Both the position numbers and the translations under genes were made by a program. A model generated the notes under the pieces. The model was not told the DNA's origin and did not search any database. It saw only the letters and a program-made list of their open reading frames with translations. Of a stretch of DNA of 45,563 nucleotides, positions 1-45,563 are shown piece after piece. Each line of letters opens with the position of its first letter. The stretch's first letter is position 1. Origin of the DNA: Phytoactinopolyspora halophila (lineage in GTDB: Bacteria > Actinomycetota > Actinomycetes > Jiangellales > Jiangellaceae); NCBI RefSeq assembly GCF_003287285.1, contig NZ_QMIG01000031.1, forward strand, positions 1-45,563, in the 5' to 3' direction.

Positions 1-1
1 C

Positions 2-679
2 GAGGAGGCCGACGTCGTCGGCCTGCAGGAAGTGGACCGGCACTGGTCCGCGCGCAGCGACTTTGTTGACCAGGCGGCATGGCTGGCCCGCGAGCTGAAC
101 ATGCACGTGGTCTACGGGGCGAACCTCGACCGTGATCCGCTGAACCCGGGGGAGCCGCGGCGGCAGTACGGGACCGCCATCCTGAGCAAGCAGCCCATTC
201 TCGATTCGGAGAACACCTACCTGCCCCGGTACGACGGCCACGAGCAGCGAGGCTTGCTGCGTGCGCGGATCGTGGTGCGTGGCGTGCCGGTGCAGGTCTA
301 CAACACGCACCTGCAGCACAACGACGCCGCCGAGCGGCTCGATCAGGTTGAGGCGATCAAGAACCTGATCGGGACGCCGGACGAGTCAGTCGTGCTGGTG
401 GGCGACCTCAACGCCACGCCCGGCGCGCCCGAGATCGATGCCCTGGTCGACGAGCTGGTGGACGCCTGGGAGGCTGCCGGTGTCGGGGACGGCTACACCT
501 ACCCGGTGGAGGATCCCGATCGCCGCATCGACTACGTCATGTCATCCGACGGCGTCGTCGCGCGCACGGCCGCGGTGGTGACCACCGACGCGTCGGATCA
601 CTTGCCGACCTGGGCGGATCTGTTGTTGCCCGGCTCGAAGGTGGGCGTCGAGAGGTCGACGACGGGGCGCTCCGACTGA
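2..679 (+). CDS. Endonuclease/exonuclease/phosphatase family protein, 5' end cut by window
   Basis: The reading frame is open from the first bases and ends at TGA 677-679. About 225 residues remain, so the N-terminus lies outside the window. The family signatures appear in order: GLQEVD near the start (metal-binding Glu), NTHLQHN, VGDLNATP (the GDxN motif), RRIDYV and SDHLPTW near the end (catalytic SDH). These define the metal-dependent phosphodiesterase/phosphatase fold shared by exonuclease III, sphingomyelinases and inositol phosphatases. The substrate cannot be read from these motifs. The C-terminal tail after SDHLP (about 25 residues, Arg/Ser/Thr rich) is not conserved in character. The family call is firm and the substrate is unknown. 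The next gene is convergent. Confidence 0.9.
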   Translation, partial: EEADVVGLQEVDRHWSARSDFVDQAAWLARELNMHVVYGANLDRDPLNPGEPRRQYGTAILSKQPILDSENTYLPRYDGHEQRGLLRARIVVRGVPVQVYNTHLQHNDAAERLDQVEAIKNLIGTPDESVVLVGDLNATPGAPEIDALVDELVDAWEAAGVGDGYTYPVEDPDRRIDYVMSSDGVVARTAAVVTTDASDHLPTWADLLLPGSKVGVERSTTGRSD

Positions 680-691
680 CACGGGCCGGGA

Positions 692-1024
692 TCAGAACGT
701 CAAGCTCGACTGCGAGAAGGCGATCATGAACAGCACGATGATCGCGATCGCGATGACGCCGCCGGACGCTCCCGCCAGAAGCATGCCGGAACCGAACGAT
801 TTCCATGGCGACCCTGGCCGGGCGAAAATGAGCAGGGATCCCACAAGTACGGAACCGGCCGCGACGCCGACGAACGCATAGGCGTACTCGCCTCCGTGCC
901 AACCGATGCCCGCGAAGGACCCTGCCTGGTAGGCAAGCGCCACCGATACCAGAAGCACGAATGGTAGGGCGAAACCCGCGAACGCTACTCCCGGGCGTTT
1001 CGGGCGCTGGTCGAGTTCGTTCAT
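692..1024 (-). CDS. Small hypothetical membrane protein, three predicted TM segments
   Basis: This 110-residue protein starts at ATG 1024 with a short G-rich ribosome-binding stretch (GTGGGG) just upstream. Hydrophobic segments lie at roughly residues 12-32, 46-67 and 79-103, with a short charged N-terminus, so it is almost certainly an inner-membrane protein. I recognise no family motif. It converges on the phosphatase-family gene with 12 bp between them and is followed upstream by a 182-bp gap. The composition is coding-like (Ala/Gly/Leu/Ile rich with GC-rich wobble positions). Function unknown. Confidence 0.6.
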   Translation of the reverse strand: MNELDQRPKRPGVAFAGFALPFVLLVSVALAYQAGSFAGIGWHGGEYAYAFVGVAAGSVLVGSLLIFARPGSPWKSFGSGMLLAGASGGVIAIAIIVLFMIAFSQSSLTF

Positions 1025-1168
1025 GTCCCCACTTTCCCGAGCCCGTCCCAGATTGGTGCGTGAGCAAGACTACCTGGTGCTGGTAGCCGTGTTCGGGGAC
1101 GCGCGTGCAAAGTCCTGCGCATCTGCCCTCGAAGTCTCAGCCCCGCATCGACGCCCACATGATCGTTG

Positions 1169-1194
1169 ACCACCATGCACATGTCCATGGTGGT
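1169..1194. repeat. Perfect inverted repeat, 9-bp arms, 8-bp loop
   Basis: Arms ACCACCATG (1169-1177) and CATGGTGGT (1186-1194) flank an 8-base loop. The element lies 13 bp beyond the stop of the DUF2975-like gene on the minus strand. It could end or stabilise that transcript, but no T-run follows it, so it is not a classical intrinsic terminator. An operator is the alternative. Confidence 0.5.
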
Positions 1195-1206
1195 GATTGT
1201 TGATGA

Positions 1207-1710
1207 TCAGCAAGGTCGACGGTGATCGGTATGGGCCTCTCCAGCAGCTCCGTGATGGGTGCGCAGTTCCACCGCGGCGGTGACGATCCGCTCGAACAGT
1301 GCCACCACGGTGAAGAGGAACAGTGCCGAAGTCTCAGTTACGAACCAGGCGAACAGCAGCGTGGCGTGCATCATGCCGGAAGCGGCCCAGAACCCTACGA
1401 GTCCGAGTGCGAGGTAGGCGGCGAAGGCAGCGATGAGCAGTCTGATCCTTCGCAGGATCTGAACGGTGTGGGCCGAAAACTGGTGACCACGATCGACCAC
1501 GCGCAGGAAGTCGAACATGGACATGATAGCCGCGGCGACCGGGATAAGTCCGATCAGTGAAGCGACGTAGATGGGGAGCCGCAGATGTGCCAGGGTGGGC
1601 CAGTTCTGCGCTGACTCCAGGCTGAGGAAGTATAGGAATCCGCAGCCCACAATGAGTGCGAACAGCTGCGCCACCAGCAAGAAGCGGAGGAGCTTCGTCT
1701 CCCATCTCAT
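1207..1710 (-). CDS. DUF2975-like integral membrane protein
   Basis: This 167-residue protein has four hydrophobic segments at about residues 8-30, 46-66, 90-110 and 116-140. Between segments two and three is the cytoplasmic-loop motif RGHQFSAHTVQILRRI (74-89), which resembles the RG-x-F-s-xx-t-vxxLRRI pattern of DUF2975 proteins. Members of that family are often encoded just before a small YozG-type HTH gene. Here no HTH gene follows, and the downstream 180 bp contain only an inverted repeat. It starts at ATG 1710. The histidine-rich C-terminus (HHGAAGEAHTDHRR) is unusual but uninterpreted. Function unknown. The family call rests on the loop motif and topology. Confidence 0.6.
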   Translation of the reverse strand: MRWETKLLRFLLVAQLFALIVGCGFLYFLSLESAQNWPTLAHLRLPIYVASLIGLIPVAAAIMSMFDFLRVVDRGHQFSAHTVQILRRIRLLIAAFAAYLALGLVGFWAASGMMHATLLFAWFVTETSALFLFTVVALFERIVTAAVELRTHHGAAGEAHTDHRRPC

Positions 1711-2073
1711 GTTGCCACCCTAGCCAGGGTCTTATGGGAGTCGACGGTGATTCGGCACGGTGTTGAGTGGCCTGCCGAGCGGGCGGCTGGCGAGGACATG
1801 ATCACGTCGCGTTCGACTGCGGAATAGCCGCGATCGGCCGTGCTCGTGCAACGCACCTGGTCACCGGCACTGGGTGTCATATTTCGCAGATGTGACAAGC
1901 GCCGCGCTCGCGACGTCTCGCCCGAGTGAGCACGATGTGATTCGATCTTCTTGACGACGTTACGGGCGCGACAAATCTGGCCTACACGCTCACCGGAGCG
2001 TCCAGGTCTCGAAAAGGTAGGGGCGGTGCCGCGGCGTCGTCTTTCATCCCCGGAGAGCGCGAGGAGCGATGTC
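1711..2073. other. 363-bp intergenic region upstream of the FNT-type channel gene
   Basis: I see no convincing gene here. Reading frames across it are arginine-rich shadows, and an in-frame extension of the channel gene back to 1951 lacks family-like sequence. It separates two divergent transcripts and must hold their promoters. A weak imperfect dyad TGTCA-N13-TGACA (1875-1897) could be a regulator site, but it is too short to call. The ribosome-binding site of the channel gene, GAGGAG, is at 2061-2066. Confidence 0.4.
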
Positions 2074-2925
2074 ATGTCCTATCTCAGCCCACCCGAGTTC
2101 GCCACGAAGATGATCGACGCCGGCGAGTCGAAAGTCTTCATGGCGACTCGGGACACCGTGATCCGTGCATTCATGGCCGGTGCGATCCTCGCGCTCTCGG
2201 CTGCGTTCGCGGTCACGGTCACCGTGCAGACGGGGAGCGCCCTGGCCGGTGCCCTCCTCTTCCCGGTCGGGTTCTGCATGCTGTACCTGCTCGGGTTCGA
2301 CCTGCTGACCGGCGTCTTCACCTTGGTTCCGCTCGCGCTGATCGACCGGCGGCCGGGTGTCTCGCTGCGTTCGGTGCTGCGCAACTGGGGTCTGGTCTTC
2401 GTCGGCAACTTCGCGGGTGCGCTGGCCGTGGCGGTCATGATGGCGGTGATCTTCACGTACGGCTTCTCCACCGCGCCCGACGAGGTTGGCCAGGCGATCG
2501 GCACGATCGGAGAGGGGCGGACGGTCGGTTACGCCGAGTACGGGGCGGCCGGCATGCTGACGCTGTTCATCCGGGGTGTGCTGTGCAACTGGATGGTGTC
2601 CACCGGCGTCGTCGCGGCGATGATGTCGACGTCGGTCTCGGGCAAGGTGATCGCCATGTGGATGCCCATCCTGGTCTTCTTCTACATGGGATTCGAGCAC
2701 TCGGTGGTGAACATGTTCCTGTTCCCTTCCGGGCTCATGCTCGGCGGCGAATTCTCGGTTTCGGATTACCTCCTCTGGAACGAGATCCCGACGGTGGTCG
2801 GAAACCTCGTCGGTGGCCTGACATTCGTGGGCCTCGCCCTGTACGCGACGCACGCGCGGACGGGCGCGACCCGCAACCAGCCAGTGCCGGCGCAGGCGGA
2901 CACACCGGCTCAGCTCGACGTGTGA
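2074..2925 (+). CDS. Formate/nitrite transporter (FNT) family channel
   Basis: This 283-residue protein is of typical FNT length with about six hydrophobic segments. The signature residues are visible: MAGAILALSAAF in the first segment, RGVLCNWMV (CNW at 171-173) and GFEHSVVNMFLFPSG with the central pore histidine at about residue 209. The family forms pentameric channels for small monovalent anions such as formate, nitrite or hydrosulfide; the substrate cannot be told apart by eye. The ATG at 2074 was chosen because GAGGAG lies 7 bases upstream and because family members start with a short amphipathic helix like this one. Its last 16 bp overlap the 3' end of the convergent oxidoreductase gene. 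No formate or nitrite enzyme is adjacent. Confidence 0.88.
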   Translation: MSYLSPPEFATKMIDAGESKVFMATRDTVIRAFMAGAILALSAAFAVTVTVQTGSALAGALLFPVGFCMLYLLGFDLLTGVFTLVPLALIDRRPGVSLRSVLRNWGLVFVGNFAGALAVAVMMAVIFTYGFSTAPDEVGQAIGTIGEGRTVGYAEYGAAGMLTLFIRGVLCNWMVSTGVVAAMMSTSVSGKVIAMWMPILVFFYMGFEHSVVNMFLFPSGLMLGGEFSVSDYLLWNEIPTVVGNLVGGLTFVGLALYATHARTGATRNQPVPAQADTPAQLDV

Positions 2926-3767
2926 CGCCCGAGCTGGTTGTTGACCGCGGCGAGGATGGTCACCGGGGTGACGAGCTGTTCGTGCGGGTCCGGCGCCTGC
3001 CCGGCGAGCACGGCATCGACGAACCGGTCGAGGCCGCTGCTGTGGTCCAGCATGTCGGTGGTGATCTCCGTGCCGTACAGGTCGTGCGGATCCGCGACGG
3101 TGACGTGCCACGGCATCGGACCGGTCCCGGCGACGAAGTTCAGCACCAGCTGGGTGCCACCGGCCCGGGCGATGGCGGTCACGACGTCGTGTCCCCGGTG
3201 TACGCTCACGTCGTCGCCGTTGAGGGTGGGGTTGCCCAGCGCTTCGAGCGCGAGTTCCACGATGTGCGGCCCGTAGAAGAACAGCCCGGCGTGCGGGTTC
3301 GCGGGATCGGCCGGGCCGGTCACGGTGATGACCGACGGCGTGCGATCCGCTGCCTTGGCGCGGAGCGCCTCGACACCCGGGGCGTGGCGCAGGATCGACC
3401 ACGAGGCGAGGATCGCGCCGGCGGAACGCGCGGCGGCGATCATGGCCCTGACGTCGCCGGTGGTGGTGGCGGTGGGCTTGTCGACGAAGACGTGCTTGCC
3501 GGCCTCCAGGAGGGGGAGGGTGTTCGCGCGGTGCCGGCCGCCGTCCCGGTCGCAGACCACGGCGGCGTCGATCTGGTCGGCGACGTCGGAGATCGAGTCC
3601 GCGACCACCTCGATGCCGCCCTCGGTGGCGAGCGTACGGTTCTTGTCGGTCTCCCCGCCGGCGAGGGCGACGACGCGGGCGTCCGGCCGGTGGCGGTCCA
3701 CGTTGAGGTGGCGGACGAAGTGGTCGGCATGCGAGTTCTCGGTGCCGACGATGCCTATCCGTAGCAT
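2910..3767 (-). CDS. Gfo/Idh/MocA family oxidoreductase (paralogue A)
   Basis: This 285-residue protein has an N-terminal Rossmann segment (LRIGIVGTENSH) and the family motif as GKHVFVDKP (DKP at 96-98, in place of the usual EKP). This is an NAD(P)-dependent sugar or cyclitol dehydrogenase fold. It starts at ATG 3767; the open frame extends further upstream, but the Rossmann strand begins exactly here. It is short for the family (usually 330-400), consistent with a compact C-terminal domain. It is divergent from paralogue B across 151 bp holding a LacI-type operator, so it is probably induced with the amino-sugar block. Substrate unknown. Confidence 0.85.
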   Translation of the reverse strand: MLRIGIVGTENSHADHFVRHLNVDRHRPDARVVALAGGETDKNRTLATEGGIEVVADSISDVADQIDAAVVCDRDGGRHRANTLPLLEAGKHVFVDKPTATTTGDVRAMIAAARSAGAILASWSILRHAPGVEALRAKAADRTPSVITVTGPADPANPHAGLFFYGPHIVELALEALGNPTLNGDDVSVHRGHDVVTAIARAGGTQLVLNFVAGTGPMPWHVTVADPHDLYGTEITTDMLDHSSGLDRFVDAVLAGQAPDPHEQLVTPVTILAAVNNQLGRHTSS

Positions 3768-3851
3768 GTGCCCGTCCTCTCCTCGACGGCGGTGTTGGTG
3801 CTCGGTGGATCCCGGAGGATCGTGCATGTCATGCGTGTATGCAAACGAGAG

Positions 3852-3865
3852 TGCAAGCGGTTGCA
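3852..3865. promoter_or_regulatory. LacI-type operator, copy 1
   Basis: TGCAAGCGGTTGCA has arms TGCAA/TTGCA around a central CG, matching the known LacI/GalR-family pattern TGnAAnCGnTTnCA. It sits between divergent oxidoreductase genes. TTGCAG at 3861-3866 could serve as the -35 of the plus-strand promoter (17 bp to TAGCGT at 3884), so a bound repressor would block it. An identical 14-mer lies before nagB (10256-10269), and a LacI-family gene lies between the two sites. Confidence 0.82.
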
Positions 3866-3918
3866 GTAGCTCTATGGTATCGCTAGCGTGGTGAGCTCCG
3901 GCGGCGAGGGAGGATCTC

Positions 3919-4953
3919 GTGGTGAACGATTCCATCGGTGTGGGCATCGTGGGCATGGGCAGTATCGGCGTGCGCCATGCCGAGGTGCTGGCCAAGCTGG
4001 ACGCGCCGGTGCGGCTGGTGGCGGCCAGCGGGGGCGCGGCGGAGGTGCTATCCCGCACCGGCCACCCGGGTGCCCGGCACTGCGCGCCCGACGAGGTGAT
4101 CGCCCATCCAGACGTGGAGATCGTCGTGCTGTGCACACCCAGCGGGCTGCACGGGTCGCAGGCCCTGGCCGCACTGGACGCCGGCAAGCACGTGGTGGTG
4201 GAGAAACCGCTGAGCGTCGACGTCGCCACGGCCGAGGAGGTCGTCCGGCGGGCGGAGCGGCAGGACCGGTTCGTCAGCGTGATCTCCCAGCGGCGCCTGG
4301 AGCCCGTCAGCCAGTACCTGAAGCAGCAGCTCGATGCCGGGAACCTGGGACGGCCGGTGCTGGCGGAGACGTTTTGCCACTGGTTTCGCGACGACGCCTA
4401 CTACGCGCGCGCCGCCTGGCGGACCCGGCAGGACCAGGGGGGCGGCTCCCTGATGAACCAGGGCCTGCACAGCGTCGACCTGCTGGCGTGGCTGATGGGC
4501 CCGGTGATCGCGGTGACGGGGCAGTGCGGCACCCTCGGCCACGCCATGGACGCCGAGGACACCACGGTCGCCACGCTGCGCTTCGCATCGGGTGCGCTGG
4601 GCCTGGTGGCGACGTCCACCGCCACGCCACCGGGCCAGCCGGCCACGATGACCCTGATGACCAGCAAGGGGTCGGCCGAGTTCGCCGACGGCAGCCCCGT
4701 GCGGTGGGAGTTTGCCGGTATCGAGGCGCCCGTGTCGCCCGGCGCTGGTGGCGCAGGTAGCGGCGCCGCGGACCCGCTCGCCATCGGTGACGCCGGGCAT
4801 CTCGCCCAGTGGCAAGATATCGTCGACGCCTACCGGTCCGGCCGCCAGCCCGCCATCGGCGCCCGCGACGGGCTCGCCACCGTCCGGCTGCTCTGCGCCA
4901 TCTACGACGCCGCGGAGACGGGCCGGGAAGTCGAGCTTCCCGCCGCTCGCTGA
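3919..4953 (+). CDS. Gfo/Idh/MocA family oxidoreductase (paralogue B)
   Basis: This 344-residue protein has the full family layout. The N-terminal Rossmann motif GIVGMGSIG lies at about 9-17, HVVVEKP at 91-97 carries the conserved EKP lysine, and a C-terminal domain includes GGGSLMNQGLHSVDLLAWLMG, the substrate-site region with its His-x-x-Asp. It starts at GTG 3919, with AGGGAGGA just upstream; a second GTG at 3922 is possible. It is followed by paralogue C after 21 bp, so the two form an operon. The local LacI-type operator lies 54 bp upstream. The likely role is NAD(P)-dependent oxidation or reduction of a sugar ring position; the substrate is not identifiable. Confidence 0.9.
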   Translation: MVNDSIGVGIVGMGSIGVRHAEVLAKLDAPVRLVAASGGAAEVLSRTGHPGARHCAPDEVIAHPDVEIVVLCTPSGLHGSQALAALDAGKHVVVEKPLSVDVATAEEVVRRAERQDRFVSVISQRRLEPVSQYLKQQLDAGNLGRPVLAETFCHWFRDDAYYARAAWRTRQDQGGGSLMNQGLHSVDLLAWLMGPVIAVTGQCGTLGHAMDAEDTTVATLRFASGALGLVATSTATPPGQPATMTLMTSKGSAEFADGSPVRWEFAGIEAPVSPGAGGAGSGAADPLAIGDAGHLAQWQDIVDAYRSGRQPAIGARDGLATVRLLCAIYDAAETGREVELPAAR

Positions 4954-4974
4954 CCCGTATCGGAGGAGCGTTCC

Positions 4975-5973
4975 ATGATCCGTCTGGCGGTGGCCGGCAT
5001 GGCCCACCAGCACGTGCTGTACATCTTCGACGAGCTGGCGCACCAACCCGGCGTGGAACTGGTGGCGGTGGCCGAACCGGACCCCGCCCTGCTGGCCCGG
5101 TACGAGGACCGGTGCGGCGGCGTGCCGGCCTATGGCGATCACCGGGAGATGCTCTCCGCGCACGACCCCGACATCGTGGCCGTTGCCGGCGTCTACACGC
5201 ACCGCGCCGACGTCGTGGCCGACGCGCTGCGCGCCGGAGCTCACGTGATTGCCGACAAGCCGCTGTGCACGTCGCTCGAACAGCTGGAACGGATCGAGCA
5301 GGCGGCCCGTGAGACGGGCGGCGTGGTGTCGGTGCTGTTCGAGAAGCGGGGATACCCGGTGACGCTGGCGGCACGGAGGCTGCTCGCCACGGGCACGCTC
5401 GGGGAGCTGACGCTGGTGGCGAGCACCGGCCCGCACGTGTTGCGGCATCGCGAGCGCCCGCCGTGGTTCTTCTCCGGCGCCTACGGTGGCGTCCTGGGCG
5501 ACCTCGCCGTCCACGACGTCGACATGGTCCTGGCGATTACCGGAGCGCGTGACGGTTACGTGGTGGGCTCCACCGGCAACCGGGCCCACCCCCAGTACCC
5601 GGAGTTTCACGATCATGGCGCCATGCTGCTCGTGGCGGGACCGGTCACGGCCACCATCGATGCTCACTGGCTCGCTCCCGAAGCCGCGGCGGGCAGCGGC
5701 AGGTACGTGATGCGGCTGGTCGGCACCGGGGGAACCGCCGAGATGCGCTGGACCGACGGGGAGCTTGAGGTGGCCACGCACGAACGGGACACGTGGCTCG
5801 AACCCCTCCCGACGGGCGCACGCCCGGCGGAGGACGTCGTCACGGCACTGGCCGCGGGCAGGCCACCGGAGGTGGGAACGGCCGAGAGCCTGGCAGCCAC
5901 CCGGCTCGCCCTGCTGGCGCAGCGCAGTGCCGACCGCGGCGGCGTGGTGGAGCCGTGGAAACTCACGGGGTAG
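4975..5973 (+). CDS. Gfo/Idh/MocA family oxidoreductase (paralogue C)
   Basis: This 332-residue protein starts at ATG 4975 behind GGAGGA. It has a divergent Rossmann start (LAVAGMAHQH, lacking the usual GxGxxG spacing) and HVIADKP (DKP at 94-96). The C-terminal half carries GDLAVHDVDM, matching the family's H-x-x-D substrate-site pattern. It is second gene of a two-gene operon with paralogue B. Its end overlaps the convergent LacI-type gene by 11 bp. The altered nucleotide-binding loop makes the cofactor preference uncertain; the fold assignment is solid. Confidence 0.86.
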   Translation: MIRLAVAGMAHQHVLYIFDELAHQPGVELVAVAEPDPALLARYEDRCGGVPAYGDHREMLSAHDPDIVAVAGVYTHRADVVADALRAGAHVIADKPLCTSLEQLERIEQAARETGGVVSVLFEKRGYPVTLAARRLLATGTLGELTLVASTGPHVLRHRERPPWFFSGAYGGVLGDLAVHDVDMVLAITGARDGYVVGSTGNRAHPQYPEFHDHGAMLLVAGPVTATIDAHWLAPEAAAGSGRYVMRLVGTGGTAEMRWTDGELEVATHERDTWLEPLPTGARPAEDVVTALAAGRPPEVGTAESLAATRLALLAQRSADRGGVVEPWKLTG

Positions 5974-6952
5974 CCGGCGGGCCGCTCGACTCGCGCAGTG
6001 CGGGCGTGCCCGGAAGCGTGCGGTTCTCCGGCCCGGCCCGCGGTTCGTCGATGGTGCGGTCGAGGAGGTCCACGGCAGCACTGCCGAGCTGATCGGTGGG
6101 TGCGGTGACGGTCGTCAGGCTGGGGGTCACCATCCGGGCCATCAGCACGTCGTCGCACCCGACGACACTGCGCTCGCCCGGCACCGTGACGCCGCGCCGG
6201 GCCAGCTCGGCGAGGACGCCGCAGGCCATCACGTCGTCGAAGGCGAACACCGCGGTGGCGTCGGTGGTGAGCAGCGCCGCTCCGGCCGCGCGTCCGCCGT
6301 CGAACGACGCCTCGAACGGGCCGAGATCGTCGAGAATGACGCCGGCGCGGCTGGCCCAGCCCCGCACGGTGGTGGCCCGCTGCGCCGCGACCCAGGAGTC
6401 CGCGGGGCCGCCGACCAGGGCCACCCGGTGATGTCCCATCTCCAGCAGATGGTCCCCGATGCTGGCCAGAGCCGCGCTGTTGTCGCAGATCACCGACGCC
6501 AACCCGGCGATCTCCCGGTTGATCAGTACGCAGGGCAGATCCCTGATCGCCTCCCGCAGCGCCACGGGATGGGCACGCGGCGAGGCAAGGATCAGCCCGT
6601 CCACCTGCCCCTGGAGCTGGGTGATGAGCTGGCTCTCAGCCGTCGGATCTCCCTCGGCGTCGACCAGCAGGACCGACCAGTCGGCGAGCCCGGCGGCACG
6701 CTGGACCGCGCGCACCAGCAGCGGCAGGAACGGGTTGGTGATGTCGGGCACCACGAGGCCGATCATCCCGGTGCGTCCGGTGGCGGTGGCCCGAGCCGAC
6801 CTGTTCGGACGGTAGCCCATCTCGGCGGCCGTCGTGAGAATGCGCTGCCGGACCGACTCGTTGACCAGATCTGGCCTGCTGAAGGCGCGAGAGACGGTGG
6901 ACGAGGAGACGCCGCATGCCTGCGCGACCGAGTAGATGGTGACTCGCCGCAC
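5963..6952 (-). CDS. LacI/GalR-family transcriptional regulator
   Basis: This 329-residue protein has an N-terminal helix-turn-helix (TIYSVAQACGVSSSTVSRAF), a hinge helix region (GYRPNRSARATATG) and a periplasmic-binding-protein-like effector domain (GLVVPDITNPFLPLLVRAV, then VFAFDDVMACGV). It starts at GTG 6952 because GGAGG is 6 bases upstream and the HTH begins directly. Longer in-frame starts would add an unrelated tail. It is the last gene of the minus-strand run nagB-nagA-oxidoreductase-regulator. The twin TGCAAGCGGTTGCA sites at 3852 and 10256 are the obvious targets. The inducer is presumably a sugar or sugar phosphate of this pathway (inference). Confidence 0.92.
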   Translation of the reverse strand: MRRVTIYSVAQACGVSSSTVSRAFSRPDLVNESVRQRILTTAAEMGYRPNRSARATATGRTGMIGLVVPDITNPFLPLLVRAVQRAAGLADWSVLLVDAEGDPTAESQLITQLQGQVDGLILASPRAHPVALREAIRDLPCVLINREIAGLASVICDNSAALASIGDHLLEMGHHRVALVGGPADSWVAAQRATTVRGWASRAGVILDDLGPFEASFDGGRAAGAALLTTDATAVFAFDDVMACGVLAELARRGVTVPGERSVVGCDDVLMARMVTPSLTTVTAPTDQLGSAAVDLLDRTIDEPRAGPENRTLPGTPALRESSGPPATP

Positions 6953-7051
6953 TCGAGACCTCCCCGGACCCTGATCAACCGGCCCCTGACCGGCCAGCCT
7001 CACGTCGTATGCACCGCGCGTGCCCACCTTACGGGTCCGCAGAATCCGTGA

Positions 7052-8092
7052 TCAGGAGAATCCGGCCCGCGCACGGGCCCGTTCCATCAGCTCGATCTGG
7101 CGGCGCACGCTGCCCGGCGTGACGAACAGCTCGGCACCGTCGCGCAACGTCGCGGCCAGCCGTTCGTAGTAGTGAAGGGTGCGCGCTTCGGTCGGGGGAT
7201 CGAGGACGGTCGTCTCCTCCTGCCAGTCGATCTGCTCGCCGGTGCCGTACCGGCGGCCCGGCGCCATCCCCTCGTCCGCTTCGAGGGGCGGCAGCGTCGC
7301 CGGATCGAACCAGCGGACAGTCATCGTGTTGTCCTGGCTGAGCAGGGATCCGCTGGTACCGGCGATCAGCCAGTCGGGCTGGGTGAACGCCACGGCAGAA
7401 CTGGACAGGACCTCGACGGTGGGTCCGGTGCCCGGCTTCAGCACGAGCTGCACGTGGTCCTCGGCGTCGCCGGCGGAGACGGCACGCCGCAGGTCGGCGC
7501 AGAGCTCGACGGGGCCGTCGTCGAGAAGCGTGAGGACCTGATCGAGCAGGTGTGACGCCGTGTTCGGCAACTCGCCGCCGCCCATCGAGCGCAGCGCCTG
7601 CCAGTCGGCCCGCCGGGCGAACCGGCCGAGGTTGCGGCGGATCAGGATCAGCTCCCCGAGCCGTCCCGACGCGATGACGTCGCGGATGGCCAGCAGCTCC
7701 GGATCGAACCGGCGGTTGTGAAAGCACGTGAGCACCCGCCCGGCCCTTTCGGCTGCGGCGACCATGGTGTCCACCTCGGACACCGTCTGGGCCAGCGGCT
7801 TCTCCACGACGACGTGCTTGCCGGCCTCCAGCGCCGCGACGGCCAGGGGCACGTGCGTGTGCGACGGCGTGGCGACGACCGCCAGCTCCACCCGGTCGTC
7901 GTCGATGAGCTCCTCCGGTGTGGCGTACGTGGCGCAACCGAACCGTTCCCCGGCTTCCGCCCGGCGCTCGGCAGCCGGATCGGCCGCGGCCACCACGTCG
8001 CAGCGATCCAGCTGGGCCAGACCCGCGGCGTGGATGTTCCAGCCGCTACGGCCCAGTCCGATAATGCCGACCCTGATGCGAGCCGTTGTCAT
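7052..8092 (-). CDS. Gfo/Idh/MocA family oxidoreductase (paralogue D)
   Basis: This 346-residue protein has Rossmann motif VGIIGLGRSG at about 8-17 and HVVVEKP at about 93-99, with catalytic-region sequence GGGELPNTASHLLDQVLTLL (His-x-x-Asp). Its ATG overlaps the nagA stop in the ATGA at 8089-8092, so translation is coupled to nagA and it belongs to the same operon. This links it firmly to amino-sugar metabolism, unlike paralogues A-C, whose link is through the shared operator. The substrate may be an amino-sugar derivative (inference). Confidence 0.9.
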   Translation of the reverse strand: MTTARIRVGIIGLGRSGWNIHAAGLAQLDRCDVVAAADPAAERRAEAGERFGCATYATPEELIDDDRVELAVVATPSHTHVPLAVAALEAGKHVVVEKPLAQTVSEVDTMVAAAERAGRVLTCFHNRRFDPELLAIRDVIASGRLGELILIRRNLGRFARRADWQALRSMGGGELPNTASHLLDQVLTLLDDGPVELCADLRRAVSAGDAEDHVQLVLKPGTGPTVEVLSSSAVAFTQPDWLIAGTSGSLLSQDNTMTVRWFDPATLPPLEADEGMAPGRRYGTGEQIDWQEETTVLDPPTEARTLHYYERLAATLRDGAELFVTPGSVRRQIELMERARARAGFS

Positions 8093-9333
8093 GCGCGGTC
8101 CCTTCCTCGGTGCGGTCGGTATGGGGGAGGCGAGTTATCGCCGGTGCCGGCGGCCGTGTCGTCGTCGGCGTGGTCGTCGTGCACGAGTTCCCCGTTGACG
8201 ACGGTGGTGCGGACGTGCCGCAGATCGGGGGAGAGCAGCGTGAGATCCGCGCGTCGGCCGGGTTCGATCGCTCCACGCTGGTCGAGCCCGAGCAGGCGGG
8301 CCGGATTGCACGAGGCCATCGACGCCGCCGTGGCGAGATCCAGGCCGGCCTCGTGTACCGCCCAGGCGAGGCAGCCCGCCTGGTCCGCGGTGGACCCGGC
8401 GAGCGAGGACGAGCCGGTGAGCGTGAGCCGCCCGTCGGTGTGCAGGGTGACGTCACCGCCCACGGGCGTGGAGTAGCGGCCCGGGGAACACCCGGCCAGC
8501 GCGACGGAGTCGCTGACCAGGACGCAGGACGCGGATCCGGTGGCGCGGGCCATGGCCAGGAAGGCGTCGACGGGCAGGTGATGGCCGTCGGCGACGAAGG
8601 TGGCGGCCAGCCTCGTGTCGGCGAGCTGCGCCCAGATGTGATTCGGATGCCGGGGCAGGACCTGGTGGGTGCCATTGCCGAGATGCGTGGACAGCCGCGC
8701 GCCTGCTGCTGCGGCGGCATGGATGTCCTCCGGGCTCGCCGCCGTATGACCGATGGCGACAGTAACGCCGACGCGGGTGGCTTCCCGGATGTAGTCGATG
8801 GCACCCGGCGTCTCGGGGGCAAGGGTCACGAGGAGCCGCGCGTCGCCGGCGGCCTCGCGCCAGCGGGCCAGCTCGCCGGGATCGGGCGGGCGGATGTGGT
8901 CGCGCTCGTGCGCCCCGCGGGGACCATCCTCGGGGGAGAGGTACGGCCCCTCGAGGTGGATCCCGGCGGCGCTGTGCCAGGTGAGGGGGTCGGCGGCGCG
9001 CGCCTCGGCGACCGCCCGGATGGCGGCGAGCATCCGGTCCGGCGGCCCGGTGACGATGGTGGGCAGCACCGTGGTCACACCCCGCCGCCACTCGGCACGC
9101 ACGAGCGCGTGCACGGTGTCGGCGCAGACGTCTTCGCCGTTCATGTCGATCCCGGCGTAGCCGTTGACCTGGAGATCGACCAGGCCGGGGAGCAGCCACG
9201 GGAGGGCGTCGGCGGCTCGGGAGCCGGTGTCGTCGAGGTGGGCGTCTCCCGCGGGCTGCACCGCCGCGATGCGGTCACCGGCGAGCCGGACCCGGGCAGG
9301 CGTACCGTCGCCAAGCCGTCCCAGCAGCTGCAT
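8089..9333 (-). CDS. nagA: N-acetylglucosamine-6-phosphate deacetylase
   Basis: This 414-residue amidohydrolase removes acetate from GlcNAc-6-phosphate. Visible motifs are GLVDLQVNGYAGIDMNG (the Q in place of the first metal-site His is as in E. coli NagA), GIHLEGPYLSPEDGPRGAH (metal-binding Glu), IGHTAASPEDI, STHLGNGTHQV (metal His, but the usual THLFNAM has become THLGNGT), FVADGHHLP and LVSDSVALAG (catalytic Asp). It starts at ATG 9333 behind GGGGAGGA; the open frame runs upstream to 9543 but that part is not family-like. It lies in an operon with nagB upstream (136 bp) and the coupled oxidoreductase downstream. The THLGNGT change could alter specificity toward a related sugar. Confidence 0.9.
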   Translation of the reverse strand: MQLLGRLGDGTPARVRLAGDRIAAVQPAGDAHLDDTGSRAADALPWLLPGLVDLQVNGYAGIDMNGEDVCADTVHALVRAEWRRGVTTVLPTIVTGPPDRMLAAIRAVAEARAADPLTWHSAAGIHLEGPYLSPEDGPRGAHERDHIRPPDPGELARWREAAGDARLLVTLAPETPGAIDYIREATRVGVTVAIGHTAASPEDIHAAAAAGARLSTHLGNGTHQVLPRHPNHIWAQLADTRLAATFVADGHHLPVDAFLAMARATGSASCVLVSDSVALAGCSPGRYSTPVGGDVTLHTDGRLTLTGSSSLAGSTADQAGCLAWAVHEAGLDLATAASMASCNPARLLGLDQRGAIEPGRRADLTLLSPDLRHVRTTVVNGELVHDDHADDDTAAGTGDNSPPPYRPHRGRDRA

Positions 9334-9469
9334 CGTTCCTCCCCGCCGTGGTGGTGACGCGTCCTCGACCTTCGCGCGTGCACCTCGTCGACCTTCGCGT
9401 GTAGCGCCGTCATTGCCCGCCCGAACCACCCGTCCGGATCGCACGCCCGGACCGCACGCGCTTTCCGTG

Positions 9470-10237
9470 TCACTGCGCCGGGATATCGCTTGCGGCCGCG
9501 ACGTCGGCGTGGACGGTGGCGTGCGCGTGCATGCGGATGGCACTGGCTGGACAGGAGGGGTCGAGAGGGCCGGTCAGCGCGCTGGCGACGGCGCCGGACT
9601 TGGGTTGCCCGACCACGGTCACGACGACGCTGCGTGCGGCGAGCAGCGCCGGGACGGTGAGCGTGACCGCCGTGGCCGGAACCTCATCGATGTGGTCGAA
9701 GAGTGCCTCGTCGACCTGTTGCTGCCGCGAGGCCGGATCGAGCGTGACCACGCGTACCCGTTCCGGATCGTCGAAACGGGTGTCACCTGGCTCGTTGAAG
9801 GCGATGTGACCGTTGACCCCGATACCCATACAGGTCAGGTCGACGGGCGCGGCGCTGATCAGGGCCGCGTATCGGGCGGCCTCGCGAGCGGCATCGGTGC
9901 CCGGCCGGATCCGTTCGAGGCTGCCGAGCGCGCTCGCCGGCAGCCGGTCCTCGATCCACTGCCCGAAGCTGCGGGGGTCACTCTCGTGCAGGCCCACGTA
10001 CTCGTCCATGTGGAAAGCGTCGACGCGTGACCAGTCGATGTCCGGATCGGCGACGAGCGCGGCGAGCATGCTCTCCTGTGACGGCGCGGACGCGAAGATC
10101 ACGCGGGCGCGGCCGCGGGTGCCGATGGTGTCCCGTATCGCCCGGGAAGCCTCCGCCGCGGCGGCGCGGCCGACGTCGTCCGCGCCGTCTCCTACTCGAA
10201 GCGAGACGCCCTCGGCCAGCCCTGGAGGCATAGTCAT
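9470..10237 (-). CDS. nagB: Glucosamine-6-phosphate deaminase
   Basis: This 255-residue protein of the NagB/6-phosphogluconolactonase fold converts GlcN-6-P to fructose-6-P and ammonia. The hallmark motifs are DAFHMDEYVGLHESDPRSF (catalytic Asp of DEY) and MGIGVNGHIAFNEPG (catalytic NGHIAFNEPG loop). It starts at ATG 10237 (MTMPPG), with GAGAGG upstream; an earlier in-frame ATG at 10270 would place the operator inside the gene and is rejected. It is the first gene of the LacI-controlled operon, with promoter and operator directly upstream. Confidence 0.93.
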   Translation of the reverse strand: MTMPPGLAEGVSLRVGDGADDVGRAAAAEASRAIRDTIGTRGRARVIFASAPSQESMLAALVADPDIDWSRVDAFHMDEYVGLHESDPRSFGQWIEDRLPASALGSLERIRPGTDAAREAARYAALISAAPVDLTCMGIGVNGHIAFNEPGDTRFDDPERVRVVTLDPASRQQQVDEALFDHIDEVPATAVTLTVPALLAARSVVVTVVGQPKSGAVASALTGPLDPSCPASAIRMHAHATVHADVAAASDIPAQ

Positions 10238-10255
10238 GCACGGCCCTCTCTGGTG

Positions 10256-10269
10256 TGCAAGCGGTTGCA
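10256..10269. promoter_or_regulatory. LacI-type operator, copy 2
   Basis: TGCAAGCGGTTGCA is identical to the copy at 3852-3865. On the minus strand it falls just downstream of the -10 element (10280-10285), overlapping the expected transcription start, the position for a repressor site. It lies 19-32 bp upstream of the nagB start codon. Confidence 0.85.
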
Positions 10270-10279
10270 ACCGAGTTCA

Positions 10280-10308
10280 ACGGTATCCGGCTCCATCGGG
10301 CGGGTCAA
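10280..10308 (-). promoter_or_regulatory. Predicted nagB promoter
   Basis: On the minus strand, TTGACC (10303-10308) and TACCGT (10280-10285) are separated by exactly 17 bp. The -35 overlaps the stop codon of the upstream addA-like gene, so the promoter begins inside that gene's end. Both hexamers are close to the housekeeping sigma consensus. Confidence 0.55.
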
Positions 10309-13300
10309 CGTGTCCCTGGCTCGTCCACGACGAAGCGAGGAGAAGGCGGCACGGAAACCACTCGCTCGACGCACATATCAGGACGGATGAACAACACGAC
10401 ACCATGCAGGACATGCTCGTGGGTGGCATCCGCGATCGCCCGGGCATAGATGGCGAGCTGTCTTTGATATGTCCGCAAAGTGTGGTCATCGGGCTCGGCA
10501 TCGGTCTTGTAATCGGCGACCACCAGGCCGTCGGGAGTGCGGTAGAACAGGTCGACGTATCCTTCCACCGTCGTGTCGCCGAGCACGGTCCCCACATACG
10601 TTTCACGCCAGTGCGGGTACATGGCGGCGGCCCGGATGGTTGGCGATGCCAGCGCGGAACGCACGCCGGCGCAAATGTCCCCCGTCGCATCCGGGATTCT
10701 CTCGACGAAGGCCTGCATTCTTGCGAGGTCATCGATGCCCTCGCCGGTCGCGAGATCGATGACCTGCATGACGGCGTGCACGGCGCGGCCTAGGGCAGTG
10801 CCATGACGGCCCTTTTCCCAAACCGGAACGTCGAACCCGTGTTCTTCGTCGTCAAGGCCGTCGGTGATGTGCTCCGGCGGGAATGCCGAGATGTGACTGT
10901 GTGCAACGGTACTGGCGGACACGGCCTCGGCCTCAAGGGCGTGTTGCCGGGCACGGGTATCGCGTTGCTGCCACCGCGACCACGACATGGGAGGATGCAC
11001 ACCGATCGGCTGTACGGTTTCGAGCGGTTGGAGTCGGTCGGGCGCGCTCCAGACCTCGGCATCCGTGGCCCCGTGGGTCTCCGCGATGGTGGCAGCAGGG
11101 CACTGCCTCCCCGTGCGTCGATGGAGCGAGACAGCGAGATGGAACTGCGCGCGAGTGCACGCCACATAGAGCAGCCGGGTCGTCTCGTGCTCTTCGATCG
11201 TCCGTTCATGCTGATCTGCATCTTCATATCCGGACGTCTGTACGCCGGCGCGTATGCGGACCTCGCAGTCCTGCTCGGAAGACCACAGGATCGTCGGTCT
11301 CTGGTTTGAGCCTGGCGATCCCAGACCGGCCACGATCACGAATGGGAATTGCAGGCCCTTAGAGGCGTGAACCGTAGTGATGCGAACGGCCTGACGATCG
11401 GTTTCCGGAAGCACCGGCTCGCTGACCCGTGCGACATCTTCAGCCTGGCGTTCTGCCCATCGGAGATACTCCCGCAGGGAGCCTCGCGTCTCTTCGAACC
11501 AGGCGCGCGCCTGGTCGACGACGAATCGCAACCGGCGCCACGTTTCGCGATAGCGCGGGGAAGCCGCCGCAGTCTCCAGAATCCGACGCTTGGCGATGAT
11601 CTCGTCGAGCAGCTGTGCGGGCGACAGCAGCGTCTGCCGAAACGTCCAGTCACGCAGTTGTTCCAGGCTGTCGGCGACGCGGCCGTGATGCACGGGCTCG
11701 GCCATCGGGTGCCACGATCCGCCGGCGGAACGCCACTGCCAGAGCTCGGCATCGGTACAGCCGAACATCGGGGTTCGCAACGTTGCGACGACGGCGAGCT
11801 CGTCGGTTGGATCGTCCACCGCCTTGGCGCAGGTAAGCAATTCTTTGACGGCGATCGTCGAATAGACGAACGTGGCCGCATCGGTGCGGTAAGGGATGCG
11901 GGCGTGCGCGAGTTTCTCCTCCAGGCCGTCGATCGAACTGCGGCTCGGCGCCAGGATGGTGATGTCGTCGAGGCGCAACGGGCGCCCCGCCACCATCCAT
12001 CGCTCGTGCATCGCGCGTAGGACGAGGCCGGCGATGTCGTGAGCCTCTCGAGAGCGAACGACATCCGCGTTCGGTTGGTCGGCATGCGCATCCGTCCCGA
12101 GTACGATGACGGATGGCCCTGTGGCAGGTGGTGAAGCGAAATCCGGTGGTGGTTGGAGATGTTTGTATCCGGCCTGCACATGCCCAGAGTCGCGAATGAG
12201 CTGCGAGAAGACAGAGTTGATCCAGCTCAGTACCTCCGGCGTCGAGCGAAAGTTCGTTGTCAACGTGACAGATTCGCCTACGGATTCGCGTGCACGCAGA
12301 TACGTTTCGATGTCGGCTCTCCTGAAGCGATAGATCGATTGTTTCGCGTCCCCGACGAGAAAGAGGGAGCCGTCCGGGATTGTCACCTCCCGCCAGTCGG
12401 TTTCGCCTGCGTCCGGGCCACCGGCGATCCGCACGGCGAGTTCGAACTGTATGGGGTCGGTATCTTGGGATTCGTCGAGCAGCAGGTGAGAGTAGCGTTG
12501 CGTCAATCGCGCTCTTGCCTCAGCGCTGGTGCGAGTCAGTCGGCGCGCCAGCACCAGAAGGTCGTGGTAGTACAGGTCGCCTCTCGATATTCGGTCGGCA
12601 GAGGAATGGAGTGTGGCGCGTGCCATCCGAGTGAGCAACCAGCGTAAGGCTGTGTCAATAGCCTGGATGCGCGCTTGCGTCCCGATCTCGCGCACGCTGT
12701 CGAAGGTAGATTTGATCTGGTCTATGGGGCATGCCCACGATGTCTTGCTTCCGGCGTTGCCACGCTTCGGTATGCCGCCGAGCAAATCAATAAGCTCGGC
12801 GGTGCCTGCGCCGACCGTCGTGCTGAGCCATCGTTCCAGCTCGCCGATGCGTGCAAGGAGCTTGTCATTGGGATTCACGCATTCCCGGCGACGTTCGAAC
12901 AGATCGCGGGCCCGCGTGTTCAAGTCGGCGAGGTCGATCTCAATGTGGCTGGAGAGGAGACGTGAGGTGCCGAAGCGTTCCTCCACTAGGTCCCAGTTGT
13001 CGTGCAATCTGTGCCAGAGCACCCGTAAGTCGTCGAGCCTGACACCGCTGGCCAGTAGCACCTCGAGTGCAGATGCAGCCGACGTGTCGCAGAGCAGGTC
13101 TGCCTGGAATACATCCCAGCGGCGATCGACGTCGAGTTGCGAGCCGAGCTCGTCGAGCACGGTGAATAGTGGCGGGACGGACGCTTCGACCGGCTGCTCG
13201 CTGATCAGCCGGTGTGCGAACGAGTGGAGCGTGCCGATGGCCGCGCCGTCCAGGTCGTCGAGAGCATCGACGAGACCCGCTTCGCTCAGGCCAGCGCGCA

Positions 13301-13502
13301 CTCGGTCGCGGAGCTCGGTGGCGGCGCGCTCGGTAAACGTGACAGCCACGATGCTGTCGATCGGCACACCGTGCCGGACGAGCGCGACGACGCGCTCCAC
13401 CAGGACGTTCGTCTTCCCTGATCCGGCACCTGCCTCGACGAACAGCGTGCTGCTGAGATCACCGGTGACGCGGTCACGCACGGCCTGGTCGGACAGCGTC
13501 AC
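10305..13502 (-). CDS. addA: AddA-like UvrD-family helicase with C-terminal PD-(D/E)XK nuclease
   Basis: This 1065-residue protein has the superfamily 1A helicase motifs in order: Walker A EAGAGSGKT (23-31), Ia TFTERAA, II LLLDESQDTDP (about 340-350), III/IV VGDAKQSIYRFRRAD, LTTNFRS, V TTVHASKGLQFP and VI LYVACTRA. A nuclease domain closes it, with GYVDLFY and VVADYKTD (DYK 997-999). It is the helicase/nuclease partner that resects double-strand ends. It starts at GTG 13502, overlapping the addB-like stop (GTGA), so the pair is translationally coupled. Actinobacteria commonly use AdnAB or RecBCD for this job, so a CRISPR-adjacent AddAB-like pair may be an accessory defence or adaptation module (inference). 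Confidence 0.85.
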   Translation of the reverse strand: MTLSDQAVRDRVTGDLSSTLFVEAGAGSGKTNVLVERVVALVRHGVPIDSIVAVTFTERAATELRDRVRAGLSEAGLVDALDDLDGAAIGTLHSFAHRLISEQPVEASVPPLFTVLDELGSQLDVDRRWDVFQADLLCDTSAASALEVLLASGVRLDDLRVLWHRLHDNWDLVEERFGTSRLLSSHIEIDLADLNTRARDLFERRRECVNPNDKLLARIGELERWLSTTVGAGTAELIDLLGGIPKRGNAGSKTSWACPIDQIKSTFDSVREIGTQARIQAIDTALRWLLTRMARATLHSSADRISRGDLYYHDLLVLARRLTRTSAEARARLTQRYSHLLLDESQDTDPIQFELAVRIAGGPDAGETDWREVTIPDGSLFLVGDAKQSIYRFRRADIETYLRARESVGESVTLTTNFRSTPEVLSWINSVFSQLIRDSGHVQAGYKHLQPPPDFASPPATGPSVIVLGTDAHADQPNADVVRSREAHDIAGLVLRAMHERWMVAGRPLRLDDITILAPSRSSIDGLEEKLAHARIPYRTDAATFVYSTIAVKELLTCAKAVDDPTDELAVVATLRTPMFGCTDAELWQWRSAGGSWHPMAEPVHHGRVADSLEQLRDWTFRQTLLSPAQLLDEIIAKRRILETAAASPRYRETWRRLRFVVDQARAWFEETRGSLREYLRWAERQAEDVARVSEPVLPETDRQAVRITTVHASKGLQFPFVIVAGLGSPGSNQRPTILWSSEQDCEVRIRAGVQTSGYEDADQHERTIEEHETTRLLYVACTRAQFHLAVSLHRRTGRQCPAATIAETHGATDAEVWSAPDRLQPLETVQPIGVHPPMSWSRWQQRDTRARQHALEAEAVSASTVAHSHISAFPPEHITDGLDDEEHGFDVPVWEKGRHGTALGRAVHAVMQVIDLATGEGIDDLARMQAFVERIPDATGDICAGVRSALASPTIRAAAMYPHWRETYVGTVLGDTTVEGYVDLFYRTPDGLVVADYKTDAEPDDHTLRTYQRQLAIYARAIADATHEHVLHGVVLFIRPDMCVERVVSVPPSPRFVVDEPGTR

Positions 13503-16500
13503 GACAGCCCGCCGAAATTGAGGAGTTCCTGCAGCTCCGCCAGTTCTGGAGTGTTGGTTTTCGCCTGCCAGGCGACGGCGATCTGACGATCTTCAGGACC
13601 GTGGATCTCACACGCATTGCATTCGAACAGGACGTTGCCATCGTCGTTGGGACGCTGTGGGAAAATACCACCGGATATCCCGTTCATGATGGTACGAAGG
13701 GCCTGCGTGACCCTGCCGAGGACGGCGTCGTCGACGTCGTATCCGACCCGGGCGAATCCCGCACGACGGCTTGTGAACCAGTACTCGGAACGCACTGGGC
13801 GAGTTTCGCCGTACGCGGTGCCGACAGCGATGGCGTAGATCGGTAGCTGTAACCGCTGGCCGCGATCGCACGGATCTCCCGTCAACCGGGTGTACGACCG
13901 ACCGAGCCGACCGGACTTGTAATCGGTGACCACCAGCCTTCCGTCCAGGCCGCGATCGATCCTGTCGATCTTTCCGCGCACGCGAAGGGCGCGGCCATCC
14001 GCGAGGGATATATCGACGTCCTCGAACGGCCACTCGGCGGCATATGGCGCAAGGTTTCCCAGTTCGGCGCGCCGCCGATCGTCATGGCTGACCCAGGCGT
14101 GCAGGTCGGCGCGCAGCGCCTCTCGATCGGCATCCCACAGGATCGGATATCCGGTGAGGCCTTCGGCTTTTGCAACAGCGAACTCCTCATCGGCGATCTG
14201 GTCGATCATCCGATGGGTGTAGCGGGGCCACGACTGGCCATGGCCAGGTGCCCAGCCGTCTTCCAACGCTGAGGTGACGAGCCGTTCCAAGATCTTGTGT
14301 AAGACGTTGCCGCGGTCCCGTGCGGAGATCCGGACCGCGTCCTCGGGATCCTCAATCGGAAGCACGCCCAGAATGTGTCGGACGAAGTAGCCATGTGGGC
14401 AATGGACCCAGCTCTCCAGAGCGGTTACCGAAACCGGTGCAAGGGTGGGATCGGGCAGATTCGTCATACCTGCTAGATTGCCGTCGAACGGCGTAAACTC
14501 CGAGGAAAGCCTCGCTTGGTGGACTGTCAGCGCACGCGTGACGATGCTGTCGTCGCAGCCTGGATCGGTGACTGCCGTGCGTTGCCGCCACTCCTGCGCC
14601 GTTGCCGGCTGGAGGTCACGTTCGACAGCACCGGTGTACGAGGGGATCTCGGTCAAACCCCGCGCACGTTCCCAGTGCGTGATCACGAGATCCGCTCGCC
14701 CATCGAGTGCGCGGATGGTGGGCAGCGTCCAACGTGATGGGCTCTTCGTTCCGCCTTGCCTGAGGTCCCCACGGGGAAATGTAAGAGTCCGACCACCGCG
14801 CGGTGCTGCCGCAAGCGAGGCCAATATGAAGTGATGTTGAGTACTGAGACGTTCGCGTCGCGTTCCGAGCGCACCGTTGGTGGCAACCCTTGCCCGGTCC
14901 GGTACGAGCGGATCTTCGTGAATGCGCGCTGGAATGAAGCCTTCGGCCGCACCCACCACGAACACCAGGTCCACATCTGCCCCCGGGCCGTGTGAGATCG
15001 GTCCGACATGCACCCCTCTGCCCACGGTTCCGTGTCCTCCGAGCTCGTGATCGAGTTCGATCTCCACGAGCTGTCGTAGCAAGAGCGGGTCCGGCGCTCC
15101 GGCGGTGCCGTCTAGCTCACCAACCCGGACGATGAACTCGGAGATACGTCGGTGGCCACGCACGTCCTCCTGTCTCGCGAGCGTGGCTGTGGCTGGACGC
15201 CAGTCCCGCTCGACGAGTGACCATAGCTGCTCTACACCCTCGCCGAGTTCCTGCCATGACGACGCACTCTCGATCTGCGCGTGACAGTGCTGGAGAAATG
15301 TGACGAACTCGTGGAGCTTCTCGGCATGTTCTGCGGCCTGTTGCGTGCGGCGGGCTGTGGCCTCGTCCGTGTCCGGATAGTCTGCGAGCCACCTTCTGCG
15401 GCGTCGTGCGAACTCCCGGACGCGGTTCCAATCGTCACCGCTCACGACGCCGGCCGTTCTCGAGATGCGTTCCCACGCGGTGCGTGGTGCGCGGATCCCG
15501 TCGTAACTGATGCTCGTATCTGCCAAGAGTGCCAATACGTCGTCTCGGCGGAAGCTCTGTGCGGGGAGTGCGAGCAGACGACGGAAGGCCCGGCCGGGTG
15601 TCGTTTCGGCAAGGCTGCGGGCAGTATTGCCGAAGATCTGGACTCCGGCCTGGTCGAAATGTTCGTCCAGCAGGCGTGCATAGGGGGAAGCCGTGCCGTA
15701 CCAGACAGCTATTCGGTGGCCAGGATGTTCGACGAGCGCTTCCTTCACTCGACGTACGACGGCACGCACCTCGTCATCGGGATCCGACGCGTTGAGGAGT
15801 GCGTCCGCCACCGGGGGCTGCCATGTAACTTCCATGTCGGCGCCGAGATCGCGACACAGCCTGTGGGCAGCCTCGTCGGCATAAGCCTCACCGGTGAAAC
15901 CGAGAATCACCCTGGTATTGGCATACATGGCTATGACCCTCAGGAGTTCGGCGTCGCATGCGCGTCTGGGTTGTGGCAGGAAGACGACGAACGACCCGGA
16001 AATCCCGTGTGTACGGATCCGATCCGTGGTCGCCTGTATGAGGTCGACTTCGTCGAACACGGCGGGAGCGAGCAGCCGATGAGCCGCATCGTAAATACGC
16101 ATGACCTCGGCGACGACGGGCCCGTGGTCTGCCAATGACCTCCGAACGGACGCGGGAAGCCCTCGAAGTTCTCGATAGGCGTGCGCGAGCGCCCGAACCG
16201 TACCCAGCTGATGTGCGACCGGCCTGAAAATGCCGGGTGAGTTGTCCAGAACCGAACGCAACGTGCCGAGAACGTCAAGTCGAGTTGCGGAGCGGCGACC
16301 GGTGCTCAGCAACGCGCGACCCGCTCGGTGTTCGGCCAGTCTGGCCAGCGTCGTGACATTTAGGGCGGCGATTCCCGGTCCGGACTCATCTGAGCCTCGC
16401 GTTAGGGAGCGTCGAGCCCTAATACCGATTCTCCTATCGGGCACGATCAACGTGACAGGTGTAAGCGGATCGTCGCCTTTCGTTTCGGCGACCGCTTCAT

Positions 16501-16555
16501 GCAGGCGCCGATATGCGTCCGCTCCGTATGCCGTTGCGCGAACATCGACCGCCAT
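13499..16555 (-). CDS. addB: AddB-like PD-(D/E)XK nuclease / helicase-like subunit
   Basis: This 1018-residue protein's N-terminal part resembles an inactive helicase of the AddB type (VTLIVPDRRIGIRARR; no Walker A lysine motif seen). The C-terminal nuclease shows CPHGYFVRHILG at about 717, RGNVLHKILERL, RVRGKIDRIDRG and VVTDYKSG (DYK at about 877). AddB proteins normally carry an Fe-S cluster held by four cysteines, one before and three after the nuclease core. Here C-P-H-G-Y-F and C-N-A-C are present, but the expected fourth position reads Gly (CNACEIHGPEDR). It starts at ATG 16555 behind GAGAGGGG. It is the first gene of the two-gene unit that lies beyond the presumed trailer end of the CRISPR array. 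Confidence 0.82.
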   Translation of the reverse strand: MAVDVRATAYGADAYRRLHEAVAETKGDDPLTPVTLIVPDRRIGIRARRSLTRGSDESGPGIAALNVTTLARLAEHRAGRALLSTGRRSATRLDVLGTLRSVLDNSPGIFRPVAHQLGTVRALAHAYRELRGLPASVRRSLADHGPVVAEVMRIYDAAHRLLAPAVFDEVDLIQATTDRIRTHGISGSFVVFLPQPRRACDAELLRVIAMYANTRVILGFTGEAYADEAAHRLCRDLGADMEVTWQPPVADALLNASDPDDEVRAVVRRVKEALVEHPGHRIAVWYGTASPYARLLDEHFDQAGVQIFGNTARSLAETTPGRAFRRLLALPAQSFRRDDVLALLADTSISYDGIRAPRTAWERISRTAGVVSGDDWNRVREFARRRRRWLADYPDTDEATARRTQQAAEHAEKLHEFVTFLQHCHAQIESASSWQELGEGVEQLWSLVERDWRPATATLARQEDVRGHRRISEFIVRVGELDGTAGAPDPLLLRQLVEIELDHELGGHGTVGRGVHVGPISHGPGADVDLVFVVGAAEGFIPARIHEDPLVPDRARVATNGALGTRRERLSTQHHFILASLAAAPRGGRTLTFPRGDLRQGGTKSPSRWTLPTIRALDGRADLVITHWERARGLTEIPSYTGAVERDLQPATAQEWRQRTAVTDPGCDDSIVTRALTVHQARLSSEFTPFDGNLAGMTNLPDPTLAPVSVTALESWVHCPHGYFVRHILGVLPIEDPEDAVRISARDRGNVLHKILERLVTSALEDGWAPGHGQSWPRYTHRMIDQIADEEFAVAKAEGLTGYPILWDADREALRADLHAWVSHDDRRRAELGNLAPYAAEWPFEDVDISLADGRALRVRGKIDRIDRGLDGRLVVTDYKSGRLGRSYTRLTGDPCDRGQRLQLPIYAIAVGTAYGETRPVRSEYWFTSRRAGFARVGYDVDDAVLGRVTQALRTIMNGISGGIFPQRPNDDGNVLFECNACEIHGPEDRQIAVAWQAKTNTPELAELQELLNFGGLS

Positions 16556-16792
16556 GCAGTTCCCCTCTCTGAGATCGTGTGCAATGTTCATCTCACGCAA
16601 GCACGAACGTCGGACAGAACTCGGCGGAGCGAGACTGCTGTATATCCCTCAATCCTTCCGTGTTGTTCCCCACCTTCACCTTTACGTCTCACGCGCGAAG
16701 TGTGCTGTACCTCTTGCCGCTGAGGAGCTACGCTGCCGCAACTCTGACGGCATAGATCGAAATTGTTTCAGAATTTGCGCGTATGGGTCGGT
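16556..16792 (-). promoter_or_regulatory. Region between CRISPR array trailer end and addB
   Basis: These 237 bp are visibly more A/T rich than the neighbouring genes (for example GAAATTGTTTCAGAATTTG at 16760-16778 on the plus strand). They must carry the addBA promoter unless that unit is transcribed through from the array. No gene is visible. The AddB frame remains open to 16600, but the segment before 16555 is short and has no ribosome-binding site of comparable quality. If the array were read on the plus strand, this region would be its leader. Confidence 0.45.
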
Positions 16793-16827
16793 ACTGCAAT
16801 GGAGTCCGGCCGTAGAGGCCGGAAGAG
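16793..16827 (-). repeat. Degenerate terminal CRISPR repeat
   Basis: This 35-bp unit matches the consensus over its central hairpin but differs at its plus-strand 5' end (ACTGCAATGG for GCCGCAATGG) and has lost one A (GGAAGAG). On the minus strand the changes fall at the 3' end, where terminal repeats typically decay because no downstream spacer depends on them. Confidence 0.85.
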
Positions 16828-19800
16828 CTTCGAGACCGGCGAGATCATGAACATCGAGGTCCGGCCGCAATGGAGTCCGGCCGTAGAGGCCGGAAAGAGA
16901 ACCGCGAAGCGGTGGCAGCACGGATGGGAGCTCCAGCCGCAATGGAGTCCGGCCGTAGAGGCCGGAAAGAGCTGAGAGGGCTGTGGGACGGTGACCTCAC
17001 CCAGAGGGGCCGCAATGGAGTCCGGCCGTAGAGGCCGGAAAGAGGCAGGCCGCGTCGGAGGCGATCCTCGACACGGCACGGCCGCAATGGAGTCCGGCCG
17101 TAGAGGCCGGAAAGAGTCGTCATCGTGCGTGAGCCCGTCGCAGAGGGCACGGGCCGCAATGGAGTCCGGCCGTAGAGGCCGGAAAGAGCTCGTGATGAAT
17201 ATGGTCGAATGCTCAAGCTCAGAGTGCCGCAATGGAGTCCGGCCGTGGAGGCCGGAAAGAGGAGGTGCGATGTGGTCGCCACTGAGGCTGATCACATGCC
17301 GCAATGGAGTCCGGCCGTAGAGGCCGGAAAGAGGACCTGCTGGTCAACGGCGGCACGCAGCCGGACGAGCCGCAATGGAGTCCGGCCGTAGAGGCCGGAA
17401 AGAGCGGAGATCGGGACGCTCACCGTCACCGACGAGGGCCGGCCGCAATGGAGTCCGGCCGTAGAGGCCGGAAAGAGCAACTGCGCCCGCCGCCCGAAGA
17501 CAAATCGTGGCTGGCCGCAATGGAGTCCGGCCGTAGAGGCCGGAAAGAGCTCGAGCATCACTACTACCTCACGTGGGCGTCGCTGCCGCAATGGAGTCCG
17601 GCCGTAGAGGCCGGAAAGAGCACCGAGTGCTGATCGAGCTTGACAGCGGCGGCGAGCCGCAATGGAGTCCGGCCGTAGAGGCCGGAAAGAGCGTACGGCA
17701 ACCGGGTGGAAATCGAACACGACGGGGCCGCAATGGAGTCCGGCCGTAGAGGCCGGAAAGAGGGGTAGAATTCTGCGACGTTGTATTCGATCTCTCAAAG
17801 CCGCAATGGAGTCCGGCCGTAGAGGCCGGAAAGAGCCAATAAGGGGGAACGCGAACGACTGCTCGCCCGTGCCGCAATGGAGTCCGGCCGTAGAGGCCGG
17901 AAAGAGGACCTGCACATCACGAACATCCGCACTGGACAGCGGCCGCAATGGAGTCCGGCCGTAGAGGCCGGAAAGAGTCGCCCATCCTGGTGTTGCCGCA
18001 CGTGCGGATGATGCCGCAATGGAGTCCGGCCGTAGAGGCCGGAAAGAGTGCCTTGCAACGTGGACGTTCCGGAGCTGAAAGCGGGCCGCAATGGAGTCCG
18101 GCCGTAGAGGCCGGAAAGAGAGCAATCGCAACAACATGGCCCTCACCCAGGCCGCGCCGCAATGGAGTCCGGCCGTAGAGGCCGGAAAGAGACCTGGCGG
18201 ATCCATGCCGACTTCGAGGCCTGGGGCCGCAATGGAGTCCGGCCGTAGAGGCCGGAAAGAGTCTCTTTCGCAATGGCCCACCAGTCACGCGTTGACGCCG
18301 CAATGGAGTCCGGCCGTAGAGGCCGGAAAGAGCGTCGTATACGCTCTTGCGCAGCAGCAACCGGCACGCGCCGCAATGGAGTCCGGCCGTAGAGGCCGGA
18401 AAGAGAATGGAGCCGATGCGGTAGCGGTCACTAGCCAGATCGCCGCAATGGAGTCCGGCCGTAGAGGCCGGAAAGAGCGCCCGTTCCTCGGTGACATCAA
18501 CGACTTAAACGAGCCGCAATGGAGTCCGGCCGTAGAGGCCGGAAAGAGGTAGGTGCGCATGATTCCTCCCCAAAGGTTGTGCTGCCGCAATGGAGTCCGG
18601 CCGTAGAGGCCGGAAAGAGTCCGGCACAGCAAACGGCGGCACAGTTTGCTGATGAGCCGCAATGGAGTCCGGCCGTAGAGGCCGGAAAGAGGCGCAAGAA
18701 CTCTACGCGGCCTATGACTCCCTCCAGGCCGCAATGGAGTCCGGCCGTAGAGGCCGGAAAGAGGGCGCTGCATACGGCCGGTTGGCTGCCCCTAGAGGAG
18801 GCCGCAATGGAGTCCGGCCGTAGAGGCCGGAAAGAGGGCGCACCAATTTGGGCACGACACTTACGTGCGCAAGCCGCAATGGAGTCCGGCCGTAGAGGCC
18901 GGAAAGAGTCGTACGAGCCCGCGTTGGCTGGCGCATGTCTCCTCGCCGCAATGGAGTCCGGCCGTAGAGGCCGGAAAGAGCCCTCACCGGAGACCCCACT
19001 CATCACACGCACACATGCCGCAATGGAGTCCGGCCGTAGAGGCCGGAAAGAGCGCCGATCGCGATGCTGCTCCCGGAGGGGCAGAATCGCCGCAATGGAG
19101 TCCGGCCGTAGAGGCCGGAAAGAGCGATCGCCTTGGCTGTCTGTCTCTTGCCGGCATCCCCGCCGCAATGGAGTCCGGCCGTAGAGGCCGGAAAGAGGCG
19201 CGTTCGCGTGGCACCGTTGGAATACATCGTTGCGCCGCAATGGAGTCCGGCCGTAGAGGCCGGAAAGAGAAATTGGTACAGGATTCGCGCAACTGAAAGA
19301 CAAAGGCCGCAATGGAGTCCGGCCGTAGAGGCCGGAAAGAGGGCTCCACCGCTGGTACGACGGCATCCCGCCCGGCGAGCCGCAATGGAGTCCGGCCGTA
19401 GAGGCCGGAAAGAGCACACAATTCTGTGGCCCGCATCGCGACCCTTTCATCGCCGCAATGGAGTCCGGCCGTAGAGGCCGGAAAGAGGACAGAAACGCGT
19501 GACTCAATATTAGCAATGAGTGTTTTGCCGCAATGGAGTCCGGCCGTAGAGGCCGGAAAGAGGCGTATTTGTAGCCGCCATGAGCGGTTGTCCGAGCCAG
19601 CCGCAATGGAGTCCGGCCGTAGAGGCCGGAAAGAGGCATCGGCACTCGCAGCGAGCACGGACGCGAGAGGGCCGCAATGGAGTCCGGCCGTAGAGGCCGG
19701 AAAGAGTTACGGTTGATGGTCAACGTGTCCCCGCCGGAGATGGCCGCAATGGAGTCCGGCCGTAGAGGCCGGAAAGAGAGGCTCGCCGCACGTCAATCTC

Positions 19801-19923
19801 GACTCGATCGAGGGCGCCGCAATGGAGTCCGGCCGTAGAGGCCGGAAAGAGAGCCAGATCTCGCAATCTCCCAGGGTCGGCGTGATCGCCGCAATGGAGT
19901 CCGGCCGTAGAGGCCGGAAAGAG

Positions 19924-19958
19924 TCATCAACCTGACCCCGCACGAGGTCCGCGTCATC
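19924..19958 (+). other. CRISPR spacer encoding an NLTPH-family peptide
   Basis: Read on the plus strand, this 35-bp spacer translates as INLTPHEVRVI. The gene at 31593-32081 starts with RNLTPHPITFV, so the spacer very likely came from the 5' end of a homologue on a phage or plasmid. Bases 19929-19943 match the host gene (32040-32054, minus strand) at 13 of 15 positions. A crRNA made from the minus strand would be complementary to mRNA of such a gene. Confidence 0.7.
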
Positions 19959-22582
19959 GCCGCAATGGAGTCCGGCCGTAGAGGCCGGAAAGAGCACCGC
20001 ACCCGCGAAAACCTGCACATGCGAGCTGTGCCGCAATGGAGTCCGGCCGTAGAGGCCGGAAAGAGGGGTGCTCGCCGCAGGTCGCCCCGGCCGGTCTACC
20101 TGCCGCAATGGAGTCCGGCCGTAGAGGCCGGAAAGAGGATCTGGCCGACGTCGTCGGTCTGCCAGTCCTTCACGCCGCAATGGAGTCCGGCCGTAGAGGC
20201 CGGAAAGAGGCGCTGAGCGTGTGGCGGCTTCTCGCTGGTGACGAAGCCGCAATGGAGTCCGGCCGTAGAGGCCGGAAAGAGCGGGTGCAGGCCGGTGTCG
20301 CCCCGGAACGCGACGAGCCGCAATGGAGTCCGGCCGTAGAGGCCGGAAAGAGCACCCGGACGAGTCGCAGATGGTGATCCGCACGGTGCCGCAATGGAGT
20401 CCGGCCGTAGAGGCCGGAAAGAGCACGGCGGCGCCTTCCTCATGATCGTGGGCAACGACGCCGCAATGGAGTCCGGCCGTAGAGGCCGGAAAGAGGACCT
20501 CGACGGCGTCGAGGCGTTCGCGCACGCACTGCCGCAATGGAGTCCGGCCGTAGAGGCCGGAAAGAGCACAGGCCCTCGGAGAACGAGTCGATGATGTCGG
20601 CGCCGCAATGGAGTCCGGCCGTAGAGGCCGGAAAGAGCCAGGCGACCACGCTGTCCGAGACGCCGGTGCCGGTGCCGCAATGGAGTCCGGCCGTAGAGGC
20701 CGGAAAGAGCGAGGTGCTGTCCACCGCGTGGATCGCACGCCAAGGCCGCAATGGAGTCCGGCCGTAGAGGCCGGAAAGAGGGCCGCCCGTCCCTGCGGGT
20801 CGTCGCGGCGCGGTTGCCGCAATGGAGTCCGGCCGTAGAGGCCGGAAAGAGGGGCACCGCGCTCCTCGTGTACGTCCTCGCCACCTACGCCGCAATGGAG
20901 TCCGGCCGTAGAGGCCGGAAAGAGCGTTGGCGCGCCGGAGGAACATTCGCATGGTCTCACCGCCGCAATGGAGTCCGGCCGTAGAGGCCGGAAAGAGGAC
21001 TCGATCGGGACGGGTTCCTCCCCGGTCGGCTGGCCGCAATGGAGTCCGGCCGTAGAGGCCGGAAAGAGGCGGTGGGAGACGAAGGACACGGTGTGTTTCC
21101 AGGACGCCGCAATGGAGTCCGGCCGTAGAGGCCGGAAAGAGCGCATACGACGGCGAATCCCCAGGCTGCGCAGCACAGCCGCAATGGAGTCCGGCCGTAG
21201 AGGCCGGAAAGAGCTATCCGGAAAGGGGCAAAGATAATGAGTTGGCCTCTGCCGCAATGGAGTCCGGCCGTAGAGGCCGGAAAGAGTTCGTTTGTTTCAT
21301 CATGCGTATCATCCCTATTCGGCCGCAATGGAGTCCGGCCGTAGAGGCCGGAAAGAGGTGAAGGATGCGACGAGGCTGTTGCTGGCCACCATCGGCCGCA
21401 ATGGAGTCCGGCCGTAGAGGCCGGAAAGAGCATCGATCGTGCTGCGCTACCTGCGGACGATGGCGGCCGCAATGGAGTCCGGCCGTAGAGGCCGGAAAGA
21501 GGTGACACGACGCAGATCCCCTTTGGTGCGAGTGAGGGCCGCAATGGAGTCCGGCCGTAGAGGCCGGAAAGAGGTACTCCGTGCCATCGGTGGCGCACAT
21601 CCGCGGGCTGCCGCAATGGAGTCCGGCCGTAGAGGCCGGAAAGAGGGGACGCCTGGCGCCGCACCGCCGGGGCGGCGCCCGGCCGCAATGGAGTCCGGCC
21701 GTAGAGGCCGGAAAGAGCCCCCAGGCCCACACAATGAATACGGCCGCTCCGCTGCCGCAATGGAGTCCGGCCGTAGAGGCCGGAAAGAGCCGATGGTGTC
21801 CGACGTACCTACGAACTTCCCGCTGGCCGCAATGGAGTCCGGCCGTAGAGGCCGGAAAGAGGGCCCCTGAGGGCCGTCTCTCACAAGTGCTTAATTTGCC
21901 GCAATGGAGTCCGGCCGTAGAGGCCGGAAAGAGCATGAGCGTATCTTTGGAGAGATTTCCATCTGCCCGCCGCAATGGAGTCCGGCCGTAGAGGCCGGAA
22001 AGAGCCGACGGGCTGCAGATCACGATCGCGGCGGACCGGGAGCCGCAATGGAGTCCGGCCGTAGAGGCCGGAAAGAGGCCGCTCTCCCGCAGTTTCCCCA
22101 GCGGGACGTACTCGCCGCAATGGAGTCCGGCCGTAGAGGCCGGAAAGAGGCGGCGGTGAGCATGACGTTCTCGCGTGTCAGCTCGCCGCAATGGAGTCCG
22201 GCCGTAGAGGCCGGAAAGAGAAGGCCAGCCAAGTTGTTTGATTGGGCGCGCCCTGTATCGCCGCAATGGAGTCCGGCCGTAGAGGCCGGAAAGAGTTACT
22301 TCAAGAAGAAGTATTGTCCGTTCCATTGACAGCCGCAATGGAGTCCGGCCGTAGAGGCCGGAAAGAGCTTGACCTCCCTCACCTCCGACAGGAGCGTGCC
22401 CGCGCCGCAATGGAGTCCGGCCGTAGAGGCCGGAAAGAGGTGACGGACTAACTGACGATGATCGGGACGTGATCGCCGCAATGGAGTCCGGCCGTAGAGG
22501 CCGGAAAGAGACTGGTCTGTCTTTAAAAATGGATCGTACATTCCTTGCCGCAATGGAGTCCGGCCGTAGAGGCCGGAAAGAG

Positions 22583-22755
22583 GGCTCGCGATTTACGACC
22601 CTTCTGACCTGCAACTGTACCAGCTTGTGCGAGCACCTGCGCGCGGTGGAGTTGAAGAACCGGAGTAGGATCGCGGATGGGACGCCAAAGTGTGGGTGTG
22701 CCCTGGGCGCGAGCGCTTCCCGGTTCACGAGTAAGAACTGGACCGCTCGCATGCA
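22583..22755 (-). promoter_or_regulatory. Presumed CRISPR leader between cas2 and the array
   Basis: These 173 bp separate the cas2 stop (22756) from the last perfect repeat (ending 22582). No supported gene occupies them. It is the presumed leader because cas genes run toward it, the adjacent repeats are perfect while decay is at the far end, and the minus-strand repeat ends in ATTGCGGC. It is not strikingly A/T rich, which is unusual for a leader but common in high-GC hosts. No clear -10/-35 pair stands out. Confidence 0.55.
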
Positions 22756-23043
22756 TCATACGATCTGAGATCCGCTTCCTGGAACCTCGCGTGCACGGCC
22801 AATCGAGCGAATATGTGCTGGTGAGGAGGTTGGGCCGAGATCGATTTCGATGATGCTGTCGTCGCGGAGGTGCATAATTTCTTTTGCGGCCGCTTCCAGC
22901 TCGGCGAGCTCTCCGGCAGATAGGTCGCACAAGAAGACAGAATACTGGAGTCGCTGCCCAAAGTCCTCCATCAGCTTGCATATATTACGCAGGCGCTTGG
23001 GATCGGCTATATCGTAAGCGATCAGATGCCTTCGTCTTGCCAT
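22756..23043 (-). CDS. cas2: CRISPR-associated endonuclease Cas2
   Basis: This 95-residue protein has the ferredoxin-like Cas2 signature: RRHLIAYDIADPKRL at the N-terminus with the metal-site Asp, then LEDFGQRLQYSVFLCDL-type sequence (here MEDFGQRLQYSVFLCDL) and DSIIEIDLG. It starts at ATG 23043; a longer open frame to 23091 would run into the cas4-cas1 gene. It follows the cas4-cas1 stop by 4 bp in the same operon and is the last cas gene before the array. It forms the integrase complex with Cas1. Confidence 0.96.
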   Translation of the reverse strand: MARRRHLIAYDIADPKRLRNICKLMEDFGQRLQYSVFLCDLSAGELAELEAAAKEIMHLRDDSIIEIDLGPTSSPAHIRSIGRAREVPGSGSQIV

Positions 23044-23047
23044 GAGT

Positions 23048-24691
23048 TCACCGCGTGACCATGGCGGTGTAGTCGGGAATTTCTCCGACAATCACCGCGG
23101 CGAGAAGCCGTGCTTGTACGTCGAGAACGCGTCGGTAGCTGATGCGGTAGTCGAAGATGGGGTGACGGATTTGAGTCTTGAGTCGGCGCTCGTACGACCT
23201 GAGGACAGTGCGCCTGCCATCTTGCGTCAAAGTAGCTGCTCCGGCTCGGCGGATGAAGCTTGATGATGTGATCTCACCGTTGTTCAGTAGCGCCAGAACA
23301 ACCGAATCTGCAACGAGTGGGCGGAACTCTTCTGCTAGGTCAAGTGCCAGAGCTGGCCGTGCATGCCGTGCTCGATGGTAGACACCGAGCAGCGGATCCA
23401 GACCGACGGCAAGCGTAGTGGCGACGAGATCCTTGGTCAGCATCGAGTAACAGAAGGACAGCAGGGCGTTGAGTGGATCTGGAGGAGGCCGGCGTTGACG
23501 CCCTGACTCGGAGAAGTCGGTACACAACTCTGCCGCCTCGGGGGAGAGCATCGTGGGGAACGCGGCGAAGTACAGTCGTGCCGCTGCGCCCTCGATGCCC
23601 AGCAGGGTCGCGAATGTTTCTGCGTTAAGTGCTTGCTCGGCCAGTCTCTTCATGGCGTCGATGGTCCGGGTTGGCCTGTCACGAGTGTTCCGGCGCAGAA
23701 GCGTCCGCGAATTGAGGATCTTGCCCGCGATCATCTTCTGGGCGACGCCGATGCCACCCTGGGCGTGAACCGCGACTTGTCGTCGACGTAACTCGACATA
23801 GTTCGACGGCTGGCCGATGGCGAATCCCTTGAGCCATCCACCCGCGCTGAGCCAGAGCACGGGTATGTCCCTGGCGAAGAACTCGTGGAGAGCTTGAGTA
23901 CTTATTTGAACCTTACCGAAGACGGCTACGTGAGAAACGTCGATCAACCGGAATTCGGCCAGTTTCTCTTTGTCTCTGCTAATGATCTCGATTCGTTTGC
24001 TCTTGATGCGGACATAGGAGCCGGGCTCGGTTACATATACGGGCAGTTGGTCAGGATCTCGTGGAACCAGCTTACGAGGCGGATGTTCGCGCCGGGAGAG
24101 CAGCGCATTGGTCTCATCGGGTAGGCAGAGCCCGACAAGCGAGCACCCGTTGCATTTCGGGCTGTCGACGAGAGGGAGTGGCGGCTGCGTTAGGTCTGCA
24201 GTTTGACGTGCTTCAGAGACGAGGCTGCGTGCCCACGAGACACGTTCGTCGGTGATCTCGACTCGTACTCGCTGACGCGTCGCGTCGTACCACAATTCAG
24301 CGTACCTACATGAATATCCCTGTTCGCGCAGGAGAATTGCTTGCAGGCAAACCTGTACCTCGTCACTTGGCCACGGTGTTCCGTCTTGTTGGGGACGACC
24401 CTTCTTGAAGTCGACGGGTACGACGACGCCGTCCTCTCCTTCAAGGAGGTCGAGTCTGGCGATGACGCCTATCTCGTCTGAGCTGAGGGTGATCGATCGG
24501 GCTTCCTTGAGTTCGCCTTCGTCCGGTAGGGGAGCTGCACCAGCTTCCTTGTCGACGCGTGCATGTACCCGCCTACCGATTCGTACGTGGTCGTTGACCG
24601 CGAAGCGCCCGTCGACCCACTCTAAATAGAACAGTCGCGGACAGTAGACGAATGCGTTGACCATTCGTGCGGGTATGGGCGCCTCGGTCAT
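23048..24691 (-). CDS. cas4-cas1: Cas4-Cas1 fusion (spacer trimming and integration)
   Basis: This 547-residue protein contains two enzymes. The Cas4 part (about 1-185) has the four Fe-S cysteines C17, C170, C173 and C179 and the PD-(D/E)XK residues D81 and D94-F-K96. The Cas1 part (about 205-547) shows LLGIEGAAARLYF (E357), LLGVYHRARH (H429) and DLAEEFRP (D441/E444), the expected E-H-D/E metal site. Such Cas4-Cas1 fusions are a hallmark of type I-G (older I-U) loci; Cas4 selects PAM-adjacent prespacer ends and Cas1-Cas2 integrates them. It starts at ATG 24691, overlapping the csb2 stop as ATGA. It is probably the adaptation module for the single array used by both effectors. Confidence 0.95.
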   Translation of the reverse strand: MTEAPIPARMVNAFVYCPRLFYLEWVDGRFAVNDHVRIGRRVHARVDKEAGAAPLPDEGELKEARSITLSSDEIGVIARLDLLEGEDGVVVPVDFKKGRPQQDGTPWPSDEVQVCLQAILLREQGYSCRYAELWYDATRQRVRVEITDERVSWARSLVSEARQTADLTQPPLPLVDSPKCNGCSLVGLCLPDETNALLSRREHPPRKLVPRDPDQLPVYVTEPGSYVRIKSKRIEIISRDKEKLAEFRLIDVSHVAVFGKVQISTQALHEFFARDIPVLWLSAGGWLKGFAIGQPSNYVELRRRQVAVHAQGGIGVAQKMIAGKILNSRTLLRRNTRDRPTRTIDAMKRLAEQALNAETFATLLGIEGAAARLYFAAFPTMLSPEAAELCTDFSESGRQRRPPPDPLNALLSFCYSMLTKDLVATTLAVGLDPLLGVYHRARHARPALALDLAEEFRPLVADSVVLALLNNGEITSSSFIRRAGAATLTQDGRRTVLRSYERRLKTQIRHPIFDYRISYRRVLDVQARLLAAVIVGEIPDYTAMVTR

Positions 24692-26094
24692 CTCGGGTCC
24701 GTCGTTGGTGAGAACAGGCCCATTCCGAAATGGCTGTTGTGACCCAGGGCGAGTGGGCCGCGCACGGGTCGGCCGGTTCTCAGGGTCAGGTAGGCGGAGC
24801 GGCGGCGATCGTCTCGTGTCGCCGGCCGACCCTTGCGAAACGACGGCCCACCGTGGCGCACGGTCAAGTTGACGTCGAGATCCAAGTAGGACCGATAATC
24901 GAGCTCGCGGGTGACCTCGTGGTGGACAAACTCCGACCATTCATGCCGCTTCTTCGCATACCGTGACGGCACGAACGGCGTCGTCGTGGTCCACACCGTG
25001 GACGGCCCGACGAGCTCTGGCGCGATGTCGTCCACCATGCCCAGCCCGGCGATCCGGATGGTCAGGCGCCACTTGTCCATAAACGGTGACTGGAGATGTG
25101 TGACATCGGTCAACGCTTCCAGCTCGTCGTCACCGAGCCCGGCCGGTACCCACACCAGGAGATCGGTGATCCTGCCGCCCGGTTCTGTGATAGGCAAGTA
25201 GTGGGCATGCCGATGACCGTCGTCCGTGCGGGAGCCATCGGCGCGGCGACCGGCGAGCATTGTGTCTCGACGCTCTTCTCGCCGGCGGCCGAGCTTCGCC
25301 AGCGCTGACGTGCGCAATAGATCGGTGTAGATCAGGGTGTCTCGAACCGATGGGTAAGAACGTTGAGCGACGGCAAACCGCACGGCCGTCACCGGGATGT
25401 GCTTGATCCGCCGGTGGCGACGTCGGGGGGCCGGCGTCTGTGTCCGCTGATAACCCATCAATTTGGTACCGGCCGGGTACAGCAGATTGTGCCGCCGTAT
25501 GTCAACAGGACGGGCAGTGAGTGAATCTATCCGAAGGGGCAGGTCGGGTGTGAGCACCCGCGCGACATTCGCGTTGTCCGGGATGAACTCCGCCGCGTCC
25601 ACGGGTTCCCACACGTCGTGGTCGGTCGCTGCCCAGTCGTGCGCGAGTCGAACTTCGCAAATGCTGTCAGCACGTCCGAGGTAGGGCACGGCAATGGCGA
25701 TCTTGGCGAGCACGTCGTGCTCGTCCTGCGTCAACGCGACGCCCCGCCACTGCAGGGCAAGCTCAGCGTTCCGGTCGAGCACCGCGAACGTGTCGAGTGT
25801 CGCGTCAGTGCTGGTGACGCACCGGGTATGGGTGCTGTCCGGATAGTAGTGTCGCGTGTGGGAGAACGTGTGCGGTGGCACATACGCTGTGGGCGGCGTA
25901 GCAAGCTTCGTCAGCAGCCCGTGCACTGTATCGGCGTCGAGCTCGGGAACCCGCGTTCGCCAGACCGCATATAGGGCGCGAAGCAGCCGCCACGGCGACG
26001 GTGGCAGTTCGACGGCGCCTTCGTTGACGTGCCTCGCCCACGGCGTGGCGTGATAGCGGCCCCACGGAAAGCGGAAAGCCAGAGTGACCGTCAT
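24688..26094 (-). CDS. csb2: Type I-G protein Csb2 (Cas5-Cas6 fusion, GSU0054 family)
   Basis: This 468-residue protein has the N-terminal Csb2 signature AFRFPWGRYHATPWARHVN and ELPPSPWRLLRAL (about 29-41), an internal HRHAHYLP histidine stretch, and a Cas6-like glycine-rich loop LGHNSHFGMGLF near the end (450-461). In type I-G this polypeptide supplies both the Cas5 function (crRNA 5' handle binding) and Cas6 (pre-crRNA cleavage). It starts at ATG 26094, coupled to csb1 by ATGA. No other cas6 is visible in the window, so this protein may mature crRNAs for both the I-G and III-D complexes (inference). Confidence 0.9.
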   Translation of the reverse strand: MTVTLAFRFPWGRYHATPWARHVNEGAVELPPSPWRLLRALYAVWRTRVPELDADTVHGLLTKLATPPTAYVPPHTFSHTRHYYPDSTHTRCVTSTDATLDTFAVLDRNAELALQWRGVALTQDEHDVLAKIAIAVPYLGRADSICEVRLAHDWAATDHDVWEPVDAAEFIPDNANVARVLTPDLPLRIDSLTARPVDIRRHNLLYPAGTKLMGYQRTQTPAPRRRHRRIKHIPVTAVRFAVAQRSYPSVRDTLIYTDLLRTSALAKLGRRREERRDTMLAGRRADGSRTDDGHRHAHYLPITEPGGRITDLLVWVPAGLGDDELEALTDVTHLQSPFMDKWRLTIRIAGLGMVDDIAPELVGPSTVWTTTTPFVPSRYAKKRHEWSEFVHHEVTRELDYRSYLDLDVNLTVRHGGPSFRKGRPATRDDRRRSAYLTLRTGRPVRGPLALGHNSHFGMGLFSPTTDPR

Positions 26095-27056
26095 TTTTTC
26101 TTCCCCTTGTCGGCCCACTCCACGGTCAGTGGATTGCCCGGGCCGAAGATGTCGGAGCACTGGGGAACGAGCTCCTTGATTCGTGCGTTCAGTTCGGAGA
26201 GCGACGGCAGCGGGCGTTCACCTGCACGGACCTTCACCTCGCCGACCACAGCAAGGTCACAGGCGGTGCGCAGTCTCAAACTGCCGTCGAGCAATGACCG
26301 AATCTCCCACAGGGCGATGCTTTCGAGCAGTTGTTGAACCGGATCCGGAAGGCCGTACGAGCGCAGCAGCTCCGTATCGACGACGAAATACGCCCGGATG
26401 TGCCGAGCGGTCCACTCGGTACGCGGATAGGGCACCGATCCGTACCCTTCGGCCGTGCCGCCCAGCTCGTCGGATAGCTGATGGCGCACCCGGTCGGCCT
26501 TGCGACCGCCACTGTCGGCTCGCCGTACGTCGTGTGCCTCGATCACGGCGGAGACTGCCCGCTCGAACTTCGGCTGTCCCCACCATTCCTTCTGCGAGAA
26601 GAACACGCCGTGGACCAGACACAACGGATCGAGTGCGGCGACGGCCCGAGCCATTGACCGCCGATCCAGTGGGGTGTCCTTCTCGAGCCCGAGCCGCTTC
26701 TTGATGACGTCGAACATGTGCTCACCATCGAGCGTCGACGCATGCACGAACGGCGAAGCCAAGCGGTGTGCCTCCAGCCGACTGGAGGTGAGGAACTCGC
26801 CGGTGCCGGCGCGGATCACGCGTACCCACGGCAGACCGTCCAATTCGGACGCGGGCCGATCCGAGGCGTCGTCCCAGGCGGTTGCTTCCAAGCGGTTGGC
26901 CATCGACTGCACCGATTCCACGAGTAGGGAGTCGACCTCCTCGCCGTTCTCGAATCTGGTGAACGTGGCCGCGCCGATGTCCGGGAAACCGGTGGGCTGG
27001 AATGTGCTGCCGATGATGGGTTCGAGGTCTGCCTGGTAAGAGAGACGATCAGGCAT
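26091..27056 (-). CDS. csb1: Type I-G Cas7 backbone protein Csb1 (GSU0053 family)
   Basis: This 321-residue protein belongs to the RAMP-fold Cas7 backbone group. Family-like features are SLLVESVQSMANRLEATAW near residue 45, RLASPFVHASTLDG, DPLCLVHGVFFS (the conserved D-P-x-x-L-x-H-G-x-F), and RHIRAYFVVD. It starts at ATG 27056, overlapping the csx17 stop by 8 bp. It lies between csx17 and csb2, as in characterised I-G loci. In the complex, multiple copies would coat the crRNA spacer. The lysine-rich end (KGKKK) is minor. Confidence is high from motifs plus context. Confidence 0.9.
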   Translation of the reverse strand: MPDRLSYQADLEPIIGSTFQPTGFPDIGAATFTRFENGEEVDSLLVESVQSMANRLEATAWDDASDRPASELDGLPWVRVIRAGTGEFLTSSRLEAHRLASPFVHASTLDGEHMFDVIKKRLGLEKDTPLDRRSMARAVAALDPLCLVHGVFFSQKEWWGQPKFERAVSAVIEAHDVRRADSGGRKADRVRHQLSDELGGTAEGYGSVPYPRTEWTARHIRAYFVVDTELLRSYGLPDPVQQLLESIALWEIRSLLDGSLRLRTACDLAVVGEVKVRAGERPLPSLSELNARIKELVPQCSDIFGPGNPLTVEWADKGKKK

Positions 27057-29226
27057 GGATGGGTTCCTTTCGTTCGCTTGGGATCGTGGAGATACGCGCC
27101 AGGCTGGCGAGACGGTCGCGATCGCTGACTGCAAGCATCAGGCATGCGGCTAGCCGGTCGGACTCGATGTTCGTCGGTGCGGGGGTCACGACGCCGGGTA
27201 CTCCGCTGATGCGCAGGCGCCGGGCAGCGTCTCGGAGTACGTCCGTGCTGCGTCCCGCTCGGAGTTGAGCGGGCCAGGCACGTCCCGGCCGCAGTAGCGT
27301 CGGAGAGGTCGTGCCGTCCTCGTTCGGCACGTCCAAGTGCTGATCGGAGGAGAACGGCAGCATGAAGTCGAGCCCGCCGGTCGAGGTGGTGCGTCGCCGT
27401 GCAGGCGGGGACAGCTGCGCCGTTGACCAGTCCACCGTGAGGAATCCGGCGAGAAGCTCGGCCGTGCGAACCTCATCGAGGTGGCCGGTGGCCAGACGGA
27501 ACACATCCTCGGCGAGTGCACGCATGCCGTAGGTGTGCACGATCCTGGCGCCGCGAACGGCGGGGGCTACCTCAGATTCCGTTGTGTCGTCGTTCGGGCG
27601 TGGCATGCTGCGATACCGTGCGGCCACGCCGAGAGCCGGGATGAGTCCGGCCGCCAGTGACGCCGGCGCGGGACGTTCGGACCAGGCGGGCCGGCCATGG
27701 TCGTCAACGACGGGCGACACATACGGCCGAATCCCGCCAAGCGTCGGCGGCTGCTTCGGATCGTGCGCCGTGGCCAAAGCGAGTGCCACGCGCAGCTGAG
27801 CATCATCATCGACCGCAGGTTGCAGGGCATAGGCGATCGCCCGGCCATCCCTCAAGATCAGCGGCCGGGTCCGGCCTCGAGCGTGTCCGGAGCGGGCCAC
27901 GGCCTCGTGGCACCGGCCGAGTGCGACGAAAACATCGACCAGGTCGTTCAGACTGCCCGACGACGCGTGTGTGAACAGTGCGTCCTCCAGCCGATGGATC
28001 TCGGCGGCCACCCCGCGTGATGAACGGGAGCGGTCGACGTCGCGAAGCCACCGGTCAAGACCCGCCAGAAGCTCGACCCCTGGTCGACGCTGCACAGCGA
28101 CCCGGCCGGCAGGCACGGCGAATGGATTCTGCCCGAACCTGTCGGCGAAGATGAACCTCTCGAAGGTATCGATGCCGCGGTCGACGCCCAGATTGGCGAC
28201 TGCCCTGGCGAAGTCGAGTCCGGACCGCGCGGGTTTGCCGCGCCAGTCGGCGCGGCCCTCACTCAGCAAGTGTTCAACAGCTGCGAGGTCGAGTGGGTCG
28301 CTCCACAGCGGCGCCCAGAACTCGCCATGCACGGTCTCACCGTCGGTGGCGGTGGCGAACGCGCTCGTAGTGCCTCGAACTTGAAACGGCAATGCGGCGT
28401 CGTCGTACTCGGCGCCATGCCGCCGGACCACGGCCGAGGCCAGCAGAAGGACGCCTTCGAGGGTCAAGATGAATGCCCAGGGATTGGCGAACCCTGCTTC
28501 ATCTTTTTTCTCGAAAGGTGACGAGTGGATACCCCCGGCCCGGCCCGGATCGAACTGGCCGACGGGATCCCGGAGGTACGGGATGGTCTCCGAGCCGGTC
28601 AGAAGCGAACGCAACCACTCCTGGCTGGATTCGTGGGTGAGGACAGTCTGCACTCGGGCCAGGTAGGTACTGGACAGCTCTTGTCGGCCGAATACCCCGC
28701 CTGTCCCGAGAAGTCGACTAAAGGCGATCTTGGCGTCCTGGGTTAGCGTCGTGGCGACATCAAGCCAGGGCAATGCTTCGTCCGGAAACTCGTTCCGGCA
28801 CATCTGGATGACCTTCGGCTTGTACTTCTTGTCCCAGAAGTCCGAACCGCTACCGCCCCATCCGCGCTCGCGTGCACGGTCCACCACACTCTCAGCGGCG
28901 GCGATGGTGCGACGGAGCGCGCCTAGCCGGGGGTCGTCCGAGGTACGCACCCAGTCGAGAAGCGCTGCTTTTGTTCCGGTCGAACTGGCGAATCCCGCCT
29001 CCTTGTTCCACGGCGAGATAACCGGAGCCGGTTCGAAAGCTCGCTCGAATTCGGCAACGAGCTTGTCCACGTCGTCGAACCGGGAGTGGAGGATGAATTG
29101 GCCACCGCGCCAGGCTCCCCGAGCGTCGCTATCGAACAGGCGTGACACCGCACGAAGGGTTCCCAGCGACCACAGGTAGCTGCCCAGCGGAGTCCCACGG
29201 TATCCCGCCAGTGGTAGTTCAGGCAT
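27049..29226 (-). CDS. csx17: Type I-G large subunit Csx17 (Cas8g)
   Basis: This 725-residue protein begins MPELPLAGYRGTPLGSYL and continues SLGTLRAVSRLFD, the characteristic Csx17 opening (PLAGCxPTPLxxYLKALGVLR-like). It is the large effector subunit that recognises the PAM and recruits Cas3. ATG 29226 was chosen for that conserved start. An ATG two codons upstream (29232) is nearer an AGAGGA site and is an equal candidate. It overlaps the cas3 stop by 8 bp and the csb1 start by 8 bp, so the operon is translationally coupled. Confidence 0.9.
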   Translation of the reverse strand: MPELPLAGYRGTPLGSYLWSLGTLRAVSRLFDSDARGAWRGGQFILHSRFDDVDKLVAEFERAFEPAPVISPWNKEAGFASSTGTKAALLDWVRTSDDPRLGALRRTIAAAESVVDRARERGWGGSGSDFWDKKYKPKVIQMCRNEFPDEALPWLDVATTLTQDAKIAFSRLLGTGGVFGRQELSSTYLARVQTVLTHESSQEWLRSLLTGSETIPYLRDPVGQFDPGRAGGIHSSPFEKKDEAGFANPWAFILTLEGVLLLASAVVRRHGAEYDDAALPFQVRGTTSAFATATDGETVHGEFWAPLWSDPLDLAAVEHLLSEGRADWRGKPARSGLDFARAVANLGVDRGIDTFERFIFADRFGQNPFAVPAGRVAVQRRPGVELLAGLDRWLRDVDRSRSSRGVAAEIHRLEDALFTHASSGSLNDLVDVFVALGRCHEAVARSGHARGRTRPLILRDGRAIAYALQPAVDDDAQLRVALALATAHDPKQPPTLGGIRPYVSPVVDDHGRPAWSERPAPASLAAGLIPALGVAARYRSMPRPNDDTTESEVAPAVRGARIVHTYGMRALAEDVFRLATGHLDEVRTAELLAGFLTVDWSTAQLSPPARRRTTSTGGLDFMLPFSSDQHLDVPNEDGTTSPTLLRPGRAWPAQLRAGRSTDVLRDAARRLRISGVPGVVTPAPTNIESDRLAACLMLAVSDRDRLASLARISTIPSERKEPIHA

Positions 29227-31585
29227 CAGCATTTGTCCTCTCGACAGCGCTGGCTCGCCAATCCGCTGAGCGAAGAACCGCTTCACAGAAGGCGAGTCGG
29301 AACGGGCCCAGATCGGTGCGGTCGCGCAACTTCAAGGCGCGGTCGGTCAGCGAACCCGGGCCGAGCTGGGTCGGTGTGAGATCCATCAACATCGGCGGGA
29401 GCTCGCGGCCGCCGGGCAGCGTAGCCGGCACCGTCGACGAACCCTGCCGGACACCGAGAACAACGTCCTCGGTTTCGTCCGGCTGACGACGGATTCCAAG
29501 GCGGACTTTGCCATGGTGTGCCATGGCCAGATAGACGACCAGATCGCGTTCTGTGACGCCGTCCAGCAGTCCTGGCTCGTCGCTGAGCAGCATCAACGCG
29601 GTCGCCAGTTCATGCCGGAAATGCGGCGGCTTGTGACGCAGCGGCCGGTGGCTCGGCGACTTCGCCCACACGGTCGTGTCATCCGGTGGCGGAGACTCTT
29701 CGTTGGCAGACCTTAGCGAGGAGACAAACGTGTCATGGCATTTTCCGAGATCGTGATAGCGAGCGGCGAGCGCCACGGCGTCGCACTGATCGGCCGATAG
29801 CGCCGGAGCTAACTGCTCCAGCAAGGCACGCGTTTCGCGCTCCGTATCGGACAGGTGTACGTCGAGCGGGACCCACCCGACGCCGGCGGACTGCGGATCA
29901 GTGTCCATCCCGTCGGGAAGTGGATCGGCATCGGGGATCGCCACCGGCGCTACCGCAGCCTTGCTTGTTGGGGAGAAGCCGATCTCCGGGGAGTAACCGC
30001 CACGCGTCGCGTCGAACAGAAGCAGAGCGGTCGGGCGAAGATCGTCCGCACGGGCCGTACGCCACATGCTTTCCCGCTGGTCATAGACGAGAGCCGATGA
30101 GTTAGGGAGAAGTTTGCGGGCTTGGTCGATAGGAGCCGTGCACAACTCGGCGCGTGACGGCATCGGCAGCCGCTCTCGCGTGTCAAGATCGGTGACCGAC
30201 GACAGATCGCGCCAGGCAATTGACACCGTCCGCTCGGTGGCGTCGCGAATGAACGGGCTGACATCGATGTCGTTGCCCGACAGGTCGGGTGCTGTGTCGA
30301 AGAGTCCAAGCAGGTCACGCCGCCGGAGTACGGGATGAACGGGAACGTCTTGCGGCACGTCCAGACTGGCGAGTTCGCTGCCGGTGACATGCCTACCTTC
30401 AAGCTGCCCCAGCTGATCGGCGGTCGCTTTCAGGTCGGCCTCCTCATACGGCAGGTGCCAGTGACGGCCCGCAGGGGGAGACGTCCACAACAGCCGCGCC
30501 TGTTCGGCGTGGCCGTCGCGATTGCACCGTCCCGCCCGCTGAACGATCGACGTCCACGGTGCCACCTCGGTGATCAGAGTCTCCGAGGTGAGATCGACGC
30601 CGGCTTCCAGGACCTGGGTACTCACCACGATCGACCCGGCGCCGGACGGTGTGTGGAGCGCCCGGTCCGTATGTGCGAGCCGGTCGCCGAGCCGGAACCG
30701 CGAATGCAGGAGGGTCAGCGAAGCCTCCGGCTGTCGCTTCTTCAACGCGAGGTACACATCCGTGGCCCGCTCCACGGTGTTCAATACGACGAGGGTGCGG
30801 GTGCCGGAGACATGCTCGGTCAGGACGTGTTCGGCCACAGCCGCGGGGTAGTGCTTGGCATCGGTGTCCACGAGGGGTAGCTCGTGGAAGGTGCGTGTCG
30901 CCTCGAGCCGTGTGCGAAGGTCGCCTTGGATGTCGTCGTCGGACAACTCGACGACGTTGAGCGGTCGTGTCATGTCTGGGGTGACCAGGTCATCGGGATC
31001 GATTGTGGCCGACATCCACAGGGAACGACACGGCAGTGCGGTACCGAGGTGTTCGCGTAGTCCCTGCAGCTGAAGGGAGGTGGGCAGCCCCGGCCCCATC
31101 AGTTGCACCTCGTCGAAGACGAATTGCACGCCCGCGTTCAGAAATCCGAAACTCATCGGCCACGCGGTGCGGGCTTCGGCGAAGCCACGCATGAGCAGGC
31201 GGGACAGGACCATGTCCTGCGTTCCCACGAAGATGCGTTCCCGTTCGGGGTCGGTCTTCCACGCTCGATCGTCGGGATCCTCCCCACCCATCAGCACGTG
31301 CACGTCGACGTCCGATCCCAGACGGTCCCGCCACCCCCGGACTACTGCCACGACCTGCTCGACCAATGCCCGCTGCGGTAGGACATAGACCAGCCAGCGC
31401 GGTGTCTCAGCCGGCTGGGACCGGCGTAGATGAAGCCACGGGAGAACCGCCGCCAAAGTCTTTCCGGCACCCGTTGGAACGCGTAGTACCTCAGGCAGGC
31501 CATTCAGGGCGAGCCGAGACTGGTACGGATACGGCTGTTGGCCGCCGGTCGCCCGGGCAACGAGCTCATGAAACTGATCAGGCAC
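29219..31585 (-). CDS. cas3: Cas3-type helicase with C-terminal HD nuclease, type I-G
   Basis: The 788-residue protein has the helicase first: VPTGAGKT (Walker A, 36-43), FDEVQLMG (DExx box, about 158-161), LNTVERA, QVLEAGVDL and QRAGRCNRDG (motif VI). The HD nuclease follows at the C-terminus: ARYHDLGKCHDTF (HD at about 610), FRHELATALML and AMAHHGKVR. In most type I systems HD comes first; the reversed order is typical of I-G. GTG 31585 was chosen because AGGTGAG lies 6 bases upstream, its TGA being the stop of the preceding gene; an ATG at 31636 would overlap that gene by 44 bp. It degrades DNA after recruitment to the R-loop. Confidence 0.93.
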   Translation of the reverse strand: MPDQFHELVARATGGQQPYPYQSRLALNGLPEVLRVPTGAGKTLAAVLPWLHLRRSQPAETPRWLVYVLPQRALVEQVVAVVRGWRDRLGSDVDVHVLMGGEDPDDRAWKTDPERERIFVGTQDMVLSRLLMRGFAEARTAWPMSFGFLNAGVQFVFDEVQLMGPGLPTSLQLQGLREHLGTALPCRSLWMSATIDPDDLVTPDMTRPLNVVELSDDDIQGDLRTRLEATRTFHELPLVDTDAKHYPAAVAEHVLTEHVSGTRTLVVLNTVERATDVYLALKKRQPEASLTLLHSRFRLGDRLAHTDRALHTPSGAGSIVVSTQVLEAGVDLTSETLITEVAPWTSIVQRAGRCNRDGHAEQARLLWTSPPAGRHWHLPYEEADLKATADQLGQLEGRHVTGSELASLDVPQDVPVHPVLRRRDLLGLFDTAPDLSGNDIDVSPFIRDATERTVSIAWRDLSSVTDLDTRERLPMPSRAELCTAPIDQARKLLPNSSALVYDQRESMWRTARADDLRPTALLLFDATRGGYSPEIGFSPTSKAAVAPVAIPDADPLPDGMDTDPQSAGVGWVPLDVHLSDTERETRALLEQLAPALSADQCDAVALAARYHDLGKCHDTFVSSLRSANEESPPPDDTTVWAKSPSHRPLRHKPPHFRHELATALMLLSDEPGLLDGVTERDLVVYLAMAHHGKVRLGIRRQPDETEDVVLGVRQGSSTVPATLPGGRELPPMLMDLTPTQLGPGSLTDRALKLRDRTDLGPFRLAFCEAVLRSADWRASAVERTNADA

Positions 31586-31592
31586 CTGATTC

Positions 31593-32081
31593 TCACCTGC
31601 CTGTCGTCGGGCCGATGCTGCCGAACGCCGTTCCATCCCCGGCGTCGGCGGATGTGGGCGTCATCGTGTCAGCCACCCCGGACACAACGTCGTCGCCCAG
31701 ATGAAGGGAATAAAACTCTCCCGGAACGTGGGCGTATCGTGCAAGAGCACGGCAGCCGATCACGCGTCCCGTGGAATCGCGGACGTGACCGTACGGGAAG
31801 ACGAGGTCGTTCCTATCGATGGCTGTGCGGGCCACCAGCTCGGACACGACGAGCAACTGCGACGGCCCAGGTGGGGGTAGGTCCACCACGTGTGTGCGCG
31901 GAGGCAGGACGTAGACCGGTACCGGAACACCGGCGACATCCGTACGCCGTGCCGGTCGCCCCGGTACCGCCCGTGCGGCCGTCGTGTCAATGGGTAACTG
32001 CCCCTTGATCTCGCCGCCCCGATCTACGAAGGTAATCGGATGCGGCGTCAGGTTTCGTAGCTCGTGTCCATCCACGCCCAT
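31593..32081 (-). CDS. NLTPH-motif protein of unknown function, first gene of the I-G operon
   Basis: This 162-residue protein opens with RNLTPHPITFVD (NLTPH 10-14) and contains GVPVPVYVLPP, LLVVSELVA and VRDSTGRVIGCRALARY. This layout (NLTPH, a valine/proline strand, VVS-LVA, RD-x-GRVIGCR) matches, from memory, a widespread uncharacterised family common in phages, plasmids and bacterial genomes. Its stop overlaps the cas3 ribosome-binding site, 7 bp before the cas3 start, so it is co-transcribed and probably coupled. It starts at ATG 32081 with a weak ribosome-binding site. A spacer in the array encodes the same motif. Possible roles (regulator, ligand-binding accessory, captured phage inhibitor) are speculative. 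Confidence 0.8.
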   Translation of the reverse strand: MGVDGHELRNLTPHPITFVDRGGEIKGQLPIDTTAARAVPGRPARRTDVAGVPVPVYVLPPRTHVVDLPPPGPSQLLVVSELVARTAIDRNDLVFPYGHVRDSTGRVIGCRALARYAHVPGEFYSLHLGDDVVSGVADTMTPTSADAGDGTAFGSIGPTTGR

Positions 32082-32185
32082 TCCATTACGGATGAGCGCA
32101 TCGGACCGGCAGCGACCTGATGGGACGTAAAGCCACGGGTGGGCAACATATGTGGCTGTGGTGAACGAGGGGAAGGAGCGTTCGC
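32082..32185. promoter_or_regulatory. Divergent control region between the I-G and III-D operons
   Basis: Only 104 bp separate the start codons of the two CRISPR-Cas operons, so their promoters must overlap or lie back to back here. The plus-strand ribosome-binding site GGGGAAGGAG is at 32169-32178, 7 bases before the GTG at 32186. No strong dyad operator was found by eye. Shared regulation of both systems is implied by the spacing. Confidence 0.6.
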
Positions 32186-34315
32186 GTGCTGATCGCGACC
32201 GTTGGGGGCAACGCGGTTCCTGTCTGGCTTGCGTTGAAGGAACGTCGGCCGGACCGGTGTGTGCTCGTACACACGGCTGAATCCGAGCGGGTGGCCGAGC
32301 GAATCCGGAAACAGACCGAGGGGATCGACGTCACGTGCTGTCGGGTAGGGGAGCTACCCACGTTTGACGAGTTCGACCACGCGCTCAGTGAGTACGTGGG
32401 CGCGAGCGAACCTGTCGACGGCGTCGACATCACCGGCGGAACGAAGCTCATGGCCGTCCTCGCCGCCGAATGGGCAGAACGGCGAGGCGTCAGCATGCAT
32501 GACTTCAGCTACGTTGCCGGCCCGCGCCTACTCCGGGACTTCGCCCGGGGAAGCACCGTGATCAAGACGGACCTCAGCACGGACGACTTCTTGAACCTCC
32601 AGCGTGACAACGAAGTCTCCTCGGTGGGGGTGCCGCCGGAGGTGCGCCCTGGTGGCGGTGCCCACGCTGAGGCGAGAGCGTTCTTTCAGCGAAAGCTCAA
32701 CGACACATCGCTGCCTCCGCCGTCATCGTTGCGACTCCCCTCGGCGGGCGGGACAGACTGGAACGAGCTGTTCTCCGAGAAAAGAGGTCACTACCGGTGG
32801 ATGGAACTGGCCACTCAACTGGCGGCTGAGCTGGATCCTAAGCTGAGCCACGTCCGTGGCAACGTCACGGTGAAGTCGCCGGAGGGAAAGAGCGATCTCG
32901 AGGTCGACGTCGTTGCCGTGCGTGACAACCAGTTGATCCTGTTCTCTGTCACCACGAATCCGCTCTTGAGCGGTGGCTCTAAGAGCTTCCTGTCCGCGAA
33001 GGCCACGGAAAAGCTCACCGAAGCGGCCGTTCGTGCACGCCACCTCGGAGGTGAGTTCGCCCGCGCCGTACTGGTGACACCAGACGAGGCGCGTAGCGTC
33101 AAATGTGCGCGCGAACTGCTGTCGCAGCTACTCCCGGGCGATGACCCGGTTGTTCTGTTGGGCGCCACGGAGATCGCATCGGCACTCGACGGTCAGACCT
33201 CGCTGTCGACCAGCATGGACCGCTTAAAGGTCACCGGAGGGCGTCCGTCGGCGACGACGCGTATACGCCCGGCGGGGCCCGCGGAGCGTGATCTCGTGCT
33301 CGCGGTGGGGGAGAATCCCATCCCGGTCGCCGAAGCTATTCGCACGCGCAAGGCGCGCGAGGTCACACTCGTCTACTCCGCTGCCACGGAATCCCACGCG
33401 GTACAGGTCGGGGACCTGGTGAGCCGTGGAAATGTGGCCGTCGACGGGATCAGACTGGCTGATCCTCATGATCCTGAACAGGTCCACCGAGACCTCCACG
33501 ACTCCGGGGTGGTTCCCGCGGCGGTCGATCTGACCGGGGGGACAAAACCGATGGTCGTGCAACTGAGCCGGTGGGCCCGAAGCCACGGCGACGGCATAAC
33601 CCGAACCTACATACCAGCTCGGCACGGAATGCAGCGCGATGTGGACTCCAGGGATGAGAGAAAGCTGAACACCCCAGGCGTTTCTGAGGTGATTACTGCC
33701 AGCCGGGTGCTGACCAGACCGCCAGGATCTAGTGAGGCGTTTGGTGATGACATCGCTGTGCTGACGAATGTTGCTCGTATATGGGAACCGAGCCAGACCA
33801 ATGCGCCGAGCGCGCCGGGGCCGTCGCCTGCGAACATGCGTCCCCGCCGGACGTGCGAGTGGGTGACGGCGGGTGCGGACGTGAGCCAACTCTGGCGCCT
33901 CTTCCTTGAACCGGACGGCGATCCCAAGGCACGCAGCCGAGATTTCCGCCTGCTCGTCCTGGAGGCTCAGGGCTGGCATTTACTCGTCGGCGATGTGGTG
34001 CAGCACGCGCTGAAGCGGAAGCGCACGGCAATAGACAAGCCAGATCAAGCTGCTCGAGACGTCATCCGAGAGACGCTCTTCGCGCTGGACGTGGTCGCCG
34101 CCGCGGCATTGGGCAGCGCTGCCGTTCCCGTGGTCATCGCGCCCGAAGACGTGATCGGGGATTCTCCCCACTATGAGTGCCGCCGCGAACTCGTGCGCAA
34201 GCTGCGTGATGACTGGGATTCTCCCCGCTCGCTGCACGTGGTATCGCCGACCGAGATCGAGAACGCGGCGTCTCGCGATGAACTGAAGGCGATCCTCCTG
34301 GAGGAGGCCCTGTGA
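32186..34315 (+). CDS. Can1-like tandem CARF protein with degenerate nuclease domains
   Basis: The 709-residue protein is two repeats of one unit. Each has a CARF-type Rossmann domain with the cyclic-oligoadenylate-binding motif: DITGGTK (81-87) and DLTGGTK (448-454), preceded by matching strands CVLVHTAESE and VTLVYSAATE. Each is followed by a region that resembles a PD-(D/E)XK nuclease. In the first, EVDVVAV keeps the Asp, but the strand that normally reads E-C-K is LILFSVTT; in the second it reads WHLLVGDV. The architecture matches Can1 (CARF-nuclease-like-CARF-nuclease), a type III ancillary effector. It starts at GTG 32186 and its stop overlaps the cas10 start. Nuclease activity is doubtful; cOA sensing is likely. 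Confidence 0.82.
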   Translation: MLIATVGGNAVPVWLALKERRPDRCVLVHTAESERVAERIRKQTEGIDVTCCRVGELPTFDEFDHALSEYVGASEPVDGVDITGGTKLMAVLAAEWAERRGVSMHDFSYVAGPRLLRDFARGSTVIKTDLSTDDFLNLQRDNEVSSVGVPPEVRPGGGAHAEARAFFQRKLNDTSLPPPSSLRLPSAGGTDWNELFSEKRGHYRWMELATQLAAELDPKLSHVRGNVTVKSPEGKSDLEVDVVAVRDNQLILFSVTTNPLLSGGSKSFLSAKATEKLTEAAVRARHLGGEFARAVLVTPDEARSVKCARELLSQLLPGDDPVVLLGATEIASALDGQTSLSTSMDRLKVTGGRPSATTRIRPAGPAERDLVLAVGENPIPVAEAIRTRKAREVTLVYSAATESHAVQVGDLVSRGNVAVDGIRLADPHDPEQVHRDLHDSGVVPAAVDLTGGTKPMVVQLSRWARSHGDGITRTYIPARHGMQRDVDSRDERKLNTPGVSEVITASRVLTRPPGSSEAFGDDIAVLTNVARIWEPSQTNAPSAPGPSPANMRPRRTCEWVTAGADVSQLWRLFLEPDGDPKARSRDFRLLVLEAQGWHLLVGDVVQHALKRKRTAIDKPDQAARDVIRETLFALDVVAAAALGSAAVPVVIAPEDVIGDSPHYECRRELVRKLRDDWDSPRSLHVVSPTEIENAASRDELKAILLEEAL

Positions 34316-35805
34316 CCGTGTATTCCGTGGTCGACCTGACCGGCATTCAAGATTTCGTCTACGGATCCAACCGGCTCAAGGATGTCGTCGCGGCATCGAC
34401 ACTCGTCGCTACCGTCTTGGACGATGACGATCGCATACATCGTGCAGATGCCATGGTTCAGGCGCTTGGCCGCTCAGGTGGCGCCTATATCTCGTCTGCC
34501 GGCGGAAACGGGATCGTCAGCCACGACACGCTTGCCGACGCCCAGCTATGGGCGAGCCATCTCAGTCGCGCCCTGTATGAGCAGGCGCCGGGCCTGGGGG
34601 CGGTGATTGGTCACAGTGACGACACCGATGATTTCGTGTCGGCGCTCAGCCAGGCCTTCGACCGCGCCGACGCGCACAAACGCCACGGCATCGGACACTC
34701 GCCGCTACCGCGATATCCAGGAGTCGCTATCTGCGGCCAGACCGGCGAGGCTGCGGTAGCTCGACAGGGAAAGAACGCGCAGGACGTGTCGTTCTTGCAC
34801 GGCAGCAGCAACGAGAACGATGAACCGATCGGGCGGACCATCCAACGCCTGGATGATCACAACCTCCGGCCGGGGGCCAGCCACGAGACCGCGGTATCCG
34901 GACTCCAGGGAGAAGAACCGGAGATCATCGATGACCTGGGCCGAACCATCGGTGAACAGAGCGACATCGCGATCGTGCACATCGACGGCAACGGGATCGG
35001 CGCGCGAATCAGAAAGTGGCTGGATGAGCCGCCCGACCGTGACCACGTGGTGGACGACTACCAGTTCGCTGCGCTGCAACTGGCCGAGCTCAGTCAGACG
35101 ATGCGGGATGCGGTAATCAATTGCGTAGGCTCGGCGGTCGGCCCACTGGAAGATCATGGTGATGTCATCGGCCTGCGAGCGACCCCCGAGGCCGCAGATT
35201 TTCCGTTACGCCCTGACCGCCGTGAGCGCCCTGACACGGTCTTTCTGCCGGTGCGCATCCTTCTGTGCGCCGGAGATGATCTGACGTTTGTGTGCGATGC
35301 GCGTGTTGCCCACGCGTTGACGCTGGCCGCGCTCCGAGCCGCCGAACAACACCAGGAGGATTCCGGTAACCGGCCATTTGGTGATGATGAGCCGGTGCGG
35401 GTCGCTGCCGGCATTTCGATCCACCGGGCTCACCATCCAATCCGGCTACTCACCGATGACGCGGAGCATCGAACCCGCCGGGCCAAGGAAACGGGTGTGA
35501 TGGTCTCGTGGTCGCTCTGGGGCGACGGGGGCGAAGGTGAAAACGGCGAGCGGCTCTTCGGTCAGTGTCAGCTCGCATCCATTCTCGATGAGGTCGTCCG
35601 CATACAGCGAATGGGCCGGCGGGGACCATGGCGCCGATACCGAGAACAGAGACGTGACGATGTCGAGGCGTATCTAGCCCACGTCAACCGGATCTCTCGG
35701 GATCCGGAGGAGCATATTGGCTCAGAAGATCGCAACATTGGCATCCCTGCCAATGAGATCGCCGATCTCGCTGTCATGCCGGCGTGTGCGAGGGGTGACG
35801 TGTGA
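34312..35805 (+). CDS. cas10: Cas10-like protein with Palm cyclase domain, no HD domain
   Basis: This 497-residue protein opens TGIQDFVYGSNRLKDVVAAS, the typical Cas10 IQxFI-x-SxxLxxxxGAS region. The Palm shows VHIDGNGIGARI (about 222-233) and LLCAGDDLTFVCD with A320-G321-D322-D323, a GGDD variant that keeps both aspartates. These are the features of the cyclic oligoadenylate synthase. No N-terminal HD motif is present, and the protein is short (Cas10 is often 700 or more), as in III-D-type Cas10. Target RNA binding would trigger cOA production, read by the Can1-like neighbour. It starts at GTG 34312, overlapping the preceding stop (GTGA). Confidence 0.9.
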   Translation: MTVYSVVDLTGIQDFVYGSNRLKDVVAASTLVATVLDDDDRIHRADAMVQALGRSGGAYISSAGGNGIVSHDTLADAQLWASHLSRALYEQAPGLGAVIGHSDDTDDFVSALSQAFDRADAHKRHGIGHSPLPRYPGVAICGQTGEAAVARQGKNAQDVSFLHGSSNENDEPIGRTIQRLDDHNLRPGASHETAVSGLQGEEPEIIDDLGRTIGEQSDIAIVHIDGNGIGARIRKWLDEPPDRDHVVDDYQFAALQLAELSQTMRDAVINCVGSAVGPLEDHGDVIGLRATPEAADFPLRPDRRERPDTVFLPVRILLCAGDDLTFVCDARVAHALTLAALRAAEQHQEDSGNRPFGDDEPVRVAAGISIHRAHHPIRLLTDDAEHRTRRAKETGVMVSWSLWGDGGEGENGERLFGQCQLASILDEVVRIQRMGRRGPWRRYREQRRDDVEAYLAHVNRISRDPEEHIGSEDRNIGIPANEIADLAVMPACARGDV

Positions 35806-36443
35806 TGGCGCTTCCTTCGACATTGGTGATCCGTACGGTGACGGAGACCTTGCCCGGCGCGGTTCGCGCCGAGCCGGACGTGGACCTCAGCTGTGAGCTG
35901 GATGAGGATAACTTGCCGGTCTTGAACGGCTCGCGTGTACGGGCCCGGCTACGGGACGCGGTCCTAACCAGGCTGAACTTTTTCGACGAGGAAGATCAGC
36001 GGCGAGCGCACGAGATCTTCCCACCCGAGCATTCGTGGGGTGAACCCGTCGTTACCGGGTTCACCGCGCGCTTGCGGGAGCCGGAACGTAGCACCCTACT
36101 CGCCGCGATGCGTCGCGAGCCGCAGCCTCAAAGGCTTGGTGTTGACCAGCTGCTGCAGATGTTGACCGTCGTCCGGTATCGCACGGCGAACGACCAAACC
36201 GGCGCACCGCAGCATGGAACCCTGCGTTCAGAACGCCGCTTACGGCCAGGCGTTGAGTTTCACGCGCGGCTGCGGTGGAACACGTCGTCGACCGAGGAAC
36301 ACGCCGCTGTCCTGGCGTCGGCGGCGCTGGGCATGCGTCAGATCGGACGGGGTGGGAGCGGGCAGGTGACTGCTTACCTCGACGACCGGGAACAGACCGT
36401 TGCCCGGGCTCGTACGATCTGGGAGAGGAGCCACACCGCGTGA
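35805..36443 (+). CDS. Small RAMP (Cas7-like) subunit of the type III-D complex
   Basis: This 212-residue protein has RAMP-fold features: an N-terminal strand (TLVIRTVTETLPG), LNGSRVRARLRDAVLTRL (the G-S-x-hRGxLR position), and a C-terminal glycine-rich loop GMRQIGRGGSGQVTAYL. It most resembles single-domain Cas7/Csm3-type subunits. ATG 35805 was chosen (TGATG overlap with cas10); GTG at 35802 is possible. GAGGGG lies 9 bases upstream. It lies between cas10 and csx10, as expected for a backbone subunit. The catalytic Asp of Csm3-type RNase subunits cannot be assigned with confidence. Confidence 0.75.
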   Translation: MALPSTLVIRTVTETLPGAVRAEPDVDLSCELDEDNLPVLNGSRVRARLRDAVLTRLNFFDEEDQRRAHEIFPPEHSWGEPVVTGFTARLREPERSTLLAAMRREPQPQRLGVDQLLQMLTVVRYRTANDQTGAPQHGTLRSERRLRPGVEFHARLRWNTSSTEEHAAVLASAALGMRQIGRGGSGQVTAYLDDREQTVARARTIWERSHTA

Positions 36444-38092
36444 CGACGCTGTACTACCCGTTCACGCTGCGGCTACGGGAGCCTTTGACCCTCACCCGCT
36501 TCGACGGTGTCACACCGGCCATTGCCACGACTCATGTGATCGACGGTCAGGCGCTCAGGGGAGCAACGAGCGCCGCCATCATGCGGGCCGTTCCGGAACA
36601 GCACAGGCAGCACCTCATCCAGGAGTTGATTCTCTCGCGGCGCGTGTCCTATCTACCCGCGTATCCCGCCTATCTGGGTGATGAGCGGGCACTGCCCGCG
36701 CCGCGAAACTGGCGCTGCCCCAAGAAACCGGACACGGCCCAGGGCGGCTCCGAGGAGTGTGTCTACGACCAGGCATCGCCCGAGGACATGGCCGGTCCCC
36801 CTCCGGAGCTCACGGTTAAACCGCTGACGGGGCCCATTGGCCGATCGGCTGGCCGGATCTATCCGGTCACGGTGGCCACGACGACGACGCACCGGAACCT
36901 CACCGACCGCCGCTCCGGCGGTGCGGGTCGTGTCGTCAAAAACGAACGCGGTACGTCGATCCCGACCGGCTCGGTGTGGAGTCAGGAAGCCATCAAAGCG
37001 GGAGAGACCTTCAGCGGTCTGATCGCCTTCACCGGCGACGAACACAGCATTGCAGAGCTGGCTGAGATGCTGCGCAGAACCTGGAACGACGGCGGACTGC
37101 GCCTTGGCCGAGCCGGCAATTCCGGGTTCGGTGGCTGGCCGGAGGTGTCTTGGGGTGATCCCCGGCCTCGGGAGATAGACGACGACCCCATGCCGATGTC
37201 CGACGGCGAGCGCCGGATGCTGACACTGACCTCGCCTGCGGTGGTCCGGCATCCGAGGTCCGGTTCCCCCGGTCCGGAGAACCTGGCCGCGGCGGTCGAA
37301 ACGTTGACCGACGGTGCGCTACATGTCGACGACAGCTACGTGGACGGTCTGACTCTCAGCGGGATGAACCGTCACTGGGCCGCCACAACCCCGACGGTGC
37401 GCGCGGCCACCGCCGGCTCCACTGTGATCGTCAAAGCCACGCGCGACATCGGCGTCGACGAGCTCCTGGCGTGGGAACAGGCTGGTCTAGGTGAACGGCG
37501 CCGAGACGGCTGCGGGCGTTTTGTCTTCCTCGAGCCGTTGGAGGGCCCGGTACCGATCGACACTGTGCCGGATTGGGCCACGGAGTTCTCGGCACCATCG
37601 ACGGCCCCTGCCGACGACAGCTTCGTGTGGCGCGGTCAACGCAGTGCGCTTGACACCGTGATCCGGCAGCAGGCCGTACGAGCAGCACGTAAGGTGGCCG
37701 AACACGTCGATGGGTCGTTGCCGTCGCCGAGCGTTCTAGGCCGGGCCCGCAGCCAATACGCCGCAGGTGAGATCGCCAGATCCTCCGGCGACGAGGACGA
37801 GCTTGCGAAATGCGTCCTGCCTGGTAACGAGTGGTGTGTCCGACAACTCGTGATGCGTCCGAGTGACTCGGTCTCCCTCGATGAGCTGCAGGGATCCGGA
37901 CTGACGCGGGACATCTTCCCCGCCGGATGGGACCAGGGATGGGTTGACGCCGAGCGGGTCCAGCGGGCGGCCGAGGAAGCCGCGCCCGAGTGGTGGCGCG
38001 TTTTCGTCGCGGCTCTGTTGAAGAAGCTGCATTTCCGTGCGCAACGGCAATCCGATGGTGAGGCCGAGGGGAGTTCTGATCGTGACAGCTGA
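36440..38092 (+). CDS. csx10: Csx10-like RAMP protein (type III-D)
   Basis: This 550-residue protein starts YYPFTLRLREPLTLTRFDGV, followed by THVIDGQALRGATSAAIMRAV (RAMP-type G-x-x-hRG segment), TVATTTTHRNLTDRR, and the glycine loop GGLRLGRAGNSGFGGWPEV near residue 220-235. This order is that of Csx10, the Cas5-like/RAMP subunit diagnostic of III-D. It starts at GTG 36440, overlapping the previous stop (GTGA); the open frame runs back to 36275 inside the neighbour and is not used. It ends 11 bp inside the next gene. Confidence 0.87.
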   Translation: MTTLYYPFTLRLREPLTLTRFDGVTPAIATTHVIDGQALRGATSAAIMRAVPEQHRQHLIQELILSRRVSYLPAYPAYLGDERALPAPRNWRCPKKPDTAQGGSEECVYDQASPEDMAGPPPELTVKPLTGPIGRSAGRIYPVTVATTTTHRNLTDRRSGGAGRVVKNERGTSIPTGSVWSQEAIKAGETFSGLIAFTGDEHSIAELAEMLRRTWNDGGLRLGRAGNSGFGGWPEVSWGDPRPREIDDDPMPMSDGERRMLTLTSPAVVRHPRSGSPGPENLAAAVETLTDGALHVDDSYVDGLTLSGMNRHWAATTPTVRAATAGSTVIVKATRDIGVDELLAWEQAGLGERRRDGCGRFVFLEPLEGPVPIDTVPDWATEFSAPSTAPADDSFVWRGQRSALDTVIRQQAVRAARKVAEHVDGSLPSPSVLGRARSQYAAGEIARSSGDEDELAKCVLPGNEWCVRQLVMRPSDSVSLDELQGSGLTRDIFPAGWDQGWVDAERVQRAAEEAAPEWWRVFVAALLKKLHFRAQRQSDGEAEGSSDRDS

Positions 38093-39518
38093 ACGACGGC
38101 TGGCCGGACAGGGCGGTACACGGCGCGTTCACTCCGTCTGGCGAATGTGTGCCGACGCTACCGTCGTCACCCCCTTGCACTCCGGTTCCGGGCAGATTGA
38201 TCACTTGCCGAGTGAGGAACGCCCGGACATGACGTTGACCCTGGATGCGGACGGATCCCCGTGCATCCTTGGCTCCACGCTGCGCGGCCTGCTTCGCCAC
38301 CATCTGGCCGCCCGGTTGTGCGGGTATCGTTCGGACGACTCCACGGCCGAACGCGAGACCAGTCGACTGTTCGGCAGCGCTCGGGACGATGGTCACCACG
38401 GCCGGATCGAGGTGCGGGACGCGACCGTCAAGGCGGACTCCATACAGGTGGCGATCCGAAACCGGCTCGATCCCGGCCACGGCGTTGTGGATGCGAATGC
38501 CCTGTTCGACATGGAGCTGATACCAGCAGGGAGCACATTTCCCATCGAGGTCACGATCACGGTCGAGGATGGCGCCGACGAGTTGGAACTGCTGTCGCAG
38601 GCGTGCGCCGCACTAGCCGGGTTTGACGACGTCAACGGTATCCGCGTCGGCATGGCGACGAACCGTGGTTACGGCAAGATCCGTACGTCAGGATGGCGGG
38701 CGTATAGGTGGGCATTCGCTGACGGCGAGTGGTTTGACCACGACAGCCGGGACCCGGAGGCGGAGTTTCTCGATGAGGAACTCACGCCCTACGCCACGGC
38801 GCACGATGCGGTGGATGCGGCACTGAAACTGGCTGGGATGCGTGGCGCTATGGACGTTCCCGACCATCGCGTGTTCGCCGCGCTCCGCGTACCTATCCGG
38901 GTGCCTGGTGGGTGGAATGAGCTGGACTGGATCGAGCGCCAGTCGGGGCCGGTTCCGGAGCGCGACCCAGTCACCCGCACCGGGACATCGATCGCCGGGG
39001 CCGTGCGTGCGGAGATTCGCCGAGCGTTACGTGCGATTCTTCCGAGTGACGACGCCGATTCGCGGTTCGCCGACATCTTCGGTGGTGACGCCGGCAGCGA
39101 TCGTCCCCCGGAACCGTCGCGGTGCCGAGTGGAGATGGCGAAGGTCGTCAGCGATGGCCTCGAACGTCGTCCACGGGTAGCGCTGAACCCGCACAGCCGA
39201 GAGGTCCGTCACCTGTTCCACGACGTCGTGCTCGCTGACGGCAAGGCCGAATTGACGTTCGTCGTGGAAGGTGGCAAGGGCGGCGATGTCTCGGCCGAGG
39301 ATTTGGCTGTGCTTGCCCTGATCATCAAAGCCCTTTATGCCGGGCGGGTGGCATTCGGCGGCCATAGTTCGGTCGGATACGGCAGGGCTGAACTCGACGG
39401 AACGGCGTCGCTCCGACTTCCCGATGGTGAGACTCTCAGTTTGACGCCGGATGATGAGGAGCCACGCGTCGACGGTTGGCTCGAGGCCCTCGTGAGTAGG
39501 CAGCAGGAGGTGGCATGA
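38082..39518 (+). CDS. Double-RAMP (Cas7-Cas7) protein, type III-D backbone
   Basis: This 478-residue protein has two RAMP domains in tandem. The first (about 1-200) has TVVTPLHSGSGQID, ILGSTLRGLLRHHLAARL, LFGSARDDGHHGRIEVRDA and a G-rich loop GMATNRGYGKI. The second (about 260-470) has TRTGTSIAGAVRAEIRRAL, IFGGDAGSD, VALNPHSREVR and GRVAFGGHSSVGYGRAEL. This Cas7-Cas7 arrangement is a recurring feature of III-D/III-E evolution. GTG 38082 was chosen because GAGGGGAG precedes it by 8 bases; ATG 38055 would overlap Csx10 more. It is coupled to the next gene by ATGA. Confidence 0.82.
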   Translation: MTAERRLAGQGGTRRVHSVWRMCADATVVTPLHSGSGQIDHLPSEERPDMTLTLDADGSPCILGSTLRGLLRHHLAARLCGYRSDDSTAERETSRLFGSARDDGHHGRIEVRDATVKADSIQVAIRNRLDPGHGVVDANALFDMELIPAGSTFPIEVTITVEDGADELELLSQACAALAGFDDVNGIRVGMATNRGYGKIRTSGWRAYRWAFADGEWFDHDSRDPEAEFLDEELTPYATAHDAVDAALKLAGMRGAMDVPDHRVFAALRVPIRVPGGWNELDWIERQSGPVPERDPVTRTGTSIAGAVRAEIRRALRAILPSDDADSRFADIFGGDAGSDRPPEPSRCRVEMAKVVSDGLERRPRVALNPHSREVRHLFHDVVLADGKAELTFVVEGGKGGDVSAEDLAVLALIIKALYAGRVAFGGHSSVGYGRAELDGTASLRLPDGETLSLTPDDEEPRVDGWLEALVSRQQEVA

Positions 39519-40129
39519 CTGTCGCGCAAGCGATGCCCGCCGGTGTCGACCTGACCGAACGCGACCACGCTGCGGCTGCCGCGCTCCTGGCATGGGTTCT
39601 GGAGGATGGCCCTGCGCCGGAGTGGTCCGGTGACCCTCACTGGGCGATGATCGTTGGTGATGATGGCGTTCTGTGGGCCCGGCGGGATATCGATGACATG
39701 TCGTGGCAGCGGCCGACGTTCGGCGTCCGGCGCGACCATGTGCCACGTATCACCGAAGAGACTGTCTGGGAGGCACGCGTCTGGGGACCGGACATCGAAC
39801 ATCACGTCTGGGGTGACGGCCAGCTGGCCGGGCGGACTGCAGTCCCGAAGGCCTGCGACGATGACCTGCTGAAGCCCACCGAGGATGTGCACGTCCTGCT
39901 AGACGGCACCCCTCAGACCGATGCCTCCGCGCCATTCGCACGGTGTGTTCAACCGGGCGGGCTGACAGCGGTGCTGCCGGTCGTCGACGGTTACACGGGA
40001 CGGAATACCGCCATCACCATGCGTACGCATTATGCCCGCGACGAGGAGTCAGGCATGGTTGTCGCCGCATTGCATGTCTTTACCGATCTAGTCGCCGTGC
40101 CGGAGCGAAAGGGGACGACCCCGGTATGA
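39515..40129 (+). CDS. csx19: Csx19-like type III-D protein
   Basis: This 204-residue protein has a central part reading AMIVGDDGVLWARRD, then VWEARVWGPDIEHHVW, and the C-terminal part MRTHYARDEESGMVVAALH. These segments correspond to the conserved features of Csx19 (TIGR03984): a D-x-V-x-W-G/A-R strand, an E-x-R-x-x-G motif and a closing Y-x-x-D-x-x-G element. The function in the complex is not established. Position between the double RAMP and the last RAMP gene, with ATGA coupling on both sides, supports membership. The similarity is from memory and moderate. Confidence 0.7.
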   Translation: MTVAQAMPAGVDLTERDHAAAAALLAWVLEDGPAPEWSGDPHWAMIVGDDGVLWARRDIDDMSWQRPTFGVRRDHVPRITEETVWEARVWGPDIEHHVWGDGQLAGRTAVPKACDDDLLKPTEDVHVLLDGTPQTDASAPFARCVQPGGLTAVLPVVDGYTGRNTAITMRTHYARDEESGMVVAALHVFTDLVAVPERKGTTPV

Positions 40130-42207
40130 GCAACGAGAAAGACACGTCGACAGGTACCAGAACGGCGCCGTATCGGTTCATCCCGCTCGACGACCACGTC
40201 GAACCCATCGAGGATGGGGAGACTCAACCCTGGCGCCGGCACGATGAGTACCTCCCTGGACATCTGCATGGCCGTATTGCGGTGACCTTCCGTACGTTGA
40301 CACCGCTGTTTGTCGGCTCGGCCACGGACAAACCGGAGAACGCGTCCCGGTCAAATACGGATGACACCTGCGACGTCGACAAGAATGCCAGGACCGGCAC
40401 CGAAGCCGGAACCGCGAACTCTGACCAGCCTCAGATGTCGGCCCATCGGCCGGACGGTCGCCCCATCATTCCGGGATCGTCGTGGCGGGGCGCGATTCGC
40501 GCGGTCCACCAGATCTTGACGGCATCTGCCATGCGTGGCGTGCGGGAGGATTGTCGCGACGGCAGGGTCATTGTCGAGCCGAAACGCGAGTCGGCACAGC
40601 ACTATCGCCAGCGCATGACCGATGGGAAAGGCAAGGACGCCAAGCCTCGTGCACGTGGCGGCATTCTCAAGCAGAAAGGAGACCGTTGGGTCGTCCAGCC
40701 GGGCAAGATCCACCGTATTATGTGGCCGACGCTGGCCGGCGCCCTGGGCATGGAGGATCGTGGTGAAAAAGAAGCTCCTGATCCCGCGGAGCTACGTGAC
40801 CGCTGCGCGAAGCCAGAGCTCCTGGATGCCCTGTGGTATGCCCGTGTCGAGCCCGACCTTGACCGTCGGTCCCGCTCGGTGATCAAGGAGCTGATCCGGC
40901 CCGTCGACGACGGCGACAGGCCAGACGGAGATCAGGTCATCGAGGTGCGCCTGGCCCTTGTGGGCACGTCTCCGAGCACCGAGAACAAGAGGAAGACCAC
41001 CCAAAGGCTGGGCTACGCGGTTCAACCGCGTGGTTCACGCGAGATTGAGGTGACAAACCGGGTCGAGCAGGTGAACGAGCAGCTCGACCGGATCGCCGAC
41101 TCGGCCTTCTACGAGAGGAATTATGGCAGCGGCGTGCATTTACGTGACGGCGAGGTCGTTTTCTACACGGAGAAGGGCGACCAGGTGGTCACGCTCGGGC
41201 GTACGCCTTACCACCGAATCCCGCATACGGTGACGCCGTGGGAGCTGTTGTCGCCGGAGCACAGGGAAACCGTTCTGGACCGTACTCGTGCGATCTTCGG
41301 CACGGTCGACACCAAGGACGACAACAAGGGGTTCCTGGGGCCCATTGCATCCAGGCTGCGATTCACGGATCTGGTCTCCTCGTGGGATCCCGATGTGCTC
41401 CAGTCTCCGTGGGAGACGCCGAAGAAGGTTGCCCTATTGCAGCCGCACGATACCCATGGTGAACATTATCTCGCTGCGGGTAGCTACTTCGGCCCCCCGG
41501 AACAGGCCGAACTCGCCGGCTACAAGATCTACCCTCATCAGTGCAAACTGGCCTGGGATGACGGTACCAACGACACTTCGCGAGATGAGGACGCAGCCCA
41601 CCTGTCCTACATCCAACCGGTGAAGAAAGGACTCCGGTTCAGCGGATATCTGGAGTTCTGGAATCTAACCCAGAAGGAGCTGGATCTGCTGCTGCTCGCG
41701 CTGACCCTGGATCAACCAGAGATCGGCGACAACGGCGAGGGCCGATCGGATGCCGAGGATCGGGCCACAGGCCCCGACGGTGGTCCGGTGCGCGCCCACA
41801 AGTTCGGTGGTGCCCAATCCCTGGGTCTGGGGTCTGTCGCACTCGACGAGTGTCGCGTGGAGTTCTTCGATCCGGGCCAGTTCTATCGAGGCTGGCAAGC
41901 TACACCCTTCGTGCCTGCGCCGGGTTATGTACGAGAGCATGTCGAAGCCGCGCGCGAGTGCCTGGGGGCCGAGTGTAAGGCGGTTCGGAGTGAGCGACTC
42001 CGGAATGTTAGACAGGCCTTCTCCTGGGCGAAGCGTCCGTTCGATGACGACGCACTGAAAGTCATGCCGCCGGATTCAAACGGTTGGACGTCCGAGGAGC
42101 GGTTGCCGCGGTTTGGTTCGGATCAGGCGAAGGAGGCGCGCGGTCAGCCCCCGTCGCGGCGGGACGACGGTGGCGGGAACCGCCGTCGTAGCGGTCGGCA
42201 ACGATGA
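40126..42207 (+). CDS. TIGR03986-like RAMP protein, last gene of the III-D operon
   Basis: This 693-residue protein starts at ATG 40126 in an ATGA overlap. It has a RAMP N-terminus (GRIAVTFRTLTPLFVGSATD, then PIIPGSSWRGAIRAVHQIL), a long middle with FYERNYGSGVHLRDG and GFLGPIASRLRFTDL, and a C-terminal RAMP-like loop (HKFGGAQSLGLGSVAL). This is the pattern of the large TIGR03986 RAMP family. The last 45 residues are charged and low in complexity (for example GGGNRRRSGRQR), and the final 146 bp are overlapped on the other strand by a convergent gene. No separate small-subunit (Cas11/Csm2-like) gene follows. Confidence 0.83.
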   Translation: MSNEKDTSTGTRTAPYRFIPLDDHVEPIEDGETQPWRRHDEYLPGHLHGRIAVTFRTLTPLFVGSATDKPENASRSNTDDTCDVDKNARTGTEAGTANSDQPQMSAHRPDGRPIIPGSSWRGAIRAVHQILTASAMRGVREDCRDGRVIVEPKRESAQHYRQRMTDGKGKDAKPRARGGILKQKGDRWVVQPGKIHRIMWPTLAGALGMEDRGEKEAPDPAELRDRCAKPELLDALWYARVEPDLDRRSRSVIKELIRPVDDGDRPDGDQVIEVRLALVGTSPSTENKRKTTQRLGYAVQPRGSREIEVTNRVEQVNEQLDRIADSAFYERNYGSGVHLRDGEVVFYTEKGDQVVTLGRTPYHRIPHTVTPWELLSPEHRETVLDRTRAIFGTVDTKDDNKGFLGPIASRLRFTDLVSSWDPDVLQSPWETPKKVALLQPHDTHGEHYLAAGSYFGPPEQAELAGYKIYPHQCKLAWDDGTNDTSRDEDAAHLSYIQPVKKGLRFSGYLEFWNLTQKELDLLLLALTLDQPEIGDNGEGRSDAEDRATGPDGGPVRAHKFGGAQSLGLGSVALDECRVEFFDPGQFYRGWQATPFVPAPGYVREHVEAARECLGAECKAVRSERLRNVRQAFSWAKRPFDDDALKVMPPDSNGWTSEERLPRFGSDQAKEARGQPPSRRDDGGGNRRRSGRQR

Positions 42208-43324
42208 GCATGAGCGCCTCGACGAGTACGGAACGCTCGTCGGCCTCGGGCTGGGGTTTCCGACCCGGCCGATGACCATCGTGGCTACTGCCGTGTCCGA
42301 TATCGAACCGCGCGAGAGCCGGATGTGCCTGCACCGCGTCTGAGACGGCGGGCAGAGACCCGGCAGACAGCAGCCCACAGATAATGCGAGCGGGTGACCC
42401 TTCGGTGCCAGCCTCGCAGATCGCTTGCGCGATGCGGCTGGTGGTGTCGGCTAATGTCTGCCGACGCTCCAACTCGTGGCTGAGCTGTTCGGCGAGGTAC
42501 TGCGGCAGCAGTGTTGGCGCTCCGCTGGTATCGGCGGGTTCTTTGGCGTGCAGGTCCCACGTTGTGCCGGTGAGTTTCTGCGAGTGCTCGATTAAGAACG
42601 AGTAGTGGTCCGGCAGGCTTGTCCGGAGCCGGTCGAGAATCTTCTCGAGCCGTTCACTGATCACGTGGATGGTCGGCTCGATCGGTAGCGATGTGGCAGT
42701 TCGCCGCCGTTGGCGCCGGGGCCGTGCGGTCAGGCGCTCGACGATGTGCGCCGACGACACCGGGTGCTGCTGGTCGGCTGAGAGAAAGTCCTGAGCGATG
42801 TCGACCCGGTCGTAGTACAGGGCGAGCACGAACTCGCCCAGAATAGTCCGGTCGATGCTGTCGTCGACCACCCCGGACAGCTTCCGGCTGGTCTTGCAGT
42901 AGTGCTGTGGCTTGGTCGTAAATGGTGAACCAGGCGGTGTGAGTTTGCGAACCTCGTCGATCCACTGTTGCCGGAGGTTCTGCTTCAAGTGGATCACAGG
43001 CTGCGCCGTGGGCTCAGGATTGCGTGCTACCTGTGGGGCCAGTGCGGCGAGACTATGGTGTCGCTGCTTAAGTCGCGTGCCCCGTCGCTTTGTGGCGGCG
43101 ACAGCGCCAGAACAGCAGACCTGGCCAAGCATGGTGGCCAACGCCAGCGCAGGTTCTGCATGTATGCGGTACCGGCACGTGAACACGTCACCTGCGTGTT
43201 CACGCTGGGTGCACCAGGACCGGCAGCCCACCGCGTCCTCAAACCATGCCGTCCACGTTGCCCGCGGCAACACGTGGAACAGGCAGTCTCGATTGTGATC
43301 GTCGTACGGATAACCAACAGACAT
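42062..43324 (-). CDS. Unrecognised protein, convergent with the III-D operon
   Basis: This 420-residue open frame starts at ATG 43324. I recognise no family. The N-terminal third holds several Cys and His (DCLFHVLPRATWTAWF, GCRSWCTQ, CCSGAV), the middle is helical and charged (RLEKILDRLRTSLPDHYSFLIEHSQKL), and the last 60 residues are Pro/Arg-rich and disordered-looking. No signal peptide or membrane segment is evident. Wobble positions are GC-biased as in a real gene. It overlaps the RAMP gene by 146 bp tail to tail, so one of the two stops may be misjudged. Between the CRISPR operon and a chromosomal regulator, it could be a CRISPR accessory gene or the island edge. Confidence 0.6.
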   Translation of the reverse strand: MSVGYPYDDHNRDCLFHVLPRATWTAWFEDAVGCRSWCTQREHAGDVFTCRYRIHAEPALALATMLGQVCCSGAVAATKRRGTRLKQRHHSLAALAPQVARNPEPTAQPVIHLKQNLRQQWIDEVRKLTPPGSPFTTKPQHYCKTSRKLSGVVDDSIDRTILGEFVLALYYDRVDIAQDFLSADQQHPVSSAHIVERLTARPRRQRRRTATSLPIEPTIHVISERLEKILDRLRTSLPDHYSFLIEHSQKLTGTTWDLHAKEPADTSGAPTLLPQYLAEQLSHELERRQTLADTTSRIAQAICEAGTEGSPARIICGLLSAGSLPAVSDAVQAHPALARFDIGHGSSHDGHRPGRKPQPEADERSVLVEALMLIVADRYDGGSRHRRPAATGADRAPPSPDPNQTAATAPRTSNRLNPAA

Positions 43325-43338
43325 TCCGCCGAAGCGGA
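43325..43338 (-). promoter_or_regulatory. Hairpin immediately before the start codon of the unrecognised gene
   Basis: TCCGC and GCGGA arms with a 4-base loop form a perfect 5-bp stem touching the ATG at 43324. The arm next to the ATG contains the only plausible ribosome-binding bases (GCGGA), so folding would hide them. It may limit translation. Confidence 0.4.
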
Positions 43339-43480
43339 GATCCCTAGAATCTCATGTTTCTGCTGGCTGGTAAAGACCGGAGTGGGTGTAGACGGCAAGG
43401 AGGGTCGAGCATGAGGAGCAGCATGATGCCGACATAGCACCGCATGGCCTGTGCATGAGGGACTGAGCGGAGCCGGGAAC

Positions 43481-44083
43481 TCACGCGGGATCGTCGGCGG
43501 ACGTACGTCTGGCCGGCCGGGCCCGCAGGTGGGCACGTTCACCCTGGCTGCCGAACAGGCTGAGGAACTCCACGGCGTCGTCGTCGGCAGAGCCGAACCA
43601 GTGGGGGACGCGGGTGTCGAACTCGGCCGCCTCGCCGGGGGAGAGCACCAGGTCGTGCTCGCCGAGGACGAGCCGCAGCCTCCCGTTCAGCACGTAGAGC
43701 CATTCGTAGCCCTCGTGGGTTTGCGGATCGGGTTCGCGGCGGCGCTTCGTGGCCGGGATGACGAGCTTGTAGGCCTGGATGCCGCCGGCGCGGCGGGTCA
43801 GCGGGAGCATCGTCATGCCATGCCGGGTGACCGGGCGCAGGTGGATGCGAGGGTCGCCGGTGGGAGGGGCGTCGACGAGATCGTCGAGCGTGACGCCGTG
43901 GGCACGCGCCAGTGGCAGCAGCTGTTCGAGGGTGGGCCGGCGTGCTCCGGACTCCAGCCGGGAGAGCGTGCTTACCGAGATGCCGGTCTGCTGGGAGAGG
44001 TCCGTCAGCGTGGTTTCGCGTTGCTGTCGCAGTGCGCGCAGGCGCGGCCCGACGCCGGAGAGCGTGTGGTCGAGGTCGTCCAT
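43481..44083 (-). CDS. HTH (XRE) and cupin domain transcriptional regulator
   Basis: This 200-residue protein has an N-terminal helix-turn-helix at about 13-65 (RLRALRQQRETTLTDLSQQTGISVSTLSRLESG, split here as seen around residues 14-46) and a C-terminal cupin barrel at about 100-185 (HEGYEWLYVLNGRLRLVLG, then LSPGEAAEFDTRVPHWF). This architecture binds small ligands and commonly controls an adjacent metabolic gene. It starts at ATG 44083. It is divergent from the flavoprotein gene, with an inverted repeat 10 bp upstream of its start. The family is certain and the ligand unknown. Confidence 0.93.
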   Translation of the reverse strand: MDDLDHTLSGVGPRLRALRQQRETTLTDLSQQTGISVSTLSRLESGARRPTLEQLLPLARAHGVTLDDLVDAPPTGDPRIHLRPVTRHGMTMLPLTRRAGGIQAYKLVIPATKRRREPDPQTHEGYEWLYVLNGRLRLVLGEHDLVLSPGEAAEFDTRVPHWFGSADDDAVEFLSLFGSQGERAHLRARPARRTSADDPA

Positions 44084-44092
44084 GTCTCGAGT

Positions 44093-44107
44093 TTGCCAGA
44101 TTGGCAA
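44093..44107. promoter_or_regulatory. Inverted-repeat operator between the HTH-cupin gene and the flavoprotein gene
   Basis: TTGCCAGATTGGCAA has perfect 6-bp arms around GAT. A third half-site TTTGCC follows at about 44113-44118, giving a second dyad GGCAA-N-TTGCC with the right arm. It lies 10-24 bp from the regulator's start, and a CATAAT at about 44108-44113 could be the -10 of the flavoprotein gene. Autoregulation and control of the neighbour is the likely reading. Confidence 0.65.
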
Positions 44108-44161
44108 CATAATTTGCCGTCTCCGCTTGCCGCGCGCATGGTTGGCGTGGAGGTGGTCAAC

Positions 44162-45142
44162 GTGAACGACCGGTTGAACGTGAAGGACGGATTGAATGAG
44201 ACCTATGACGTGGTGGTCGCTGGCGGCGGCGCCGCGGGACTGAACGCGGCGCTGATGCTGGCACGTGCACGACGCTCAGTGGTGGTGATCGACGCGGGCG
44301 CGCCCCGCAATGCCCCGGCGTCGGGCGTGCACGGGCTGCTGGCCCGAGATGGAATGCCGCCCGGCGAGCTGCTGGAACGCGGCCGGTCGGAGGTGCGGCA
44401 CTACGGCGGTCACCTGATATCCGCTGAGATCGGCCAGGTGGGCCGCGACGACGGCGGGTTCACCGTGACGCTGGGCGACGGGCGGTCGACTCGCGGCCGG
44501 CGGCTGCTGGTGGCCACCGGGCTGGTGGACGAGCTGCCCGACGTCGCGGGCGTGCGCGAGCGGTGGGGCCGCGACGTCCTGCACTGCCCGTACTGCCACG
44601 GCTGGGAGGTCCGGGACCAAGCCATCGGCGTGCTGGCCGGCGGGCCGATGTCGGTGCACCAGGCGCTGCTGTTCCGCCAGCTCAGCGACGACGTCACCTT
44701 CTTCACCCACACCACGATGCTCACTGCCGAGGACGCCGAGAAGCTGGCCGCGCGCGACATCGCCGTGGTGACCGAGGAGGTCGCTTCCCTGGAGATCGCC
44801 GACGATCAGCTTGCCGGCGTGCAGCTCGTCGACGGGACCGTGGTCAAGCGCACCGCCGTGGTGGTGGCGCCACGGATGGTGGTGCGTGCGGACTTCCTCG
44901 CTCCGCTCGGGCTACGTCCGGTGGAACATCCCTCGGGGGCGGGCACACATATTCCTGCCGAGGCCGCGGGCCGTACGGACGTTCCCGGTGTCTGGGTCGC
45001 GGGCAACGTCACCGATCCGGTTGCCCAGGTCGGCTCCGCAGCGGCAGCGGGTGCGGCGGCAGCGGCGCAGATCAACGCTGACCTCGTGACTGAGGAGACT
45101 CGCCAGGCGGTCGACGCCAGGCGCGCACAGCCCTCGAATTAG
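44162..45142 (+). CDS. Thioredoxin-reductase-like NAD(P)/FAD oxidoreductase
   Basis: This 326-residue protein has an FAD-binding dinucleotide fold YDVVVAGGGAAGLNAAL, an NADP-domain region with the redox pair in HCPYCHGWEV (Cys-Pro-Tyr-Cys at about 142-145, where TrxR has CATC), and the C-terminal flavin motif GVWVAGNVTDPVAQV. The CPYCHG form occurs in stand-alone TrxR-like flavoproteins rather than the classical thioredoxin partner. GTG 44162 was chosen because GGAGG is 8 bases upstream; an ATG at 44138 is in frame but lacks a ribosome-binding site. It is divergent from the HTH-cupin regulator. Confidence 0.9.
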   Translation: MNDRLNVKDGLNETYDVVVAGGGAAGLNAALMLARARRSVVVIDAGAPRNAPASGVHGLLARDGMPPGELLERGRSEVRHYGGHLISAEIGQVGRDDGGFTVTLGDGRSTRGRRLLVATGLVDELPDVAGVRERWGRDVLHCPYCHGWEVRDQAIGVLAGGPMSVHQALLFRQLSDDVTFFTHTTMLTAEDAEKLAARDIAVVTEEVASLEIADDQLAGVQLVDGTVVKRTAVVVAPRMVVRADFLAPLGLRPVEHPSGAGTHIPAEAAGRTDVPGVWVAGNVTDPVAQVGSAAAAGAAAAAQINADLVTEETRQAVDARRAQPSN

Positions 45143-45345
45143 ACCGGCCGCTGGGTGACACCGTCGCCACCGACGCGGCGGTGCGCGAGTACGCCCTGTT
45201 CGGAGCCTTCGGCGGGCACGTCAATGTCACCGACGGGCGCCACGTGTACATGCGTGGACCTGTGCGCGCGGACAACACGCCGCTGGTCGAGCACACCCTG
45301 ATGCCGAGCCACATGCGCGCGCCAGCTGGCCGGCCAGGCCGCCGC
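45143..45345 (+). pseudogene. Sulfatase C-terminal remnant
   Basis: The frame downstream of the flavoprotein stop reads REYALFGAFGGHVNVTDGRH, VYMRGPVRADNTPL and EHTLMPSHMR, which is the C-terminal region of arylsulfatase-type enzymes (the usual order is FG-x-FGGxxNVTDGRYVYMR and YTLMPTHMR). The catalytic N-terminus (C/S-x-P-S-R) is absent and the flavoprotein gene ends directly before it. After HMR the frame changes to low-complexity Arg/Ala/Pro sequence instead of the expected family ending. It is therefore a decayed fragment, not a gene. Confidence 0.65.
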
Positions 45346-45563
45346 CGCGCGCGAGCCGGCGCCGGGACCCGAGCGATATCCCCACACCCCGGTGAGCGTC
45401 CACCTGCCGCTGCGCGTTCTGGTCCAGCATCGGGAGGCGGTGGAGATCCTGCGCAGGCACGCGCCGCAGGTGGTCGATGGATCGCCTCCGACCTCGCGAC
45501 CCTCCCGCTGATCATGAACACTAGTCGACCTATGGGCAGGTTCAATCGGTGCTTGCAATGAGC
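45346..45563. other. Right-edge sequence without a supported gene
   Basis: A +1-shifted frame (to a stop at about 45512) looks protein-like (for example VSVHLPLRVLVQHREAVEIL) but has no start or family motif. It may be the continuation of a degenerate gene or part of something beyond the window. Confidence 0.3.

What the first reader, a model, noticed from the sequence alone, without database searches (positions are those of the whole stretch)
31593..32081. NLTPH protein leads the I-G operon while a spacer in the array encodes the same motif
The first gene of the cas3 operon opens RNLTPHPITFV and is coupled to cas3. The spacer at 19924-19958 encodes INLTPHEVRVI. A chance five-residue match among about 80 spacers in six frames is unlikely (on the order of one in a thousand under uniform residue use). 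So the locus both carries and targets this uncharacterised, phage-associated family. Ideas: a captured phage counter-defence protein now used as regulator or fail-safe, or a ligand-binding accessory to cOA signalling.
Basis: partly seen in the sequence, partly recalled or inferred. Interest (0 to 1): 0.82.

Follow-up and report, generated by a model that had tools for sequence, protein, structure and literature searches.

The report
Ring nuclease beside type I-G CRISPR
The unknown gene is very likely an off-switch enzyme for a bacterial immune alarm; the same bacterium's CRISPR memory holds a piece of a rival copy of that gene, and it targets a resident virus that carries yet another copy.

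Summary
The NLTPH protein (window 31593-32081, minus strand) is not uncharacterised: it belongs to the Crn4 ring nucleases (published December 2025), which destroy the cyclic oligoadenylate alarm of type III CRISPR. Evidence: sequence (PDB 9r7b, E 1.8e-12), predicted fold (Foldseek E 8e-10; Z 13.6) and both catalytic residues (H14, R101). It heads the type I-G operon, but its partner is most likely the divergent type III-D operon next door: of 19 relatives found in other genomes of the class, 15 lie by type III genes and none by I-G genes. Spacer 44 encodes INLTPHEVRVI, the 5' end of another crn4 gene, and does not match the host's own copies. All five off-array spacer matches found in the genome fall in it. 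This self-targeting pattern is often read as a sign of anti-CRISPRs and makes the open question "do phage Crn4s act as anti-CRISPRs?" testable. Crn4 alone cannot block I-G DNA cleavage, so a further inhibitor or a silent I-G system is implied.

The parts
31593..32081 (-). crn4: 162-aa Crn4-family ring nuclease, first gene of the I-G operon; H14 and R101 are the catalytic equivalents; residues 119-162 form a tail modelled mostly with low confidence
   Evidence: PDB Crn4b E 1.8e-12; PADLOC Unk_01 E 2.7e-17; AF2 model against Crn4b Z 13.6 over 112 residues; invariant residues
29219..31636 (-). cas3g (type I-G Cas3); likely start GTG 31585, 7 nt after the crn4 stop
   Evidence: TIGR02621 745.6 bits; junction sequence
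27049..29286 (-). cas8g/csx17
   Evidence: TIGR04113 413.9 bits, model 2-714 of 718
26091..27134 (-). csb1/cas7g
   Evidence: PF09617, TIGR02570
24688..26160 (-). csb2 (Cas5-Cas6 fusion in type I-G)
   Evidence: TIGR02165 130.8 bits, model 2-491 of 492
23048..24940 (-). cas4-cas1 fusion, adaptation
   Evidence: NF049935 758.8 bits, model 2-546 of 546
16793..22582 (-). CRISPR array, 81 repeats and 80 spacers; crRNA most likely read from the minus strand, leader end near 22582
   Evidence: degenerate end repeat at 16793; 7-bp repeat hairpin, 4 nt, then 8 nt ATTGCGGC (compared with PMC9638904); TTN or near-TTN flanks on the matching side
19924..19958 (+). spacer 44; + strand encodes INLTPHEVRVI, the 5' end of a crn4 gene; the inferred crRNA is antisense to that mRNA
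21790..21825 (+). spacer 70, perfect match to resident prophage C13:78805-78840, flank TTT
21862..21897 (+). spacer 71, perfect match to prophage C13:59713-59748, upstream of the terminase gene, flank TAA
21934..21968 (+). spacer 72, perfect match to prophage C13:63158-63124, flank TTC
22221..22259 (+). spacer 76, perfect match to prophage C13:49914-49876, flank CTT
17189..17225 (+). spacer 6, 3 mismatches to the prophage integrase gene C13:85599-85563, flank TTT
32186..34315 (+). type III CARF effector, two CARF domains (GGTK at residues 84 and 451) with a PD-(D/E)XK-like region, Can1-like
   Evidence: PADLOC Csx1, CARF4-PDDEXK and Can1 profiles; sequence
34312..35805 (+). cas10, small, cyclase-type motif AGDD (LLCAGDDLTF)
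   Evidence: PADLOC Cas10 E 9.6e-50
35802..36443 (+). type III Cas7/Csm3-like
36275..38092 (+). Csx10-like Cas5 of III-D
38037..39518 (+). type III-D Cas7
39943..42207 (+). type III-D Cas7 (Csm3-like)

Best explanation
The protein is a host Crn4-family ring nuclease. When the neighbouring type III-D complex (guided by crRNAs from the I-G array) senses phage RNA, Cas10 makes cyclic oligoadenylates that switch on the CARF effector. The Crn4 dimer cuts these rings (by analogy H14 as general acid, R101 from the other subunit) and resets the alarm. Placed first in the I-G operon, with 104 bp between it and the divergent III-D effector gene, it would be made together with the DNA-targeting arm. Mobile elements carry their own crn4 copies, plausibly to silence the same alarm. 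Spacer 44 records one such gene, and the resident prophage, hit perfectly by four recent spacers, carries another. Shown: Crn4 family membership, catalytic residues, gene order, spacer identity, prophage, self-targeting. Inferred: activity, substrate, co-transcription, array sharing by III-D, and an anti-CRISPR role of the prophage copy.
For: Sequence and fold match to solved Crn4 structures. Catalytic H and R invariant in all 14 aligned sequences, the window's included; mutation of H15 or R112 abolishes activity in Crn4a (PMC12830947). Of 19 crn4 loci in other genomes of the class sample, 15 have type III genes within 10 kb, all 15 on the same strand as crn4. Cas10 bears AGDD, a variant listed among likely active cyclases (PMC11229360, passage). 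Spacer identity. Prophage crn4 at C13:54149-54799 between phage replication and structural genes, 15-nt repeat at both ends inside a split GH2 gene, integrase at the right end. All 5 off-array spacer matches listed lie in this 50-kb element, 1% of the genome.
Against: No biochemistry. The adenine-stacking R92 of Crn4a is E81 here and E16 is P15, so activity and substrate choice may differ (both positions also vary in relatives). The gene is on the I-G strand, whereas all 15 type III-linked relatives lie on the type III strand. The spacers show no overall coding-strand bias by a weak codon test (42 of 80; of the clearest, not significant; 70% accurate on 36-mers of its own training genes), so there is no firm sign that III-D selects spacers. 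The nuclease motifs of the CARF effector look degenerate to me, so the output of the alarm is uncertain. A ring nuclease cannot explain survival of I-G DNA targeting.
Confidence: 0.8

Rival explanations
1. Crn4 here has been taken over as a true part of the I-G system (for example to cut a nucleotide ligand that regulates I-G), unrelated to III-D.
For: First gene of the I-G operon, directly before cas3g, opposite strand to III-D.
Against: No I-G protein match in the flanks (up to 10 kb) of the 19 crn4 loci from other genomes. Of 13 I-G genomes in the class sample only this one has crn4 beside cas3g. Four relatives of the window's cas3g have no crn4 or type III match in the stretch fetched. The III-D effector operon begins 104 bp away.
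Confidence: 0.1
2. The gene is a captured phage anti-CRISPR, or passenger, that still damps the host's type III response to an element's benefit and has no host role.
For: Family members occur in phages, plasmids and this genome's prophage.
Against: It sits between two cas operons; a place beside type III genes is common for the family (15 of 19 loci); the prophage copy has a different architecture (N-terminal extension). No tree was made.
Confidence: 0.1
3. Spacer 44 is not aimed at an anti-CRISPR: it was taken by chance from a crn4 gene of a mobile type III locus or of another bacterium, without any selection for that gene.
For: The nearest sequences are Nocardiopsis crn4 genes (6-7 mismatches of 35), at least one of them type III-linked (L027); no perfect protospacer was found; 1 crn4 spacer of 80 is no enrichment.
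Against: Viral crn4 starts are nearly as close (7 and 8 mismatches in IMG/VR contigs L019 and L091).
Confidence: 0.35
4. The prophage is tolerated because I-G and III-D are silent, or because of an unrelated Acr; its Crn4 plays no part.
For: Crn4 cannot block I-G DNA cleavage; many small unannotated prophage genes could encode an Acr.
Against: The I-G genes match their models nearly end to end and cas10 has its cyclase motif; the four matching spacers are leader-proximal, so adaptation seems to have worked recently. Expression is unknown.
Confidence: 0.5
5. The NLTPH reading of the spacer is a chance match.
For: Only 35 nt, and no perfect protospacer was found.
Against:: outside crn4 genes the coding pattern was met 0 times in this genome and once in 396 genomes (longer pattern).
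Confidence: 0.01

Closest known systems
Crn4b / Crn4a ring nucleases (PDB 9r7b, 9sma, 9qs9; PMC12830947)
   Same: Fold, NLTPH motif, catalytic H and R, link to type III-D, presence in phages and plasmids; a SAVED fusion occurs in both (TIR-SAVED in the paper, SAVED-TM in L025 here).
   Different: Placed at the head of a type I-G operon on the strand opposite to III-D; 44-residue C-terminal tail; R92 and E16 equivalents not conserved.
PADLOC 'Unk_01' (small protein, sometimes fused to CARF)
   Same: Same family by profile (E 2.7e-17); the Crn4 paper says its ORF was earlier named Unk01. That the two labels are one is my inference.
   Different: A label only, without function.
AcrIII-1 / Crn2 viral ring nuclease
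   Same: Works alike: small dimeric ring cutter using a histidine, found in viruses and in CRISPR loci (from PMC12830947).
   Different: The paper describes the Crn4 fold as unrelated to known ring nucleases; not a family match here.
Prophages tolerated despite self-targeting spacers (PMC6990116, passages seen)
   Same: Chromosomal prophage perfectly matched by spacers; anti-CRISPRs are one accepted explanation.
   Different: Here the prophage carries a ring nuclease of the same family as the one in the host CRISPR locus.

Membership tests
Crn4 ring nuclease | Sequence similarity to solved Crn4 | tested here: met
   phmmer E 1.8e-12 to 9r7b, about 4e-5 to the two Crn4a entries; profile 4.1e-26
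Crn4 ring nuclease | Crn4 fold | tested here: met
   AF2 model pLDDT 77.7; Foldseek E 8.0e-10, TM 0.80 by target length; VIA Z 13.6, rmsd 2.6, 112 aligned
Crn4 ring nuclease | Conserved T, H and R (T13, H15, R112 in Crn4a) | tested here: met
   T12, H14, R101, invariant in 14 of 14 aligned sequences
Crn4 ring nuclease | Ligand contacts R92 and E16 of Crn4a (not in the paper's list of residues conserved in all members) | tested here: not met
   E81 and P15 in this protein; both positions vary among the 14 aligned relatives
Crn4 ring nuclease | Association with type III-D loci | tested here: met
   III-D operon begins 104 bp away; 15 of 19 loci in other genomes lie near type III genes
Crn4 ring nuclease | Homodimer; cleavage of cA3, cA4, cA6 | not testable with these tools
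   needs biochemistry
Type I-G CRISPR-Cas | cas3g, cas8g/csx17, csb1, csb2, cas4-cas1 fusion | tested here: met
   csx17, cas3g, csb1, csb2 and cas4g-cas1g models all over curated cut-offs, except csx17 neighbour model NF049934, which is a weak side match
Core component of type I-G | crn4 recurs beside I-G genes | tested here: not met
   1 of 13 I-G genomes, this one; 0 of 19 crn4 loci in other genomes near I-G genes
Anti-CRISPR (prophage crn4) | Carried by a mobile element that host spacers target | tested here: met
Anti-CRISPR (prophage crn4) | Shown to block immunity | not testable with these tools
   needs an experiment

The most novel reading that the evidence does not exclude
One cell holds a three-way contest over a single signal: a host Crn4 that resets type III-D, a prophage Crn4 that keeps the alarm off so that the lysogen survives four perfect spacers (with an unknown I-G inhibitor among the small genes near it), and a spacer whose crRNA is antisense to crn4 mRNA, so that the I-G array can also guide type III-D against transcripts of its own antagonist.
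Probability: 0.22. Interest if true: 0.85.

Novelty: new member of a known kind. Interest (0 to 1): 0.62.

Why it matters
The Crn4 paper leaves open whether phage Crn4s are anti-CRISPRs. This genome offers a natural test: a lysogen with an intact-looking I-G system and a III-D system, four perfect spacers against its own prophage, and a crn4 in that prophage. The prophage's small-gene cluster is also a place to look for an inhibitor of type I-G. I recall none in print; my one search for that settles nothing, because its short term matches other words (in the one paper I opened, a company name).

Tried and rejected
BLAST of spacer 44 against phages (140 records, 40 listed, best E about 1, mostly mycobacteriophage minor tail genes) and plasmids (41 records, 30 listed, best E 0.007, an unrelated ORF reading LINLKPHEGR) gave no protospacer. 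The whole array gave none in phages and two weak plasmid matches. Two exact sub-patterns of the spacer (20 and 19 nt) in IMG/VR gave one match each: a viral crn4 with 8 mismatches overall and an unrelated place with 11. NLTPH[E/D]VRV in IMG/VR: 0. The search for related loci with the window protein: 7 pattern matches, no relative. Pfam and NCBIfam gave no family for the window protein, and Pfam none of note for its 13 aligned relatives. A coding-strand bias of the spacers was not seen overall. In the own genome spacer 44 has only weak partial matches outside the array, the best E 0.01. The CARF protein had no PDB sequence match. No Pfam match for 10 small prophage genes near crn4. The string NLTPH in papers: 6 hits, none about this family by title and abstract. 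Searches on spacers against anti-CRISPR genes: 9 papers listed and one that holds the phrase 'spacer targeting acr'; none was opened. Crn4 with prophage, self-targeting and related words: 17 papers, the 10 listed have 0 mentions of Crn4. These are narrow searches of open-licence papers only. The repeat was searched only by its own sequence in the genome; arrays with other repeats were not sought. In one search the tool scored 40 of 117 first-look candidates, 12 per genome and 2 per genome, so weaker matches may be missed. The TAA flagged for the second crn4 is the end of that gene, not a break.

Full report
What is there. The ORF at 31593-32081 (minus strand) encodes 162 residues, MGVDGHELRNLTPHPITFV.... 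It is followed by a type I-G operon: cas3g, csx17, csb1, csb2 and a cas4-cas1 fusion, each over its curated cut-off, then an array of 80 spacers. In the other direction, 104 bp away, starts a type III-D operon: a double-CARF effector, a small Cas10 with an AGDD motif, Cas7 proteins and a Csx10-like Cas5; one ORF in it, 39515-40129, has no family match.

What the protein is. Alone it matches Crn4b in the PDB (9r7b, E 1.8e-12) and, more weakly, Crn4a; a profile of 14 relatives matches all three Crn4 sequences (E 4e-26 to 4e-17). An AlphaFold2 model (pLDDT 77.7) has 7 Foldseek matches below E 0.001, all Crn4, with Z 13.6 over 112 residues. The paper (PMC12830947: abstract, first of seven parts of the text, the structure, in vivo and discussion sections, and passages) reports that Crn4a cuts cA3, cA4 and cA6, that H15 and R112 of Crn4a are essential, and that it relieves type III immunity with two of three effectors tested. 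The equivalents H14 and R101 are present here and invariant in all 14 aligned sequences. Two ligand contacts, R92 and E16, are E81 and P15 here, which leaves substrate choice open. The C-terminal tail (119-162) is mostly modelled with low confidence and is longer than in the eight viral relatives.

Which system it serves. In 393 genomes of the class, 20 carry crn4 (21 places, two of them in this genome) and 13 carry I-G cas3g; three carry both, and only in this one are they adjacent. Of the 19 crn4 loci in other genomes, 15 have type III genes within 10 kb by tblastn of the window's proteins, all 15 on the same strand as crn4, and none has I-G genes. All 15 are from one family of the sample, so they are not independent. 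Some flanks were cut by contig ends. The other four loci, and the second copy in this genome, show no type III match nearby. Four relatives of the window's cas3g have neither crn4 nor type III matches in the 15-20 kb stretches fetched. So the gene belongs with III-D by association, and its seat in the I-G operon is the unusual part.

The spacer. Spacer 44 (19924-19958) encodes INLTPHEVRVI. The chance tests are in the observation check. It does not match the host's own crn4 (15 of 35 differ) or the prophage copy (13 differ). The nearest genes found are Nocardiopsis crn4 starts (6-7 mismatches; a 23-nt exact run in one) and viral crn4 starts (7 in L019, 8 in L091). No true protospacer was found. 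The source is therefore a crn4 gene, but whether it was in a phage, a plasmid or a mobile type III locus is not settled.

Array orientation. Three signs agree that crRNAs are made from the minus strand: the degenerate repeat at the cas-distal end; a repeat hairpin followed by 4 nt and 8 nt, the layout described for I-G processing (PMC9638904, passages); and TTN or near-TTN flanks on the 5' side of matched protospacers, TTN being the I-G PAM according to the same paper. Spacer 44's crRNA is then antisense to crn4 mRNA and could in principle guide III-D as well as I-G. [quoted passage not shown] the passages I saw do not mention I-G. A weak codon test found no overall coding-strand bias (42 of 80; of the clearest, p 0.125).

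The prophage. The genome's second crn4 (C13:54149-54799, about 100 residues before the Crn4 domain) lies between phage exonuclease and helicase genes on one side and terminase, peptidase and major head genes on the other. The element is bounded by a 15-nt direct repeat at C13:35965 and C13:86099 inside a GH2 glycosidase gene that it splits, with a tyrosine integrase at the right end: about 50 kb, integrated. Blasting the 80 spacers against 89 loci in hand gave four perfect matches to it, spacers 70, 71, 72 and 76, all near the inferred leader. A genome-wide search gave five off-array matches at E 1e-5 or better; all five are in this element (the fifth is spacer 6, 92%, in the integrase gene). 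Two of the four perfect matches have a strict TTN flank; the other two have TAA and CTT and fit TTN if shifted by one base (the shift is my inference).

Mechanism and limits. Best reading: host Crn4 resets the III-D alarm; mobile elements use Crn4 against it; the array records that contest. Shown: family, residues, gene order, spacer identity, prophage and self-targeting. Inferred: enzyme activity, use of the array by III-D, and an anti-CRISPR role of the prophage Crn4. Crn4 cannot stop I-G from cutting DNA, so the lysogen needs another inhibitor or a silent I-G system; tolerance may have nothing to do with Crn4. The CARF effector's nuclease motifs look degenerate to me, so what the alarm does is uncertain.

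Verdict. As a protein it is a new member of a known, recent family; the genomic setting is what makes it interesting.

Noticed in passing
L028, L100-L103 (genome contig C13:35965-86113): A 50-kb prophage integrated in a GH2 glycosidase gene with a 15-nt direct repeat at both ends, carrying a crn4, and matched perfectly by four spacers of the window's array.
   Followed up: yes
L025:8565-10196: A 543-aa ORF joins a SAVED-TM-like region (PADLOC, run on the same gene in L002) to a C-terminal Crn4 domain; no CRISPR gene was detected around it with the window's proteins; possibly a membrane effector with its own off-switch.
   Followed up: partly
window 32186-34315: The double-CARF effector has two GGTK motifs but, by eye, no clear E-x-K nuclease motif, so its nuclease domains may be inactive or changed.
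   Followed up: partly
window 31583-31636: The cas3g start is probably GTG 31585 rather than ATG 31636; the longer ORF overlaps crn4 by 44 nt.
   Followed up: partly
L028:5530-13520: A cluster of small genes around the prophage crn4; 10 of them were tested and have no Pfam match; one matches a PHROG of unknown function; candidates for an inhibitor of type I-G.
   Followed up: partly
L079:9259-10242: A 327-aa ORF in genome G146 has a Crn4 domain at its C-terminus after about 210 unexplained residues; its true start is not known.
   Followed up: no
window 21862-21897: Spacer 71 and its prophage target contain, by eye, a terminator-like inverted repeat just upstream of the terminase gene.
   Followed up: no
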